A stretch of 64,000 bases of DNA from Alphaproteobacteria bacterium 40-19 (GTDB taxonomy: Bacteria > Pseudomonadota > Alphaproteobacteria > Holosporales > Holosporaceae): the NCBI GenBank assembly GCA_001898075.1, contig MKSD01000001.1, positions 796,108 through 860,107 on the forward strand. The letters are read 5' to 3'. Positions 1 through 64,000 of the stretch are shown here, piece after piece. The position numbers and the translations under genes are program-made. Position 1 is the first letter of the stretch; the number at the start of each line of letters is the position of its first letter. The notes under the pieces are model-generated. The model had not been told where the DNA came from, searched no databases, and saw only the letters and a program-made list of their open reading frames with translations.

Positions 1-90
1 GATTTGGAATCCTGTGCCTGAGGCTGTACTTTTATAAATTTAGGCCACATTTTTTAGGAATGATTAATTGCTCAAAATATTAATTTTGTG

Positions 91-96
91 TTGACA
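91..96 (+). promoter_or_regulatory. candidate -35 element upstream of the repeat-protein cluster
   Basis: A perfect TTGACA lies at 91-96 in an AT-rich stretch, about 125 bases before the first hydrophilic repeat gene. No convincing -10 hexamer sits 16-18 bases downstream; the region around 109-121 is only weakly similar. It is the best promoter candidate for the cluster, but the call is weak. Confidence 0.3.
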
Positions 97-218
97 TCCA
101 AAAATCTTTATGAGAGCATACATTTGGGAAAGGAATTATACCTTGTTCCCAAAAAATCTTCAAGGGGGTAGCTTTATAGTTAGCCCAAAATCACTACCTA
201 TTACTAAATTAAGGAGGT

Positions 219-431
219 ATGAAGATGGATCAAAGAAATCAAGATGATAACAACCGTCGCTATGACGGGCAGAATGACCGGCAAAACTGTTATTCCGAAG
301 ACCGCAATGATCGCCGGTCCGATGATCAACAAAGTCGTAGGTCGGATGACTCGCGGTATAATGATCAACGAGATCGTTCATATGACGAATCGAAAAATCG
401 TCAAGACAGCAATCGCAGAGATCAACGTTAA
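219..431 (+). CDS. small hydrophilic repeat protein (unit 1)
   Basis: This 70-residue protein is almost entirely D, R, N, Q, S and Y with short degenerate repeats such as NDRQN, NDRRSDD and QRDRSYD. It has no hydrophobic segment, signal peptide or recognisable domain. A strong ribosome site (AAGGAGG, about 212-218) precedes the first start; a second ATG follows two codons later. The overlapping frame from 244 is also open for 70 codons, but it lacks its own ribosome site and does not continue the composition seen in units 2 and 3. The N-terminal M-D-Q-R-N-Q start and the composition make it a paralogue of the next two units. Function is unknown; an intrinsically disordered protein is the most likely form. 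Confidence 0.6.
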   Translation: MKMDQRNQDDNNRRYDGQNDRQNCYSEDRNDRRSDDQQSRRSDDSRYNDQRDRSYDESKNRQDSNRRDQR

Positions 432-471
432 AGACCGTAACCCCTGCAAAAATTGATTGGGAGGAATGACA

Positions 472-543
472 ATGACACGTTTTTGGAAAAAATCGGGCCT
501 TCGCTTTGGGCCAGGGACGTGGCAGAGTCTGATTTTTGTCTAA
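472..543 (+). CDS. possible 23-residue leader peptide
   Basis: An ATG at 472 is preceded by GGGAGGA (about 459-465) and opens a 23-codon frame ending in TAA at 541-543. The peptide starts MTRFWKKSGLRFG and is basic. A related stretch, with TGG-AAA and a following GGCCAAGGGCGTGGCAG block, recurs at 939-1040 before unit 3 and is in frame with it there. This could be a small peptide, a leader, or just part of a duplicated spacer. Only the ribosome site and the duplication support it. Confidence 0.25.
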   Translation: MTRFWKKSGLRFGPGTWQSLIFV

Positions 544-603
544 GAAGTTGTGGGGAGATTAAATCATAATATAAATAACGCCTAACTTAGTAGGAGATTT
601 GAA

Positions 604-901
604 AATGGACAAGAAAGATTTGAACTATAATGAGCAAGAGAATCGGGATCAACGGACTGCTCACTTTAATGAGCAAGACAACCGGTCTTCTCACTCTAAC
701 GAGAAGCAGAATCAGGATAACCGGTCTTCTCACTCTAACGAGAAGCAGAATCAGGACAACCGGTCTTCTCACTCTAACGAGAAGCAGAATCAGGATAACC
801 GGTCTTCTCACTCTAATGAGAAGCAGAATCAGGATCAACGGACTTCTAGCACTGATGAACAACACGCTCGTAAATCCCACGAGCAGAAAGATCGACGCTA
901 G
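604..901 (+). CDS. hydrophilic protein with four 13-residue repeats (unit 2)
   Basis: About 98 residues from the ATG at 604 (a TTG in the same frame at 599 is possible). A ribosome site, AGGAG, sits at about 591-595. The N-terminus M-D-K-K-D-L-N-Y-N-E-Q matches unit 3 (M-E-K-R-D-L-N-Y-N-E-Q) closely. The middle is four near-identical copies of a 13-residue unit reading SSHSNEKQNQDNR, encoded by 39-base DNA repeats. The tail ends basic (KSHEQKDRR). There is no hydrophobic core, signal peptide or known domain. It is probably disordered; function is unknown. The repeats imply copy number can change by slippage or recombination. Confidence 0.65.
682..837 (+). repeat. four tandem 39-bp coding repeats
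   Basis: Units start at 682, 721, 760 and 799, each with CCGGTCTTCTCACTCTAA followed by GAGAAGCAGAATCAGGA. Copies differ at only a few bases (GATAAC/GACAAC, AACGAG/AATGAG). The period is a multiple of three and stays in the reading frame. A degenerate fifth unit may begin at 838. Confidence 0.9.
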
Positions 902-1073
902 AGGGGGGAATCTTCACAAAAACTGATTCATCAGAACCATGGCCGCACGTCCTTGGAAAACTAGGGTTTTTGCTCTAGGCCAAGGGCGTGGCAGGACTTC
1001 ATTTTTGTGCGGGCAGCGATGGGGAGATTGTACACAGTCATATAAAATGCCTAGCTTAATTAGGAGGGGAAAA

Positions 1074-1679
1074 ATGGAAAAGAGAGATCTAAATTATAAT
1101 GAGCAGAGGGATCGGGATCAACAAGATCGCCATTCGTATGAGCAACAGGGTAGGGATCAACGAAATCGACGTGATCATAAACACCAGGATAGGGATCGAC
1201 GCGATCATGAACAGCATGATAGGGATCAAGTTACGGTGAAGGATACCAGCAGTTACTTACTGTATTCTGCTCACTCGGCCTGGAAGCGTAAGATGGATCA
1301 GTTTCTTTCGCATCATAGTCTCACTAATTCTCAGTGCATACTGCTTTTGGGTATGGGGCATTTAGGGGATCACAGTCCTGAGGTTTTGCAAAATGATTTG
1401 ACCAAAGGTGTCTGGTTTGACAGTTCGACTGCATCCCATGCCGTAAGAGCTTTGGAAGACGCGGGATTGATTTCTAGGGCTTATAAAGAGGGTGATGAGC
1501 GATCTAAAGTTGCAAAACTCACTGAAAAAGGAAAGCTTAAACTGCAAGAAGTAGAGAAGGATTTTATGAAAGGAGAATCAGAGTTCTTTGCCCCTTTAAA
1601 AAAGCGTCAAAAAGATCTGAACGAACTTTTGCGGGATCTTTTGGAAGAGTTTGAGGAAGAAAGTGGCAAGGAGTCTTGA
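1074..1679 (+). CDS. MarR-type regulator with a hydrophilic repeat N-terminus (unit 3)
   Basis: 201 residues from the ATG at 1074, chosen because TTAGGAGGGG lies just upstream and the protein then starts like unit 2; the frame is open back to 939. Residues 1-55 are charged repeats (QRDRDQQ, QGRDQRNRRD, DRDRRDHEQ). Residues 57-200 are a MarR-family winged helix domain: an N-terminal helix (SYLLYSAHSAWKRK), a recognition region near 100-135 (DSSTASHAVRALEDAGLI), a wing near 136-152 with DERSKVAKLTEKG, and a long C-terminal dimerisation helix. MarR proteins usually repress neighbouring genes and respond to small ligands. The fused disordered tail is not typical of the family. It may autoregulate this cluster (inference). 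Confidence 0.75.
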   Translation: MEKRDLNYNEQRDRDQQDRHSYEQQGRDQRNRRDHKHQDRDRRDHEQHDRDQVTVKDTSSYLLYSAHSAWKRKMDQFLSHHSLTNSQCILLLGMGHLGDHSPEVLQNDLTKGVWFDSSTASHAVRALEDAGLISRAYKEGDERSKVAKLTEKGKLKLQEVEKDFMKGESEFFAPLKKRQKDLNELLRDLLEEFEEESGKES

Positions 1680-2078
1680 AGTACTTTGTTGTAGGGACGT
1701 TGGTGAACGAATATCGCAGTGTGGGGTTTTGGGGCCGTAAGCTGTAGATACTGCAGAAAAAGTAACTTTTCTTGGCAAGCAGAGCATGCGACACTGGCGT
1801 CCTTTTATATTTGTTTGGATTTTTCTCAAGTTGTGGAGCGATCAGTTTTTGAGCTAATGGCTTTAGTTTGGTAAAAACTATCAAGTTTTTTTGTTAAGAA
1901 GGAAAGACAATAGTCAAGAAAAAGTGTTCTTAGCTTTTATGTCTTTTATCGTAGTTTATTGTGCTAACAGTACTTTCTTGTTTGCGTTTTCTTATTCGTT
2001 GTGCCCCATTAATAAAACTCTGAGGCACATAAAGTTTAGATCACGCCTTGATTGAGCCAGATTTTTCTAGGCAAAATC
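1680..2078. other. intergenic, no gene recognised
   Basis: About 400 bases lie between the MarR-type gene and the convergent cysteine desulfurase gene. An antisense frame (1564-1884) overlaps the MarR gene and has no recognisable protein features. No RNA gene or clear terminator was found. Confidence 0.5.
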
Positions 2079-3302
2079 TTAATGCGCAACCCATTGTACT
2101 GTTTTTAAATCGACGCCTTGTTCTAAGAGGTCCCACAGGGGACTCATTTCCCGCAAGCGGCGGACAGCTTGAATAATACGCTGGCAAGCTTCTTGAGCTT
2201 GTTGAGCTGTGGTATAACGACCTAAAGAAATACGCAAAGAAGTGTGTGAAAGTTCTTCGGGAACCCCTAAAGCCTTTAAAACATAAGAAGTTTCTAAGGA
2301 TTCTGAAGTACAGGCCGAGCCGGACGAGAGAGAAATTTCTTTCAATCCCATAATCAAACTTTCCCCTTCTACACCTGCAAAGCTGATATTCAAATTATCT
2401 GCTATGCGTTGGGTTTGGGACCCATTCAGATAGATTTTAGGCAGTGCGTGTTGAAGATCTGCATAAAAATCTCTTGATATTTGTCCAAGGCGGGCTTGTT
2501 CGGATTCGCGGAGCTCAGAGGCTATTTGAGCGGCTTGCCCCATCCCCACACATAAAAAGGTAGGAAGTGTGCCGGAACGTAAACCTCTTTCTTGGCCTCC
2601 TCCACTGAATAAAGGTTGCAATCGTACGCGGGGACGTCTTCGCACATAAAGGGCACCAACTCCTTTGGGTCCATAAATTTTATGTCCTGTAATACTTGCT
2701 AAGGCTAAGTTCATCTTTTTAACATCTAAAGGAATACGACCATAAGCCTGAGCGCAATCACTGTGGAAAAGAATGCTCTTTTCTTGGCACAAAGCTCCTA
2801 TTTCTTGAAGGGGTTGGATCACACCAATTTCATTATTGACGCCCATAATAGAGACCAAAATGGTTTGAGGCGTGATGGCTTTTTCCAGGTCTTGTAGATC
2901 AATTAAGCCGTCTTTTTGAACCGGTAAATAGGTGACCTGAAATCCTTTGCTTTGTAAAAAACGGCAACTTTCTAAGACGCACTTATGTTCTGTTTGGCAG
3001 GTAATCAGATGATTCTTGGAAGGAGCTTGTTCTTGAGCGTAAAAGGCAGCTCCCTTAAGAGCCAGGTTGTTTGATTCAGTCGCCCCAGAAGTAAAGATGA
3101 TTTCTCGAGTATCTGCATTTAAAGTCCTAGCAATTTGCTCGCGAGCTTTTTCTACTGCTTGTTCGCTGATCCAACCATGGCAATGGGTTCGGGCATGGGG
3201 GTTACCAAAATTCTGTGTGAGGTAAGGCATCATGGCCTCTAAGACCGCAGGATCACAAGGCGTAGTGGATTGATAATCCAGGTAAAGAGAGGTACATTCC
3301 AT
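2079..3302 (-). CDS. iscS: cysteine desulfurase (IscS/NifS family)
   Basis: Pyridoxal-phosphate enzyme that takes sulfur from cysteine for Fe-S cluster assembly and tRNA thiolation. The 407 residues match the usual IscS length of about 404. Visible landmarks: TSGATESNN near 71-79 (phosphate binding), HSDCAQ with Asp182, the PLP lysine Lys208 in TGHKIYGPKG, and the active-site Cys331 in the long flexible loop SSGSACTSES, which is the IscS-type arrangement. The start is an ATG at 3302. It stands alone here; the scaffold gene iscU is about 56 kb away at 59471 and no iscR, hscA or fdx gene is adjacent, so the isc operon has been scattered. A NifS-like role cannot be excluded from sequence alone, but the C-terminal loop favours IscS. 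Confidence 0.93.
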   Translation of the reverse strand: MECTSLYLDYQSTTPCDPAVLEAMMPYLTQNFGNPHARTHCHGWISEQAVEKAREQIARTLNADTREIIFTSGATESNNLALKGAAFYAQEQAPSKNHLITCQTEHKCVLESCRFLQSKGFQVTYLPVQKDGLIDLQDLEKAITPQTILVSIMGVNNEIGVIQPLQEIGALCQEKSILFHSDCAQAYGRIPLDVKKMNLALASITGHKIYGPKGVGALYVRRRPRVRLQPLFSGGGQERGLRSGTLPTFLCVGMGQAAQIASELRESEQARLGQISRDFYADLQHALPKIYLNGSQTQRIADNLNISFAGVEGESLIMGLKEISLSSGSACTSESLETSYVLKALGVPEELSHTSLRISLGRYTTAQQAQEACQRIIQAVRRLREMSPLWDLLEQGVDLKTVQWVAH

Positions 3303-3765
3303 AAAAACTTAAAACTGTTTTTCTTTAATTTAAAGAATATAAAGGCTTTTGTAAACAGCTTTTCTATTAAAATACCAATACACACGCATATCAAGAAGCA
3401 AAAAAACATTTTTATAAAATTGTTCGTTTCTTATATCAATAATAAAGTTTGTTTTCTGCAATAATATAAAAATACTGCATCTTGTTTTGTAATATTCAAC
3501 AATAAATCAAATAAAAATAATATTTTAACATCATTAGAATACAATAGCTAGGAATAAAAAACTAAAAAAATAATGTCTAATATCATAGATTTTGACTTTT
3601 TCAAAAAATTTAATATTATCCTGGTCATTGAAACCAAAGATTTTTTTAATTTTCAAAATTATTTTAGTTAAAAATGAGCTCTACAAAAGGCTACATTTTT
3701 GAGTTTGCAAGGAATCAGATGATAAACGAGAAAAAATCTCTAGTATCAAAAAGACGGTGTTTTTT
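3303..3765. other. very AT-rich intergenic region
   Basis: A 463-base spacer of A/T runs between two minus-strand genes. The 64-codon plus frame inside it (3270-3464) is low-complexity and overlaps the iscS start. It must hold the iscS promoter and the accA transcript end, but no specific site stands out. No RNA gene was recognised. Confidence 0.5.
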
Positions 3766-4716
3766 TTAAGATGTCAGAAATTGCCGTCCCATGGCCAGAA
3801 ATTTTTCTCGTCGATGAGTTAAAGACAAATCCTCTTTTTTACCCAAGTAAAACGCTATTTTTTCACCAATAGCATCTATGGTTGCCAAAGGACTGCGGTG
3901 GGCTCCCCCTAAAGGTTCAGGAATAATTTCATCAATAAGTCGTAGATTTTTAAGATCTTGAGCTGTTAATTTTTGTGCCAGAGCAGCCTCTTGGCGCTTT
4001 TCAGCGCTTCGCCACAAGATGGAGGCGCAGCCTTCCGGAGAGATCACTGAGTATACTGAATGTTGCAGCATTAAAATGACATTGGCTGTTGCCATCGCGA
4101 CGGCACCTCCCGAGCCTCCCTCTCCGATCACTAGACTGATAATAGGACTTTTAACTTGAAAACTGCGTTCTAAACATTGAGCGATGGCTTGGGCTTGTCC
4201 TCTTTCTTCTGCGCCAATACCTGCGTATGCTCCTGGGGTATCAACAAAAAACAAGACAGGAAAACCAAAACGATCGGCCAATTCCAATAAGCGGTAAACT
4301 TTACGGTAGCCTTCGGGGTGAGCCATTCCAAAATTGTGCTCTAAGCGGCTTTCTGTATCTTTCCCCCGTTCATGACCCATAATTATGACAGGCATTCCAC
4401 GAAAAAAACCCATGCCTGTGGAAATCGCCCGGTCTTCCCCAAAACAGCGATCTCCGGCCAAAGGGACCCACCTGTCTATCAGTCGGGCAATATAATCACA
4501 GGTTTTGGGACGTTCTGGATGTCGGGCGACCATGACCTTTTGCCAAGGGCTGAGATTTTTATAAATCTGTAGCAGAAGCTTTTCTTTTTTATTGTTCAAT
4601 CGATCTAATTCATCTCTGTCTTTCTTTTTTAAAGGAATTTGCATTCCCAACGTTTCCAGACCTCGAATTTGATCTTCAATTTCTAAATAAGGTTTTTCAA
4701 AATCTAAAATGTACAT
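3766..4716 (-). CDS. accA: acetyl-CoA carboxylase carboxyltransferase, alpha subunit
   Basis: Part of the carboxyltransferase that moves CO2 from biotin to acetyl-CoA, the first step of fatty acid synthesis; it works with AccD in the cytoplasm. The 316 residues match the family length of about 320. Family signatures include the N-terminal DFEKPYLEIEDQI, HPERPKTCDYI, the oxyanion region DTPGAYAGIGAEERGQ (many relatives have Pro after Tyr; here Ala), and EGGSGGAVA followed by the SVYSVISPEGCASILW block. It lies 90 bases downstream of the CckA-like kinase gene on the same strand and may be co-transcribed with it. accB, accC and accD are not in the window. Confidence 0.96.
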   Translation of the reverse strand: MYILDFEKPYLEIEDQIRGLETLGMQIPLKKKDRDELDRLNNKKEKLLLQIYKNLSPWQKVMVARHPERPKTCDYIARLIDRWVPLAGDRCFGEDRAISTGMGFFRGMPVIIMGHERGKDTESRLEHNFGMAHPEGYRKVYRLLELADRFGFPVLFFVDTPGAYAGIGAEERGQAQAIAQCLERSFQVKSPIISLVIGEGGSGGAVAMATANVILMLQHSVYSVISPEGCASILWRSAEKRQEAALAQKLTAQDLKNLRLIDEIIPEPLGGAHRSPLATIDAIGEKIAFYLGKKEDLSLTHRREKFLAMGRQFLTS

Positions 4717-4806
4717 GGACGCAACACTTTTTTATTTAAAGATAATAGATTTTAAAAAAAACCAAAAGCCCCGCTTGAAAGACTTGCAGTGTTTTGATGA
4801 TTCAAA

Positions 4807-7026
4807 TCAATTAAAAAGCTTTTGAATTTCTTTGACAAAGTCCGCCAGAGCAAAAGGCTTTTGTAAAAAATATACATTTTTCATAGGCAACCTTTGCCGC
4901 ACTTCGTCTTCAGGGTATCCAGAGACAAAAAGGATTTGGATTTTAGGATTCATCTTTTTAGCTTCCAAAGCCAATGTAGGACCATCAATGCCCGGCATCA
5001 TAACATCCGTGATCAGTAAATGAATGTCAGAGTTCTTTTTTAAAAGCTGCATGGCCTGGATACCATCTTGAGCCTCTAAAACTTCATAACCTTTTTCTTG
5101 CAGAACCCGAGAAGTAAATAGGCGGATGGAATCTTCATCTTCTACCAATAAAATTTTAATAAAAATAGGTTCGCTGAAAACTTCTTTAGGACTATCTTCT
5201 TTTTCCAGGGTGGCAGAAGAGCCTTGATAATGGGGGAAAAAAAGGGTAAAACTTGTGCCTTTTTGCATAGCCGTTTCTACGGTGATACCTCCTTGACACT
5301 CTTTCATCATCTGTACTGCACTGGCCAATCCTAAACCTGTCCCTTGACCAGGTTCTTTGGTGGAAAAAAAGGGATTAAAAATATGTTCTAAATGATGCGG
5401 CTCGATGCCTGTACCTGTATCGCGGACTTCTAAGGTCACATAGGGACCCGATATTAAAGTGTGTTTGATTACATCCAGAGGTTTTGGGACATGAAGGTGT
5501 TTTAAACGAAAGCCCAAAGAGCCCCCGTTAGGCATAGCGTCCCGGGCGTTAATGGCTAAGTTCAGTAAAATTTGTTCTACTTGATCCACATCTCCATAAG
5601 TAAGGCCAGGAAATCCATCCTCTTGAAATGACAGAAAAATTTTAGGTCCAATAATGCGACGAATCAAAGGAAAAAGATTTTGAACACACTGTTTTAGTGA
5701 AAAAACTTTCTTGCAAGAAGGGGTAGATTTGGAAAAATTTAAGAGCTGCTGGATTAAACGAGCCGCTCTCATGGCACTTTGTTTAATTTGACTAATATCT
5801 TTTGAAGATTGATGAGACTGGTGTCGTTGTAATAAAAGATCACAAAATCCAATAATTCCTGTCAATAAGTTATTGAAGTCATGAACAATTCCGCTGGACA
5901 GCTGTCCCAAAAGTTGGAGTTTTTGAGGATCAGCTTCTTTTCCTGTACAAGGAAGACTTTCTTCTTCAAAGGGACATAAAAGTATTAAAAAATGATCAGA
6001 GTTATGTTTACTTTGACTGGGAAAAGGGCGAATAAAAGCCAAAAATCGCTTTTTATCATGCTCTTTGAGGTGCAGAGATAGCGGCGGGAGAACCTCTAGA
6101 CCACTGCGAATTTTTTTTAAATATTCTGTCAGACAAGAAATTTCCAGAGGTTGCATCCATACACTGGGAGCTTGAGGTTCTGATAGATTCACCAACGTTT
6201 TTAATAAACAGTTACCCTGTTGCAAAAAACCATGCATATCTAAAAGACCGGCAGGAACAGGAAGCTGTTCTAAAAGCCCTAAATCTCCAGGTAAAAAAGC
6301 GCCTTCATGAGTCGGAAAAAAGAAAAAAAGACTAAGCTCTGATTTGACGTCTTCTAAAGAATGAATGTAAGAAATCCACGCTTGTTTTGTTTTAAAATGG
6401 GGTGAATTAAAAATATGGGCCTTTTTTTGTAATTCTTGCCATTGGGGCAGGCCATTGGTAAATAAGGCAGAAAAAGAAACTCCCAACCACTTTTCTAAAG
6501 GAGCTTCTAGCCATCGACCGAAGGCTTGATTCACAAAAACAATGATCCCCTCTTTATCGGTCATGCACACAGGCCACGCATAAAGGAAAAATAGTTGGTG
6601 GATAGATGAAAGTTCTGGGGATAGAGGTTTCTTGCGGGCATAAAAAAAAGTATAAGGTCCAATAAAAAACTTAGATAACAAGACACAACGGCCATTGGAC
6701 AGAACAGTGCGGCATCCCCAGGTATTTTTGGGAGTATGTATAGTGGTCAAAGGGTATAAAATCATTCTTTCTAGTCCTGCCTCTGCAGCAGTCGTATCCT
6801 TAAACCAGGGTTTGAAGAAAGAACCACGCCACAATTTTTGACCATTTTTTGCAAATACTAAAAGAAAAGAGCTGCGGTACAGTCCGTAAGCAGCACTGAC
6901 CACCAGCAGTACTGTTAAGGACCACAGGAAATCTTGGGTACAAAAAAGGGTTTCTGAAAAAAAGAAAGCAGAAACAATTAAAAGAAAGAAAAAATAAAAC
7001 AGATAGTTCAAAATCTTTTTTTTCAA
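4807..7026 (-). CDS. cckA: CckA-like hybrid sensor histidine kinase
   Basis: 739 residues. Two hydrophobic segments (about 8-26 and 35-58) anchor it in the inner membrane. A PAS-like region follows near 145-240 with VCMTDKEGIIVFVNQAFG, and a second degenerate one near 250-350. The kinase core has the CckA-style H-box GIVHDFNNLL with His382, an N-box NLAINARDAMPNGG (about 489-502), and G-boxes DTGTG and GTGLGL. A receiver domain ends the protein with acidic residues at 629-631, Asp674 as phosphate acceptor (TDVMMPG) and a late Lys (LQKPFA). The order TM-PAS-HisKA-HATPase-REC is that of CckA, which controls CtrA through ChpT in alphaproteobacteria. ChpT, CtrA and DivL are not seen here, so the CckA name rests on architecture. 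Confidence 0.85.
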   Translation of the reverse strand: MKKKILNYLFYFFFLLIVSAFFFSETLFCTQDFLWSLTVLLVVSAAYGLYRSSFLLVFAKNGQKLWRGSFFKPWFKDTTAAEAGLERMILYPLTTIHTPKNTWGCRTVLSNGRCVLLSKFFIGPYTFFYARKKPLSPELSSIHQLFFLYAWPVCMTDKEGIIVFVNQAFGRWLEAPLEKWLGVSFSALFTNGLPQWQELQKKAHIFNSPHFKTKQAWISYIHSLEDVKSELSLFFFFPTHEGAFLPGDLGLLEQLPVPAGLLDMHGFLQQGNCLLKTLVNLSEPQAPSVWMQPLEISCLTEYLKKIRSGLEVLPPLSLHLKEHDKKRFLAFIRPFPSQSKHNSDHFLILLCPFEEESLPCTGKEADPQKLQLLGQLSSGIVHDFNNLLTGIIGFCDLLLQRHQSHQSSKDISQIKQSAMRAARLIQQLLNFSKSTPSCKKVFSLKQCVQNLFPLIRRIIGPKIFLSFQEDGFPGLTYGDVDQVEQILLNLAINARDAMPNGGSLGFRLKHLHVPKPLDVIKHTLISGPYVTLEVRDTGTGIEPHHLEHIFNPFFSTKEPGQGTGLGLASAVQMMKECQGGITVETAMQKGTSFTLFFPHYQGSSATLEKEDSPKEVFSEPIFIKILLVEDEDSIRLFTSRVLQEKGYEVLEAQDGIQAMQLLKKNSDIHLLITDVMMPGIDGPTLALEAKKMNPKIQILFVSGYPEDEVRQRLPMKNVYFLQKPFALADFVKEIQKLFN

Positions 7027-7212
7027 GAAACAAAAAATAAAATCACGTCACTTATTACTATTGTCGCTGATTTTTTTTATAGGTGCAAGAAAGTCAAGAG
7101 AATTGTGGAAAGAAAGGCTCTGTTTTTTCTATTCTTTTTAAGAAAGTGTTGTTCTGATTTGGTGAGAATGAAATATTTTGTTAGGATAAAAAAAGATTTA
7201 CAGTAAAAGCCT

Positions 7213-7836
7213 ATGATCGCCTATCTTCAAGGATATTTATTAAGCCGCCAAAAAGATGCGGTGGTGTTGGTGATGCCGCAGGGAGTGGGATATCAGATTT
7301 ATGTTTCGGGGCATACGTTGCAAGCCTGGCAGCATTATTCTTGTGCTCAGCCCCCTGTGTCTTTTTCCCAAGAGCTTCTTTTTCTGTGGATTCATGAAGA
7401 GGTGAGAGAGGGACAGGTTTTTTTATACGGCTTTAGTTCTTGTCAAGAACAAGAGTGGTTTCGGTTTTTGATTCAAGTCCCGGGTCTTGGACCTAAAATT
7501 GCCTTGAATATTTTATCTGCATTTTCTTTTGGGTTACTTCAAAGCGCTATTGTTGCTAAAGATGTTAAAATGTTCCAAACGGTTTCTGGGGTGGGGACCA
7601 AACTGGCAACACGCATTGTTCATGACTTGAGTTTGAAGACTCTACCTCTGGGGACCGAACAGTCTCTTCCTGTTTTAGAAGGGGCAGAGGATTTGGTTCG
7701 AGGATTATTTATCTTAGGCTATTCCCAGGCTCAGGCTTACCAAGCGGTGTTAAAAGCGCAGGAGGCCCTATCAGGGGCTTCCTTGGAAGAGCGGATGGCT
7801 TTTTGTTTAAGAGAGCTAGGAAAAGGCCTTTTTTAA
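7213..7836 (+). CDS. ruvA: Holliday junction helicase subunit RuvA
   Basis: RuvA binds four-way DNA junctions and loads the RuvB motor for branch migration. The 207 residues begin with the typical OB-fold start MIAYLQGYL. A helix-hairpin-helix region follows (VPGLGPKIALNILSAF and VSGVGTKLATRIVHDL), then a flexible linker and a C-terminal RuvB-binding domain (GLFILGYSQAQAYQAVLKA). It is divergent from the kinase gene upstream. Its usual partners ruvC and ruvB are not adjacent: 650 bases without a gene follow it. Confidence 0.92.
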   Translation: MIAYLQGYLLSRQKDAVVLVMPQGVGYQIYVSGHTLQAWQHYSCAQPPVSFSQELLFLWIHEEVREGQVFLYGFSSCQEQEWFRFLIQVPGLGPKIALNILSAFSFGLLQSAIVAKDVKMFQTVSGVGTKLATRIVHDLSLKTLPLGTEQSLPVLEGAEDLVRGLFILGYSQAQAYQAVLKAQEALSGASLEERMAFCLRELGKGLF

Positions 7837-8489
7837 AATTTTGATCTATGAGAATAAAGGTATCAAGCGCCGCACAGCGCTAGGGTTTATTGTCATTGTT
7901 GTTTGGGCACAACCAGCGCTTAAAAAGCATTTTTGTACGCTCTAAAGGATCTGGATTATTTAATGGAACGACGGCTTACATAGACGTGCTATAACACGTT
8001 TATCGATGGAAAATGTCTTAACAACCTGTTCCGTTATTCCTTACATGTTTAAAGTTTCAGGCAATAGAAAACATGTGGGATCACATTTTTTGATATTTTC
8101 TTTAAAATTTTCCAACTTTACCTTGTTGTTTAATAAGATCAACAAAATCTCTTGCTTTATGTATGTATTTTCTTTAACAACTCAGTGTAAGGGATTGTGT
8201 CTTTGTCCGCGTGCACGGCATTGATGAATAAAAAAAGCAAAGAGAAGTTCAGACTTTTTAAACATAAGTATTCCTCAAAAATTCTAGTAACCTTTAAGAA
8301 TTTAAAAGAACAATCTCCTATAAGTAAGGTTGTGTGAAAGCAATTTTAATAAAGAATTTAGAGCTAAATGACTTACTGAAAACCATCTCACTTTAGGTAA
8401 GCAAGGATGTTTTTAAGAAAAACTATTGAGGATAAAAAAAATTTACTCTTGGCTTCAAAAAGAATTATAATAATCCTCGAGTTAATAAT
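7837..8489. other. long intergenic region, nothing recognised
   Basis: 653 bases between ruvA and dapD. The only plus frame of note (8006-8224) has no homologous look, no ribosome site and an odd Phe/Lys/Cys-rich composition. A short hairpin (AGCGC/GCGCT near 7865-7880) follows ruvA but lacks a T run. I looked for ruvB remnants, a transposase fragment and small RNAs and could support none. Confidence 0.5.
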
Positions 8490-9236
8490 ATGATGAGTAT
8501 TTTATATATGGATATTTTAAATCAATTGGAAAAAGGTGTGTTGCGCGCCGCTTCTTATACAAATGGACAGTGGGAAGTGCATCCCGAGGTCAAAGAAAAA
8601 ATCTTAGAGGTTTTTCGCACCAGTCCGATTGCAGTGAAAGATGGTTTCCGGGACAAAGAAGCTTTCATTCACTCCGTGCATTTTGATCAAGATAGTGGTA
8701 TCCGCATGCCTCCGGGTGGATCGAGTGTCAGAAGAGGATGTTTTTTAGCGAAAGGGGTGGTTATCATGCCTCCTTCCTATATTAATGTAGGAGCTTATGT
8801 CGATCAGGACTCTATGATTGATAGTCATGTGTTGGTAGGCTCGTGTGCTCAGATTGGTAAAAGAGTCCACTTATCCGCGGGTGTGAGTGTGGGGGGAGTC
8901 TTAGAGCCCGTTGGAAGTCGTCCTGTTATTATCGAAGATGATGTTTTTGTGGGCGCAGGAAGTGTCTTGGTAGAGGGAGTGTTGGTGAAAAGTCATGCGG
9001 TTTTGGGGATGGGGGTTAGGTTGTCTGGCGTATTACCTATTTACGATATGGTTCACAAAACGATTTATAGGGGAGAGGTTCCTTCTAGGGCAGTTGTTGT
9101 AGCAGGGTCCAGAGGTTTGTGCGGAGAGTTCGCTCATCAACATCAATTGTCTTTGCAGTGTGCGGTGATCATCAAATACCGGGATGAAGGGACAGATGCA
9201 AAGGTGGTTTTAGAAGATCTTTTGCGGGAAAAGTAA
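8490..9236 (+). CDS. dapD: tetrahydrodipicolinate N-succinyltransferase
   Basis: DapD adds succinyl to tetrahydrodipicolinate on the way to meso-diaminopimelate and lysine, so it feeds peptidoglycan synthesis. Visible are the N-terminal helical part, the KDGFRDKEAF segment, the R-M-P-P-G-G-S-S-V-R-R-G block, and a left-handed beta helix of hexapeptide repeats (VVIMPPSYINVGAYV, GSCAQIGKRVHLSAGVSVGGVLEP). With 248 residues it is a little shorter than the usual 270-280, the loss being N-terminal; alternative starts at 8493 and 8505 exist and none has a clear ribosome site. The partner dapE is at 15531, so at least the succinylase route is used. Confidence 0.93.
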   Translation: MMSILYMDILNQLEKGVLRAASYTNGQWEVHPEVKEKILEVFRTSPIAVKDGFRDKEAFIHSVHFDQDSGIRMPPGGSSVRRGCFLAKGVVIMPPSYINVGAYVDQDSMIDSHVLVGSCAQIGKRVHLSAGVSVGGVLEPVGSRPVIIEDDVFVGAGSVLVEGVLVKSHAVLGMGVRLSGVLPIYDMVHKTIYRGEVPSRAVVVAGSRGLCGEFAHQHQLSLQCAVIIKYRDEGTDAKVVLEDLLREK

Positions 9237-9310
9237 TTTTTTTTTTGCGAAAAAGTCTTTGTGTAGCAAGGATTTTTGGAACGTGCTAAAAAAAAATCAA
9301 AAAAAAGTTT

Positions 9311-9341
9311 CGCACCCCTATTGACGGGGGGTGCGGTTTTT
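9311..9341 (+). terminator. dapD terminator hairpin overlapping the rRNA promoter
   Basis: CGCACCCC (9311-9318) pairs perfectly with GGGGTGCG (9328-9335) across a 9-base loop, followed by a T run at 9337-9341. It is an intrinsic terminator for dapD by form. The loop carries most of the -35 hexamer of the rRNA promoter. Confidence 0.75.
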
Positions 9342-9349
9342 CCTATGAT
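9321..9349 (+). promoter_or_regulatory. rRNA operon promoter (sigma70-type)
   Basis: TTGACG at 9321-9326 and TATGAT at 9344-9349 are separated by exactly 17 bases. An A-rich tract at about 9281-9310 could act as an UP element. The spacer is G/C-rich on its left side because it doubles as the 3' arm of the upstream terminator. Confidence 0.75.
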
Positions 9350-9356
9350 GCAGGAG

Positions 9357-9366
9357 TGCTCTTTGA
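9357..9366 (+). promoter_or_regulatory. boxA-like antitermination site in the rRNA leader
   Basis: TGCTCTTTGA matches the first eight bases of the E. coli boxA consensus TGCTCTTTAACA and sits between the rRNA promoter and 16S, as expected for Nus-dependent antitermination. Confidence 0.6.
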
Positions 9367-9382
9367 AGAAGTGAAGAAAACA

Positions 9383-9402
9383 AGAGAGATAAACAGTCAA
9401 CA
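9383..9402 (+). other. 5' arm of the pre-16S processing stem
   Basis: This 20-base arm is the exact reverse complement of 10971-10990 on the other side of 16S. The long helix that loops out 16S is the usual RNase III substrate in rRNA maturation. Confidence 0.85.
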
Positions 9403-9440
9403 TAGACTGTTCCGTTAATTCAGAGTCCGAATGGATATAC

Positions 9441-10931
<1,491 letters not shown>

Positions 10932-10970
10932 GGGAACAGGTTTACCTGTACTAGACATTTGGAACGGTCC

Positions 10971-10990
10971 TGTTGACTGTTTATCTCTCT
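10971..10990 (+). other. 3' arm of the pre-16S processing stem
   Basis: Perfect 20-base reverse complement of 9383-9402; see that entry. It lies in the 16S-tRNA spacer. Confidence 0.85.
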
Positions 10991-11010
10991 GTTGAAGAAG
11001 TGTCGTTTTA

Positions 11011-11084
<74 letters not shown>

Positions 11085-11092
11085 CCGTTTAT

Positions 11093-11168
11093 GGGGGTGT
11101 AGCTCAGTTGGGAGAGCGCGTGCTTTGCAAGCATGAGGTCATCGGTTCGATCCCGTTCACCTCCACCA
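11093..11168 (+). tRNA. tRNA-Ala(UGC)
   Basis: Cloverleaf with acceptor GGGGGTG/CACCTCC including the G3-U70 identity pair, anticodon TGC in CTTTGCAAG, T-arm CGGTTCGATCCCG and an encoded CCA. It is the second spacer tRNA, eight bases after tRNA-Ile. Confidence 0.96.
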
Positions 11169-11260
11169 TTTTCTTTGATATTGAGATTGAGATCTTTGTT
11201 TTTTATGTGAATATTTTGTTTTAAAAAAAATTCTTTTTAAATTAAAATTTAAAATGAGTG

Positions 11261-13999
<2,739 letters not shown>

Positions 14000-14024
14000 C
14001 ATTCATTTTAGATTTTATTTTTAA

Positions 14025-14175
14025 GGGAAGTTTTTATAGACTGGTGATTAGAGCAAGAGGTGAACACACGATCCCATTCCGAACTCGAACGTGAAAATTC
14101 TTAGCGCTGATGTTATTGCATCTTAAGGTGTGAGAAAGTAGGTCATTGCCAGTCTATAAAAGCTTCCTTTTTTTT
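14025..14175 (+). terminator. rRNA operon terminator built on the extended 5S helix
   Basis: GGAAGTTTTTATAGACTGG just before and into 5S (from about 14026) pairs with CCAGTCTATAAAAGCTTCC at its 3' end (to 14167), with a single G-U pair. Eight T follow at 14168-14175. The long closing helix of 5S therefore doubles as an intrinsic terminator. Confidence 0.65.
14037..14156 (+). rRNA. rrf: 5S ribosomal RNA
   Basis: 120 bases with terminal helix TAGACTGG/CCAGTCTA, the loop B/C core ATCCCATTCCGAACTCG, and the loop E/D side AGCGCTGATGTTATTGC and GAGAAAGTAGG. The terminal helix continues outward into a transcription terminator. Confidence 0.93.
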
Positions 14176-14865
14176 CCAGTGCTTTTTATTCTCTTTTTTT
14201 TTATGTCCTGTTCTTTTTTTAAAGCAGAGGCTTTTTTTTCTGAAAAAATAAAGAAAGTTCGAAACAGTAGTCAAGGAAATGTTTTTTTCAACCAAATTTC
14301 TGGAAATAGTTTTTATCAAAAACCAAATTTGAAAGCAGAAAATTTGAAATCAGCAAAATTAGAGAATCGAAGAATATTAATTGATCAAGCAATGAAGCAG
14401 TTTGATAGTGTGTGTGTTTCTTTTAAGCAGAAAAACTCTGATCTTTCTTTTATAGAGGGACGTTTTGTTTTAAAAAAACCTTTTTTTAAAGCTCAGTATT
14501 TACCTCCTGCAGCACCAATTGTTTTAGAAACGTCCGGGGGAATGATTGTTCGTAGCAATCCTTTAACAGAAGAAGTAGATTCTTTTGAAATTGACAAGAC
14601 TCCGCTGTATCCTTTACTGCAAAAAGAAAGTTTATTTAAAAAAGCTGTTGTGACAAAAATCTATAATAAATATGATCAAACAGGACAGTATATTTTTGTA
14701 GAAGTTCGCCCTATCAATGATCCCGAAGGAGGAAGGGTCACTCTTTTGTTTAAAAAAGTAAACTGTAAGTTGAAATTAACAGGTTGGATGATTCGAGATG
14801 CACAAGAACGCCTGACAATTGTGACTTTTAGCAAAGTAGAATCTCTTTCACCTCAGAAAAAGTAA
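14146..14865 (+). CDS. LolA-like periplasmic lipoprotein carrier
   Basis: The protein has a hydrophobic N-terminus ending in KAEAFF, a good signal peptide, then a LolA-like body: VSFKQKNSD...FIEGRFVLKKPFFKAQYLPP, VLETSGGMIVRSN, and DKTPLYPLL. LolA ferries lipoproteins from the inner to the outer membrane. The start is a problem. The full signal peptide needs a TTG at 14146, inside the 3' end of 5S rRNA; in-frame alternatives are GTG 14179 and ATG 14203, both just past the rRNA terminator and without a ribosome site. The next gene starts 3 bases after its stop. Function is inferred from fold-like motifs; an exported LolA-fold protein with another cargo is possible. Confidence 0.65.
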   Translation: MPVYKSFLFFPVLFILFFFMSCSFFKAEAFFSEKIKKVRNSSQGNVFFNQISGNSFYQKPNLKAENLKSAKLENRRILIDQAMKQFDSVCVSFKQKNSDLSFIEGRFVLKKPFFKAQYLPPAAPIVLETSGGMIVRSNPLTEEVDSFEIDKTPLYPLLQKESLFKKAVVTKIYNKYDQTGQYIFVEVRPINDPEGGRVTLLFKKVNCKLKLTGWMIRDAQERLTIVTFSKVESLSPQKK

Positions 14866-14868
14866 TAT

Positions 14869-15534
14869 ATGTCTTATTCTATGCTTCCATTAGCGTGGGC
14901 TCCCTTGTTTGATGATGCGTCTTTTTATGTGTCTAAGAGTAATGAGGAAGCATTTCGCTGGATTCAAACTTGGCCTTTAAAGGCTCCTTTATATCATTTG
15001 TGTATCTGGGGGCCTACAGGCAGTGGTAAAACTCATTTAGGGAGTCTTTGGGCACGACGTTGTCATGGCGTTTGGTTGCCTTCTGTTGATGCGCAATTCA
15101 TTCATCCTGGCCAGCACTATATTTTGGATTTACCTTTTTCCCATATCCTTCAGAATGGTTCTGAAAATTTGTTGCATTTTTTAGAAGCTGTACGTGAACA
15201 AAAATGTTATTGTTTATGGTTAAGTGAAACAGCGACTAGCCAGTGGCCTATTATTTGCTCGTCTACTTCCTCTCGTCTGACCAGTATACCTTGCATAGAG
15301 ATTCAGCAACCTGATGATACTCTTTTAAAAAATGTTTTTCGCAAGGCTTTTTTTGATCGGGGGATGGATGTTCCTGAACCTTTAATTCTTTTTTTAGTTC
15401 AAAGAGCAGAACGGTCTTTTCATGCTATAAGACGCTTGGTAGAACGTATTCATCTTTATACCTTACAAAAGCAATGTCCGATCAGCATGGCAGTGATGAA
15501 GAAAAATTTACTTTCTGAGGACAAAATAGAATGA
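14869..15534 (+). CDS. hdaA: DnaA-family ATPase, Hda-like
   Basis: 221 residues with the DnaA/Hda fold. An N-terminal FDDASFYVSKSNEEAFRWI segment is followed by Walker A GPTGSGKTHL (48-57). The Walker B/sensor region is degenerate (YILDLPF near 84-90), and a C-terminal AAA+ lid has the box VII-like FLVQRAERSFHAIRRLVERI. There is no DNA-binding domain IV, which is the Hda pattern. Hda/HdaA stimulates ATP hydrolysis by DnaA on the sliding clamp to prevent re-initiation; an N-terminal clamp motif QLPLAW-like is visible as MLPLAW. It overlaps dapE by four bases (ATGA). Confidence 0.8.
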   Translation: MSYSMLPLAWAPLFDDASFYVSKSNEEAFRWIQTWPLKAPLYHLCIWGPTGSGKTHLGSLWARRCHGVWLPSVDAQFIHPGQHYILDLPFSHILQNGSENLLHFLEAVREQKCYCLWLSETATSQWPIICSSTSSRLTSIPCIEIQQPDDTLLKNVFRKAFFDRGMDVPEPLILFLVQRAERSFHAIRRLVERIHLYTLQKQCPISMAVMKKNLLSEDKIE

Positions 15535-16664
15535 GTGCGCCAAATCAGGTTATCTCTTTTTTAAAGTGGTTGATGGAGTTTCCCAGTGTTACTCCGGATG
15601 ATAAAGGTTTGTTAGAGCAGTTAAGGCGTATTTTTCAGCAAGAACAGTTCCAAACACAACTTTTAGTTTTTGGAGACACTAAAAATCTGTATGTGCGTTG
15701 GGGGCAGGAGTTGCCGCATTTATGTTTTGCAGGGCACATTGATGTGGTTCCTGCGGGAAACCTAGGCGCTTGGAAATACGATCCTTTTCAAGGCACACAG
15801 GATGGGGACTACTTTTACGGTCGTGGGGTGGCGGATATGAAAGGCGCTGTTGCGTGTTATGTGATGGCTTTATTAAGGTTTTTAAAAAATAATTCTTTTA
15901 AAGGATCCTGCAGCATTCTTTTGACCAGTGATGAAGAAGGTCCAGCTTTAGATGGTCTGCAAAAAGTATTGCCGGTTCTTTGTAATCAAGGTCAACAGTT
16001 TAGTCATTTTTTAATTGGAGAACCCACTGGAAATAACCTGGGTGATGTTATTCAGATAGGGCGTCGTGGTAGTGTGACGGCACAATTAACCTGCTTGGGT
16101 ACTCAAGGGCATATTGCGTACCCAGATTTATATAACAATCCTATTCCTCGATTACTTCAATGCCTTCAGGAATTGACAGGGAGCCCTTTGGATGAAGGAT
16201 GTCCCTTTTTTGAACCTTCTCGTTTGACTGTTACGGGCATTGTTTCAGAATGTATCGCAGAAAATGTGACCCCTTCTACAGCCCAAGCTTTTTTTGGTGT
16301 ACGTTTTAATCCCTTACACCAAGCTGATAAGCTGGAAGAATGGTTTCAAATGGTGTGTCAGAAGTATGCAGGTCAGCATCATTTAACCGTCAGAAGAAAT
16401 GGGAATAGTTTTTTGACCCAAGACGCAGAGTGGATTGAGTGCTTAAGAGGAGCGATCCGTACTGTATTAAACAAAGACCCAGAACTAACAACGCGAGGAG
16501 GGACGACGGATGGACGCTTTTTATCCTGTTACGCTCCTGTTTTAGAGTTGGGGATGCCTGAAGGAACAATTCATCAGGTGAATGAAAGAATTTTATTATC
16601 TGATATTGATGCTTTAGAACAGGTCTATTTTGAAGTGCTCCGGCGTTACTTTAAGATTCTGTAA
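15531..16664 (+). CDS. dapE: succinyl-diaminopimelate desuccinylase
   Basis: Di-zinc M20 peptidase-family enzyme that removes succinyl from succinyl-LL-diaminopimelate, giving precursor for peptidoglycan and lysine. The 377 residues match the family. Metal and catalytic residues are visible: His69 and Asp71 in AGHIDVVP, the bridging Asp102 in GRGVADMKG, the Glu pair in SDEEGPALDG, and Glu in GEPTG; a late His sits in MPEGTIHQVNE. It is translationally coupled to the Hda-like gene by a 4-base overlap and convergent with the pilus-like operon. Confidence 0.95.
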   Translation: MSAPNQVISFLKWLMEFPSVTPDDKGLLEQLRRIFQQEQFQTQLLVFGDTKNLYVRWGQELPHLCFAGHIDVVPAGNLGAWKYDPFQGTQDGDYFYGRGVADMKGAVACYVMALLRFLKNNSFKGSCSILLTSDEEGPALDGLQKVLPVLCNQGQQFSHFLIGEPTGNNLGDVIQIGRRGSVTAQLTCLGTQGHIAYPDLYNNPIPRLLQCLQELTGSPLDEGCPFFEPSRLTVTGIVSECIAENVTPSTAQAFFGVRFNPLHQADKLEEWFQMVCQKYAGQHHLTVRRNGNSFLTQDAEWIECLRGAIRTVLNKDPELTTRGGTTDGRFLSCYAPVLELGMPEGTIHQVNERILLSDIDALEQVYFEVLRRYFKIL

Positions 16665-16667
16665 TTA

Positions 16668-16985
16668 TTATCTTTCTAGAAAAAGAACCTGTTGTAGACC
16701 TGATTCGTGTTGTAAGGAAACGCTTTCTTCGTTAACAGCAATAATAACCCACTTATTAAAAGATCTCAAAAATTTATTGTCATAACGCTTGCCATCGATC
16801 CATACCACCCATTCCTGAGTATCGTGACGAAAAAGAATTCCTTGTAGAATCATTTTTTCTTTCAAAGGGTAGCTTTGATCCTCAGTAGAAAGTTCTTTCT
16901 TAAGGGAAGGAGGGATAAAAAGGGCATAAACCACTGGGGAGCAAAGGTAAAAGGCACACTTAAGGACCAAGGTGATACCATTCAA
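16668..16985 (-). CDS. small exported protein, possible PilP/GspC-like component
   Basis: 105 residues. A hydrophobic N-terminus (about 3-24) could be a signal or membrane anchor. The rest (GILFRHDTQEWVVWIDGKRYDNK...VNEESVSLQHESGLQQVLF) resembles the short beta domain of PilP/GspC homology regions, where a compact GxxxxxxxxxVWIDGK stretch precedes a valine-rich strand. It is last in the secretion-like operon and overlaps the preceding gene by 26 bases. The assignment is by position and this weak likeness only; no signature residue proves it. Confidence 0.45.
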   Translation of the reverse strand: MNGITLVLKCAFYLCSPVVYALFIPPSLKKELSTEDQSYPLKEKMILQGILFRHDTQEWVVWIDGKRYDNKFLRSFNKWVIIAVNEESVSLQHESGLQQVLFLER

Positions 16986-17496
16986 AACGATATTCCCCCT
17001 TAATCATTAAATTTGTATTATTTAGTATATCAGGTTCCCCCAAGCAGTCCAGTTTATCTAAACTGATTTCACAGATTCTTAAGTGCCCTAAAAAACGACT
17101 GGAACATTTTTTGAAAAATTGCCACAAGAAATAATCATTTTTGACAGACACAGAAAGTACGACCACAGTTTTATAGAGTACTTTATGAGATTCTTTTAAG
17201 ACAACTTCTGTCTGACCTACGGTCATTTCTGCTGTTTTGATTTGAAAATGTTCTAAAGAATCTTTGAATACTTTTTGCACCGCAGAAAATGCTTGATCGT
17301 AGGCATATTTTTTTTTAAATTCTTTCCAAATTTGGAAGTGGTTTTTTTTATTTTGATAATATTTTTGTAAATTTTTGTGCTTACTTTTAAGATTTTTTTT
17401 CTGCGTCCTTAAAAAAGCAGCCACTAAAAAAAGCAACATTAAACTGACTGATTTGAACAGAAAAGCTTTTGAAAGATAGAACTTAGGTATTTTCAT
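16960..17496 (-). CDS. membrane-anchored coiled-coil protein, PilO/GspM-like
   Basis: 178 residues from the ATG at 17496, whose ATGA overlaps the stop of the gene before it; the frame is open further upstream but would overlap that gene heavily. A lysine-containing N-terminus precedes one membrane segment (about 12-28, VSLMLLFLVAAFL). A lysine-rich coiled-coil-like stretch (about 32-60) and a compact C-terminal domain follow. That is the architecture of PilO and GspM, inner-membrane partners in the assembly platform. Sequence likeness is not strong enough to choose between them. Confidence 0.5.
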   Translation of the reverse strand: MKIPKFYLSKAFLFKSVSLMLLFLVAAFLRTQKKNLKSKHKNLQKYYQNKKNHFQIWKEFKKKYAYDQAFSAVQKVFKDSLEHFQIKTAEMTVGQTEVVLKESHKVLYKTVVVLSVSVKNDYFLWQFFKKCSSRFLGHLRICEISLDKLDCLGEPDILNNTNLMIKGEYRFEWYHLGP

Positions 17497-18848
17497 GGAT
17501 CCAACCTCAAAGGAGAAGGTGTTTCCACAATCCATCCCTTTTCCGTATCGATACTCAAATCTTGTGTAAAATTTTGTAAACAGGTCAGTGAAGTCTTTGG
17601 AAAAGAAGTTTGCCATGCTTTTTGGAATTGCTTAAAGTCGGGCAAAGGATAAGGAGACCAGTTTTCAATGCCCAAAGTGCTTTTTTCTAAATCCCAATGT
17701 AAAGAGTTTAAGACCAATTTTTGTCCCAGTAGTTTTTCCAAAGAAGTCACAAAATGATCAATACGCAGAGCTTGTTGTTCATTGGTTTGAAAAATATGTT
17801 TAACTTTGATGAGGAGAGAAAGTGGTAAGGGCATGTCTTGGCCTAGTAATTGCTGATAGAGAGCGTGTGTTTTTTTAAAGGATTTTTTTTCTTGATAAAA
17901 GTCGTAAGTAGTATACACAATCTCTAAAATTACGGCACTCCATATGCCCCATCCCAAAAAATGTCCTGCCAAACGTAAGGAGGCAGAAGCAGGGTAAGAG
18001 TGTTTTTTGGGCGTGGAAGGACGAAGAGGCAAATAGTTTCTTTTTTCCGTGTAAAGTAATAAACGATCCAACAAAGGGACTTCAGGAGGCCCTTGATCGC
18101 AGTGTTCTTTCAGCCAATAGTCAAAATTAGGACCTGCCAGGAAAAAACTGCCCGGGAAAAAGTGAAACCATTCTTCTTGATCTTTTTCCAAATCACCACA
18201 AGCACAAATAAAGCACTGGGTAAGGTCTTCCATCTGCCCTAAATATTCTTTTGTTTGGTGTGCTAATACGGGGATCGAGTCAGATGGAGAGGTATTTAAG
18301 ACTCGCAGAAACTGTAAATCTCCTTTTGAAAAAAGGGCAATGAGTAAGGGACCAGAAGCCCTTTGAATGGCAAAAAAGGCCTTGGGAGCTGTATATTTTT
18401 TTTGAACGATTTGATTCAAAGACCGGGCTATTTCAAAAGCGTAGCTATGATATATTAAAGAAACAGAGCTATTAGAAAGCTTTTCTTCTAATACTTGGAT
18501 ACCCAGAGGTTTTTGTAGTCCCACAGACATGACATAACCTTTAATGTAGAAAATGTGACTCCAGGAATAAGAGCTGGACCCAGATAAATATTTGTATCGG
18601 CTGCGTAACCACTGAATGCCATCAAATACATTTAAAATAGAAGGCTTTTTTTCAATAGTGAGCAATTGAGCAGTGGTTTGATCAAAAAGATGAATTTCAC
18701 AAGGACTGTGCTGTTGGACAGTTTGCAGCAGGGTAATCCAACTGTCTTGTGGATAAGCTTGAAGGAAAGTTATGCCTTTTTTTTGCTTTTGGTATAACCA
18801 AAAAGACGTAGCTTCCACAATACAAAAAAAAGTATTAAGAGATTTCAT
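17493..18848 (-). CDS. PilM/PilN- or GspL-like assembly protein
   Basis: About 451 residues from the ATG at 18848; the frame is open to 18884, which would overlap the gspF-like gene more. The N-terminal 290 residues are soluble and look like a diverged actin-like (PilM/GspL cytoplasmic) domain, though no phosphate motif is clear. One membrane helix follows at about 320-340 (HFLGWGIWSAVILEIVY), then a periplasmic part with a helical stretch and a small alpha/beta domain (LVLNSLHWDLEKSTLGIENW) like PilN/GspL ends. Position right after the ATPase and platform genes supports the call. Confidence 0.6.
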   Translation of the reverse strand: MKSLNTFFCIVEATSFWLYQKQKKGITFLQAYPQDSWITLLQTVQQHSPCEIHLFDQTTAQLLTIEKKPSILNVFDGIQWLRSRYKYLSGSSSYSWSHIFYIKGYVMSVGLQKPLGIQVLEEKLSNSSVSLIYHSYAFEIARSLNQIVQKKYTAPKAFFAIQRASGPLLIALFSKGDLQFLRVLNTSPSDSIPVLAHQTKEYLGQMEDLTQCFICACGDLEKDQEEWFHFFPGSFFLAGPNFDYWLKEHCDQGPPEVPLLDRLLLYTEKRNYLPLRPSTPKKHSYPASASLRLAGHFLGWGIWSAVILEIVYTTYDFYQEKKSFKKTHALYQQLLGQDMPLPLSLLIKVKHIFQTNEQQALRIDHFVTSLEKLLGQKLVLNSLHWDLEKSTLGIENWSPYPLPDFKQFQKAWQTSFPKTSLTCLQNFTQDLSIDTEKGWIVETPSPLRLDP

Positions 18849-20004
18849 ATAAATTAATGTCAAGAGCTTCATAAAAGGGGACAAAAACTGCCAGGATCAA
18901 AAACAAAACCAATGTTGCGATTAGTCCCATAAACACAAAAGGCATCAGTGTATTCAACTGTTCCAACATTTTTTGAGATTGTTTTGTACTCATATGGTGA
19001 ACATAACTTAGGCTTTCTGATAGCTGCCCAGAGCTTTCTCCTGATTGCAAAATATGCCGATATAATGCGGGGAAAAAGGGAAAATCTTTTAGAGCGACGG
19101 ATAGCGTTGTACCATTTTGGATTTGATCTACCAGCATTAATGCCAATTGTTTAAGGTATTTAGACTTTAAAGTGTTTGCTGATAAAGCCAGTGAAGTTAA
19201 TAAAGAAACTTGGTTGGCCGTTAAGATAGCCAAGGAAGCCAAATACCGGGCATAGTCCAGCTGAGATAGCAACTTCCCCCAGGGCATATAAAGCAAAGAG
19301 TATTTGGCCCATAGACGACGCCCGAAAAGATAAAAACAAAGCCCTGTGACTGTGACGAAGATACCCCACGAGATCCAGTTTGAAGGCAAAGCAAAAGGGT
19401 TTAGAAAAAGACGTGTCAGGAAAGATAGAGGGCGGTCTTGTAGGATGGCTGAAAAATGCTCGGACATTTGGGCTTTTAAAACCCAAAAAGTGCAACAAAA
19501 GACGGCAAAATTGACACAGGGTAAAAGCATTGCTTGAGAGAGATGGTTTTTTTGTTTTTGTTTTTCTTCTAAATAAGCACGACAAGTCTTGCAACTTTCT
19601 TTTAAAGTTCCGGTAAGCTCTCCTTGACGCAGCAGAACAACGATCAGAGGGGGAAAAAGCTTCCCATAATCTTGACAGGCCTTGGACAACAAAGTACCTT
19701 TGTGGACTTCTGTCCACAAAAATGCCTTGACCATTTTTAAAAGACCTTGGGGCTCCATGGCTCCTAAGGCTTGTCCTACAGATTGTGCAGAGGTTAAGGC
19801 ACATTCTAGATACCAAAAAAAGTAAATAAGATCTTTAAGATGGCGACTTTTCCATAACCATTGAGTCCAACACCGACGGACAGAAAGTGGAGTGAGCTTT
19901 TGATCCAATAAAAAATCTAAAACCTCTTTTCTGCCGGTGCGCACTAAATAACCTAAGGTAAATTCTTGCTGCGCATTCATGGCTTTATATCGATAAAAGG
20001 CCAT
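18835..20004 (-). CDS. type II secretion / type IV pilus platform protein (GspF/PilC family)
   Basis: 389 residues. This inner-membrane protein sits over the hexameric ATPase and transmits its motion to the growing (pseudo)pilus. It shows two repeats of the T2SSF domain: an N-terminal YRYKAMNAQQ start, LGAMEPQGLLKMVKAF...LFPPLIVVLLRQGELTGTL in the first, and YARYLASLAILTANQVSLLTSLALSA...FPALYRHILQSGESSGQL in the second. Hydrophobic segments fall after each repeat (about 167-184, 215-245 and 355-378). It starts one base after the stop of the ATPase gene, so the two are tightly coupled. Confidence 0.88.
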   Translation of the reverse strand: MAFYRYKAMNAQQEFTLGYLVRTGRKEVLDFLLDQKLTPLSVRRCWTQWLWKSRHLKDLIYFFWYLECALTSAQSVGQALGAMEPQGLLKMVKAFLWTEVHKGTLLSKACQDYGKLFPPLIVVLLRQGELTGTLKESCKTCRAYLEEKQKQKNHLSQAMLLPCVNFAVFCCTFWVLKAQMSEHFSAILQDRPLSFLTRLFLNPFALPSNWISWGIFVTVTGLCFYLFGRRLWAKYSLLYMPWGKLLSQLDYARYLASLAILTANQVSLLTSLALSANTLKSKYLKQLALMLVDQIQNGTTLSVALKDFPFFPALYRHILQSGESSGQLSESLSYVHHMSTKQSQKMLEQLNTLMPFVFMGLIATLVLFLILAVFVPFYEALDINLYEIS

Positions 20005-20005
20005 C

Positions 20006-21631
20006 TTATACTCCTATAACCCGCTGAATTTCCTGCAAAGAGGTGATACCCCTGGCTGCCAATTGCAGGCCTTTTGCTTGAAGGTCTACAAAACCTTTTT
20101 CACAAAGCATCTGTTTAATGTAGGTATAAGAATGGCCTTTTAAGATTCGTTCTTCTATATCTGGGGTCATGATTAAAATTTCCGCTACGACTGTGCGGCC
20201 ACGATATCCTCTGCCTTGACATAGAGGACAGCCTTTTGCTTTATAAAAAGAGCCTTGAAGCTTGATCTCGGGGTCTGGTTCTTTACAATGAGTACATAAA
20301 ATACGTACCAATCGTTGGGATATTACCCCATTCAGCAGTCCTGAAATCAAAGACATAGGGATCTTGAATTCCATCAGGCGGTAAATAACGCCCAAAGCAT
20401 GAACAGTGTGCAGAGTTGTCAAGACACTATGACCTGTCATAGCAGCCCGGATAGCAGAATACGCTACATCTTCATGTCGAATTTCACCAATTAAAATGAC
20501 GTCGGGATCTTGACGCAGTAAGGATTGAACTCCCTTAGAAAAAGTCAAGACCCCTCCTTCTTTGATCTCTGTCTGACGGATACCGGGAACCACATACTCG
20601 ATGGGCTCTTCTAAGGTCATAATGTTTTGTTCTTTGAAATTCAAAAGTGAAAGCATGGCGTATAAAGAAGTTGTCTTTCCGCAGCCTGTGGGGCCTGTTA
20701 AGACCAACAGTCCTTCAGGTTTTTGTAGTAAAAGTTTAATGGCCTCGTACTCTTGGGGGCTATAACCTAATTCAGCCAAAGACTTAAGTCCTTTTTCTTT
20801 TTGTAACAAGCGCAGTACGATGTTTTCCCCGTAATGGGTAGGGTGACAGGATGCGCGAATATCCAGCGTTTGTCCTATAAGTGAAAGGGAAAAACGGCCA
20901 TCTTGAGGACGACGTGTTTCCCCAATATCCATCTGAGATAAAACTTTGAGCTGTATGCATACGCTACTCCAAAGTGAAATGTGGAAACAACAGGCGGTTT
21001 CTAAAACGCCATCACAGCGCAAACGCACCCGAACAAATAATTTTTGAGGCTCGAAATGAATGTCAGAGCTGCCTTGGATAATCGCTTTTTGAATAAGATC
21101 CTTTAAAAAATGACTAATAACCTGATCATCCTGTTTAAGTTGTTGAGAGAAAGAGGTCTGAAAATCTGGGGCACCTTGTCCTTTATGTAAAAGTGTTAAT
21201 ATTTCTGAGCGGACTCCTAGTGCTAACTGCAGGTGTAAACCATTTTTCAAGCAACACCGAAGGGTGTCTTGCCCTTTTAGATCAGATAAATCGGCGATAA
21301 CCACTGTTAAAGTATTTCCATCACAGTGAAACGGTACAGCGCAACAAGTCCAAGCTACTTCTATAGGAAGATACTCCCAAGGAAGTGTTTCAAAAGCAGC
21401 CGCTTTCAGGCTTTGAAACGGGATCTTGTTGGCATGAGCAAAAAAACGTACCACTGATTCTTCTTCAAAATTTTCTAGGTCTAGTAAAATTTTTTCTAAT
21501 CTTCGGCCGGTTTTTTTATGCTCATGCAGAAGAATGCGTTGCTGATCTACATCGATCAGGCCTTGGCCCAATAAAAAGTCCATTAACCGCTCCTCTTCAG
21601 ATGAGAAACGATCAAAAACCAACCAAGACAT
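20006..21631 (-). CDS. type II secretion / type IV pilus assembly ATPase (GspE/PilB family)
   Basis: 541 residues, close to GspE/PilB length. The order is an N-terminal MshEN-like domain (1-150), Walker A GPTGCGKT (313-320), an Asp box (MTLEEPIEY), Walker B around DPDVILIGEIR (376-386), a His box (TGHSVLTTLHT) and a zinc-binding tetracysteine at Cys446, Cys449, Cys468 and Cys471. All the parts needed for ATP hydrolysis are present. It powers extension of a pilus or pseudopilus; T2SS and T4P forms cannot be told apart here. It heads a five-gene minus-strand operon. A secretin, pseudopilins and prepilin peptidase are not in the window. Confidence 0.92.
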   Translation of the reverse strand: MSWLVFDRFSSEEERLMDFLLGQGLIDVDQQRILLHEHKKTGRRLEKILLDLENFEEESVVRFFAHANKIPFQSLKAAAFETLPWEYLPIEVAWTCCAVPFHCDGNTLTVVIADLSDLKGQDTLRCCLKNGLHLQLALGVRSEILTLLHKGQGAPDFQTSFSQQLKQDDQVISHFLKDLIQKAIIQGSSDIHFEPQKLFVRVRLRCDGVLETACCFHISLWSSVCIQLKVLSQMDIGETRRPQDGRFSLSLIGQTLDIRASCHPTHYGENIVLRLLQKEKGLKSLAELGYSPQEYEAIKLLLQKPEGLLVLTGPTGCGKTTSLYAMLSLLNFKEQNIMTLEEPIEYVVPGIRQTEIKEGGVLTFSKGVQSLLRQDPDVILIGEIRHEDVAYSAIRAAMTGHSVLTTLHTVHALGVIYRLMEFKIPMSLISGLLNGVISQRLVRILCTHCKEPDPEIKLQGSFYKAKGCPLCQGRGYRGRTVVAEILIMTPDIEERILKGHSYTYIKQMLCEKGFVDLQAKGLQLAARGITSLQEIQRVIGV

Positions 21632-21756
21632 TTGTTTTCCAGGCCAAAATTTTTTCTAGCTGCTTTATGATATAATTTAATTAACAAAGCGTCAATATAT
21701 TTTACTTTAAACAACACAATTGTGAGCAAGTGACACCTTTCTTTTGAGATACTCGC

Positions 21757-21785
21757 TTTACTTTTTTATTTTCAGGGGATACAAT
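21757..21785 (+). promoter_or_regulatory. candidate rpmH promoter
   Basis: TTTACT (21757-21762) and TACAAT (21780-21785) are 17 bases apart, about 30 bases before the rpmH start. It would drive rpmH-rnpA-yidC and possibly the genes after them. Confidence 0.5.
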
Positions 21786-21814
21786 AAGTCAGAGTATTTC
21801 TCTGAGAACGTGTG

Positions 21815-21949
21815 ATGAAGAGAACTTTTCAGCCCAGCCGATTGGTGCGCAAGCGTCGTCATGGTTTCAGGGCTCGTATGGCCAGCGCTTCAGGTCGTCA
21901 GGTAATTACTAGGCGGCGCCAGAAGGGGCGTGCCCGGTTGTCTGCTTGA
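21815..21949 (+). CDS. rpmH: ribosomal protein bL34
   Basis: 44 residues, starting [20 protein letters not shown] and ending GRARLSA, the classic L34 sequence with very high Arg/Lys content. It is too short for most ORF cut-offs but unmistakable. It sits just before rnpA and yidC, the conserved bacterial order. It is a structural protein of the large ribosomal subunit. Confidence 0.97.
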
Positions 21950-21960
21950 AGCTTGCAGTC

Positions 21961-22371
21961 ATGAAAGCAAGACCTCTCTCGCGCAAACACCCGGTGTGGG
22001 GTTTAAAGCGCGAGAGCATGTTTTCTGATATTATTTGGGAATCTCGGGTGAAAGTTCGTTGGGTTCCTCTTTTGCCATGTGAAAAAGTTCTTGATTTTGG
22101 TATCATTGTTCCCAAGCGTCTGGGAAAAGCCTGCCAAAGAAAACGTTTCAAAAGGCAGTTTCGTCATGTCTTATATCAGATGGCTGCTATATCTCCCGTT
22201 TCGTTAGGTTTAATTTTTTTAATACGAGAAAACAGTATCTTTCGTTTGTCTTTTCAAGAGCTCTTACAGGGGGTTCGGGTGTTCCTAGGCAGGGTTTTTT
22301 CCCGCTTGCAAGGGGCTCAAGGTACACGTCAAAACCAGGAAATTTTATGCAGGATCGAAAAAACATTTTAA
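21961..22371 (+). CDS. rnpA: ribonuclease P protein component
   Basis: Protein subunit of RNase P, which with the catalytic RNA trims the 5' leader of pre-tRNAs. About 136 residues from the ATG at 21961; a TTG at 21946 would overlap the rpmH stop (TTGA) and is possible. The RNR signature is present in degenerate form (KRLGKACQRKRFKRQFR), preceded by a hydrophobic strand (LDFGIIVPKRLG). The N-terminal substrate-binding Phe/Lys region is diverged. The last 25 bases overlap yidC. Confidence 0.88.
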   Translation: MKARPLSRKHPVWGLKRESMFSDIIWESRVKVRWVPLLPCEKVLDFGIIVPKRLGKACQRKRFKRQFRHVLYQMAAISPVSLGLIFLIRENSIFRLSFQELLQGVRVFLGRVFSRLQGAQGTRQNQEILCRIEKTF

Positions 22372-24161
22372 TAGCAGCGCTTTTGTGCGCAGTAATTTGG
22401 CTGGGCTACGAAATGTGGCTAGCCCCTATGGTCTCAAAAAATACCATTTCTCAGTCCCAGAATGTTGCTGTGGAAAGGAAATCCAGGCAAGGCTCTGTCC
22501 AAGGTGTCTCTTCAGAATCAGCCCAAGGGTTGCCTTCGTCGTCTGAGCAGTTATGTTATATCTCAGAAAAGACCGCTTTAGCCCAGGAAAGGGTTAGTAT
22601 CGAAGGGCCATTTGTTAAAGGAAGCATACGTTTAAAGGGCGCTACTTTGGATGATTGGGTTTTAAAAGATTACAAAGCAGAGGTTGGTTCAGACCAGCCA
22701 TTGCGTTTACTAAAGCCTTTGGGAACCAAAGAAGCTTATTTTGTGCGTTTTGGACAATTTTTTTCGAATGAGGTCCAAGTCCCGGACGAAAACACAGTGT
22801 GGAAATACCACAAGGAAATTTTAAAGGATGGCACCGAGTACGTACATTTGTATTGGGTCAACGATCAAGGTGTTGCTTTTGATCGTCACCTCTGCGTACA
22901 AGAAAAGTACGGGTTGTTTACAAAGTGGTATGTGTATGCTTGGGATGATACTGACGTTCCTAGCTATATCCTGAAAGAAAGACAAAACAAAAAAATAAAA
23001 GAGAGTTCTGTAAAGTCCAAAGACTTATATAATAAGATCAAAGCAGTTTGTCAGATAGAACGATGCGGCCCTGTAGAGCCAAGTCAGTTTCTTTCTTATC
23101 AAGGACCTCTGGGGATCTTTTCGGGAGAATGGAAAACCATTTCTTATGAGACACTTTTGAAAAAACCTTTTCAAGCGGATATTAAAGAAACTGGTAGCCG
23201 TGAGCCTGCAGGAGACAAATCTGGAAATAGGGGGCGTTCGGATTGGTTTGGATTTTCAGATAAATATTGGTTGGTGGCCATGGGAGGCGGAGAAGGATCT
23301 TTTCAGTTGGATGGACGTGCTTTAGAAGGAAAAGAGCCTATCTATCGGGCACAGCTACAGGGGTTGCATAAGACCTGGTTCTTTTTGGGACCTAAGCAAG
23401 TGGGGGAATTGGAAGAGCATGGGAATCATTTTGGTCCACCTGCCTTCAAACATCTGGAATGGGCGGTAGATTTTGGATGGTTTTACTTTATTACTAAGCC
23501 TTTGTTTTACGTTCTTTCTTTCTTTAAAAATCTTCTGGGCAGTTTTGGGGCAGCCATTTTGTTGCTGACTGTTATTGTTAGGGTGTGTTTTTTTCCTCTG
23601 GCCATCCGATCTGCTCGGTCTATGTATAAAATGAAAAAAATCCAACCTGCCGTTCAAGCACTAAGAGAGCGCTTTAAGGGGGACAAAGTGGCGATGAATC
23701 ATGCCCTGATTCAGTTGTATCAAAAGGATAAGATTAACCCTGTGGCAGGTTTTTTACCTTTAATTTTGCAATTTCCTATCTTTTTTGCGTTGTATAAGGT
23801 GTTGTTTGTTTCTATTGAAATGCGCCAGGCTCCTTTCTGGGGGTGGATATCTGATTTGGCGGCTCCGGATCCTACCAGTTTTATCAATCTGTTTGGGCTC
23901 TTACCTTTTCAAGCGCCGTCCTTTTTACATATCGGTTTGTGGCCCTTTTTGATGGGGGTTAGCATGCTCTTGCAACAAAGGGGGCAACAATCTGCTACGT
24001 TGGATCCGGCGCAGCGTTTGATGCTTTCTTATGTTATGCCCGTCGTATTTGTCTATATGATGGCAGACTTTCCTGCGGGCATGATTATTTATTGGACTTG
24101 GAATAATGTTCTGAGTTTTCTTCAACAATGGGTCATCGAAAAAGTTTACTTGAGGTCATAA
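22347..24161 (+). CDS. yidC: membrane protein insertase YidC
   Basis: 604 residues. An N-terminal anchor (about 5-23) is followed by a large periplasmic domain (to about 370) and the conserved insertase core of five hydrophobic segments, including FFKNLLGSFGAAILLLTVIVR, the cytoplasmic helical hairpin MYKMKKIQPAVQALRERFKGD, PVAGFLPLILQFPIFFALYKVL and PAGMIIYWTWNNVLSFLQQ. YidC inserts and folds inner-membrane proteins with or without Sec. The core arginine in the hydrophilic groove is probably the Arg of the VIVRVCF stretch. It is followed directly by a small ORF (taaATG). Confidence 0.96.
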   Translation: MQDRKNILIAALLCAVIWLGYEMWLAPMVSKNTISQSQNVAVERKSRQGSVQGVSSESAQGLPSSSEQLCYISEKTALAQERVSIEGPFVKGSIRLKGATLDDWVLKDYKAEVGSDQPLRLLKPLGTKEAYFVRFGQFFSNEVQVPDENTVWKYHKEILKDGTEYVHLYWVNDQGVAFDRHLCVQEKYGLFTKWYVYAWDDTDVPSYILKERQNKKIKESSVKSKDLYNKIKAVCQIERCGPVEPSQFLSYQGPLGIFSGEWKTISYETLLKKPFQADIKETGSREPAGDKSGNRGRSDWFGFSDKYWLVAMGGGEGSFQLDGRALEGKEPIYRAQLQGLHKTWFFLGPKQVGELEEHGNHFGPPAFKHLEWAVDFGWFYFITKPLFYVLSFFKNLLGSFGAAILLLTVIVRVCFFPLAIRSARSMYKMKKIQPAVQALRERFKGDKVAMNHALIQLYQKDKINPVAGFLPLILQFPIFFALYKVLFVSIEMRQAPFWGWISDLAAPDPTSFINLFGLLPFQAPSFLHIGLWPFLMGVSMLLQQRGQQSATLDPAQRLMLSYVMPVVFVYMMADFPAGMIIYWTWNNVLSFLQQWVIEKVYLRS

Positions 24162-24311
24162 ATGTGTAGAAAATTTAGACGTAGTTTGTTAAATGCTTTT
24201 GCGCTCAGAAAAAACGTCTCTTGGCGTTGTGTTTCAGAAGGTTTTTCAGAATCAGATTCTGAAAACTGGAATTCTTGGTCTTTATTTGAGGAAGAAGAGG
24301 CTAGCGAATGA
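24162..24311 (+). CDS. small ORF of 49 residues coupled to yidC and engB
   Basis: The ATG at 24162 follows the yidC TAA without a gap, and its stop TGA (24309-24311) overlaps the engB ATG as ATGA. That double coupling argues that it is translated. The first 20 residues are basic (MCRKFRRSLLNAFALRKN) and the rest acidic and serine-rich, ending FEEEEASE. No domain is recognised and there is no membrane segment. It may just be a coupling device, or a small protein in membrane insertion or ribosome biogenesis. Function is unknown. Confidence 0.5.
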   Translation: MCRKFRRSLLNAFALRKNVSWRCVSEGFSESDSENWNSWSLFEEEEASE

Positions 24312-24898
24312 AAAAAGGCACTGCCCTGCGGGAGGCTCGTTTCATTAAAAGCGTCTTTGAACTGGGCAAATTACCAGCGCCCTTAGGAAAGGAAGTCGCT
24401 TTTTGGGGTCGCTCTAATGTAGGGAAATCCTCTTTGATGAATCGCTTGATGCAGGCTAAAGACCTGGTTAAAGTTTCTAAGACCCCTGGGTGCACTCAGT
24501 CTGTTAATTTTTTTCAGATTGGCAGTAATCTTTTCTTGGTGGATTTACCAGGGTATGGATACGCAAAAGTTCCCCATCACCTGCAGGTTTTATGGATTGA
24601 CTTAGTATCAGGTTATTTGGCAACACGGGAAAATCTGCGGCATGTTTTTTTGCTTTTGGACAGCCGTCATGAATTAAAAGACTTGGATCAACAAGCTATT
24701 GAGTTTTTAGCTTCCTGCAGGCTTTCTTTTTCTTTGGTTTTGACCAAAGTTGATAAAATTTCTGACAGTCTTTTAGCTCAGCATAGGACCTTTTTACAAG
24801 AGCGTTTTGCAGGGATTGATGTCTATTACAGTAGCGCTGAAAAAGGGTGGGGGATGGCAGAAATTCAGCGAAAGCTTATCAAGGAGGCAAAGGTATGA
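24308..24898 (+). CDS. engB: ribosome biogenesis GTPase EngB/YihA/YsxC
   Basis: 196-residue TrmE-Era-EngA-EngB family GTPase needed for large-subunit assembly. The G1 motif is GRSNVGKSSLMN, G2 falls around the KTPGCTQSVNFF stretch, G3 is DLPGYGYAK, G4 is TKVDK and G5 is YYSSAEKGWG. It overlaps both neighbours by four bases (ATGA), forming a coupled series yidC - small ORF - engB - MFS gene. Confidence 0.95.
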   Translation: MKKGTALREARFIKSVFELGKLPAPLGKEVAFWGRSNVGKSSLMNRLMQAKDLVKVSKTPGCTQSVNFFQIGSNLFLVDLPGYGYAKVPHHLQVLWIDLVSGYLATRENLRHVFLLLDSRHELKDLDQQAIEFLASCRLSFSLVLTKVDKISDSLLAQHRTFLQERFAGIDVYYSSAEKGWGMAEIQRKLIKEAKV

Positions 24899-26160
24899 AA
24901 ATTTCCACGTCTCATAGAACAATTCCTAAAATTTCACCTTCCGTGTGGGCTTTAAGTCTGGGAATGTTTTTTTTAAATTTCGCTTCCATGATGATCTTTA
25001 CGTGCATGCCTTTGTTACCGCTGTGTTTTCCAATTAAGGCCAGTGCTGTGGGTTGCATAGAGGGGTTTGGAGAAGGTTTTGCGTATCTTGTGCGAGCCTT
25101 TGCAGGCTCTTTGAGTGATTTTTTTCAAAAACGAAAGAAATTTCTTTTATGGGGATACGGAACCTGTTTGCTGGCAAGGTTTTGTCTGGTTTGGGCGCAT
25201 TCGATGAATCTGATTGTTTTGGCGCGTCTTTTGGAAAAATTAGGTAATGGCATGCAGGGCAGCCCCCGGGAAGCCTTGATCCGAGATATGTCAAATCCTG
25301 TTGTGTTAGGGCGCTCGTATGGCTTAAATAAAGCTCTGGGGATGTTAGGTTCGGCCTTAGGGGGCGGAGTTTTGGTATGGGTGTTTTATTATTACAGTGA
25401 TCACCTGCCTTCTCTTTTAAAATATATTTTTGGGGTTGCGGTAGGGCTGTCTTTTTGTAGTTTTTTACTGCTTTTTTATAATGTCAAAGAACCCTCCTTA
25501 AAGTCCCCAAAGCCAACCGTTCCGACCCCTTTTATTATTCGTTATAAAAAATTTTTGGGGGAAGTCAGATCTTTTCCCATCAATTTTTGGAAGGCTCTGG
25601 TGATGTCTTTTTTCTTAAAGACGGGGTACTTTAGCGGATCCTTCATGGTGTCCTATGTCATGGTACAAAAATTTGAGACTTTTTTAGGGTTGTCTACAAA
25701 AAATAAGCCTTTAATGAGTGCAAGTGTGTTGGCCTTTCAAATTTTTATCAGCACACTTTTTTCTTATCCTGCAGGGTTATTGGCGGATCTGAAAAGTCGG
25801 CGCACCGTATTAGGATTGGGGACGGTGGCTCTGTTGGGGTCTTTGGGGTGCTTTGGTTTTGGATCTGGGTCTGCCTTTTGGATCACACTGGGGGTGCTAT
25901 TATACGGCATTCAATACGGCATGCAAGGGGTTCTTTTATCGTGTATGTCTTGTACCATGCCTTTGCGACTGCAAGGGACAGGATTTGGTATATTTTTTGT
26001 CGTCGCAGGCCTGGCGATTATTTTTTCAAATGCGTACATTATGGAACCTCTCTGGGATCCAAACCCCGAGCGTGCTTTTTTAATGGTTGGAATTCCTGTT
26101 CTGATTTCTTTGATTTTATTGCCATTTATTTCTTTTAAAGGGGAGGAGCATGACGCGTAG
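24895..26160 (+). CDS. MFS transporter (first of a tandem pair)
   Basis: 421 residues from the ATG at 24895, chosen because ATGA overlaps the engB stop; the open frame reaches back to 24847. About 12 hydrophobic segments. The loop after the second helix has the MFS basic motif in the form GSLSDFFQKRKKFLLWGYG, and the fourth/fifth helix region has KLGNGMQGSPREALIRDM, an arrangement seen in an MFS group with GxGxxxxPRxAL. The substrate cannot be read from sequence. It is a clear paralogue of the next gene, sharing for example YFSGxFMVxYVM and SCTMPxRLQGTGFGxFF. Confidence 0.85.
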   Translation: MKISTSHRTIPKISPSVWALSLGMFFLNFASMMIFTCMPLLPLCFPIKASAVGCIEGFGEGFAYLVRAFAGSLSDFFQKRKKFLLWGYGTCLLARFCLVWAHSMNLIVLARLLEKLGNGMQGSPREALIRDMSNPVVLGRSYGLNKALGMLGSALGGGVLVWVFYYYSDHLPSLLKYIFGVAVGLSFCSFLLLFYNVKEPSLKSPKPTVPTPFIIRYKKFLGEVRSFPINFWKALVMSFFLKTGYFSGSFMVSYVMVQKFETFLGLSTKNKPLMSASVLAFQIFISTLFSYPAGLLADLKSRRTVLGLGTVALLGSLGCFGFGSGSAFWITLGVLLYGIQYGMQGVLLSCMSCTMPLRLQGTGFGIFFVVAGLAIIFSNAYIMEPLWDPNPERAFLMVGIPVLISLILLPFISFKGEEHDA

Positions 26161-26196
26161 ACCCCCCAGAATAGTTTATGTGTTGGAGGTTTTTAA

Positions 26197-27474
26197 ATGA
26201 TGAATTCAGTGTCATCTGATCAAAAAACTTATCGGTTCTTGTGGGGAATTCCTGCTCCTGTATGGTTTTTAAGTATTGGTATGTTTTGTCTAAACCTTTC
26301 TTCAGTTATGGTTTTTATTTGTATGACTTTACTGACTAAAATGTTTTCAGTTCGTACCAGTCAGCTGGGCAGCTTGGAAGGCGTGGTCGATGGTTTTTCT
26401 TTACTAATGAGAGCTTTTTCCGGACTGTTGAGTGATTTTGTGCGAAAACGAAAACGATTTTTACTTTTGGGATACGCTATTTGTTTTTTTGCTCGATTCT
26501 TACTGGCAATTGCCAAGGTATTTGATGTGGTCGTATTTTCCCGACTTCTGGAAAAAGTAGGAAATGGAATGCAAGCCAGTCCCCGAGAGGCGTTGATTGG
26601 AGATGTCACTCCCAGCACTTCGTTGGGGCGGGCCTATGGGTTGAATAAGACCTTTGGGATGTTGGGTTCTAGTTTGGGGAGCCTATTATTGCTGGGGCTG
26701 TTTTATTGGAATGAGCATTTTGATTTACGTAAGATTTTTCTTTTCGCAGCACTGATGGCAGGAGTTAGTTTTTTTCTATTATGGGTGGGGGTAAAAGAAC
26801 CCCCTTTTTCTTATCCACCTCATCAAGCTTCTGTTTTACTTTCTCAACGATTCCAAGTTTTTCTGGGGGAACTGAAAGAGTTTTCCAAAGATTTCTGGAA
26901 GGCAACAACCATGTGTTTCTTTTTAAAGATGGGGTATTTCAGCGGAATTTTTATGGTGACTTACGTGATGGCGCAGCAATTTCAAACTTTTTTGGGTTTT
27001 AGCACCAGTAATAAACCATTGATGAGCGCGGCAGTCCTTTCTTTACAAAATTGCTTGTGTGCTTTGTTTTCTTACCCAGGAGGATATTTATCTGATTTAA
27101 AAGATCGACGGTTGACAGTCTTTTTAGGCATGATATGTCTTTTAAGTTCAATGCTTTCCTTTGGATTGGGAAAGGGATCAGCTTTTTGGATGGTAATAGG
27201 GATTATTTTTTATGGTTTGCAATATAGCATGCAAGGGGCTTTGATGGCTTTTATGTCTTGCACTATGCCTGTGCGATTGCAGGGAACAGGATTTGGTTTG
27301 TTTTTTATTACCTCGGGGATTTCAATGATCCTTTCCAATCTGTTTATCATGAATACCGTGTGGGACATCTATTCACCGTCAACGGCTTTTTTGGTCGTCT
27401 GCGTGCCGGTTACCATTGCTTTGATTATTTTGCCCTTTATTAAGATGAGTAAAGGAGCCGATAAAGTTGCGTGA
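26197..27474 (+). CDS. MFS transporter (second of a tandem pair)
   Basis: 425 residues, about 12 membrane segments. It has the same landmarks as its upstream neighbour: SGLLSDFVRKRKRFLLLGYA, KVGNGMQASPREALIGD, LGRAYGLNKTFGMLGSSLG, KMGYFSGIFMVTYVMAQQF and SCTMPVRLQGTGFGLFF. A ribosome site (GGAGG) lies about 10 bases before the start, with a second ATG one codon in. The pair looks like an old local duplication kept side by side, so the two may have different substrates or work as partners. Intracellular bacteria often keep such transporters to import host metabolites (inference). Confidence 0.85.
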   Translation: MMNSVSSDQKTYRFLWGIPAPVWFLSIGMFCLNLSSVMVFICMTLLTKMFSVRTSQLGSLEGVVDGFSLLMRAFSGLLSDFVRKRKRFLLLGYAICFFARFLLAIAKVFDVVVFSRLLEKVGNGMQASPREALIGDVTPSTSLGRAYGLNKTFGMLGSSLGSLLLLGLFYWNEHFDLRKIFLFAALMAGVSFFLLWVGVKEPPFSYPPHQASVLLSQRFQVFLGELKEFSKDFWKATTMCFFLKMGYFSGIFMVTYVMAQQFQTFLGFSTSNKPLMSAAVLSLQNCLCALFSYPGGYLSDLKDRRLTVFLGMICLLSSMLSFGLGKGSAFWMVIGIIFYGLQYSMQGALMAFMSCTMPVRLQGTGFGLFFITSGISMILSNLFIMNTVWDIYSPSTAFLVVCVPVTIALIILPFIKMSKGADKVA

Positions 27475-27508
27475 TCTTTTTAAGAGAGATCCATACAGGA
27501 GCTAAATC

Positions 27509-28711
27509 ATGAAACCTTCTTTTCGAATTCTTAAAACCGTTGGTAAGGCTCGTTTAGGCCAACTTTTAACAGCCCATGGGGTCATTGAGACGCCTTCTTT
27601 TTTCTTTTGTGCCACAAAAGCGGCTTTGAAAGGGGCAGATTTACAGACGTTGCACCGAGTCCAAACACCAGTGCTTTTGGCCAATACCTATCATTTGATG
27701 CTGCAACCTGGGGCCCCGCGTATCGCTGCAGCCGGAGGATTACAAGGATTTATGGGCTGGAAAGGTCCTACATTTACAGATTCCGGAGGTTATCAGATTT
27801 TTAGCCTAGGCCATGGCAGTGTTCACGAAGAACTTAAAGGTAAAAGCAGACCTCAAGGGCGGTTGAAAATTACGGAAGAGGGGGCTTTTTTTTACAGTTA
27901 CCGAGACGGCTCACCTTGGTATTTATCTGCAGAAAAATCTATTGAAGTTCAGCAAGCATTAGGGGCAGACTGTATCTTTACATTAGATGAGTGTACTCCT
28001 TTTCATGTTTCTACAGAGTATACAGCCCAAGCCATGCGCCGCAGTCATCGTTGGGCGCAGCGTTGTCTAGACGCTTTTAATGACCCAACAGCCCAATATC
28101 ATCGTTCTTATCAAGGGTTATATGGGATTTCTCAGGGAGGTATTTACCCTGAACTTCGTCAAGAAAGTACTGAATTTTTAAACCAAACTGAGTTTTTTGG
28201 GCATGGTATTGGGGGATCTCTGGGGACCTGTAAAACCCAAATGTACGAGGTCGTAGAATCAGCTTTACAGGGTTTGTGTCCCGAGCGGCCAATTCATCTG
28301 CTGGGTATTGGCGGAATAGAAGATATTTTATACGGGGTCAGCCAGGGAATTGATACTTTTGATTGTGTGGCTCCTACCCGATTGGGACGCCATGGCGGTG
28401 CCTTGATTCGTCCTTATTATTGGCAAACAGCTTTAGAGCCTTTTCATCCTAGAGAATCTATTAACTTATTAAAGGCATGTTTTACCGAAGACGATCGCCC
28501 TATTGATGATCAGTGCTTATGTCCCACCTGTCAAAACCATTCTCGGGCTTATTTACATCACCTCTTTAAGGCGAAAGAAAGCACCGGGGGAACTCTTTTA
28601 GTCACCCATAACATGTTTTTTATGAATCAATTGATGAAAGAGATTCGCCAAGCCATTGAGCAAGAAAACTTAGAAGTTCTTTCCAAGAAATGGTTGGCGA
28701 GATTGGCCTAA
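27509..28711 (+). CDS. tgt: tRNA-guanine transglycosylase
   Basis: Exchanges guanine 34 for preQ1 (or queuine) in tRNAs with GUN anticodons. 400 residues; signatures include TYHLMLQPG, the active-site Asp in FTDSGGYQIFSL, GLYGISQGG, FDCVAPTRLGRHG with the second catalytic Asp, and zinc ligands in CLCPTCQNHSRAYLHHL. A ribosome site AGGAG precedes the ATG. queC, D, E and F are not in the window, so preQ1 could be made elsewhere or salvaged. Confidence 0.95.
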   Translation: MKPSFRILKTVGKARLGQLLTAHGVIETPSFFFCATKAALKGADLQTLHRVQTPVLLANTYHLMLQPGAPRIAAAGGLQGFMGWKGPTFTDSGGYQIFSLGHGSVHEELKGKSRPQGRLKITEEGAFFYSYRDGSPWYLSAEKSIEVQQALGADCIFTLDECTPFHVSTEYTAQAMRRSHRWAQRCLDAFNDPTAQYHRSYQGLYGISQGGIYPELRQESTEFLNQTEFFGHGIGGSLGTCKTQMYEVVESALQGLCPERPIHLLGIGGIEDILYGVSQGIDTFDCVAPTRLGRHGGALIRPYYWQTALEPFHPRESINLLKACFTEDDRPIDDQCLCPTCQNHSRAYLHHLFKAKESTGGTLLVTHNMFFMNQLMKEIRQAIEQENLEVLSKKWLARLA

Positions 28712-28741
28712 GCAATCCCTAACGGTGCATTAGCGATTGCT
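28711..28741 (+). terminator. hairpin after tgt
   Basis: AGCAATC (28711-28717) pairs with GATTGCT (28735-28741), extended inside by CTAA/TTAG around a single mismatch. Only a weak T-rich stretch (ATGTATTTGTTT) follows, so termination is uncertain. Confidence 0.4.
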
Positions 28742-28808
28742 ATGTATTTGTTTACAATTGTCTTGGTGCATGTTACCCTTGCCGTGAAGTTTATTGGTGG
28801 ATGGAATT

Positions 28809-30029
28809 ATGAAATTGACTCTAAAAAATATTGTCTCGGTGTTGTTTTTGGCGACCTCTTCTGTTCAAGCGGTGCGGTTAGAAGTGAAGAGTAGCTCGCT
28901 TTGGACAAAGTTTCGTCGCTGGGCCCGGCGGGTTTTTTCTCCTGCTTTTTTTGCTTTGGCGAATTTGGTTCCAGGACGTGTTCATTCAGTACAATTAGAG
29001 GTGGGCGTTCCTGAGGGGAGTGAGGAAAAAGAAGCTTTCAGTTTTAAGGCTGGTCCTGATCCTATGTTAGAGGAAGGCAGTATCTTGCCTGCTGGTATAG
29101 AGGGCTGTCAGGCAATGAGAATTGAAGATTTATATTCTAGTCACCAAGATCGTTGGCTAAAAGTTATCGAGCATATGAAAGCTAGGGAGCTTTCTTTTCC
29201 AATATTATCTTTTGATCCCAAAGCAGAGTCCTTGAATGGTTTAAACCAGCTTTTATCATTTATTTCAGATAAACCTCAGGTTCAAGTGCAATGTTTTCAA
29301 GAAAATGTAACACGTCATTTTGATTTTAAGAATTGTTTTTGGGGGAGCCTGTTGGCCAAAGGACCTAATTTGTGCGTAGAAAAATGTTCTGTCTTCTTGG
29401 ATGATTTTTTTGATAGAGCTCCTGTCCGCACAGATTATTTGGTAAGTTTTTCCGATTGTGAGTTTACTGGTACTGATCTTTATCCTTTAATGTGCTTAAA
29501 AGGATTTGGACGAGATCGTAAGGGGAGCCTAGAATTTTGGTCAGAGCAAAAAGAAAAGGATTCCGAAATTCTTTTTGGGTTGCGAGGAAATTTTTTACCC
29601 CTTAAAGAAGAGGTCAAAATTGCTATTTTAGATAAAAAAAACCCTCAACTCTTTCTGCGTTTTGATTTTACAAAAAAGAAAATTTTGTTAAATATTCCGA
29701 TGTTAGCTAAGATGATGCTGAAAGAGCTGGGCAATATTTCTGTTATCAATCAAGAGGCCATGAATCTGTTTTCTAAGCTTAGTAAGCGGTTAGATTTAAC
29801 AACAGAGCAACGTAAAATGCTGTCTGATCTTTTATCTAAAAAAGATAAAAATGAAAACAAGACTTTTGAAAGTATTCGCAATAAGTTTTTGGAAGTTTTT
29901 GAAAAGGATAAGCAGCTTCAGAATACATCGTCTCTAAATTCAGATTTTGACGATCGACGTTCTGTGTATTCAAAAGTTCCTTTAAAAAACACTATTAAGG
30001 AAGATTCAGATCATTCTCAAGATCTTTAA
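28809..30029 (+). CDS. exported protein of unknown function
   Basis: 406 residues from the ATG at 28809 (a TTG at 28794 is also open). The N-terminus is a typical Sec signal (MKLTLKNIVSVLFLATSSVQA, cut after VQA). The body has no recognised domain. Its Cys-rich middle (VQVQCFQENV, KNCFWGS, PNLCVEKCSVFLDD, SDCEF) may form disulfides or a beta-helix-like fold, and a charged helical C-terminus runs from about 310. It is flanked by tgt and a bidirectional terminator. A surface or secreted protein is likely; host-interaction roles are speculation. Confidence 0.6.
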   Translation: MKLTLKNIVSVLFLATSSVQAVRLEVKSSSLWTKFRRWARRVFSPAFFALANLVPGRVHSVQLEVGVPEGSEEKEAFSFKAGPDPMLEEGSILPAGIEGCQAMRIEDLYSSHQDRWLKVIEHMKARELSFPILSFDPKAESLNGLNQLLSFISDKPQVQVQCFQENVTRHFDFKNCFWGSLLAKGPNLCVEKCSVFLDDFFDRAPVRTDYLVSFSDCEFTGTDLYPLMCLKGFGRDRKGSLEFWSEQKEKDSEILFGLRGNFLPLKEEVKIAILDKKNPQLFLRFDFTKKKILLNIPMLAKMMLKELGNISVINQEAMNLFSKLSKRLDLTTEQRKMLSDLLSKKDKNENKTFESIRNKFLEVFEKDKQLQNTSSLNSDFDDRRSVYSKVPLKNTIKEDSDHSQDL

Positions 30030-30040
30030 GATAAGGCAGA

Positions 30041-30067
30041 AAGCCCCCAAAAAAGGGGGCTTTTTAG
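30041..30067. terminator. bidirectional terminator between convergent genes
   Basis: AAGCCCCC, a short A-rich loop and GGGGGCTT form an 8-bp stem at about 30041-30063 with T on the plus-strand side and A (thus T on the minus strand) on the other. It serves the exported protein gene and possibly alaS, whose end it touches. Confidence 0.8.
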
Positions 30068-32625
30068 ATCCCCTTTAAAATCTTTAATAGATCTTCGTAA
30101 CCACCATTCCAAGGACCCTGGGACATATCAGCTTTTCCCCCTCCTTTGCGGGGTAGGCCTGATTTTTCATAGCACTTTTCTAAAATGCTTACCGCAGAGC
30201 GCAGGGGATTCTGGCTGCTGACAATAAGGCTCTGTTTGCCTTCCAAATCGCACAAAGCGATGCAAACTCCTTTTTGGGACATTTCTTTTTGCAGATGGCT
30301 TAAAGCTTGTTTGGCTTCTAGTGTGGTGCCCCTTTGAATGAAAGTAGCCCAAAGTGTCGCAGAAATCTTATCAAGGCGCTTTAACGGAAGCGCAGCTTTT
30401 TTGGGTCTTTCAGCTAGGAGGTTTTGAGCTTTTTCTAAAATTCCTTCTACAGGGACTTTTAAAAGAGAGGCCAAGGCTCGTTGTTCTTGGGCCAAGGCTT
30501 GAAAAAGCTCCAAGGCTTTTTGTCCGGTTAAGGCTTCTATGCGCCGTACACCGCAGGCTACGCTGCCTTGACTGATGATTTTAAACAGTCCAATATCGCC
30601 TGTACGCTGAACATGGGTGCCCCCACAAAACTCAACCGAGCACGGATCTTGTGTATCATTAAACATAGACACCACTCGAACTTCTGCATCATATTTTTCC
30701 CCAAATAACGCAATAGCACCTTGCTGGAGAGCTGTTTCTTTGCCCATGACTTGTACTTGAACGTCTTGATTCAGACGAATTTTTTCATTCACCCAATTTT
30801 CTATTTCTTGAAGTGTGGCAGAATTCAGGGATTCACAGTGCGTAAAATCAAAACGCAGACGTTGAGAACAGACTGACGATCCACATTGAGTTACATGAGG
30901 GCCCAAAATATGACGTAGCGCACTGTGCAATAAATGGGTGGCCGAATGGTTGGCTTGAACAAGACGTCTTTTGCTTTTATCTATATTTAAGATGATATTT
31001 TGTCCTACTTCTAAGGCACCGTGGGTGACCTCTCCATGATGGACAAACAGGTGGCCTTTTTTTTCTGTGCCAGAAATTTTCATCTTCCCCCCGGGGCCTA
31101 GAATCCAACCACTGTCGCCAACTTGTCCACCGCCTTGAGCGTAAAAAGAAGTTTGATCGGTCACCAACATCCCGGTCCCTGTTAAACAAGTGCGGGGTCC
31201 GTCTGGACCGACCAGAGCCAAGACCTGTCCTTCTGTTTCGCTTTCTTTATACCCTTGGAATAAAGTAGGGGGATATTGCTGATTCAAAGAACTCCACAGA
31301 TCTTCCAATCCGCTTTCCCCTGATCCGACCCAGGCCTCTTTGGACAGCTTTTTTTGACGGTCCAAGCAGACTTGAAATTGATCTTGGTCTAAAGGAATAT
31401 GATTTTCTTGTAACACATCTTTGATGAGGTCCAAAGGAACTCCGTGGGTATCGTACAAACAAAAAGCTTTTTCCCCGGAAAATGGACCTTCTAAGTGCTG
31501 CTTTAGGGCTTGATCAATCAAGGTGATGCCTTTATCTAAAATACTTTCAAAGCGCTCCCCTTCCTGAGCCAAAGTTAAAACCATCAAATCCTGAGCTTGA
31601 GATAGTTCCTGGTAAGGATATTTCATTAGCTCTATAAAATGAGGAACCATGCGGGCTAGATGATGGGGATTACCTTTCAAAAAATGAACGAATCGTAAAG
31701 CTCTGCGGATAATACGGCGCAACACATAGCCGCGGCCTTCATTGCTGGGTAAAATGCCTTCAGCAATCAAAAAGCCTGCGCTGCGTAAATGATCAGCAAT
31801 AATACGATGGGCCACTTGTTCTTTTTCCTGAAGAGGGTTTTGACCCGTTAATTGGCAAGAGTACTGGATCAGATCCCCAAGAATGTCTGTTTGAAAATTA
31901 TCACACGTGCCTTGCAAAACCGCGGTCAAACGTTCCAAACCCATTCCTGTATCTACACACGGTTTGGGCAGGGGGATCTTACGGCCATCGCTTAAGGTTT
32001 CAAACTGCATGAACACCAAGTTCCACAATTCAACGTAACGATCTCCCTCTTGTTCTGGGGTTCCTGGAAGGCCACCTGGAATATGAGGACCATGGTCGTA
32101 AAAAATTTCAGAACAGGGACCGCAAGGGCCTGTATCGCCCATAGACCAAAAATTATCACTGCTGGCAATTTTTAGGATCCTTTCTTCAGGTAAGCCTGCG
32201 ATTTTTTGCCAAAGTCTGGCAGCTTCTTGATCTGTGTGATAAACCGTTACCCACAGGCGCTCTTGGGGCAGTTCTAGAATCTTGGTTAAAAAGTGCCAAG
32301 CATACTGGATTGCTTCTTCTTTAAAATAATCTCCAAAAGAAAAATTTCCCAGCATTTCAAAAAAAGTTTGGTGACGATAGGTATAGCCCACTTGATCCAG
32401 ATCATTGTGTTTTCCTCCGGCTCTTAGACACTTTTGGATACTGACTGCTTTAGGGTACAAAGGAGTCTGTTTACCGGTGAAGAAGTCTTTGAATTGCACC
32501 ATTCCTGCGCTGGTGAATAAAAGAGAAGGATCGTTCCGGGGAATCAGTCCCGAAGAAGGCACAAGGGTGTGATCTTTGCTTTGAAAAAAATCTAAAAATG
32601 CGTGACGGATAGAAGTGCTTTTCAT
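30064..32625 (-). CDS. alaS: alanyl-tRNA synthetase
   Basis: Charges tRNA-Ala. 853 residues from the ATG at 32625, chosen because the protein then starts MKSTSIRHAFLDFFQSKDHT like its relatives; the frame is open to 32664. Catalytic class II motifs are visible (PSSGLIPRNDPSLLFTSAGM, and the GMGLERL motif 3), as are the editing-domain metal ligands (HSATHLLH and CGGTH) and the C-terminal C-Ala domain (AALPLKRLDKIS onward). Length is in the normal 850-880 range. The stop lies within the terminator shared with the convergent gene. Confidence 0.96.
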   Translation of the reverse strand: MKSTSIRHAFLDFFQSKDHTLVPSSGLIPRNDPSLLFTSAGMVQFKDFFTGKQTPLYPKAVSIQKCLRAGGKHNDLDQVGYTYRHQTFFEMLGNFSFGDYFKEEAIQYAWHFLTKILELPQERLWVTVYHTDQEAARLWQKIAGLPEERILKIASSDNFWSMGDTGPCGPCSEIFYDHGPHIPGGLPGTPEQEGDRYVELWNLVFMQFETLSDGRKIPLPKPCVDTGMGLERLTAVLQGTCDNFQTDILGDLIQYSCQLTGQNPLQEKEQVAHRIIADHLRSAGFLIAEGILPSNEGRGYVLRRIIRRALRFVHFLKGNPHHLARMVPHFIELMKYPYQELSQAQDLMVLTLAQEGERFESILDKGITLIDQALKQHLEGPFSGEKAFCLYDTHGVPLDLIKDVLQENHIPLDQDQFQVCLDRQKKLSKEAWVGSGESGLEDLWSSLNQQYPPTLFQGYKESETEGQVLALVGPDGPRTCLTGTGMLVTDQTSFYAQGGGQVGDSGWILGPGGKMKISGTEKKGHLFVHHGEVTHGALEVGQNIILNIDKSKRRLVQANHSATHLLHSALRHILGPHVTQCGSSVCSQRLRFDFTHCESLNSATLQEIENWVNEKIRLNQDVQVQVMGKETALQQGAIALFGEKYDAEVRVVSMFNDTQDPCSVEFCGGTHVQRTGDIGLFKIISQGSVACGVRRIEALTGQKALELFQALAQEQRALASLLKVPVEGILEKAQNLLAERPKKAALPLKRLDKISATLWATFIQRGTTLEAKQALSHLQKEMSQKGVCIALCDLEGKQSLIVSSQNPLRSAVSILEKCYEKSGLPRKGGGKADMSQGPWNGGYEDLLKILKGI

Positions 32626-32746
32626 GAACAGAAATCGGAACAGAATTGTTCCATTGTAACACACAAGAGCTTAAAATAAGACACTATCTTAAGAAAACAA
32701 AAAATAGAGTGTTTATTGTAAAATTTTAAGCCTATCTTTTTTATTT

Positions 32747-34342
32747 TTAACGTAATAAAGGGTCTTCTAGCGCCAGAAAGCTGACAACTTTTTCCACGAT
32801 ACGCCGTGCCAGAGGGGCTGCCACCCATCCTGCTGTAGCAAAATGATGGGTTTTGGCGCTGGGTTTTGCCTGATCAACTGTGACCAAAAGAACATATTTG
32901 GGCTTATGAATTGGAAAAATGACTACGCAGGACGTTCGGTTGTTATTTTTTTGATAACGACGTCCCACCAGCATATTGGCCGTTCCTGTTTTAGCACCTA
33001 CTTTACAGTACGAGGTGCCTGCATTTTTGGCTTGTCCTTCTAAAACAGCTTTTTCTAAAAGATGGATTAAACTTTGGGAAATTTTAGGATCCATGCACAA
33101 AGCCGGAGAGGATTGGGTTGTGGTTGGTTTCTTAAGTAAAGTCAGAGGTTGGTAGAACCCGGTAATCAGCATCTGAAGACTTTGAATAATATGCAAAGGG
33201 GTAATTGCAAAACCATAGCCATAACTGGCGGTGATGGATTGAGCCTGAGACCAACGAGCAGGCATTAAAGGGCGGGCAAATTCTGGCAATTCGGTTCGTA
33301 CGGGATGAAAAAAACCTATTTTTTTAAAAAAGGCCAGCTGTTTTTGGCCTCCCACAGCCAGGGCCATTTTACCATTTACGATATTAGAAGAATATAAAAA
33401 GCCTTCTGCTACGCTCATAGGGCGGTTTTGGCCGCGAAAATCTGTAACCAAAAAACGACCAATAGACAGGGGTTTAGAAGCATCAAAAATAGTACTCAAT
33501 GTTCCTTGATTGGAGTCTAAAAACAGGGCCACGTTATGGATTTTTAAAATAGATCCAAATTCATAGACTCCGCTGGTATTACGATTAAAAAAAGCCAAAG
33601 GGTTAGAACAAGGGGACTGGGGATCGAAATCTGGCAACGAGACCATGGCTAAGATTTCTCCGGTTTGAAGATTAGCCAAGATCGCATTGCCTGCTGTAGC
33701 CTGATATTCTTGCAGCCATTGTTCCATTTCATGGCGCAGAGCATTTTGTAGGCGGACGTCAACGGATAAATGGATACTTTGGCCAGAAATTTTAAGTTTA
33801 TGATTCAAAGATTTTTCTATTCCACTGATGCCTTCTTGCTCGCTGTCTGTAAGGCCTAAAATATGACAACACAAAGAACCGTAAGGATAAACGCGTTTTT
33901 GTTCTTCAATAAACTCTAGGCCTTCAATACCTAAAGCTTGTACTTTCATTTTATCTGCCGGAGACAACTTGCGTGCTAGCCAAGTAAATTTTTTGGGACT
34001 GGAAAGTTTTTTTAAAAGATCTGTCTGAGAAAGAAAGGGTAAGGTTTGATGAATCTCTAAAGCTGTTTGAGTTTTGTTCTTCACTATTCCTAGTCTAGCC
34101 CCTAAAGAAAAAGCAGGAACACTGCTGGCTAACAACAGTCCATGACGGTCTAATATGGGAGATCGGAAAATACAGTCTTTTTCTAAGGTTCCCGATCGCA
34201 GATCCAGGTATCCCAGACTGACCCAGCTTAAGCGTATAATAATGGTTAGAAAACCTAGGGATAGGAAATAGATGACGATTTTCATGCGAAAAGACAGCAG
34301 AGACTTAGCGTCGTAATCACAGTCCAAAAAATCGCGAAACAT
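32747..34342 (-). CDS. ftsI: division-type peptidoglycan transpeptidase (FtsI/PBP3 class)
   Basis: 531 residues, class B penicillin-binding protein. A cytoplasmic tail and one membrane segment (about 22-42) are followed by the dimerisation/pedestal domain (RSPILDRHGLLLASSVPAF) and the transpeptidase domain with SxxK as EFGSILK (FtsI usually has GSTMK), SxN as YSSN and KTGT as GAKTGTANM. All three active motifs are present. It cross-links septal peptidoglycan and fits the presence of dapD and dapE. It is outside the usual mra/fts cluster. An elongation-type PBP2 is less likely given length and pedestal motifs. Confidence 0.85.
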   Translation of the reverse strand: MFRDFLDCDYDAKSLLSFRMKIVIYFLSLGFLTIIIRLSWVSLGYLDLRSGTLEKDCIFRSPILDRHGLLLASSVPAFSLGARLGIVKNKTQTALEIHQTLPFLSQTDLLKKLSSPKKFTWLARKLSPADKMKVQALGIEGLEFIEEQKRVYPYGSLCCHILGLTDSEQEGISGIEKSLNHKLKISGQSIHLSVDVRLQNALRHEMEQWLQEYQATAGNAILANLQTGEILAMVSLPDFDPQSPCSNPLAFFNRNTSGVYEFGSILKIHNVALFLDSNQGTLSTIFDASKPLSIGRFLVTDFRGQNRPMSVAEGFLYSSNIVNGKMALAVGGQKQLAFFKKIGFFHPVRTELPEFARPLMPARWSQAQSITASYGYGFAITPLHIIQSLQMLITGFYQPLTLLKKPTTTQSSPALCMDPKISQSLIHLLEKAVLEGQAKNAGTSYCKVGAKTGTANMLVGRRYQKNNNRTSCVVIFPIHKPKYVLLVTVDQAKPSAKTHHFATAGWVAAPLARRIVEKVVSFLALEDPLLR

Positions 34343-34371
34343 AAAAAGTTGTTTTCCTTAGTTTTTAAAAC

Positions 34372-34445
34372 TCGGAGTGGCGGGATTTGAACCCACGGCC
34401 CCCACACCCCCAGCGTGGTGCGCTACCAGGCTGCGCTACACTCCG
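34372..34445 (-). tRNA. tRNA-Pro(GGG)
   Basis: Cloverleaf on the minus strand: acceptor CGGAGTG/CACTCCG, D-arm AGCGCAGCCTGGTAGCGC, anticodon loop CTGGGGG with anticodon GGG, T-arm GTGGGTTCAAATCCCGC. The C1-G72 pair is typical of tRNA-Pro. CCA is not encoded. Confidence 0.95.
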
Positions 34446-34498
34446 TTTGTGAAATTCTAATGGATAAGTATTTTTAACGCAAGATTGAGGTCCAAAAA

Positions 34499-35488
34499 TC
34501 AAGACTCTTTCTTGGAGGCGTCAGAGTTGCGGCTAAAATAATTTTTTACTTTCTCTGTTTGTTCTTTTAAACAATTTATTGCTTTCTCTTTCCATTCCTT
34601 TAGTTTTTGACAACAGTATTGTTGAGTAAGGTTTCCAGGGGAGGTTTGGGCTATCTCTTCGATGAGGGCCTGGCTGGAGGAACTGTTGGAAGAGGCGTTT
34701 TCTTCTGAAATTTTGACCTCAAGCAGTGGTTTTTCTTCGTGTTCTGAAGAGCTTTCGGATTCGGCCTCTTTTGGTTCTTTTATTTTTTCTTTGAATCTTC
34801 TGTTTTTTGATAGCTTTTGCAGATCATCAAAGGGGTTTTTATATTGTCGTTGATATTCTGTTTTTGCTTCTTTAGGAACCGAACGAGTTGTTTTCTGGGG
34901 ATTTGTTGTCTCACGCAACTGCTTTTCATCCAAGATCGGATAAAAGGAGTGGTACCCGTTTTCTTGTAATTTAACTTGAACCTGGTTGTAGGGGCCTTGG
35001 TACCATTGTTTTTTATAAAAATCAAATGTATATCCTGTTCCAAAGTACTGGCCTGGTTTAGGGTTATCCAGTGTTATGAGGTAGTTATTTCGTCCGTTAA
35101 CCTGGATGGATTCAACGTTCTGGGGATCGCAAAATTTTTCTATTAGCGTTGTGATGCTCTGTTTGTTCCGCGTAGGATCATCGAGGTTCTCTTTTAGGCC
35201 AAAAGAGCTTGTGATTTCTTTTTCTTCCGTTTTACCTGAGCCGCGGAATAAGTTATTTTCGGGTGAAGCAAAAAGATGGGCATATAAACGATGCTTTACA
35301 GAAATTTCCTGATAATTCAAGAGACTATTCTTAACTTTTTTTAAAGTTTCAAGCGCCCCTTTGACGTCTTCAGTCCATTGTTTGTTTGCCAAAGAAGTTG
35401 CTTGGGCATCTGCCGTTAAAAGGATGATCCCCCATGCTGCTGCATAAAATTTATTCACTGTTTTTAAGGCTAGAAGATGTTCTTTCAC
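34499..35488 (-). CDS. exported protein with acidic, serine-rich region, unknown function
   Basis: 329 residues. The N-terminus (residues 1-30, KTVNKFYAAAWGIILLTADAQA) looks like a signal peptide cut after AQA. The middle (about 100-190) is Tyr/Asn/Gly-rich (GRNNYLITLDNPKPGQYFGTGYTFDFYKKQWYQGP) and may be a small beta domain. Residues about 235-275 are low-complexity Glu/Ser, followed by a helical, Lys-rich C-terminus. No family recognised. A second exported orphan lies just downstream of its own promoter region, and the GC content is like that of the neighbours. Confidence 0.6.
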   Translation of the reverse strand: MKEHLLALKTVNKFYAAAWGIILLTADAQATSLANKQWTEDVKGALETLKKVKNSLLNYQEISVKHRLYAHLFASPENNLFRGSGKTEEKEITSSFGLKENLDDPTRNKQSITTLIEKFCDPQNVESIQVNGRNNYLITLDNPKPGQYFGTGYTFDFYKKQWYQGPYNQVQVKLQENGYHSFYPILDEKQLRETTNPQKTTRSVPKEAKTEYQRQYKNPFDDLQKLSKNRRFKEKIKEPKEAESESSSEHEEKPLLEVKISEENASSNSSSSQALIEEIAQTSPGNLTQQYCCQKLKEWKEKAINCLKEQTEKVKNYFSRNSDASKKES

Positions 35489-35532
35489 GATAACCTTTTA
35501 AAGAGAAAAAACAGTGAATCATAAAGTAAATG

Positions 35533-36153
35533 TTATTTTTCTTCCTGATCCCAGAAAATAGGATACCCGGACAGAGATATTTCCAGATCCTCCTTCTTCA
35601 CGCGAACAATAGTCTCGGCTATTTTTCCTACAACATTTCCATAGCCAATCCATTCTCCTATCTGATAATCGCCCTGTCGTTCTTGAACACTCCAAAGAGT
35701 TTGCTTTTTTGCATCCGGTGGCACACCGCCGTCCTGCCCCAAAAGGCTGATATCTTTTTCCCACAGATTTGTAAAACGCTCTAAAACCACAGACCGGACA
35801 TCTTTAAAAAGGTCTGGGTTAAAGTGGGGATTTTTCGCAAAATCTGGAATATAGCAGCCCATATGGTCTGACAGTGTCTCTTTCCAAAGATTTTTAGGAA
35901 GATCGTCCTTGATTTCTAGAGTTGTTAATTTGGAAGGAACAATGAGGTCATCTTGCACAGAAACGAAAAAGTCAAAAAAACCACTTTTGGCCAAGTTTTC
36001 CTGGTTTAAGGACTGAGGCAAATGCTGATGTAAGGGTTCTGGGGGTAAAGTTTTTTTTTCAGGAAAGAAATAGGATGAAACAGAAGACCACCATCCGGCG
36101 GAACACTGGGGGGAAGTTAATATTCCCAAGACAATGATAAAATGACGCAACAT
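35533..36153 (-). CDS. exported protein of unknown function
   Basis: 206 residues with a short signal peptide (MLRHFIIVLGILTSPQCSA, cut after CSA or SAG). The mature part is rich in Trp and Pro and contains PDFAKNPHFNPDLFKDV, VVLERFTNLWEKDISLL and a C-terminal VGKIAETIVRVKKEDLEISLSG strand pattern. No family recognised. It is 44 bases upstream of the other exported orphan gene on the same strand; they may form an operon. Confidence 0.6.
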   Translation of the reverse strand: MLRHFIIVLGILTSPQCSAGWWSSVSSYFFPEKKTLPPEPLHQHLPQSLNQENLAKSGFFDFFVSVQDDLIVPSKLTTLEIKDDLPKNLWKETLSDHMGCYIPDFAKNPHFNPDLFKDVRSVVLERFTNLWEKDISLLGQDGGVPPDAKKQTLWSVQERQGDYQIGEWIGYGNVVGKIAETIVRVKKEDLEISLSGYPIFWDQEEK

Positions 36154-36285
36154 AATTTTTTTCCTAAACTTTAAAAATTATGATTATTATAATAAATGTA
36201 TCAAAAAATGTCAAAAAAATCTACGGACATCTCGTCTTCTCTTGAAACAAGAAGCGGCCTACTGCACAATAAAAGCAAATGCTAA

Positions 36286-37584
36286 ATGTTGCAAGCAATG
36301 TCCGACCAAACCCAAATGGTTACTTTAGGGTGCCGATTAAACATTCATGAATCCCATGTGATGCAAGACTTAGCTACAAAAGCGGGTCTTGAAAAAGCCA
36401 TTATTGTTAATACATGTGCCGTGACCTCAGAAGCGGAGCGTCAAGCCCGGCAAACCATTCGTCGTTTGCGCAAAGACAATCCCGAAGCTTTTATCATTGT
36501 CACAGGATGTGCGGTTCAGTTGCGCCCCGAAGTCTTTGGTAAGATGCCGGAAGTCAATCGGGTCTTGGGCAACGACATTAAATTAAAAGCCTCTAGTTTT
36601 GCCAAAGATTTTCCTTACCGTGTGGCAGTGGGTCCCATCGAGCGACAAATTTCAGAAGATTTTCCGTTGCTAAAAAAATTTGAAGGAAAAACTCGGGCTT
36701 TTGTTCAGGTGCAAAATGGCTGTGACCACCGTTGTGCTTTTTGTAATATTCCTTTTGCCCGGGGGTCTAGTCGCAGTGTGCCCTTAGGGCTGGTGGTGCA
36801 GCAAGTGCAATGGTTGCATCAATCAGGAGTCAAAGAGGTTATTTTCACAGGGGTGGATTTGACGTCTTATGGTAAAGGGCTTCCAGGAGATCTGACTTTA
36901 GGGCGAATGCTGCGTCGGGTGTTGATGCAGGTACCGGCAATGGATCGCTTTCGTCTTTCGTCTTTGGACTCTATTGAAATTGATGAAGAGTTGTTTCATC
37001 TTTTAGCTCACGAACCGCGCCTCTTACCCCATTTACACCTCAGTCTTCAAGCGGGTAGCAACGCGATTTTAAAGGCTATGCGACGTCGTCACTTGCGGGA
37101 AGAGTCCATTGATTTTTGTAAAAGACTTTTAAAGGAGCGGCCTGATTATGCTTTGGGGGCGGATTTTATCGTTGGCTTCCCCGGGGAAACAGAAGAAATG
37201 TTCCAAGAAACGATGGATTTGGTGGACGAGTGTCGTCTGAGTCATCTTCATGTATTTCCTTTTTCTGCCAGACCTGGGACCTTGGCTTTTAAGATGGAAG
37301 ATAAGGTGCCGGGGCCGGTCATCAAAGAGCGTGCGGCGCGTTTGCGGCAAAAAGCTAAGCAAGCTTTGGATCAAAAGTTGGGGCAGTATCTTGGACAGCA
37401 GGTTGATATTTTGATGGAAGAAAACAATACAGGCTATACCAAGGATTTTTTACGCGTAGCGGTTCAAAATGCTGGTGCTTCGTCTTGTGTTCCAGGGCAA
37501 ATTCTTCGCGTAACCATTCAAGATCGGGCCCCTCAAGGCTTGGTGGGCATCTTGGATGAAACGGATACGCAAGGTTATGCCTAA
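36286..37584 (+). CDS. mtaB: tRNA t6A37 methylthiotransferase MtaB
   Basis: Radical-SAM enzyme adding methylthio to t6A at position 37 of ANN-decoding tRNAs. 432 residues; an N-terminal UPF0004 domain with Cys ligands (TLGCRLNIHES, NTCAVTSEAE, TGCAVQL), a radical-SAM CxxxCxxC (CDHRCAFCNIP) followed by ARGSSRS, then a C-terminal TRAM domain. The GCRLN form distinguishes MtaB from MiaB (GCQMN). The ATG at 36298 is an alternative start. Confidence 0.92.
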   Translation: MLQAMSDQTQMVTLGCRLNIHESHVMQDLATKAGLEKAIIVNTCAVTSEAERQARQTIRRLRKDNPEAFIIVTGCAVQLRPEVFGKMPEVNRVLGNDIKLKASSFAKDFPYRVAVGPIERQISEDFPLLKKFEGKTRAFVQVQNGCDHRCAFCNIPFARGSSRSVPLGLVVQQVQWLHQSGVKEVIFTGVDLTSYGKGLPGDLTLGRMLRRVLMQVPAMDRFRLSSLDSIEIDEELFHLLAHEPRLLPHLHLSLQAGSNAILKAMRRRHLREESIDFCKRLLKERPDYALGADFIVGFPGETEEMFQETMDLVDECRLSHLHVFPFSARPGTLAFKMEDKVPGPVIKERAARLRQKAKQALDQKLGQYLGQQVDILMEENNTGYTKDFLRVAVQNAGASSCVPGQILRVTIQDRAPQGLVGILDETDTQGYA

Positions 37585-37591
37585 GAAAAAC

Positions 37592-37939
37592 TTAACAAAG
37601 AGGATGACCTATGGGGATAGGGTGATCAGGTGAAAACAGACAAATAGCTCCAGCGTCGTCGTAGGCTCCTAGTAAAAGAAATTCCGATACAAATCCTGCA
37701 ATATTGCGAGGTCCTATATTGACGCAACCAATGACTTGCTTACCAGGCAGACCATCTGTCTGGTAGAGTCGGGTGATTTGAGCAGAGGTCTGTAAAATAC
37801 CTACCTTAGGGCCAAAGTCTACCCATACTTTGAAAGCAGGTTTTATCGTACGATCAAAATTTTCGGCTTTGATGACTGTGCCACACCTTATGTCTAACTT
37901 TTGAAAATCTTCAAAGGAGACCTCGATTTTTTTTTGCAT
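37592..37939 (-). CDS. csaA: CsaA-type tRNA-binding/chaperone-like protein
   Basis: 115 residues, a single EMAP/tRNA-binding OB-fold (KLDIRCGTVIKAENF, VWVDFGPKVGILQTSAQITRLY, GKQVIGCVNIGPRNIAGFVSEFLLLGAYD). The length and these motifs are those of CsaA, a small dimer reported as export-related chaperone and able to bind tRNA. It is convergent with mtaB, ending 7 bases from its stop. Confidence 0.85.
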   Translation of the reverse strand: MQKKIEVSFEDFQKLDIRCGTVIKAENFDRTIKPAFKVWVDFGPKVGILQTSAQITRLYQTDGLPGKQVIGCVNIGPRNIAGFVSEFLLLGAYDDAGAICLFSPDHPIPIGHPLC

Positions 37940-38027
37940 TGCAGTCTTTTAAATTTGAGCTTATTTTATAATAAAAGAGTCTTTAAATGATTACAAGACA
38001 ATACAGGGCCTGCATAAGGAACAAGAG

Positions 38028-38960
38028 GTGAAAGAAAATATTGTAAAAATTATTGTATCTGGCAGTAGCTGTTCTGAATGGGCGTTATCTTTGGCTGCAA
38101 GTTTGGAGATTGCCGGGGTGCAAGCTCAGAGTCACTTTTTTTGTCACCGCGAATTGTGCGTCAAGCTGACCCAGTCTTTAGAGATGAAAGATGTTTTTTT
38201 GGTGCAGTCGTTCTGTGATACAGTCAATGATTATTTGGTCGAATTGGCTTTACTGGCGGACTTGGTGCGAGGGCAAGGGGCGTTGAAAGTGACAGCTCTT
38301 ATCCCTTACTTGGCGTATGGTCGACAAAATAAACCTCAGCCTGCCCAGTCTACAGCTCTGGAAGTAGTGGTGAAGATGTTAAAAGCTGTGGGAATTGATC
38401 AAATTGTGACTTTGGACGCTCATGGGCCTCCTTTTCAAAATTTGTCTTCTGACTCTTCTTTGATTTCTTCACCTTTGGTTTCTTTATCTTGTGCACCACT
38501 TTTTGCCCAGGCTTTTAGACATCAATACGATTCCTGTTTGCAAGACTGGGTGGTGGTGGCTCCGGATCAAGGGGGGCAGAGGCGAGCATCCGAAGTGGCT
38601 GAGTGTTTGAATTTACCGTGGGTGATGATGGAAAAAAAACGCTTTAATGAAGGAGAGGCAGAAGAAATTTGCCAGGTTCAACAGATCAAAGGGGATGTGC
38701 AGAATAAAAATTGTTTTATCATTGACGATCTTGCAGACACAGGGGGTACTTTACGGGCTGTAGTAAAGGCCTTAAAAGCGGCGGGGGCATTAAAAGTTAT
38801 TGCAGGAGTCACCCATGTTTTAGACTTTACAAAAATTCAGGATTGTGGTCTGCATTTTTTGTTTATGACAGATACTTTTCTTTCTGTTTGTCCCGTAGAT
38901 TCCTGGGTTAAAGTCCTTTCTTGCCAAAGTATTTTTGAAGATTTTTTAAGAAAAATTTAA
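38028..38960 (+). CDS. divergent ribose-phosphate diphosphokinase (PRPP synthetase-like)
   Basis: 310 residues from a GTG preceded by AAGAGG. The fold is that of Prs: an N-terminal phosphoribosyltransferase-like domain with IPYLAYGRQNKPQP (ATP loop, usually YARQDR), TLDAHGPPFQNL (His of the catalytic site), VVAPDQGGQRRA, and the PRPP loop IIDDLADTGGTL. All key blocks exist but each deviates from the standard Prs sequence. It should make PRPP from ribose 5-phosphate, or be a Prs-like enzyme with changed properties. It ends 60 bases before the TPP riboswitch and is not obviously under its control. Confidence 0.72.
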   Translation: MKENIVKIIVSGSSCSEWALSLAASLEIAGVQAQSHFFCHRELCVKLTQSLEMKDVFLVQSFCDTVNDYLVELALLADLVRGQGALKVTALIPYLAYGRQNKPQPAQSTALEVVVKMLKAVGIDQIVTLDAHGPPFQNLSSDSSLISSPLVSLSCAPLFAQAFRHQYDSCLQDWVVVAPDQGGQRRASEVAECLNLPWVMMEKKRFNEGEAEEICQVQQIKGDVQNKNCFIIDDLADTGGTLRAVVKALKAAGALKVIAGVTHVLDFTKIQDCGLHFLFMTDTFLSVCPVDSWVKVLSCQSIFEDFLRKI

Positions 38961-39020
38961 GATATTTCTCATAACCTCTTGACTTTCATTAAGTTAGGAT
39001 TATTCTTAAAAAGGATATTA

Positions 39021-39100
39021 TTCGCCGGGGGTGCTGCCTGCAAAGGTTGGCTGAGAAATACCCTTAAAACCTGCTCTGGTTAATGCCTGCGAAGGGAGTG
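39021..39100 (+). ncRNA. TPP riboswitch (THI box)
   Basis: The thiamine diphosphate aptamer is unmistakable: GGGGGTGCTGCC, GGCTGAGAAATACCC (pyrimidine-sensor arm), then ACCTGCTCTGGTTAATGCC and GCGAAGGGA (pyrophosphate arm). It precedes thiE and the whole salvage/tenA series. TPP binding should switch the downstream genes off. Confidence 0.95.
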
Positions 39101-39158
39101 TGAAAATACAAAAAGCACTTTTTGATGAGGGTGTTCTTTTGTTTTTTTCGTTTATTCC

Positions 39159-39178
39159 TTTCCTTTATTAAAAGGAAA
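39159..39178 (+). promoter_or_regulatory. Shine-Dalgarno-masking hairpin before thiE
   Basis: TTTCCTTT (39159-39166) and AAAGGAAA (39171-39178) form a perfect 8-bp stem around ATTA. The AAGGA inside the 3' arm is a good ribosome site seven bases before the GTG at 39185. It looks like the expression platform: translation is off when the stem forms. Confidence 0.6.
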
Positions 39179-39184
39179 ACGACT

Positions 39185-39829
39185 GTGAAACAATTTTTAA
39201 AACTTATGCTTGTAACAAATCGCTCTAGTGCGCCTCTGGAAGGGTACTTAGAATTCGTGAAATGTTGTGCTCAGGCTGGTGTGACAGCCGTTCAGTTAAG
39301 AGAAAAGCGCTTTTCAGTGCATGAATTGATTGATTTTGGCAAAAAACTACGTCTTTTACTTCATCCATTTTCTGTTCCGTTAATTATCAACGATCGTGTA
39401 GATATTTGTTTGGAAGTTGATGGGCAAGGTGTTCACTTAGGTCAAGAGGATGGCAATGTATTAGAGGCTCGAAGACGTTTGGGGGATCACCGTATTTTGG
39501 GTTTGACGGTCAACAGTTTGACCGAAGTTCAAAAGGCCAATGATTTACCCCTAGATTATGTGGGTTTAGGAGCCATCTTTCCCACTTCCAGTAAGCCTGC
39601 AGTGCGGACAATTTGGGGATTAGAGGGACTTAGGCAAGCGTCGACTTTTTCCCGCCATCCTATTATTGCGATCGGAGGTATCCAGGAAAAGCACGTCAAA
39701 TTGGTGATGGAGGCAGGAGCCCGAGGTATTGCAGCCATTGGGATGTTTCATGAAGCTTTAGATCCGAAGAAAACGGTCGAAAATCTGCGGCATATTATGG
39801 AGGCAAGAGAGCATGTTGCAACGAATTAA
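39185..39829 (+). CDS. thiE: thiamine-phosphate synthase
   Basis: Joins HMP pyrophosphate and thiazole phosphate into thiamine phosphate. About 214 residues from the GTG at 39185, which sits seven bases after AAGGA; an upstream ATG at 39125 would add a hydrophobic stretch encoded by the riboswitch platform. Family motifs: AGVTAVQLREK, FSVPLIINDRVDICLEVDGQGVHLGQEDG, LGLTVNSLTEV, YVGLGAIFPTSSKP and HPIIAIGGI. First gene behind the TPP riboswitch; overlaps thiM by 17 bases. Confidence 0.94.
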   Translation: MKQFLKLMLVTNRSSAPLEGYLEFVKCCAQAGVTAVQLREKRFSVHELIDFGKKLRLLLHPFSVPLIINDRVDICLEVDGQGVHLGQEDGNVLEARRRLGDHRILGLTVNSLTEVQKANDLPLDYVGLGAIFPTSSKPAVRTIWGLEGLRQASTFSRHPIIAIGGIQEKHVKLVMEAGARGIAAIGMFHEALDPKKTVENLRHIMEAREHVATN

Positions 39830-40625
39830 TGTGGAATTAGAAAAAATTCGAGTTAAAAAACCTCTGATTTTAAACTTTACAAATATGGTCACCATGGAAT
39901 TTGTTGCTAATACGCTCCTTTCCTTGGGGGCAGCCCCTTTGATGAGTGTGTCAGAACAAGAAGTAGAAGATCTGGTTTCTTTGGCCCATGGGGTTTGTAT
40001 TAATATTGGCACTTTGGATGAGCGTTTTGTACAGTGTTGTTTGGCTGCTGCTCAGATGGCACAAGCTTTGGGAAAGCCTTTGATCTTAGATCCTGTGGGG
40101 GCAGGGGCCAGTCGTCTTCGTACTCAAGCAGCGCTTCAGTTATTGCCCTATGCCAACGTCGTGCGCGGGAATGCAACAGAAATTTTGGCTCTTTCTGGTA
40201 TTGAGGTTGAGAGTCTGGGTGCAGAGTCAATGCACCGACCTCAAGAAGCGCGGGAAACCGCCGTACAGGTGGCCCGAAAAGTAGGATGTGTGGTGGTCGT
40301 CAGCGGATCTCAGGATTGGGTGACGGATGGATCTCAGGAAGAAAGTGTTGAATTCGGCTCTCCGGTGATGTCTTTGGTGACAGGAATGGGATGTGCTTTA
40401 TCTGCAGGAATTGCAGCCTTTATGGCTGTAAATGGAGAAGCTTTTCCCAGTGCTTTGTGGGCGACGCGCTATTTTGGTCTTTGTGGTCAGTACGCAGCGC
40501 GTAAAGCTGCACATCCTGGGTGCTTTCGTGCTGCTTTTACAGATGCGCTTCATCAGGGATTAAGAGCTCAAGGCGATGAATTTTCACATATTTTCTACAA
40601 TTGCTTTGATGCTCGCGTCAAGTAA
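39813..40625 (+). CDS. thiM: hydroxyethylthiazole kinase
   Basis: Phosphorylates the thiazole alcohol, a salvage step. 270 residues. Signatures are LNFTNMVTMEFVANTLLSLGAAPLMS, NIGTLDE, KPLILDPVGAGASRLRT, VVRGNATEILALSG, and the catalytic Cys in the anion hole GMGCALSA. A dedicated salvage enzyme means thiazole is expected from outside or from broken-down thiamine; no thiG, thiS, thiH or thiO gene is in the window. Confidence 0.95.
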   Translation: MLQRINVELEKIRVKKPLILNFTNMVTMEFVANTLLSLGAAPLMSVSEQEVEDLVSLAHGVCINIGTLDERFVQCCLAAAQMAQALGKPLILDPVGAGASRLRTQAALQLLPYANVVRGNATEILALSGIEVESLGAESMHRPQEARETAVQVARKVGCVVVVSGSQDWVTDGSQEESVEFGSPVMSLVTGMGCALSAGIAAFMAVNGEAFPSALWATRYFGLCGQYAARKAAHPGCFRAAFTDALHQGLRAQGDEFSHIFYNCFDARVK

Positions 40626-40640
40626 AAAGGGGGACATGAC

Positions 40641-41603
40641 ATGTTTTCTGAAAGAGAGATGGTGGCCTCTTTGGTCAGCCGATTTCCCTCCTATATTGGG
40701 GATGATGCAGCACTTTTAACGGGGGCAGATTCTTTATCTTGGGTTATTACCAAAGATTTGTTAGCGGAAGGAGTGCATTTTAGAACGCGTTATTTTTCCC
40801 CAAAAGACTTGGCTCATAAAGCCTTACAGGTTAATTTAAGTGATATTGCCGCTATGGGGGGGCAAGCTCGTTTTATTTTGTGTGGCGTCAGTATTCCTGC
40901 AGGGTTGGAAGAGTATGGGCGGCATTTTTTGGAATCCCTGGCTCAGCAGTGTCGGACTCAAGGGATCGCGTTGGTGGGGGGGGATATGACCCGATCTTGC
41001 CAAGACTTTTTTATCAGTGTGACAGCTTTGGGAGTTGTGCTGGCAGATCAGGGTAAGAAAAGATCTACTGCGGAAAAAGGTGATTTTGTTTGTGTGGCAG
41101 GTAAAATCGGAGACGCTTTTTTAGGGTTGTGTGCTTTAGAAGGTGAAATAGAAGGGTTATGTTCCTTTAAGGATCATTTTTTAAAGCCTTGGGCTCATTT
41201 GGCGCAAGGGCGATGGTTGGCTCAGTATCCCGGAGTCACCAGTATGATGGATCTTTCTGATGGTTTGTGGGTGGACCTGGATAAATTAGGTCAGGCGAGT
41301 CAGTTGGGAAGCTGCTTAAATTTAGATGACATTGAATATAGAGATGATTTTTTAGAGGCCTGCCAACGACTCAGTATTGATCCTTTAGAAGCTTTTTTAA
41401 CAGGAGGAGAAGACTATAGTCTGTTGTTCACGGTCAAACCAGAGGCCTGGGATGACTTGCAAGCAGGGTTTTTGAGGAATTTTGCCCTTCCTTTACGGCG
41501 CGTGGGGCAGATGGTGCCAGACTTGGGGGTGGACTTTTCTGGTAAACGCAGTCCAGAAGTTTACAAGTTTAAACCCTTTAGTCATTTTGGAGAAGGGAGA
41601 TGA
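40641..41603 (+). CDS. thiL: thiamine-monophosphate kinase
   Basis: Makes thiamine diphosphate, the active cofactor, from thiamine phosphate. 320 residues, AIR-synthase-like fold: IGDDAALL, ITKDLLAEGVHF, LAHKALQVNLSDIAAMGG, LVGGDMTRS, and SMMDLSDGLWVDLDKL near 210-220. It starts 15 bases after thiM with a GGGGG ribosome site and overlaps thiD by four bases. Confidence 0.95.
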   Translation: MFSEREMVASLVSRFPSYIGDDAALLTGADSLSWVITKDLLAEGVHFRTRYFSPKDLAHKALQVNLSDIAAMGGQARFILCGVSIPAGLEEYGRHFLESLAQQCRTQGIALVGGDMTRSCQDFFISVTALGVVLADQGKKRSTAEKGDFVCVAGKIGDAFLGLCALEGEIEGLCSFKDHFLKPWAHLAQGRWLAQYPGVTSMMDLSDGLWVDLDKLGQASQLGSCLNLDDIEYRDDFLEACQRLSIDPLEAFLTGGEDYSLLFTVKPEAWDDLQAGFLRNFALPLRRVGQMVPDLGVDFSGKRSPEVYKFKPFSHFGEGR

Positions 41604-42394
41604 AATATTTTTGCTTGTCGATTGCCGGATTTGATGGTTCCGGAGGAGCGGGGATTCAGGCAGATTTAAAAACATTTTCAGCTCTGGGGTGTTACGGTAT
41701 GACGGTGTTGACAGCTTTACCAATTCAGAATACGACCGGGGTGAAGTCTTGTTATCCTTTATCTGCTTCCTGTGTGTTGGATCAATTAGAGACTTTGTTT
41801 GAGGACATGCGTCCCTCCGGCATCAAGATTGGTATGTTGGGAGGTCCAGAAGTGGTGACAGCAGTGGCTAAATTTTTAAAAAAGCAAGCTTCTGGGATTC
41901 CTATTGTTTTAGATCCTGTCATGAGTGCCAAAAATGCAGCGACTCTTTTGACTGCTGAAGGTGTAGAAGTGTTACGTTCCCAGCTTATACCTTATGTGAC
42001 TTTGTTGACGCCCAATGTGCCCGAGGCTGAGTGTCTAGCACAGCAAACAGGGTTGATGAGTGATCTGGCTCGTAAGATTCAAGCTATGGGACCTAAAGCG
42101 GTTTTGATCAAAGGGGGGCATGCAGATGGCCCTTACTGTGATGATGTTTTGTGCGATAAGGACGGAGAGTTGTATTGGATTGAAGGTGAGCGCGTGGATT
42201 CCAAGAATACTCATGGGACAGGCTGCACTTTATCTGCGGCTATTGTGGCTTATTTGGCTCGGGGAGATCCGCTTCGTTCTGCCTGTTGCAAAGCTAAAAG
42301 ATACCTATCTGGGGCTTTGTGGGCGGCTAAAGACCTAACCTTAGGGAAAGGTCGTGGACCGTTAAATCATTTTTTCAATGGGGTTAGCCCTTAA
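41600..42394 (+). CDS. thiD: hydroxymethylpyrimidine / HMP-phosphate kinase
   Basis: Phosphorylates HMP twice to HMP pyrophosphate for ThiE. 264 residues of the ribokinase fold: GFDGSGGAGIQADLKTFSALGCYG, TALPIQNTTGV, IKIGMLG, PIVLDPVMSAKNAATLL, TPNVPEAECLA, VLIKGGHADG and NTHGTGCTLSAAIVAYLA with the catalytic Cys. It completes the set thiE-thiM-thiL-thiD and is coupled to thiL by ATGA. Confidence 0.96.
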   Translation: MKYFCLSIAGFDGSGGAGIQADLKTFSALGCYGMTVLTALPIQNTTGVKSCYPLSASCVLDQLETLFEDMRPSGIKIGMLGGPEVVTAVAKFLKKQASGIPIVLDPVMSAKNAATLLTAEGVEVLRSQLIPYVTLLTPNVPEAECLAQQTGLMSDLARKIQAMGPKAVLIKGGHADGPYCDDVLCDKDGELYWIEGERVDSKNTHGTGCTLSAAIVAYLARGDPLRSACCKAKRYLSGALWAAKDLTLGKGRGPLNHFFNGVSP

Positions 42395-42409
42395 TTTTAG
42401 AAGAAGGCA

Positions 42410-43216
42410 ATGATGAAAACTTTATTTTTTACTTTGTTAACCGTTGGCTTTATCTCAACTCAAGTTTGGGGAAAGCCCACAAAAGAAACAAGTGTATCAG
42501 GAGAAAAAAAATTTTTTGATGTGACATTTAATTCTTGTCAAAAGGTTTTAAATCAGATTAAAGAGATGCCATTTGTTCAGGAATTACTAAAAGGAAATCT
42601 TTGTGAAGAGCGTTTTTCTTATTATATTTTGCAAGATATACCTTATCTGGATAAACTGGCGCAGCAGAGGGCTACTTTGGCAAAACTGCTGGAAGAAGCC
42701 CAGTTAGAGGAGCCTGCAAACCTGTTGGCTAAAAATGCTGAAGGACTAAAAATATTTGCGAAAAAAAAACCAGAAGATGTATTTCAGGTTTATTGCAAGG
42801 GAACTTTTAAATATCAAACAGGCACAATTCCTTGTTTAGAAGCTTACTTACAGCATCAAACAGACTCTTTAAAAAAAGGGCCAGCCTGTGGTGCTGCAGC
42901 TTTAAACCCTTGTCCGGTGGTTTACAATTGGTTAGCGAATGAGCTTGGATCTTTATCGCCAAAAGGAAACAAGTATCAGAAGTGGGTCGATAGTTATGCT
43001 AAACCTGAGTATGACGAAAAAGCAGCCTTTTGGAAGGAAATTTATAATACCTTAGCAGACAAGGTATCCATCGCAGAACGTCTGTTGATGAAGAAAGTTT
43101 TCCAAAAGAGCGTCAAGTATGAATACGATTTTTTTGATCAGTCTTATGATAAAGTAGATGGAACAGGATCATCTAAATGTATCAGCGTTGGTTCTAAAAA
43201 AACAAAGGAGGAATAG
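42410..43216 (+). CDS. exported TenA/thiaminase II-fold protein 1
   Basis: 268 residues. It starts with a signal peptide (MMKTLFFTLLTVGFISTQVWG). The body is TenA-like and all-helical: MPFVQELLKGNLCEERFSYY, then Asp76 in YYILQDIPYL, the catalytic-type Cys168 in LNPCPVVYNWL, YQKWVDSYA, and Glu238 near the C-terminus (VKYEYDFFDQSY). These match Asp44, Cys135 and Glu205 of B. subtilis TenA. TenA hydrolyses aminopyrimidine thiamine breakdown products, or thiamine, to HMP. Typical TenA is cytoplasmic, so the leader is unusual. It lies 15 bases after thiD with an AGAAGG ribosome site. Extra Cys pairs (C43, C65, C129, C142, C160) could form disulfides. Export is predicted, not proven. Confidence 0.8.
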   Translation: MMKTLFFTLLTVGFISTQVWGKPTKETSVSGEKKFFDVTFNSCQKVLNQIKEMPFVQELLKGNLCEERFSYYILQDIPYLDKLAQQRATLAKLLEEAQLEEPANLLAKNAEGLKIFAKKKPEDVFQVYCKGTFKYQTGTIPCLEAYLQHQTDSLKKGPACGAAALNPCPVVYNWLANELGSLSPKGNKYQKWVDSYAKPEYDEKAAFWKEIYNTLADKVSIAERLLMKKVFQKSVKYEYDFFDQSYDKVDGTGSSKCISVGSKKTKEE

Positions 43217-43218
43217 AG

Positions 43219-44046
43219 ATGAACATGTATCGTATTTTAAGTGTAGTGTTGGGTTTAACTTTTGGACAGCAAGGCGTTGCAATAGAGATAGCAGAAGATT
43301 CTTTGGAAAAAGTTCGCGAATTAGAAAGAATTTTATTAGACTTGCCAAAAGATCACGTCTATTCAAAAAAACAGAGTTTGTTTAAACAAGCTGTTGCTAA
43401 ATCTCAAGCAATAATGGAAATGATTAAGGATCATCCTTATAATTTTGAGCTGGCTAAAGGTACGTTAACATACAAGAAGTTTTCCTATTATCTTTCCCAG
43501 GACGCTGTTTTTTTGGCTAAAACAGGTAAATTAATGGCTGTATTAGCGTCTAGGATGCCTTTTAAATATCGTGCTATTTATTTAAATACTGCCTTAGATC
43601 CTGAGTACCATAAAACAGTGATCCATGGTGCGGAAGGTATGTTTAAAAAGTTTGTTGACCCTAAAAGTGCAGCTAAATTTATTTCTGATGACAGACATAC
43701 TCCAGCTTTACACAGTTACGTAGATTTTTTGTCTTCTGTAGTATCTCATGAGCCCGTTGAAGTGGCGGTAGCGGCTTTTTTGCCGTGTCCTTGGGTCTAT
43801 AATAAACTAGCTAATCATCTAAAAGAACAGGCCGATCCTCAGACTCCCTTTTATGGATGGATTAAACAATTCACTTCCTATGGTTCGCAGTACGTTGAAA
43901 ATATGAGTAAGATTTTCGATGAGCTGGCAGATAATGCCAGTGACGAGGTGCGCAGTCGGATGGTAGAAGCTTTTGTAAAAGGGGTGATCTTAGAATGGCG
44001 TTTGTGGGATGACGCTTATCATGGGCGCTCTTTTTTCCCCCAGTAA
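43219..44046 (+). CDS. exported TenA/thiaminase II-fold protein 2
   Basis: 275 residues with an apparent, somewhat weak signal peptide (MNMYRILSVVLGLTFGQQGVA). The TenA landmarks are Asp95 in YYLSQDAVFL, Cys190 in FLPCPWVYNKLA, YGWIKQFTSY and Glu259 in ILEWRLWDDAYH. The part between about 30 and 65 is an extra helical stretch. A strong ribosome site (AAAGGAGGAATAGAG) lies in the end of the first tenA-like gene, two bases separating the frames. It is clearly homologous to its neighbours but not close, so the triplication is old. Substrate unknown; thiamine-derived pyrimidines are the family expectation. Confidence 0.78.
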   Translation: MNMYRILSVVLGLTFGQQGVAIEIAEDSLEKVRELERILLDLPKDHVYSKKQSLFKQAVAKSQAIMEMIKDHPYNFELAKGTLTYKKFSYYLSQDAVFLAKTGKLMAVLASRMPFKYRAIYLNTALDPEYHKTVIHGAEGMFKKFVDPKSAAKFISDDRHTPALHSYVDFLSSVVSHEPVEVAVAAFLPCPWVYNKLANHLKEQADPQTPFYGWIKQFTSYGSQYVENMSKIFDELADNASDEVRSRMVEAFVKGVILEWRLWDDAYHGRSFFPQ

Positions 44047-44124
44047 GAATTTTTTTACCTTGAGTCCTAGATATTAAGGAAGATGTTTGTTAAAATTCGA
44101 AAAAATGAGGTTAATGATTTGTAA

Positions 44125-45063
44125 ATGAGTCTATTTTTTATTTCAAAATTTTGCACCTTAGTAGGTGTTTTTGTGTTTGCCAAACCTTTATGGGCCACAT
44201 GGCTGTTGCAAGATTTGACGACATTTGAGCAATGGGTTGAGGGGCAAGAGTCTTTTCAGGAAAAAGTTAACAAGGTTCCTTCTGAAAAAGAGGTAGAAAA
44301 TAAAAAAGAGTCTGGGTTTAGGAAAAAACTCTTTGAATACGCCAAGAAATATGTTCACGAAATGATGGATTTACCCTTTGTTAAAGGGATTGAAAAAAAA
44401 AGCTTAACAGCGGAACAGTGGGCTTATTATCTTTTTCATGATTATGGCTTTTTAGAAGAGGTCAGCTATGTCTCTCTCAAAGTTGCGACTGATGCTTGTC
44501 AATTCCGTCAAAACGGCCTAAAAGATTTTCTTTTGAAGATGCATAATGATGTTAGTACCATGACGAAAGGGTGGAAAGATAGGTTTAAAATTTTAGTTAA
44601 AGATTACTCGGGAGAAGAATGGAATTCCAATTGTTTTTCCAAAGAAATGTCTGCAAAAGAAAAGTATTCGGATTTTTTGTCTCGTCTTGCTAGATACCCG
44701 GACTTTGTTGCTTTTTTACCCTGTTATTTGAGTTATTTTGTAATTGCTAAAAAATTTAGTTTTGAGCATACATCTGCGGGGTTACCTGAAACAGAATTGT
44801 CACCTTGGGTTTTATACAATAGTGATCCAGAGGTTGAAAAGGACATAAGGACAATGATTAATTTTGCAGCTCAATTATATAATACAAAAAACAAGTGTGT
44901 TATGGAGCGTATTTTAAAAGAAGCTTTCAGACATGAAGTAGCTTTTTTTCGAGATTCTTTTTTTGAAAAGACCACTGCACCGTCCTGTTCTGATGAAAAT
45001 ATTACACCAAAAAGAGTAAGCTGCCGCACTTTAGATTTAACCAAAGAACCTGATTCGCAATAG
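44125..45063 (+). CDS. exported TenA-like protein 3 (divergent)
   Basis: 312 residues. A hydrophobic N-terminus (residues 3-25, ending KPLWATW) is probably a signal peptide. A charged linker (about 45-68) precedes the TenA-like domain: MDLPFVKGIEKKSLTAEQWAYY, Asp106 in YYLFHDYGFL, Cys200 in FLPCYLSYFV, and Glu271 in FRHEVAFFRDSF. It is the most diverged copy: the YxxWI motif has become SPWVLYN and a 24-residue tail follows. It comes 78 bases after the second copy and may have a weaker ribosome site. It could be an enzyme with altered specificity or a binding protein. Confidence 0.68.
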   Translation: MSLFFISKFCTLVGVFVFAKPLWATWLLQDLTTFEQWVEGQESFQEKVNKVPSEKEVENKKESGFRKKLFEYAKKYVHEMMDLPFVKGIEKKSLTAEQWAYYLFHDYGFLEEVSYVSLKVATDACQFRQNGLKDFLLKMHNDVSTMTKGWKDRFKILVKDYSGEEWNSNCFSKEMSAKEKYSDFLSRLARYPDFVAFLPCYLSYFVIAKKFSFEHTSAGLPETELSPWVLYNSDPEVEKDIRTMINFAAQLYNTKNKCVMERILKEAFRHEVAFFRDSFFEKTTAPSCSDENITPKRVSCRTLDLTKEPDSQ

Positions 45064-45072
45064 AATGTGTTC

Positions 45073-45119
45073 CCAAGGTTTGAAGGACCTTGGAAAGCCT
45101 GGGAGGTGTCTTTTTTTTT
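45073..45119 (+). terminator. possible terminator after the thi/tenA series
   Basis: CCAAGGT (45073-45079) and ACCTTGG (45087-45093) form a 7-bp hairpin; a run of nine T comes 17 bases later (45111-45119). The distance is longer than normal, so this is tentative. Confidence 0.35.
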
Positions 45120-45147
45120 GACACTTTTCCGGGTACAATAAAATAAT
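45118..45147 (+). promoter_or_regulatory. candidate fusA promoter
   Basis: TTGACA (45118-45123) and AATAAT (45142-45147) are separated by 18 bases, about 36 bases before the TTG start of fusA. It fits fusA being its own transcript here. Confidence 0.5.
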
Positions 45148-45183
45148 TCGTTGTAATTTAAAATAAAAAAGGGGGATAGCGTT

Positions 45184-47376
45184 TTGTCGACAGAATTGAC
45201 GCATTATCGCAATATTGGGATTATGGCCCACATTGATGCAGGTAAGACAACCACCACAGAGCGTATTTTGTACTATACAGGGCGCAGTCATAAGATTGGT
45301 GAAGTCCACGAGGGGGCAGCCACCATGGACTGGATGGAACAAGAACAAGAACGTGGTATTACCATTACGTCAGCAGCAACTACCTGCTACTGGAAGGATT
45401 ATCGCATCAACATTATCGATACGCCGGGTCACGTAGACTTTACCATCGAGGTAGAGCGTTCTTTGCGGGTATTGGACGGCGCTATTGCAGTTTTTGATGG
45501 TGTGGCAGGTGTAGAGCCTCAGTCCGAAAAAGTGTGGCGTCAAGCCAATCGCTATCGGGTGCCTCGTTTAGCTTTTGTGAATAAGATGGATCGTACGGGG
45601 GCAGACTTCTTTCGGTGTGTGTCTATGATCAAAGATCGTCTAGGAGGTGTGCCCGCTGTCATTCAGCTGCCGATCGGACGTGAAAGTGAATTTTTGGGTA
45701 TCGTAGACTTAGTAAACCTGAAGGCGGTGTATTGGTCCGGGGAAAGTTTAGGGGCAAGCTTTACTGTATGCGACATTGCCCATTGGGTAGTAGAAGGGGC
45801 AGAACAACGTGTCAGCCAGTTGGTTCAGGAAGTGCAAGAGCAAATGAGCAAAGATGGAGGCGTTTCTGATACTCTGAATGCCATGATTGCCCAGACACTG
45901 ACTTCAGAACTGGTCGAGCAAATCAAGCTTTATCGTGAAATGCTGGTGGAATTGGTAGCAGAGCAGGATGATTCGACGCTGCACCAATACTTAGAAACGG
46001 GACAATTATCTATTCCTCAAATTCAAAGCTGTATTCGCAAAGGAACCTTATCTTTTTCTTTTGTACCAGTTTTGTGTGGGTCTGCCTTTAAGAATAAAGG
46101 AGTTCAGACTCTATTAGATTCAGTGATTGATTATTTACCTTCTCCGTTGGATATGCCTGCAGTGGAAGGAACAAACTTGCGTGGGGATGAGACATTGATT
46201 CGTCGCCCTGACGTTAATGAGCCGTTCTCTGGGTTAGCCTTTAAGGTAGCCACAGATCCGTTTGTCGGTTCTTTAACCTATTTCCGTATTTATTCAGGAA
46301 AACTGGAATCCGGGGATCAGGTTTTGAACAGTACAAAAGATAAAAAAGAGCGTATTGGCCGTATGCTTCAGATGCATGCTAATATGCGAGAAGATATTAA
46401 AGAATCTTCAGCAGGAGATATCGTGGCTTTGGCCGGGCTGCGTTTGACCACTACCGGAGATACTTTGTGCGATGTGGACAAGCCTGTTATCTTAGAAAAG
46501 ATGGATTTTCCAGATCCTGTGATTTCTATGGCTCTGGAGCCTAAAACCAAAGCAGACCAAGAGCGTATGGGGATTGCCCTTTCTCGTCTTACATCAGAAG
46601 ATCCTTCTTTACGAGTTGTCAGTGACCCAGAAACGGGGCAGACGCTTATTTCGGGAATGGGAGAGCTCCATCTAGAAATTATTGTGGATCGTATGAAACG
46701 AGAATTTAAGGTAGAAGCTGTCGTGGGTGCTCCACAAGTCGCCTATCGCGAAACTATTTCTAAGACTTATGAAATTGATTATACCCACAAGAAACAAACG
46801 GGTGGTTCTGGGCAGTTTGCAAAAGTTAAAATTATTTTTGAACCTTTAGAGCCAGGCTCTGGTTTTGTATTTGAAAATAAAATTGTAGGGGGTGCTATTC
46901 CTCGCGAATACATTCCGGCTGTTGAAAAAGGTATTGAAATTGCTAAGGAAACCGGGGTGATGTTGGGCTATCCAACCATTGATTTTAAAGCGACTTTGAT
47001 TGATGGAGCATATCACGATGTAGACTCTAGTGTGTTCGCCTTTGAAGTGGCTGCTAAAGCTGCTTTCCGGGAAGGAATGGCTAAGGCGGCTCCTAAAATT
47101 TTAGAGCCTATGATGGACGTGGAAGTCGTAACGCCAGAAGAATATATGGGCGATGTCATAGGTGACCTAAATAGTCGTCGTGGTCAGATTAAAAGTATGG
47201 AAGACCAGGCCAATGCGAAATTGGTGAGTGCTGTTGTTCCTTTAGCAGGGATGTTTGGATACGTTGGGGATCTGCGTTCTATGTCTCAGGGCCGCGCTGT
47301 GTACACCATGTTATTTGGTCATTATGCTCAGGTCCCTGAATCTGCTGTTAGTAAAATTGCTCGTAAAGGACAATAA
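45184..47376 (+). CDS. fusA: elongation factor G
   Basis: Translocase of translation, also acting in ribosome recycling. 730 residues from a TTG behind AAAGGGGGA; G motifs are [12 protein letters not shown], the switch [23 protein letters not shown] and CGSAFKNKG. Domains II to V are complete to the end ([17 protein letters not shown]). It is about 35 residues longer than standard EF-G because of extra sequence in the G' subdomain (roughly residues 205-255). It is not in the usual rpsL-rpsG-fusA-tuf cluster. The G motifs and complete length argue against a pseudogene. Confidence 0.95.
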
Positions 47377-47399
47377 TTTTATTGACTAGATAAATAAAA

Positions 47400-47427
47400 A
47401 GGGTTTGGGATACTTCTTCCAAACCCT
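47400..47427 (-). terminator. hairpin with minus-strand T run, before the DedA gene
   Basis: AGGGTTTGGGA (47400-47410) pairs with TTCCAAACCCT (47417-47427) with one G-T pair and a 6-base loop. The T run expected of a terminator is on the minus strand (A run at 47395-47400). On the plus strand it lies between fusA and the DedA gene. Confidence 0.45.
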
Positions 47428-47442
47428 AGTAAGGAGAATTGT

Positions 47443-48012
47443 GTGGAGCAAGGACTGATTGAATTCGTTCAAAATTATGGGTATTGGGCTGTACTTTTAG
47501 GTTCTTTTGTGGAAGGGGAATCGGTTATTCTGACTGCCAGTGCTATGGCTTATGCAGGGCACTTGGATATTATAAAAGTTATGCTTGTGGCTTTTATAGG
47601 AACCTTAATAGCAGATCAGTTATTATTCTTTTTAGGCTATTTTTACGGTCCCAGAACCATCAACTGGGTTAAAAATCGCTTTCCCAAAAGTTCTCCTTAT
47701 ATTGAAAAAGCTTTAAATTTTTTAGAAAAATATCAAACCCTTTATATCCTTAGTTTTCGTTTTATTTGGGGTATTCGTATTATTAGTTCGGTTATTATTG
47801 GTGCGCAAAAAGTCCCGTTTTTAAGGTTTGCTTTTCTGAATTGTGTCTCAGCCATTGTCTGGAGTGTGCTGAGTTGTAGTGTGGGGTATTTTTTAGGTGG
47901 CGCTTTTAGTTATTTAAAAGAAAATTACGGGTCTTACGTGACTTGGGGAATATTGGGAATTATTGTTTTAAGTGTTCTATTTTGGAAACTGAAAAAAAAG
48001 AAGAACTCGTGA
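47443..48012 (+). CDS. DedA-family membrane protein
   Basis: 189 residues from a GTG behind AAGGAG. Family marks are GYWAVLLGSFVEGESVILTASAMAYAG with the conserved acidic Glu, ADQLLFFLGYFYGP, then KYQTLYILSFRFIWGIRIISSVIIGAQKVPFLRF, where the RFIWGIR arginines are typical, and a C-terminal membrane helix and Lys-rich tail. DedA proteins are undecaprenyl-phosphate or phospholipid carriers (flippase-like) in the inner membrane. Four to five membrane segments are visible. Which lipid this one handles cannot be told. Confidence 0.88.
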   Translation: MEQGLIEFVQNYGYWAVLLGSFVEGESVILTASAMAYAGHLDIIKVMLVAFIGTLIADQLLFFLGYFYGPRTINWVKNRFPKSSPYIEKALNFLEKYQTLYILSFRFIWGIRIISSVIIGAQKVPFLRFAFLNCVSAIVWSVLSCSVGYFLGGAFSYLKENYGSYVTWGILGIIVLSVLFWKLKKKKNS

Positions 48013-48260
48013 CAGATAGTAGAATGCTTTAAAACAGAAAAGCATTATCACAGTGAAACAAGGGTTAAAACAGAATTTTTGCAAAGAAATTAAAACAATT
48101 CACCTAGATTGTTTTATTTATAGTCCTTTTTATTTGGAATCTTCGTTGTAAACAAAAAATATTTAATGAAAAATTTTTAATATTGTTACCTAAGGCAATG
48201 TAGGGATATTTATTAAGGTTGTACGGTCTGTAGGCCTTAATGAATTTGGAAACAGATACT

Positions 48261-49688
48261 TTAGCTCTTTAAATCCTTTTTAGCTGTGCTGTTTGAAAAT
48301 TTAGTTTTCTGCCCATCGAAATGCAGAAAAATACTGCCAATAGGGCCATGCCGCTGTTTGGCAATCACAATTTCTGCTAGATTATAAACTTCGGTCATAT
48401 GCTTTTGCCAAAGAACCATTTTTTCTGATCCTTCTTGAGGTTTATTACGAGACTCGTAGTACTCTTCCCGGTAAATAAACATGACCACATCTGCATCTTG
48501 TTCGATGGTTCCTGATTCTCGTAAGTCTGACAGCATAGGCCTTTTGTCTTCCCTTTGTTCCACAGCTCTTGAAAGCTGAGAAAGAGCTATGACAGGTACC
48601 TCCAGTTGCTTGGCTAAGTTTTTCAAACCTCGGGTGATTTCGGACAATTCTTGGACCCGGTTTTCACTTCCACCCCGGTCACTGGAAAGCAATTGCAAAT
48701 AATCGACGATAATCAGGCCAATGGATTCTTTGCGTTTAAGGCGTCGGGCTCGGGTTAACAGACCTGAAATAGTCAGGGCCGGAGTATCGTCAAGAAAAAG
48801 GGGAAGGCGGGAAAGATTCTGGGATAACTCTAAAAAAGATGGAAACGCACTTTGATCAATGGCTCCACGGCGAATACGATCGGAAGAAATCCCAGTCTCT
48901 TGACCTAAAATGCGCAAGGCCAGTTGCAGCGAAGACATTTCTAAGGAAAAAAAGGCGACTCCTGCTCCCGAGCCCTTGACTGGATTTTTCAGTTTAGCCA
49001 GAGCAGCATTAAAGGCGATGTTTGTGGCTAAAGCTGATTTTCCCATAGAGGGTCTTCCCGCTAAAATGACAAGATCGGAAGGGTGAAGCCCCCCTAGCAT
49101 TTTATCTAGATCTAAAAAACCAGTTGTGACGCCCACCACGTGACTGTCCCGTTGGTAAGCAATCTGAGCGCTGGCGATGGCTTCAGCTAACGCACTGGAA
49201 AAGTCTTGACAGGTTTGGTATTCTCGGTGACTGGCCAAAGAAAACAGTTGTCCTTCTAAGATTTCAATCTGGGCTGAGGCATCAGGAGCTTGAATATCTT
49301 GGTCACACGCCCGCTCTACCGCTTGCTGGCTGAGGTGGATCAACTCTCGGCGTAGATGAAGGTCATAAACAAGGCGACCATAGTCGTTAATGTTAAAAGA
49401 AGGGATCATTAACGATGCCAGTTGAGACAAATAGTCTGCGGATGTGGTTTCTTGTGTAGGATCTTCTTTGTCTAAATAAGATTTCAAGTATTGGTTTAAG
49501 GTAACAGGATTGGCTAATTGTCCTTTTTTGATCAGAAAGGTAATAGCTTCAAATAATTTTTGATGTAAGCCTGTATAAAAATGACCAGACCTTAGCTCAT
49601 CAGGCAAGGATTCAAAGGCCTGGTTGTTTTTTAATAAAATAGCCAAAACACATTGCTCGGCTTCCAAATTGTAAGGAAGAGTTGTCAT
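48261..49688 (-). CDS. dnaB: replicative DNA helicase DnaB
   Basis: 475 residues. Hexameric 5'-3' helicase at the replication fork. The N-terminal helical domain (PYNLEAEQCVLAILLKNN) and linker are followed by the RecA-like core with Walker A GRPSMGKS (211-218), then FSLEMSS, DYLQLLS, ALSQLSRAVEQREDKRPMLSDLRESGTIEQDADVVMFIYR and a C-terminal KQRHGPIG. No intein interrupts the Walker A. It starts 26 bases after the ftsH stop and is likely co-transcribed. Confidence 0.96.
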   Translation of the reverse strand: MTTLPYNLEAEQCVLAILLKNNQAFESLPDELRSGHFYTGLHQKLFEAITFLIKKGQLANPVTLNQYLKSYLDKEDPTQETTSADYLSQLASLMIPSFNINDYGRLVYDLHLRRELIHLSQQAVERACDQDIQAPDASAQIEILEGQLFSLASHREYQTCQDFSSALAEAIASAQIAYQRDSHVVGVTTGFLDLDKMLGGLHPSDLVILAGRPSMGKSALATNIAFNAALAKLKNPVKGSGAGVAFFSLEMSSLQLALRILGQETGISSDRIRRGAIDQSAFPSFLELSQNLSRLPLFLDDTPALTISGLLTRARRLKRKESIGLIIVDYLQLLSSDRGGSENRVQELSEITRGLKNLAKQLEVPVIALSQLSRAVEQREDKRPMLSDLRESGTIEQDADVVMFIYREEYYESRNKPQEGSEKMVLWQKHMTEVYNLAEIVIAKQRHGPIGSIFLHFDGQKTKFSNSTAKKDLKS

Positions 49689-49714
49689 CCTGTGTTAGGT
49701 CCTCAAAACATTTC

Positions 49715-51682
49715 TTACAGCAAAGCAAAAGAGCACATTTCTGATCCAGAGGTTGATCCAGATCCTGTTCCTGAGCCTGAAAAAGATCCACCTTCCGGGG
49801 TAGATTCTTTTTGCTCTGTGGGAATTGGTTCCAACTCTTGGCTCTTTCTGCTTTGCAGGCTGCCAGTCTGGAACAGTTCTTTAATCTCTTGCCCTGAAAG
49901 AGTTTCATATTCTAACAGTGCTTCACTTAGAAGAGAGAGTTGATCGCGATAGGTCAGAAGCAAAGATCTAGAACGCAGGTAAGCATCTGACAGGATTTTT
50001 TTAACTTCTTCATCAATCACGGAAACAGCTCGTTCAGAAGCTTCTAACGCCAAACCATATGCTGGCTGATCTTCCTTGTCATAAGAAATCAGACCCACCG
50101 TTTCGCTCATCCCCCATTTCAGAACCATATTGCGGGCAATCTTGGTGGCCCATTTTAGGTCATTAGAAGCTCCTGTCGTGATGAATTCAGGACCAAAACA
50201 TAACTCTTCGGCAATCCTTCCTGCTAGGGCAATGGCCAGATCATCCAGTAAAGAAACTTTAGATTTGGAAACTTGATCTGTCTCTGGCAAACGGACCACC
50301 ATTCCCAAGGCCATACCTCGGGGCATAATAGTGGCTTTATGAATGGGATCGGAGTGTAAGGAGTGATAAGCCACAACGGCATGACCCGCTTCGTGACATG
50401 CTGTCAAACGCCGCTCTTTTTCGGTCATAATTAAAGATTTTTTTTCTGGGCCCATAATTAGTTTGTCCACACACCAGTAAAAATCCTCCTGGTCTGCGGC
50501 CTCTTTATTAAGACGTGCAGCCCGTAACGCTGCTTCGTTCACCAAATTTTCTAAATCAGCCCCTGAAAATCCAGGAGTCCCTTTAGCGATGTTCATTGCT
50601 TCTATGCCCGGGGCAACTTTAATTTTTTTAAGGTAGACGTTCAAAATGCTGGTCCGACCTCTTAAATCCGGTAAATTGATGTAGACTTGACGATCAAATC
50701 GTCCTGGGCGTAGTAAAGCCGGATCCAACACATCCACTCGGTTGGTGGCAGCTATGACGATGATTCCTTGCCGTCCTTCAAAGCCATCCATTTCGACCAG
50801 AAGCTGGTTTAAGGTTTGCTCTCTTTCATCGTTGGCTCCGGAAAACGCATTGCCCCGGGCCCGACCAACAGCATCAATTTCATCAATAAAAATCACTGCG
50901 GCTTTGCTGTGATGGGTTTGGCACACTTCTTGAGCTTGACGAAACATGTCTCGCACTCGACTGGCTCCTACCCCCACAAACAGCTCCATAAAGTCAGATC
51001 CTGCAATGGAAAAGAAAGGAACGCCGGCTTCTCCGGCTACAGCTTTGGCCAGAAGAGTTTTACCTGTTCCTGGAGGGCCCACAAGCAAAATACCCCGAGG
51101 GATACGTCCGCCAACTTTTTGAAATTTTTCAGGATGAGATAAAAAATCTACCACTTCTTGAAGATCCTCTTTGGCTTCATCCACCCCTTCTACGTCTTTA
51201 AAAGTGACTTGATTTTTCAAAGGATCAGACAGTTGAGCTTTGGACCGACCAAAGCCAAAAGCGCGCCCACTGTTGCTTTGAACCTGACGGAAAAAGAAAA
51301 ACCAGATTAGGCCAATGCACAAAACGGGAAAAAGGATATGAAAAAGTGTTAGAAACGTAAAAGAAGATACATCGGGAGGTAAAATTTGAACCCGAACGTT
51401 GTTTTCTTCCAACAGACGCATGGGAAAATTTTGAAACTGCATGAGCCTGGGAATAAAAGCTGCAAACGTTTGTCCATTGCTGTACGTTCCCCGAATATCT
51501 TCATCTTTAATGATGATTTCTTTGACTTTTCCTGTTTTTATTTTTTCAATCAGATCAGAAAAGACGACAGAAGGAATAGGTTCTTCTTTAAAATTTGTAC
51601 GATAAATATTAAAGGCTGCGATCAAAAAAAGACCTAATACAACCCATAGAACCAAACTTTTTGTGTTCTTTTTGAAATCCAT
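49715..51682 (-). CDS. ftsH: ATP-dependent zinc metalloprotease FtsH
   Basis: Membrane-bound protease that removes misfolded or regulatory membrane and soluble proteins. 655 residues; two membrane segments (about 8-26 and 110-130) flank a periplasmic domain. The AAA module has Walker A GPPGTGKT (202-209), Walker B IFIDEID (264-270) and the SRH region [18 protein letters not shown]. The protease part carries HEAGH (430-434). The C-terminus ends in a Gly/Ser-rich tail (about 628-655) that is not part of the FtsH core and is unusual in composition. Downstream is dnaB, upstream a glycosyltransferase. Confidence 0.96.
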
Positions 51683-51721
51683 AAGACAGAAAAAATGGTA
51701 AATAAATCCTATTGAATTCTA

Positions 51722-52891
51722 TCAGAAAAAGGTTTGTAAGATCAATAGAGTAAAAGACGAACTGTAAAGTCCTAAAATTTTATGATGAATTGCTGTATCA
51801 GAAAAATAGTTCTGTACAAATAAGCGACCTTTTTGCCCCATATCTGTTAAAATCTGTGGGGCTGTTAGAAAAGATTTCCGAATTTGTTCAGCCAAGGCTT
51901 CAGGATCTTTTGCAGGGATCAACCATCCTGTGATTTCGGGAACAACAGTTTGACGACATCCGGGTACATCGGTGGTGATGATAGGCCTGCCACAGCCGGC
52001 AGCTTCTAGTAGGCTTCTGGGAAGGCCTTCTCGGTACGAAGGTAAGACTGCAATATGAGTTTCTTGGTAGACTTGATTCATATCTGTGGCAAAGCCTTTG
52101 AAAATAATGTCTTTTTGTTGGTGCCATTGTTGAACTTTTTGTTCTGTCAATGAACTGGGATTATTAGGATCTACGGCTCCGTAAAGCCGAATTTCCAAAG
52201 GTAGATCCTTTAAAAGCCGCGCCGCTTGAACCAGTTCAGTGATGCCTTTATCTTTTAAAAGCCTGCTGACGCAGCTGACCACGAAAGGTGTTTTTGGGGG
52301 TATAGGATGGACGTTAAAAACAGATAGGTCAATACCTGAACCCGGGATGATATGAATGACTTGTTCCCAATGTTTTTTCCAAAAAAAGAGTTTTTTTAGA
52401 TCTTGCAAATCGTCTGGATTTTGAATCAGGATTTGGTTTTTAGGATTTTTAAAGGTTCGTGCAAAAAATGGATTAAAAATGACATTTTTAAGGACACTTC
52501 TTTTGATGCGATCCTTCAAAGAGCCCTCACTTGAGGTGAAAATGTACCCCAGACCTCCTAGGTCATAAAGCGCTTTTGGCACGTTCAATAAGGTGCTGAA
52601 GGGGATAAATTTAACGCCTACACTGTGCAGCACGTTAGGGTGATAGTCAGCCAAAACGTCTTTCATTTCTTTAAGGGCTAAAACATTTTGCAATAATCCA
52701 AAAGAGCCTCTGTGTACATGTTGTAAAGGAAAAACGGAAAGCCAAGGAGGTAGAGAAAGATTTTGTAAGGAACTATGGGAGGTCATCAATGCCACTTCCC
52801 ACCCTTGCTTGAAGGCAGCTTTTGCCAATAATTGACGGTGAGAAAGAAAATAGCGGGCATCCCCCACCAGAAAAAGAAGTTTTTTGCTCAT
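51722..52891 (-). CDS. glycosyltransferase family 4 protein
   Basis: 389 residues from the ATG at 52891, where the protein begins MSKKLLFLVGDARYFLSHR, typical of GT4 enzymes; the frame continues upstream to 53071 but that part is not family-like. GT-B fold: an N-terminal acceptor domain (HRQLLAKAAFKQGWEV, ALMTSH) and a C-terminal nucleotide-sugar domain with FVVSCVSRLLKDKGITELVQAARLL, GFATDMNQVYQETHIAVLPSYREGLPRSLLEAAGCGRPIITTDVPG (E-x7-E type site). It probably builds a surface polysaccharide; acceptor and sugar are unknown. Confidence 0.88.
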   Translation of the reverse strand: MSKKLLFLVGDARYFLSHRQLLAKAAFKQGWEVALMTSHSSLQNLSLPPWLSVFPLQHVHRGSFGLLQNVLALKEMKDVLADYHPNVLHSVGVKFIPFSTLLNVPKALYDLGGLGYIFTSSEGSLKDRIKRSVLKNVIFNPFFARTFKNPKNQILIQNPDDLQDLKKLFFWKKHWEQVIHIIPGSGIDLSVFNVHPIPPKTPFVVSCVSRLLKDKGITELVQAARLLKDLPLEIRLYGAVDPNNPSSLTEQKVQQWHQQKDIIFKGFATDMNQVYQETHIAVLPSYREGLPRSLLEAAGCGRPIITTDVPGCRQTVVPEITGWLIPAKDPEALAEQIRKSFLTAPQILTDMGQKGRLFVQNYFSDTAIHHKILGLYSSSFTLLILQTFF

Positions 52892-53039
52892 AAATCTTTC
52901 ATCAAAGACAACGAAAAAGGTCATGGAATTCCAATCTATCTTCTGGTAAAAGTCAAGAAGATAAAAATTTTTGATGTGGGGATATGACAATTTTAGAATA
53001 TAATAGAGGTCATTTTTGCTTAAAAGCCGCGATTTTGGG

Positions 53040-53839
53040 CAGGCCCTATGGCAATGGTCTGAGAAAGTCACCGGTATTATCCCCGGACATTTTCTAAAAA
53101 ATCATCAATTGCATTGCAATTGGTGTGCGGATACTCGCAGTTTCGTGCCCAACCCTCCAAAGCAAACAGAGGCAGAGTTTAGCCTTGCCTTGATCGCATC
53201 ATCCAAGAATATAGAGGCTCTCCTAATTTTATTAAAAAATGATCACGTTATTCTTGTGGGGCATTCTATCCATGCTTTTATGGCTCTGGAATAGGCACGG
53301 CAGTTTCCCGTTCAAGGCATCATCTTGTTTTGGTGGCCAGCAGTCCCATAGCAGGACCAGAAATTTATCAAAAAGCAGATCAATATTTTGAAGAATCCAT
53401 TTGCTCAGAAAGAAAAGCAGCTTTTGAAAGAAATATGCAGAAGTTGATGGAAAGCAAGGATTCATCATTGATCGCCGGCCTGGGCGCTTTTGGCCCGAAA
53501 CTTTGATATGATTGCCATTTCGATGCATCCAAATTATGGGAGGAAGGTGTGGAAGTCAACTTTCTGGGGGCAAGCATCGCTTGGGGCTCTATGTTTGCCC
53601 AGTATAATACAAGGTAGGCTTCGGCAGACATTCAATGTCCTATATTTTTGAATCTAGGTCGGTACGATTACTTTAATCCCCCAGAGTTATAGGAAGGGTA
53701 TCGCGATTGTGAGGCAGATCTGACCATCCGGGTTTTTGAAAAAAGCAGCCATACTTCGCAACTAGAAGAGCCAAGACATTTTGATGAAGAGCTCTTGCAA
53801 TGGTTGAAGAAGAAATTAATTTCCCTTTTTAAGGTGTAG
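53040..53839 (+). pseudogene. decayed alpha/beta hydrolase
   Basis: Recognisable blocks of a hydrolase are spread over all three plus frames: VILVGHSIHAFMALE followed by a stop and ARQFPVQGIIL, then SSPIAGPEIYQKADQYFEES, DASKLWEEGVEVNFLGASIAWGSMFAQYN, CPIFLNLGRYDYFNPPEL and KSSHTSQLEEPRHFDEELLQWL, ending at 53839. The GHSxG nucleophile elbow has lost its last Gly (GHSIH). The acid (GRYD) and His (SSHT) blocks are still visible. At least three in-frame stops and frame changes make function impossible. The 5' end is uncertain. It is next to a second broken gene. Confidence 0.85.
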
Positions 53840-53917
53840 ACTTTTTAGTCTGTATTGTATTGTATTTCATACTAAATAGTGTAAAATATATGCATAGTGA
53901 GACTATAAGGTATTACA

Positions 53918-54493
53918 ATGAACTTATCCAATTACCTTCCAATATGCGATGCTGTTGTGCGGCTGATGGCCCCTTTAGTAGAGATAGTCATTCATGATAT
54001 TGATCAAGACATGATCATTTATATTAATGGCAAGTTTTCTAATCGCACAATAGGAGATGCGAGTTTACTTGATCCAGAAGAGTTCAATAGTATAAACACA
54101 ATAGTCTATCCAAAAGTTAACTTTGATAGTAGGCCTATCAAGTCTATTTCAGTTCTTCTTGAGAAGAATTATCTTTTGTGTATCAACTGTGATATCTCTA
54201 TATTCAATAAGATGCAAGAGTTAAGTAGCGTTTTTCTTCAGATAGGCAAGCAGTCTCCGTCGCTTTTTACGAATGACTGGCAGGAAAAATTGCACGTCAC
54301 TATTCATGCTTATTTACAAAACCATAACCTGTCATTCGATCATTTGTCTCAAAGTGATAAGAAAACTTTGGTTAAGCATTTACTTGATCTTGGAGCATTT
54401 CATGAGAAAAATGCGGCAGATTATGTCGCGAAAGTGCTGGGGTTAGGGCGGGCTACTGTTTTTAAATATTTAAAAGAATGGAGGACGCAATGA
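53918..54493 (+). CDS. YheO-like transcriptional regulator (PAS_6 plus HTH)
   Basis: 191 residues. The first part is the PAS-like sensor of this family (YLPICDAVVRLMAPLVEIVIHDID, IIYINGKFSNRTIGDASL). The last 60 residues are a helix-turn-helix (LSQSDKKTLVKHLLDLGAFHEKNAADYVAKVLGLGRATVFKYLKEWR). DauR-type relatives sense amino acids or their derivatives. It ends four bases into the broken aminotransferase gene, so the two were an operon. The frame is intact although both neighbours are ruined, so it may still be expressed. Confidence 0.8.
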   Translation: MNLSNYLPICDAVVRLMAPLVEIVIHDIDQDMIIYINGKFSNRTIGDASLLDPEEFNSINTIVYPKVNFDSRPIKSISVLLEKNYLLCINCDISIFNKMQELSSVFLQIGKQSPSLFTNDWQEKLHVTIHAYLQNHNLSFDHLSQSDKKTLVKHLLDLGAFHEKNAADYVAKVLGLGRATVFKYLKEWRTQ

Positions 54494-55611
54494 ATATCTT
54501 TAAATTAGAGGCCTACCTCGCAAAATACGAATTTTCAGCAAAGTACTTATTATGCTGCTCAGACGCAGAGAGCTTTACGATGTCAGAGATTATAGGTATA
54601 GCCAGTTCGAAGCAAATGGATTTATGGCAGAACCTACGTCTTGGATATTACCGAAGCATCTGGATTGCCGGCTTTGCGCGAAATGGTAGCAGAGAAATTA
54701 TATCCTGGGCTTGGACCAAATAATATACTCATGTTTGCGGGGGCTGAAGAAGGTATATTTTGTACTCTTTATGCTCTTGTTGACTGTGGTGATCATATGT
54801 CATCGTTTTGACACCTTGCTATCAATCACTCCTTGAAATTCCAAAGTCCAAAGGTGCAGAAGTGACAGAGATAAAGCTTAAAGAAGAAAATGATTGGCGT
54901 ATTGATTTGCACGCCATCCGAGATGCAGTAAAGCCCAATACAAAATGTATAATCATTAATTTTCCTCATAATCCTACCGGTCAAGTTATTGAAGAAGGTG
55001 AGCTACACGCGCTGATAGATATATGTAAGTCAAATGGTATTTGGCTGTTTTCTTATGAAGTTTATAGGCTTCTTGGAGCTTCAAATAAGCCCTGGGTTTC
55101 TCCTGCAGCCTGTATGTATAATCAAGCATTATCGTTGGGGGTCATGAGTAAAGCTTTTGGTATGGCTGGTCTACGTATTGGGTGGATTGCGTGTCAAGCC
55201 AAAACGTTTTTGAAAAAAGTAATTCAGGTCAAGTACTACACCTCTATCTGTAATAGTGCCCCTTCAGAGGTATTAACCCTAATGGCTTTGCATCATAAAG
55301 ATGCGATCTTAGAACGGAACAATAAAATTATTGCTGACAATCTCAAGCTTCTTGATCAATTTTTCACAGAATACAGCTTTCTTTTCCAATGGGTACGTCC
55401 ACAGGGAGGATGTGTTGGATTTGTGAAGTATAAAGGCTCAGGTTCTGTTGAGTCTTTTTGTGAGCAATTGGTAAATACGCAGAACGTTCTTCTTATGCCT
55501 GCGTCCATTTATGATGATGAAAGTAACCATTTTAGGATAGGATTTGGTAGGAAAAATATGCCTCAGTGTCTAGATCAATTCAAAGAGTTTTTAAGTTATG
55601 AAGAGAGTTAA
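54490..55611 (+). pseudogene. class I/II aminotransferase with two frameshifts
   Basis: The protein reads from the ATG at 54490 to about 54648, where one extra T breaks the frame. It continues in another frame (TEASGLPALREMVAEKLYPGL...AEEGIFCTLYALVDCGDH) until two extra bases at about 54795-54798 shift it back; the rest runs to 55611. The insertions total three bases. The C-terminal part has FPHNPTGQ, the PLP lysine in SKAFGMAGLRIGW and a late Arg (FRIGFG). In the D/E-V-Y-R motif the PLP-pairing Asp is a Tyr (SYEVYR). That and the shifts suggest loss of function, unless sequencing errors explain the shifts. Confidence 0.85.
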
Positions 55612-55699
55612 CCGTGTTCTTGATCTGTTAAAAATAAGGGTTTTTTGCCTTTTGATTATTTTTTGGGCAAAATGAAGCTTTAACACAGGTTTTAAAAAA

Positions 55700-58600
55700 G
55701 TGTCTTATATTCCTTTGCGCAACCACAGTCCTTATTCGTTGCTGGAAGGGGCTCTTTTTATGGGACCGTTGATTCAAAGTATTAAAAGTTGGGGCTTAGA
55801 AGCAGTGGGCCTGGCAGATTCTGGCCATTTATTTGGGGCCATGGAGTTTTCTGGCCGATGCTTGAAAGAAGGACTCTTTCCGGTTTTGGGGGCTCAGATT
55901 TCTGTCTTTATGGAAGGCAAAAGTTACCCCGTAGTTTTGTATGTTCAGAATCAAAAAGGGTATGAAAATCTCTGTGCTTTAATTACCTGTTCTACGGTGG
56001 GGCAGCCTTTAGAACTGCGGGAAAGCGTGACATTGACGCAACTGGAAACGTATGAGCAAGGTTTATTGGCGTTAAGTGGAGGCTTTAGGGGGCCTTTAGA
56101 CAGCTTGTTGCAGCAGGACAATCCTGACGCTGCAAGGAGGGTTCTTGAAAGTCTTAGGATGATTTTTCAAGACCGTTTTTATATCGAAATCAATCGATAT
56201 CCAAGTTTAAAAAGATCTCAAGCCATTGAAGATCAATTGGTAGATTGGGCTTACGAAAAAGGTCTGCCGTTGATTGCTACCAATCAGGCTTTTTTTCTGA
56301 ATCCTGAAGATTTTAAAGCCCATGATGTGTTGCGGTGTATTGCTATGGGGCGTTATGTGGCCGAAGAAGATCGTCCGACTTCTGCCCCAGACTATGCTTT
56401 AAAGTCTGCTGTAGAGATGAAAGAACTGTTTTATGATCTGCCTGAAGCTCTTGCCAATACTGAACATTTATACCACCGGGTGGGGTTTATTTTAAGGGAA
56501 AGCAAACCCATTTTACCTTCCTTTCCTTGCCCTGATCCTGCCCAGACTTTTGTGCTAGAAAGTCAAAAAGGCTTAGAGAAACGTTTGAGCAAGAAAGAAG
56601 TAGACAGTGAGCGTACCCAAGTCTATCAACAGCGTCTTCAATATGAAATCGATGTGATTCAAAAGATGGGGTTTGCGGGATACTTTTTGATCGTGTCTGA
56701 CTTTATTCGTTGGGCTAAAGCTCATAAGATTCCGGTAGGTCCAGGCCGAGGTTCCGGTGCCAGTTCTTTGGTGGCCTTTGTCTTAAACATTACGGACGTG
56801 GATCCTATTGAATTTGACCTTCTTTTTGAGCGTTTTTTGAATCCTGAACGGGTCAGTTTGCCGGACTTTGATGTAGACTTTTGCCAAGAGCGTCGAGATG
56901 AAGTGATTGATTATGTGGCCCATAAATACGGGCAAGAACATGTGGCGCATATTATTACTTTTGGAACTTTGCAAGCGCGGGCTGTGTTGCGGGATGTGGG
57001 GCGGGTTTTACAAATGCCCTACAGCCAGGTAGATCGTATCTGTAAGTTAATCCCTCACCATCCGGCCCACCCGGTTTCCTTAAAAGAGGCCTTAAAGGTA
57101 GAGCCCCAATTGGCCCAAATGCAAGCAGAAGATGCGCAGGTCCAACTGTTGATGGAATTAGGGCAAAAGTTGGAAGGTCTGTATCGTCATGCTTCAACCC
57201 ATGCGGCAGGCGTTATTATTTCTGATGCACCTCTTTGCAAGATTGTTCCTTTATATCAGGAACAGGAAGGCACTTTACCGGCCGTAGAATTTTCTATGAA
57301 ATATGCTGAGGCTGCGGGGTTGATTAAGTTTGACTTTTTGGGCCTAAAAACGCTGACTGTTTTACAAGAAACTCTGAATTTGCTGGAAAAAAAAGGGATT
57401 GTTTTGCAATTGGAAAATTTGCCTTTAGACGATGCCAAGACTTTTGAGCTGTTGTGTCGTGTAGAGACTGTGGGAATTTTTCAGTTGGAAAGTGCGGGGA
57501 TGAGCGAGGTGTTGCGTCAATTACAACCCGAACGTTTCGAAGAAATCGTGGCGCTGGTGGCCTTATATCGTCCCGGACCTATGGATGACATTCCCCGTTA
57601 TCTAGCTTGCCGTCACGGCCGGGAAAAAGTGCATTATGAGTACGATTGTCTTCAATCTATTTTAACAAATACCTTCGGAGTGATGGTCTATCAAGAGCAG
57701 GTGTTGCAGATTGCCCAAGTGTTGGCGGGGTACAGTTTGGGGGAAGCAGATTTATTGCGTCGGGCCATGGGTAAAAAGATTAAAGCCGAGATGGACGCCC
57801 AGAGAGAAAAATTTATTCAAGGAACTTTGGATCGTCATAAAGGAGAACGCCAGGTAGCGTCTAGTTTGTTTGATCAGATTGCCAAATTTGCGGGGTATGC
57901 TTTTCCCAAAGCCCACTCGGTTCCTTATGCCATGATTTCTTATCAAACCGCCTACATGAAGGCAAATTATGGCGTAGAATTTTTTATTGCCTTGATGAAT
58001 TGTGATATTCATAATACGGATAAATTACGCACATTTTCTTTAGAAGTGCGGCGTATGGGTATTGAATTGTTACCTCCAGATGTTAATACATCCCAAGCTC
58101 TTTTCAGCTCTCCAGGAACGGGGCAAATTCGCTATGGTTTGGCTGCCCTTAAAAATGTGGGAGTGGCTGCTATGGAAAAAATTACGCAACAAGCACGTCC
58201 CTTTAAAAGTCTGGAAGATTTTTTATCTCGTTGCGCCCCTTATTTAAATAAAAAAAACTTGGAAGGTTTAATTGCGGCCGGGGCTTTGGATAGTTTGTGT
58301 CCAGCTCGGCATCAGTTGATGCATTCGGTAGAAAGGCTTTTAAAAGGGGCGTCCAGCTCTGGACCCAGCCTTTTTTCGGATCAACCTGTTCCTTTGCAGC
58401 TGACTCAATGTCCTGCCTGGTCGTCGTTTCAGGCTTTAGAATTTGAACGACAAGCAGTGGGCTTTTACCTTAGTTCCCACCCTTTGCAAGAGTATGATTT
58501 TGCCCAGTCTGCTGGGCAAGATTTGCCTATTTTATCTCAAGATGAAGACATTTTAAAAGAAAAAATTCAGCAAGGCTCTTGCTTCCAGATGCTTGGTATG

Positions 58601-59017
58601 GTGATGGAGATCAAAGAAAAAAGTGGTAAAAGTGGACAGAAGTACGCTTTTATGACTCTGAGTGATCCTTCGGGGTCTTATGAAGTGACCGCTTTTTCTG
58701 GTGTTTTAAGCCGCGTCCGGGATATGTTGACTCAAGGGCAGGCATTGGTCTTGAAAATTCAGGGGAAGATAGAAGGGGAAGGAATAAAGCTATGGTTACA
58801 AGATGCTAATGTATTAGCAGCAGTAGAAAAATTTTATCATTATCCTATTTCTAGTGTAAAAGAGGTTACTTCTTTACATCAAATACTTCAAAAATTGGGT
58901 CCAGGGCCTGGAAAAGTAATTCTGATTTTAAAGACACCAGAGGCTGAAATTTTTATGGCATTAGCCCAGGGGTATTCTATACCTAAGGGGCTTTTGGAGG
59001 AATTTAAAAAATTTTAA
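55700..59017 (+). CDS. dnaE: DNA polymerase III alpha subunit
   Basis: Main replicative polymerase. 1105 residues from a GTG at 55700 behind a weak ribosome site. It carries an N-terminal PHP domain (PLRNHSPYSLLEGA), the palm catalytic aspartates in LPDFDVDF, GPGRGSGASSLVAF, the VMVYQEQVLQIAQVLAGYSLGEADLLRRAMGKK block, a helix-hairpin-helix region, and a C-terminal OB fold (MTLSDPSGSYEVTAFSGVL). It is a little shorter than E. coli DnaE (1160), mainly at the C-terminus. It is a single gene without an adjacent partner. Confidence 0.96.
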   Translation: MSYIPLRNHSPYSLLEGALFMGPLIQSIKSWGLEAVGLADSGHLFGAMEFSGRCLKEGLFPVLGAQISVFMEGKSYPVVLYVQNQKGYENLCALITCSTVGQPLELRESVTLTQLETYEQGLLALSGGFRGPLDSLLQQDNPDAARRVLESLRMIFQDRFYIEINRYPSLKRSQAIEDQLVDWAYEKGLPLIATNQAFFLNPEDFKAHDVLRCIAMGRYVAEEDRPTSAPDYALKSAVEMKELFYDLPEALANTEHLYHRVGFILRESKPILPSFPCPDPAQTFVLESQKGLEKRLSKKEVDSERTQVYQQRLQYEIDVIQKMGFAGYFLIVSDFIRWAKAHKIPVGPGRGSGASSLVAFVLNITDVDPIEFDLLFERFLNPERVSLPDFDVDFCQERRDEVIDYVAHKYGQEHVAHIITFGTLQARAVLRDVGRVLQMPYSQVDRICKLIPHHPAHPVSLKEALKVEPQLAQMQAEDAQVQLLMELGQKLEGLYRHASTHAAGVIISDAPLCKIVPLYQEQEGTLPAVEFSMKYAEAAGLIKFDFLGLKTLTVLQETLNLLEKKGIVLQLENLPLDDAKTFELLCRVETVGIFQLESAGMSEVLRQLQPERFEEIVALVALYRPGPMDDIPRYLACRHGREKVHYEYDCLQSILTNTFGVMVYQEQVLQIAQVLAGYSLGEADLLRRAMGKKIKAEMDAQREKFIQGTLDRHKGERQVASSLFDQIAKFAGYAFPKAHSVPYAMISYQTAYMKANYGVEFFIALMNCDIHNTDKLRTFSLEVRRMGIELLPPDVNTSQALFSSPGTGQIRYGLAALKNVGVAAMEKITQQARPFKSLEDFLSRCAPYLNKKNLEGLIAAGALDSLCPARHQLMHSVERLLKGASSSGPSLFSDQPVPLQLTQCPAWSSFQALEFERQAVGFYLSSHPLQEYDFAQSAGQDLPILSQDEDILKEKIQQGSCFQMLGMVMEIKEKSGKSGQKYAFMTLSDPSGSYEVTAFSGVLSRVRDMLTQGQALVLKIQGKIEGEGIKLWLQDANVLAAVEKFYHYPISSVKEVTSLHQILQKLGPGPGKVILILKTPEAEIFMALAQGYSIPKGLLEEFKKF

Positions 59018-59470
59018 ATAATTTAATCGAATAACGTGGGTGAGTGATGATGAAAAAACTCTTTGGATGATTAAATGAATTATAATGAAAAACAATGAAA
59101 TGTTGTATCAAATTTTATATTGAGATTTATTTTAAAGAAAAATTCTAATAAATAGGGGGAAGTGCTGGTATTGTGTAATATTAAAGATAGTGTGAAAGTG
59201 GTAGTTTGGAAGTGCAATTGCTTGCTTTAAGCCCAAAAAAAGTTAGGAATCTAATGGGTAGAACATTCCCATAGAACTCCAAAAGAGTTTAAAACCTATT
59301 AAACCTAAGCATCCTAGTCTTCTAGTCCATAAAAAAAATATTACTTTAAGAAGCCCATCATGTACCTACGGGCTTCTTAAATTGTTTAGCTCAGGGAGTG
59401 ACTTCTTTCTATGAATTTAATAAAAGCTTTCTATCGAGATGTCTGAATAACGAACTTTTTGAAGCAATTT
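59018..59470. other. intergenic, nothing but a terminator recognised
   Basis: About 450 bases between the convergent dnaE and iscU genes. Only the hairpin at 59346-59380 stands out. No RNA gene or ORF with support. Confidence 0.5.
59346..59380 (-). terminator. terminator between dnaE and iscU
   Basis: TTAAGAAGCCC (59346-59356) pairs perfectly with GGGCTTCTTAA (59370-59380), an 11-bp stem with a 13-base loop. On the minus strand it is followed by a T-rich tract (complement of 59332-59342), which suits the iscU transcript; it may also stop dnaE read-through. Confidence 0.7.
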
Positions 59471-59854
59471 CTAACGCGATAATTGTTTTCTTTGGTAATC
59501 TGCGATAGCGGCTTGGATAGCATCTTGAGCTAAAGTTGAACAGTGTAACTTGACCGGAGGCAAAGCCAAATCTCGGGCAATTTCAGTGTTTTGAATCAAC
59601 CCTGCTTCTTCCAAAGATTTACCTTGTAAGAGTTCAGTAGCATAAGAGGCAGAAGCAATCGCCGAACCACAGCCAAAAGCTTTGAATTTTGCTGCAACAA
59701 TTTTTCCTTGATCATTCACTTGAATATCAAGCTTCATGACATCTCCACAAGCAGGAGCGCCTACCATCGCAGTTCCCACGTCCTGGGATGCCGGCAAACT
59801 GCCTACGTTTGCTGGATTTTCATAGTGATCAACAACTTGCTTACTGTAAGCCAT
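59471..59854 (-). CDS. iscU: Fe-S cluster scaffold protein IscU
   Basis: 127 residues. The three cluster-binding cysteines and Asp are visible: GAPACGDVMKL (Cys with Asp39-type residue), FGCGSAIASAS and VKLHCSTLAQDAI. Receives sulfur from IscS and builds 2Fe-2S clusters. The LPPVKLHC stretch is the usual HscA-recognition region. It stands alone; the desulfurase is at 2079. It is convergent with dnaE. Confidence 0.96.
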   Translation of the reverse strand: MAYSKQVVDHYENPANVGSLPASQDVGTAMVGAPACGDVMKLDIQVNDQGKIVAAKFKAFGCGSAIASASYATELLQGKSLEEAGLIQNTEIARDLALPPVKLHCSTLAQDAIQAAIADYQRKQLSR

Positions 59855-60135
59855 GATTTGTCTCGTTATTAAACGCTGTCCTCAGATTACATTTTTAGTC
59901 AACAATTTTCAACCCTTTAAAGTTTTAGCTGTGGGAATATATTAAATGACCAAGTAAAAAATCAACAGATATTTTTGGATTTTTGATATCTATTGACTGA
60001 TAAATTCTTTCTTTTTATATAAAAAAATGGGAGGAGTTTTTTTCAGAATAAATAAGAGTTTTAAAACAAATGGGCACAACTTATTTGCCACCCTCCCAAT
60101 CCCCTAAAAGGGATCAGAAAGGTTGTCATCATTGC

Positions 60136-62178
60136 TTAAAGAGCAGCTTTTTTAACAACTAAGTCTGGGTCAATATCCAGAGCAGGAGTATGTGGTAAAA
60201 ATTCTCGAGAAGCTTCTAAAATACTAGGCTGATGCATAGCAGAACGATATGTAAAGCGGCGTCCTTTTCGGTATCGTTTCACAGACTTAATTTCCATATT
60301 GCGGGCAACCTCCTCTAAGGACAGATCGCGAGAAGCAGGGGGCTGAGAATATTCTGAAATCATTGGTACAGAGTGGCTGAATTCAAGTGCAGAAGACGAT
60401 GTATCAACCAATACAGGCACCGCTTCTTTTGCCAAAACTTCTTTTTCAGCAGAAGGATCAGAGCGGCGGCTTTTTTTAGATCTGCTTTTATTTTTCTTAG
60501 GCTTACTTTCTTGATTGACAGGATCAACTTGAGGTTTTGAGGTAGGAATCATAGAAACAGTTTTTTTAAGATCAAACTGTCCCCAAGCCAATTGGGGGTC
60601 TATGTTAATGACAATAGAAGCTTTTCGCTCTTTTTCTATGGTTGTCATCAAATGTCGGTGATGATTCAGTAAAAAAGAGGCTACTTCTTGGGGACAAGAC
60701 AAAATAACTGAAGTGTTTTCTTGAATGTTTTTGTCCAAAAGACGTAAAGCTTTTAAGGCTAAGGCAGGAACCGAAACCATCCGGCCTTGACCTGCACAAG
60801 AAGTGCATAAGTGAGAGCTGCTTTCAAATAAGCTTTGACGCAAGCGTTGTCTAGACATTTCCAACAATCCAAACTGACTAATTTTACCTACTTGAACCCG
60901 GGCTCTATCGGTTTTTAAACATTCTTTTAGGTGCTTTTCGATTTGGCTATTACGATGACTTGGCATATCTATAAAATCAATGACAATTAACCCTGAAAGG
61001 TCTCGCAAACGTAAATGACGACTGATGGCTTCTGCAGCTTCTAGATTTGTTTTGATTGCTGTTTCTTCCATGTGTTTTTCTTTGGTCGCTTTGCCAGAGT
61101 TTACATCAATAGCCACCAGAGCTTCTGTTTGGTTAATGACAACATACCCGCCTGAAGGCAGCACTACTGTGTTGTCATAGATGGAAGCAATTTGTTCTTC
61201 TAAGGCAAATGTTTCAAATAAATTTTGTTCCCCGTCACGAAATAATTTTAATCGTTTCACGTGACTGGGCATCAGTTGACGTAAAAACGCCTTGGCCTTT
61301 TTGCAAAGGGATTCTCCTTGCACGATGATCTGGTCTACTTCAGGGCTGTATAGGTCGCGCAAAGAGCGAATAACTAAGTCTCCTTCTTCATAGACTAGAC
61401 AAGGAGATTGCAGAGAAAGAGATTGGGATTGAATATCTTGCCACAAACGGGCAGAGGCTTCATAGTCTCGTTTGATTTCTCTTTTTGAGCGTCCTAAACC
61501 AGCTGTACGAACGATGATGCTGCTTCCTTCTGAAATAGATAAACCTTCCACAACTTTTTTTAAGGATTCACGTTCTTTTTCATCCGTTATTTTTTTGGAT
61601 AAACGAACATTGCCGGATACTTTAGGCATAAAGACGCTGTATTTTCCTGCTAAAGCAATATAGGTCGTAAACGCTGCACCTTTGGTACCGCGAACGTCTT
61701 TGATCAATTGGACTAAAAGAACTTGTCCTTTTTTAATGACTTGTTGAACTTTGTAAAGTTTATGATTGTGACTGGCTATGGTTATACGTTCATCTTCTTC
61801 AGCTGTGTTTTCTGCAGGATTTTCTGCGTCCGGGCTAGATGTTAAAACTTCTTGAATTTGAGACGTTTTAATAGTACTTTTTACAGGTTCTGAAATTTGA
61901 TAATAATCCGGATGGACTTCGGAAAAAGGTAAGAAACCGTGTTTTTCTTCACCATAATCCAAAAAAATAGCTTGTAACGAGGGCTCTATTCTGGCCACAC
62001 GTGCTAAATAAATATTTCCTTTTTTTAATTTGCAATGATCAGTTTCGTAATCAAAATCCTCTAGCACATAAGTACTAGAGTTTTTTTTAACTAAAGCGAC
62101 ACGGGTCTCTTTTCCAAAGCATTCATCGATCAATAGAAATCGTTTTCCGATTCCCTCCATTTCTTTGTTCTCGAACAC
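60136..62178 (-). CDS. rne: ribonuclease E/G family endoribonuclease
   Basis: 680 residues. Begins with an S1-like domain (KKGNIYLARVARIEPSLQAIFLDYGEEKHGFLPFSEV) split by an acidic insertion (about 105-130). The catalytic Asp residues are Asp358 (AIDVNSGKAT) and Asp401 (LIVIDFIDM), and the Zn-link cysteines are in CTSCAGQG. A Lys/Arg/Ser-rich C-terminal tail may anchor degradosome partners. It cleaves mRNA and processes rRNA and tRNA. With its tail and length it resembles alphaproteobacterial RNase E more than RNase G. It lies 13 bases downstream of pnp, a degradosome pair. Confidence 0.9.
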   Translation of the reverse strand: MFENKEMEGIGKRFLLIDECFGKETRVALVKKNSSTYVLEDFDYETDHCKLKKGNIYLARVARIEPSLQAIFLDYGEEKHGFLPFSEVHPDYYQISEPVKSTIKTSQIQEVLTSSPDAENPAENTAEEDERITIASHNHKLYKVQQVIKKGQVLLVQLIKDVRGTKGAAFTTYIALAGKYSVFMPKVSGNVRLSKKITDEKERESLKKVVEGLSISEGSSIIVRTAGLGRSKREIKRDYEASARLWQDIQSQSLSLQSPCLVYEEGDLVIRSLRDLYSPEVDQIIVQGESLCKKAKAFLRQLMPSHVKRLKLFRDGEQNLFETFALEEQIASIYDNTVVLPSGGYVVINQTEALVAIDVNSGKATKEKHMEETAIKTNLEAAEAISRHLRLRDLSGLIVIDFIDMPSHRNSQIEKHLKECLKTDRARVQVGKISQFGLLEMSRQRLRQSLFESSSHLCTSCAGQGRMVSVPALALKALRLLDKNIQENTSVILSCPQEVASFLLNHHRHLMTTIEKERKASIVINIDPQLAWGQFDLKKTVSMIPTSKPQVDPVNQESKPKKNKSRSKKSRRSDPSAEKEVLAKEAVPVLVDTSSSALEFSHSVPMISEYSQPPASRDLSLEEVARNMEIKSVKRYRKGRRFTYRSAMHQPSILEASREFLPHTPALDIDPDLVVKKAAL

Positions 62179-62191
62179 AATAAGACTCCTT

Positions 62192-64000
62192 TCATGCTTG
62201 GCGGATGCTTAGCTTGAGTCGTCCTTTAAGGTCCGCTCCTAAGTAACGTACTTTGACTTGATCTCCTACTGACAGAACATCTCCAGGACTTTGAACCCTT
62301 TCTTTACTGATTTCACTGACATGGACCAAACCATCCTGTTGAAAACCAAAAGTCACAAAGGCTCCAAAATCTGTTACTTTTTGTATCACTCCCTCATAAA
62401 CGCTTCCTACTTCAGGAACCTGAGAAATCATTTGAATTTTTTTCAAAGCTTTTTCTAAATCAGAGCGTGTCTGAGAGAAGATCAAAACCTCTCCGTCCTC
62501 TTGAATTTCAATTTTAGAACGGGTACTTTCACAAATTTCACGGATGTTCTTTCCTCCGGTACCAATTAAGGTACGGATTTTATCAACAGGTATACGTGTA
62601 GATGTGACGCAAGGTGCGTAAGGGCTGAGGCTTGCGCGAGGTGCTTTTAAGCCTCGTTTAAGCATTGCAGACATGATCGCGTCGCGTCCTTCTTTAGCTT
62701 GCGTTAAGATTTTACGAATCAATGAAAAAGGCAGGGAATGGATTTTTAGATCAATTTGTAGGGCAGTTATTCCATCAGAAGTTCCTGCTACCTTGAAATC
62801 CATAGCACCTAGAAAATCTTCTGTTCCTGAAATGTCTGATAAAATGACCGACTGGTCTGGATTTTCAGCACAAAAAACCAAGCCCATAGCAATTCCTGCC
62901 ACAGGAGCTTTGATCTGGATCCCTGCATCCATCAGAGCCTGAGAAGCACCACAGACTGTGGCCATAGAAGAGGAGCCATAAGATTCCGTGATTTCTGAGA
63001 CCAAACGAATCGCATAAGGCATAGAAGTTGGCAAGACAGGTTGAATAGCACGAGCAGCCAAGTTTCCATGGCCAATTTCCCGTCGTCCCGGTCCTGTCAT
63101 CTTACCAATTTCTCCCACAGAATAAGGGGGGAAATTGTAATGAAGCAAGAATTTACTTTTGTACAATCCTCGCAGGCCATCCATGGTTTGGGCGTCGTCT
63201 TGTCCGCTTCCTAACGTTGCGGTAACAAGGGCCTGAGTCTGGCCTCTGGTGAACAAGGCACTGCCGTGAGTTCTGGGAAGAATGCCTGCTTCACAAGCAA
63301 TGGGACGAATTTCAAAAGGACCGCGAGCGTCTAGTCGCTTTTTCTCTGACAAAACATGATCCACAAACCGCTTTTTCCAAACGTCATAAAAAACCTGATT
63401 GACGGCTTCATCTTCATATTTTTTATCTAGCAACCCACTTTTTATCTCAGCTAACAAAGTTTCTAACTTCGCATTCCTAGATACAGAGCAGCTTTCATGC
63501 AAACATGTATTAAACGCTTCGTTGGTGCGCTCTTTGATCAAATCCACTAAAGCGATGTCGAATCCTGAGCTGGGTGCTATTTCAGGATGTCCTGCAGCTT
63601 TTTTAAATTCTTGAATGAGGTCAAAGACTGGATCCAAAGCTTTATGTCCAAACTCTAGAGCTTGAAGAAGAGTATCTTCAGTTATTTCGGGGCACTGAGC
63701 TTCGGCCATGACAACACCTTCAGGAATAGCGCCAATGACTAGGTCTAGCTGAGTATTCCGGGTAAGGGCTGGGTTGATCACGAAACTTCCATCAGCCATA
63801 CCGACGCGTACACCACCTATAGGACCTTTTATAGGGAGTCCTGAAATGGCTAGGACTGCTGAAGTACCGATCATCGCTGCAATAGCTGGGTCGGCGGCAG
63901 GATCAAAACTTAAAACAGTGCAAATCAGTTGAACTTCTCGGCGAAAGTTTTCATGAAACAAAGGGCGTACTGTTCGATCGATGAAACGAGAGATGAGAAT
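62192..64000 (-). CDS. pnp: polynucleotide phosphorylase, 5' end outside the window
   Basis: The C-terminal 600 residues of PNPase. Reading continues in frame to the edge (ending ...SRFIDRTVRPLF before the first ATG at 63961), so the start is beyond 64000. Two RNase PH cores (TSAVLAISGLPIKGPIGGVRVG; GSALFTRGQTQALVTATLG with SGTEDFLGAMDFKVAGT), a KH domain (IPVDKIRTLIGTGGKNIREICE-type) and an S1 domain (YEGVIQKVTDFGAFVTFGFQQDG) are complete. It degrades RNA 3' to 5' with phosphate. Upstream of the RNase E gene in the same operon. Confidence 0.95.
   Translation of the reverse strand: MLISRFIDRTVRPLFHENFRREVQLICTVLSFDPAADPAIAAMIGTSAVLAISGLPIKGPIGGVRVGMADGSFVINPALTRNTQLDLVIGAIPEGVVMAEAQCPEITEDTLLQALEFGHKALDPVFDLIQEFKKAAGHPEIAPSSGFDIALVDLIKERTNEAFNTCLHESCSVSRNAKLETLLAEIKSGLLDKKYEDEAVNQVFYDVWKKRFVDHVLSEKKRLDARGPFEIRPIACEAGILPRTHGSALFTRGQTQALVTATLGSGQDDAQTMDGLRGLYKSKFLLHYNFPPYSVGEIGKMTGPGRREIGHGNLAARAIQPVLPTSMPYAIRLVSEITESYGSSSMATVCGASQALMDAGIQIKAPVAGIAMGLVFCAENPDQSVILSDISGTEDFLGAMDFKVAGTSDGITALQIDLKIHSLPFSLIRKILTQAKEGRDAIMSAMLKRGLKAPRASLSPYAPCVTSTRIPVDKIRTLIGTGGKNIREICESTRSKIEIQEDGEVLIFSQTRSDLEKALKKIQMISQVPEVGSVYEGVIQKVTDFGAFVTFGFQQDGLVHVSEISKERVQSPGDVLSVGDQVKVRYLGADLKGRLKLSIRQA

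What the first reader, a model, noticed from the sequence alone, without database searches (positions are those of the whole stretch)
39021..45063. TPP riboswitch followed by a thiamine-rebuilding operon and three exported TenA-fold genes
A TPP aptamer precedes thiE, thiM, thiL and thiD, then three consecutive TenA (thiaminase II)-fold genes, all in one direction with gaps of at most 78 bases. Each TenA-like protein begins with an apparent signal peptide, whereas known TenA acts in the cytoplasm. All keep the Asp, Cys and Glu that correspond to the B. subtilis TenA active site (D76/C168/E238, D95/C190/E259, D106/C200/E271). ThiM, ThiD and ThiE are exactly the enzymes needed to re-join the two halves of thiamine. 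Inferred model: host thiamine, or its breakdown products, is cut or processed outside the cytoplasm, the HMP and thiazole are imported, and the cofactor is rebuilt inside. No thiC or thiG is here, so the cell probably depends on salvage.
Basis: partly seen in the sequence, partly recalled or inferred. Interest (0 to 1): 0.88.

Follow-up and report, generated by a model that had tools for sequence, protein, structure and literature searches.

The report
Three exported TenA enzymes, thiamine salvage
A protist-symbiont relative that cannot make vitamin B1 from scratch carries, in its vitamin-B1-controlled rebuilding operon, three copies of a normally internal vitamin-splitting enzyme that all appear to be sent outside the cytoplasm, suggesting it takes host vitamin apart outside and reassembles it inside.

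Summary
A TPP riboswitch (39017-39115, 59 bits) precedes thiE-thiM-thiL-thiD and three TenA-family genes. The window lies in a single-contig 988-kb genome from the alphaproteobacterial family of 'Candidatus Finniella' (Holosporales). Each TenA has a signal-peptide-like N-terminus; by the same criterion 0 of 50 other TenA-family proteins do. AlphaFold models of TenA1 and TenA3 best match solved TenA structures. Asp44, Tyr112, Cys135, Tyr139 and Glu205 (B. subtilis numbering) are kept in all three, but Tyr163 is Phe in TenA2 and Asn in TenA3. Searches of the genome found no ThiC, ThiG, thiamine pyrophosphokinase or ThiK. The only known route to TPP encoded is therefore HMP + hydroxyethylthiazole through ThiD/ThiM/ThiE/ThiL, and thiamine could be used only after being split. 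A Finniella MAG has the same riboswitch operon with one signal-less TenA after thiD, so the exported trio looks like a lineage-specific relocation and expansion of a cytosolic salvage enzyme. Extracytoplasmic thiamine cleavage followed by internal rebuilding is the best-supported reading, but export, activity, substrate and import are unshown, and no HMP/thiazole transporter was identified. It is a new variant of a known kind, not a new system.

The parts
39017..39115 (+). TPP riboswitch aptamer (RF00059)
   Evidence: cmscan 59.0 bits, gathering 54.3; canonical CTGAGA and TGCCTGCGAAGGGA elements readable in the sequence; only copy in the genome
39108..39149 (+). putative expression platform: terminator-like hairpin followed by a T run
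   Evidence: fold -11.3 kcal/mol, z -3.3, 0 of 200 shuffles as stable, then UUUUUUU; function inferred. The pattern scan did not list it (low G+C stem)
39185..39829 (+). thiE, thiamine-phosphate synthase (ORF opens at TTG 39122; likely start GTG 39185)
   Evidence: PF02581 7.9e-53, TIGR00693 over cut-off, profile begins at residue 28 of the long ORF
39813..40625 (+). thiM, hydroxyethylthiazole kinase
   Evidence: PF02110 6.7e-69; NF006830 over cut-off
40641..41603 (+). thiL, thiamine-phosphate kinase
   Evidence: TIGR01379 225.8 bits over cut-off
41600..42394 (+). thiD, HMP/HMP-P kinase
   Evidence: TIGR00097 277.9 bits over cut-off; PF08543
42410..43216 (+). tenA1: signal-peptide-like N-terminus (MMKTLFFTLLTVGFISTQVWG^KP) + TenA domain; keeps all seven checked active-site positions
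   Evidence: PF03070 60 bits; AlphaFold pLDDT 82.6; Foldseek best B. subtilis TenA 4.4e-9; residues; ribosome-binding AGAAGG just upstream of the ATG
43219..44046 (+). tenA2: signal-peptide-like N-terminus (MNMYRILSVVLGLTFGQQGVA^IE) + TenA domain; likely ortholog of Finniella TenA; Y47F and Y163F
   Evidence: PF03070 79 bits; 38% identity to Finniella TenA; tree 81/92; GGAGG before the ATG
44125..45063 (+). tenA3: signal-peptide-like N-terminus (MSLFFISKFCTLVGVFVFAKPLWA) + long linker + very diverged TenA domain; Y47F and Y163N
   Evidence: PF03070 24.7 bits; AlphaFold pLDDT 67.2, core blocks mostly 75-90; Foldseek best B. subtilis/H. pylori TenA 4.4e-6; residues

Best explanation
An obligately salvaging, probably protist-associated alphaproteobacterium makes its TPP only by joining HMP and hydroxyethylthiazole (HET). 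A TPP riboswitch turns on thiE-thiM-thiL-thiD and three Sec-exported TenA (thiaminase II, Cys-type) paralogues when TPP runs low. Outside the cytoplasm (periplasm or beyond) at least TenA1 and TenA2 hydrolyse thiamine, and probably amino-HMP, to HMP and HET. Unidentified permeases bring the halves in. ThiD makes HMP-PP, ThiM makes HET-P, ThiE joins them to thiamine phosphate and ThiL makes TPP. Shown by sequence or computation: riboswitch, gene identities, TenA fold, catalytic residues, signal-like N-termini, absence of ThiC/ThiG/TPK/ThiK hits. Inferred: export, hydrolysis, substrate, uptake, host source.
For: Riboswitch and operon. No ThiC in the order and no ThiG in this genome. No TPK and no ThiK, so intact thiamine has no known direct route to TPP. 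Signal-like N-termini 3/3 against 0/50 other family members, with ribosome-binding motifs placing the starts of TenA1 and TenA2 at the signal-bearing ATG. TenA fold by AlphaFold and Foldseek. D44, Y112, C135, Y139 and E205 kept in all three although TenA3 is only about 20% identical to the others. A Finniella MAG has the same riboswitch operon with one signal-less TenA directly after thiD, and thiD-tenA linkage recurs in other alphaproteobacteria, tying the trio to salvage by ancestry.
Against: No HMP, HET or thiamine transporter was found: the one sub-cut-off NMT1 hit is a polar-amino-acid ABC system by its sequence, and only one transporter family was searched. Signal peptides were called by a home-made heuristic, not a trained predictor. 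Tyr163 is invariant in the 36 comparison sequences but lost in TenA2 and TenA3, so their activity may differ. Three paralogues evolving unusually fast is more than a simple thiaminase needs. No activity, localisation or substrate data exist.
Confidence: 0.5

Rival explanations
1. Extracytoplasmic processing of thiamine breakdown products. The exported TenAs hydrolyse amino-HMP (or, less likely, formylamino-HMP) to HMP outside the cell; thiamine itself is not the main substrate, and HET is obtained from elsewhere.
For: TenA_C, the Cys isoform kept here, is described as converting amino-HMP (AmMP) to HMP (PMC10470507). My own knowledge: for B. subtilis TenA amino-HMP is a better substrate than thiamine.
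Against: ThiM sits in the operon, implying that HET is salvaged too, which thiamine cleavage supplies stoichiometrically; with no TPK or ThiK, thiamine itself is otherwise unusable.
Confidence: 0.2
2. Host-directed secreted thiaminases: the TenAs pass the outer membrane and lower host (or competitor) thiamine, with salvage of the halves as a by-product.
For: T2SS/T4P-type genes in the window (PF00437, PF00482) and three secretins in the genome; B. thetaiotaomicron TenA is selectively packaged into extracellular vesicles (PMC10277260); three fast-evolving copies.
Against: The genes lie in a TPP-riboswitch salvage operon, so they are made when the bacterium itself is short of TPP; no evidence of outer-membrane passage; the secretion genes may build a pilus (MshEN domain).
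Confidence: 0.12
3. Sub-functionalised trio: one exported enzyme (TenA1 or TenA2) plus TenA-fold proteins such as TenA3 repurposed as periplasmic HMP or thiamine binding proteins or as another activity.
For: TenA3 barely passes the Pfam cut-off, has the longest branch, and lacks Y163 and Y47; no classical substrate-binding protein for HMP was found.
Against: TenA3 still keeps D, Y112, C, Y139 and E despite about 20% identity, unexpected for a non-catalytic protein.
Confidence: 0.13
4. Ordinary cytosolic TenA salvage: the hydrophobic N-termini are not functional signals (or the proteins start downstream).
For: No trained signal predictor was available; hydrophobic N-termini can mislead. Finniella's TenA in the same place has no signal.
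Against: Three diverged paralogues all carry a basic n-region, a hydrophobic core and a small-residue cleavage motif; 0 of 50 relatives do; for each protein the next Met lies inside the TenA domain.
Confidence: 0.05

Closest known systems
TenA / thiaminase II (PF03070; TIGR04306), B. subtilis TenA
   Same: Fold, catalytic Asp44/Tyr112/Cys135/Tyr139/Glu205, linkage to thi salvage genes
   Different: Signal-peptide-like N-termini, three tandem copies, strong divergence below the NCBIfam equivalog cut-off, Y163 replaced in two of three
Finniella-type operon thiE-thiM-thiL-thiD-tenA under a TPP riboswitch (MAG CAMCZV010000004.1)
   Same: Same gene order, riboswitch, position of tenA, same GTDB family; enzymes 40-57% identical
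   Different: One TenA of 221 aa without a signal instead of three exported ones
Base-degraded thiamin salvage (B. subtilis ThiXYZ-YlmB-TenA)
   Same: TenA releases HMP, which ThiD then phosphorylates
   Different: No ThiY-like NMT1 protein found; TenA is predicted to act outside, before import, rather than after it
Secreted thiaminase I (Paenibacillus, myxobacteria) and vesicle-borne BtTenA of B. thetaiotaomicron
   Same: A thiamine-splitting enzyme acting outside the cytoplasm (PMC5627462, PMC10499793, PMC10277260)
   Different: Thiaminase I is a different family; BtTenA's vesicle route is shown experimentally, while here export is predicted and tied to a rebuilding operon

Membership tests
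TenA / thiaminase II | TENA_THI-4 profile above the curated cut-off | tested here: met
   60.0, 79.0, 24.7 bits against 22
TenA / thiaminase II | NCBIfam equivalog TIGR04306 cut-off (130 bits) | tested here: not met
   87.8, 104.8, 34.6 bits
TenA / thiaminase II | TenA fold | tested here: met
   AlphaFold and Foldseek for TenA1 and TenA3; TenA2 by sequence, 3e-17 to 1to9
TenA / thiaminase II | Catalytic Asp44, Cys135, Glu205 and supporting Tyr112, Tyr139 | tested here: met
   All three proteins
TenA / thiaminase II | Tyr163 | tested here: not met
   Kept in TenA1; F218 in TenA2, N232 in TenA3; Tyr in all 36 comparison sequences
TenA / thiaminase II | Cytosolic (no signal peptide) | tested here: not met
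   Signal-like N-termini in all three; 0 of 50 relatives; heuristic only
TenA / thiaminase II | Hydrolysis of thiamine or amino-HMP | not testable with these tools
   needs enzyme assay
TPP riboswitch (RF00059) | Score above the gathering threshold and position before thi genes | tested here: met
   59.0 against 54.3 bits, directly upstream of thiE
Thiamine salvage-only metabolism | No ThiC and no ThiG | tested here: met
   No ThiC match in any genome of the order; none to ThiG in own genome; both families found in control genomes
Thiamine salvage-only metabolism | No direct thiamine kinase route (TPK, ThiK) | tested here: met
   other kinase families not excluded
Thiamine salvage-only metabolism | Import of HMP and HET | tested here: inconclusive
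   NMT1 searched only, no member over cut-off; other transporter families not searched

The most novel reading that the evidence does not exclude
Extracytoplasmic thiamine disassembly as a nutrient-uptake strategy: a symbiont splits thiamine outside its cytoplasm with three Sec-exported TenA paralogues, imports both halves, and rebuilds the cofactor inside under TPP-riboswitch control.
Probability: 0.45. Interest if true: 0.78.

Novelty: new variant of a known kind. Interest (0 to 1): 0.62.

Why it matters
TenA is usually described as a cytosolic clean-up enzyme. A riboswitch-controlled set of exported TenAs next to a complete rejoining pathway, in a cell with no known way to use intact thiamine, would show that a vitamin can be taken up by being dismantled outside and rebuilt inside. 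It would also offer a concrete, testable view of how protist symbionts draw a cofactor from their hosts, and of how a cytosolic enzyme is relocated by gaining a signal peptide.

Tried and rejected
Naming relatives with TenA2 alone in genome contigs gave nothing; an alignment query found only Finniella and Maribacter. Members of the wider PF03070 family in the class without the TenA pattern were used only as signal-peptide controls. Weak ThiG matches in the relatives cover only part of the profile in ORFs of 345-395 aa and are probably other TIM barrels; none is in this genome. The one NMT1 hit is a polar-amino-acid ABC transporter by its sequence. The tree's grouping of TenA1 with TenA3 (80/94) is treated as possible long-branch attraction; whether the exported trio has one origin is not resolved. 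No paper in the held library was found describing a TenA with a signal peptide, which is weak evidence of absence.
Full report
What is there. The window is positions 796108-860107 of a single-contig 988,388-base genome. Rfam's TPP aptamer scores 59.0 bits at 39017-39115 (gathering 54.3) and is the only one in the genome. Just downstream is a hairpin of -11.3 kcal/mol (z -3.3, none of 200 shuffles as stable) ending in a run of seven U, a plausible terminator-type expression platform (inference). Then follow, all on the + strand, thiE, thiM, thiL and thiD, each confirmed by Pfam and NCBIfam, and three ORFs of the TenA family at 42410-43216, 43219-44046 and 44125-45063, with PF03070 scores of 60.0, 79.0 and 24.7 bits (cut-off 22). 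Intergenic gaps are 15, 2 and 78 bases before the three tenA genes.

Organism. A member of the same GTDB family (handle G004) carries the operon on a contig of 147,550 bases; the search for related loci match is contig CAMCZV010000004.1 of the same length, titled MAG 'Candidatus Finniella inopinata'. NCBI places that genus in Holosporales, Ca. Paracaedibacteraceae, a group bound to eukaryotic, mostly protist, hosts (PMC11909080).

Fold and active site. With a five-sequence alignment, AlphaFold gives TenA1 at pLDDT 82.6 and TenA3 at 67.2, with most core blocks at 75-90 and the N-terminal 60 and C-terminal 30 residues of low confidence. Foldseek's best PDB matches are B. subtilis and H. pylori TenA for both (4.4e-9 and 4.4e-6). 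TenA2 matches B. subtilis TenA by sequence (3e-17). Aligned to B. subtilis TenA and 36 other family members, Asp44, Tyr112, Cys135, Tyr139 and Glu205 are present in all three; position 47 is Tyr/Phe/Phe, as in the others (16 Phe, 20 Tyr); position 163 is Tyr in TenA1 and in every comparison sequence but Phe in TenA2 and Asn in TenA3. Retention of five catalytic-site residues in TenA3, which is about 20% identical to the rest, argues that it is still an enzyme.

Export. A simple heuristic (basic n-region, 9-residue hydrophobic core without charges, small residues at -3 and -1) scores TenA1, 2 and 3 at 3.28, 3.69 and 3.95. In the same window cytosolic proteins score nothing, or 2.59 for ThiD, while the other proteins it calls are two membrane proteins (YidC, FtsH) and four ORFs that look exported (3.66-4.87). 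Allowing every possible start codon, none of 39 other TenA ORFs and none of 12 further PF03070-family ORFs reached the criterion; one ORF, L029, is in both lists, so 50 distinct proteins. Shine-Dalgarno-like AGAAGG and GGAGG lie just upstream of the signal-bearing ATGs of TenA1 and TenA2, and the next Met of each protein falls inside the TenA domain. Export is thus well predicted but not demonstrated, and no trained predictor was available.

Metabolic context. No ThiC match exists in any of the 10 genomes of the order, and none to ThiG in this one; both families were found in the control genomes. There is no thiamine pyrophosphokinase and no ThiK-like sequence. With ThiD, ThiM, ThiE and ThiL present, the only known route to TPP is HMP + HET to thiamine phosphate to TPP. 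Free thiamine, whatever its source, would be usable only after cleavage into those two halves, the reaction TenA is known for. The gap in it is transport: the one NMT1 (ThiY-type) hit was below cut-off and is a polar-amino-acid ABC system by its sequence, and other transporter families were not searched.

Comparative anatomy. In Finniella the operon is TPP riboswitch-thiE-thiM-thiL-thiD-tenA with one 221-residue TenA without a signal. Another family member, G007, has thiE-thiM-thiL-thiD without tenA and with no riboswitch hit. The other genomes of the order have no TenA. Elsewhere in the class thiD-tenA linkage is common, for example thiM-thiD-tenA in G229 and thiL-thiD-tenA in G041. In a class-wide sample of 385 genomes no other genome had three adjacent TenA matches; two, G221 and G126, had two close together and were not examined. 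ThiE, ThiM, ThiL and ThiD are 40-57% identical to Finniella's, TenA2 38%, TenA1 28%, and TenA3 has no meaningful pairwise match. The tree places TenA2 with Finniella's TenA (81/92) and gives the exported copies the longest branches (2.8, 3.8 and 10 against a median of 0.64), so their placement and single origin are not certain. The simplest history, inferred, is that the ancestral cytosolic TenA after thiD gained a signal peptide, was duplicated, and diverged quickly.

Beyond the periplasm? The window holds T2SS/T4P-type genes (PF00437 at 20006-21631, PF00482 at 18835-20004) and the genome has three secretin ORFs, so passage through the outer membrane is possible. An MshEN domain in the ATPase makes a pilus-like machine as likely as a T2SS.

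Literature. TenA_C, the Cys isoform, is described as converting amino-HMP (AmMP) to HMP (PMC10470507). B. thetaiotaomicron TenA is packaged into extracellular vesicles and was assayed for thiaminase activity (PMC10277260). Rickettsia, lacking all thiamine enzymes, must import TPP (PMC5615194), which is the alternative lifestyle for relatives without the operon. Searches of the held library for TenA with signal peptides, periplasm or secretion returned no such case in the papers listed.

Verdict. The model of outside cleavage and inside rebuilding is the best reading at about 0.5, with amino-HMP processing, host-directed secretion and partial repurposing as the main rivals. It is a new variant of a known kind.

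Noticed in passing
window 16960-21631 (-): Cluster of a T2SS/T4P-type ATPase (with MshEN domain), an inner-membrane F protein and two unannotated membrane-anchored proteins in GspL/GspM-like positions; three secretin ORFs lie elsewhere in the genome (near 777 kb and 305-307 kb). Could be a T2SS or a pilus in a Holosporales-type bacterium.
   Followed up: partly
window 28794-30029 (+), 34499-35488 (-), 35533-36153 (-): Three proteins with signal-like N-termini and no Pfam match; possible exported symbiont-specific proteins.
   Followed up: partly
window 24847-26160 and 26197-27474 (+): Two tandem MFS transporters of unknown substrate; possible but unlinked candidates for vitamin or precursor uptake.
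   Followed up: no
window 39122-39184: The thiE ORF opens at TTG 39122, but the likely start is GTG 39185; the extra 21 codons overlap the riboswitch expression platform.
   Followed up: yes
L046 1504-2175 (G229) and L048 76-771 (G041): Signal-less TenA directly after thiD in two other alphaproteobacterial families, supporting thiD-tenA as a recurrent salvage pair.
   Followed up: partly
G221:C1:2175151-2176535, G126:C76:2036-3971 and G291 (four places): Other alphaproteobacterial genomes with two or more TenA-like matches, adjacent in G221 and near each other in G126; their N-termini were not examined because loci were not fetched.
   Followed up: no
window 38028-38960 (+): A ribose-phosphate pyrophosphokinase-like ORF (named from its sequence, not searched) ends just upstream of the riboswitch.
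   Followed up: no
L033 12575-13165: Tandem 'NEQGLGGK' repeat stretch downstream of the Finniella thi operon, open in both strands.
   Followed up: no
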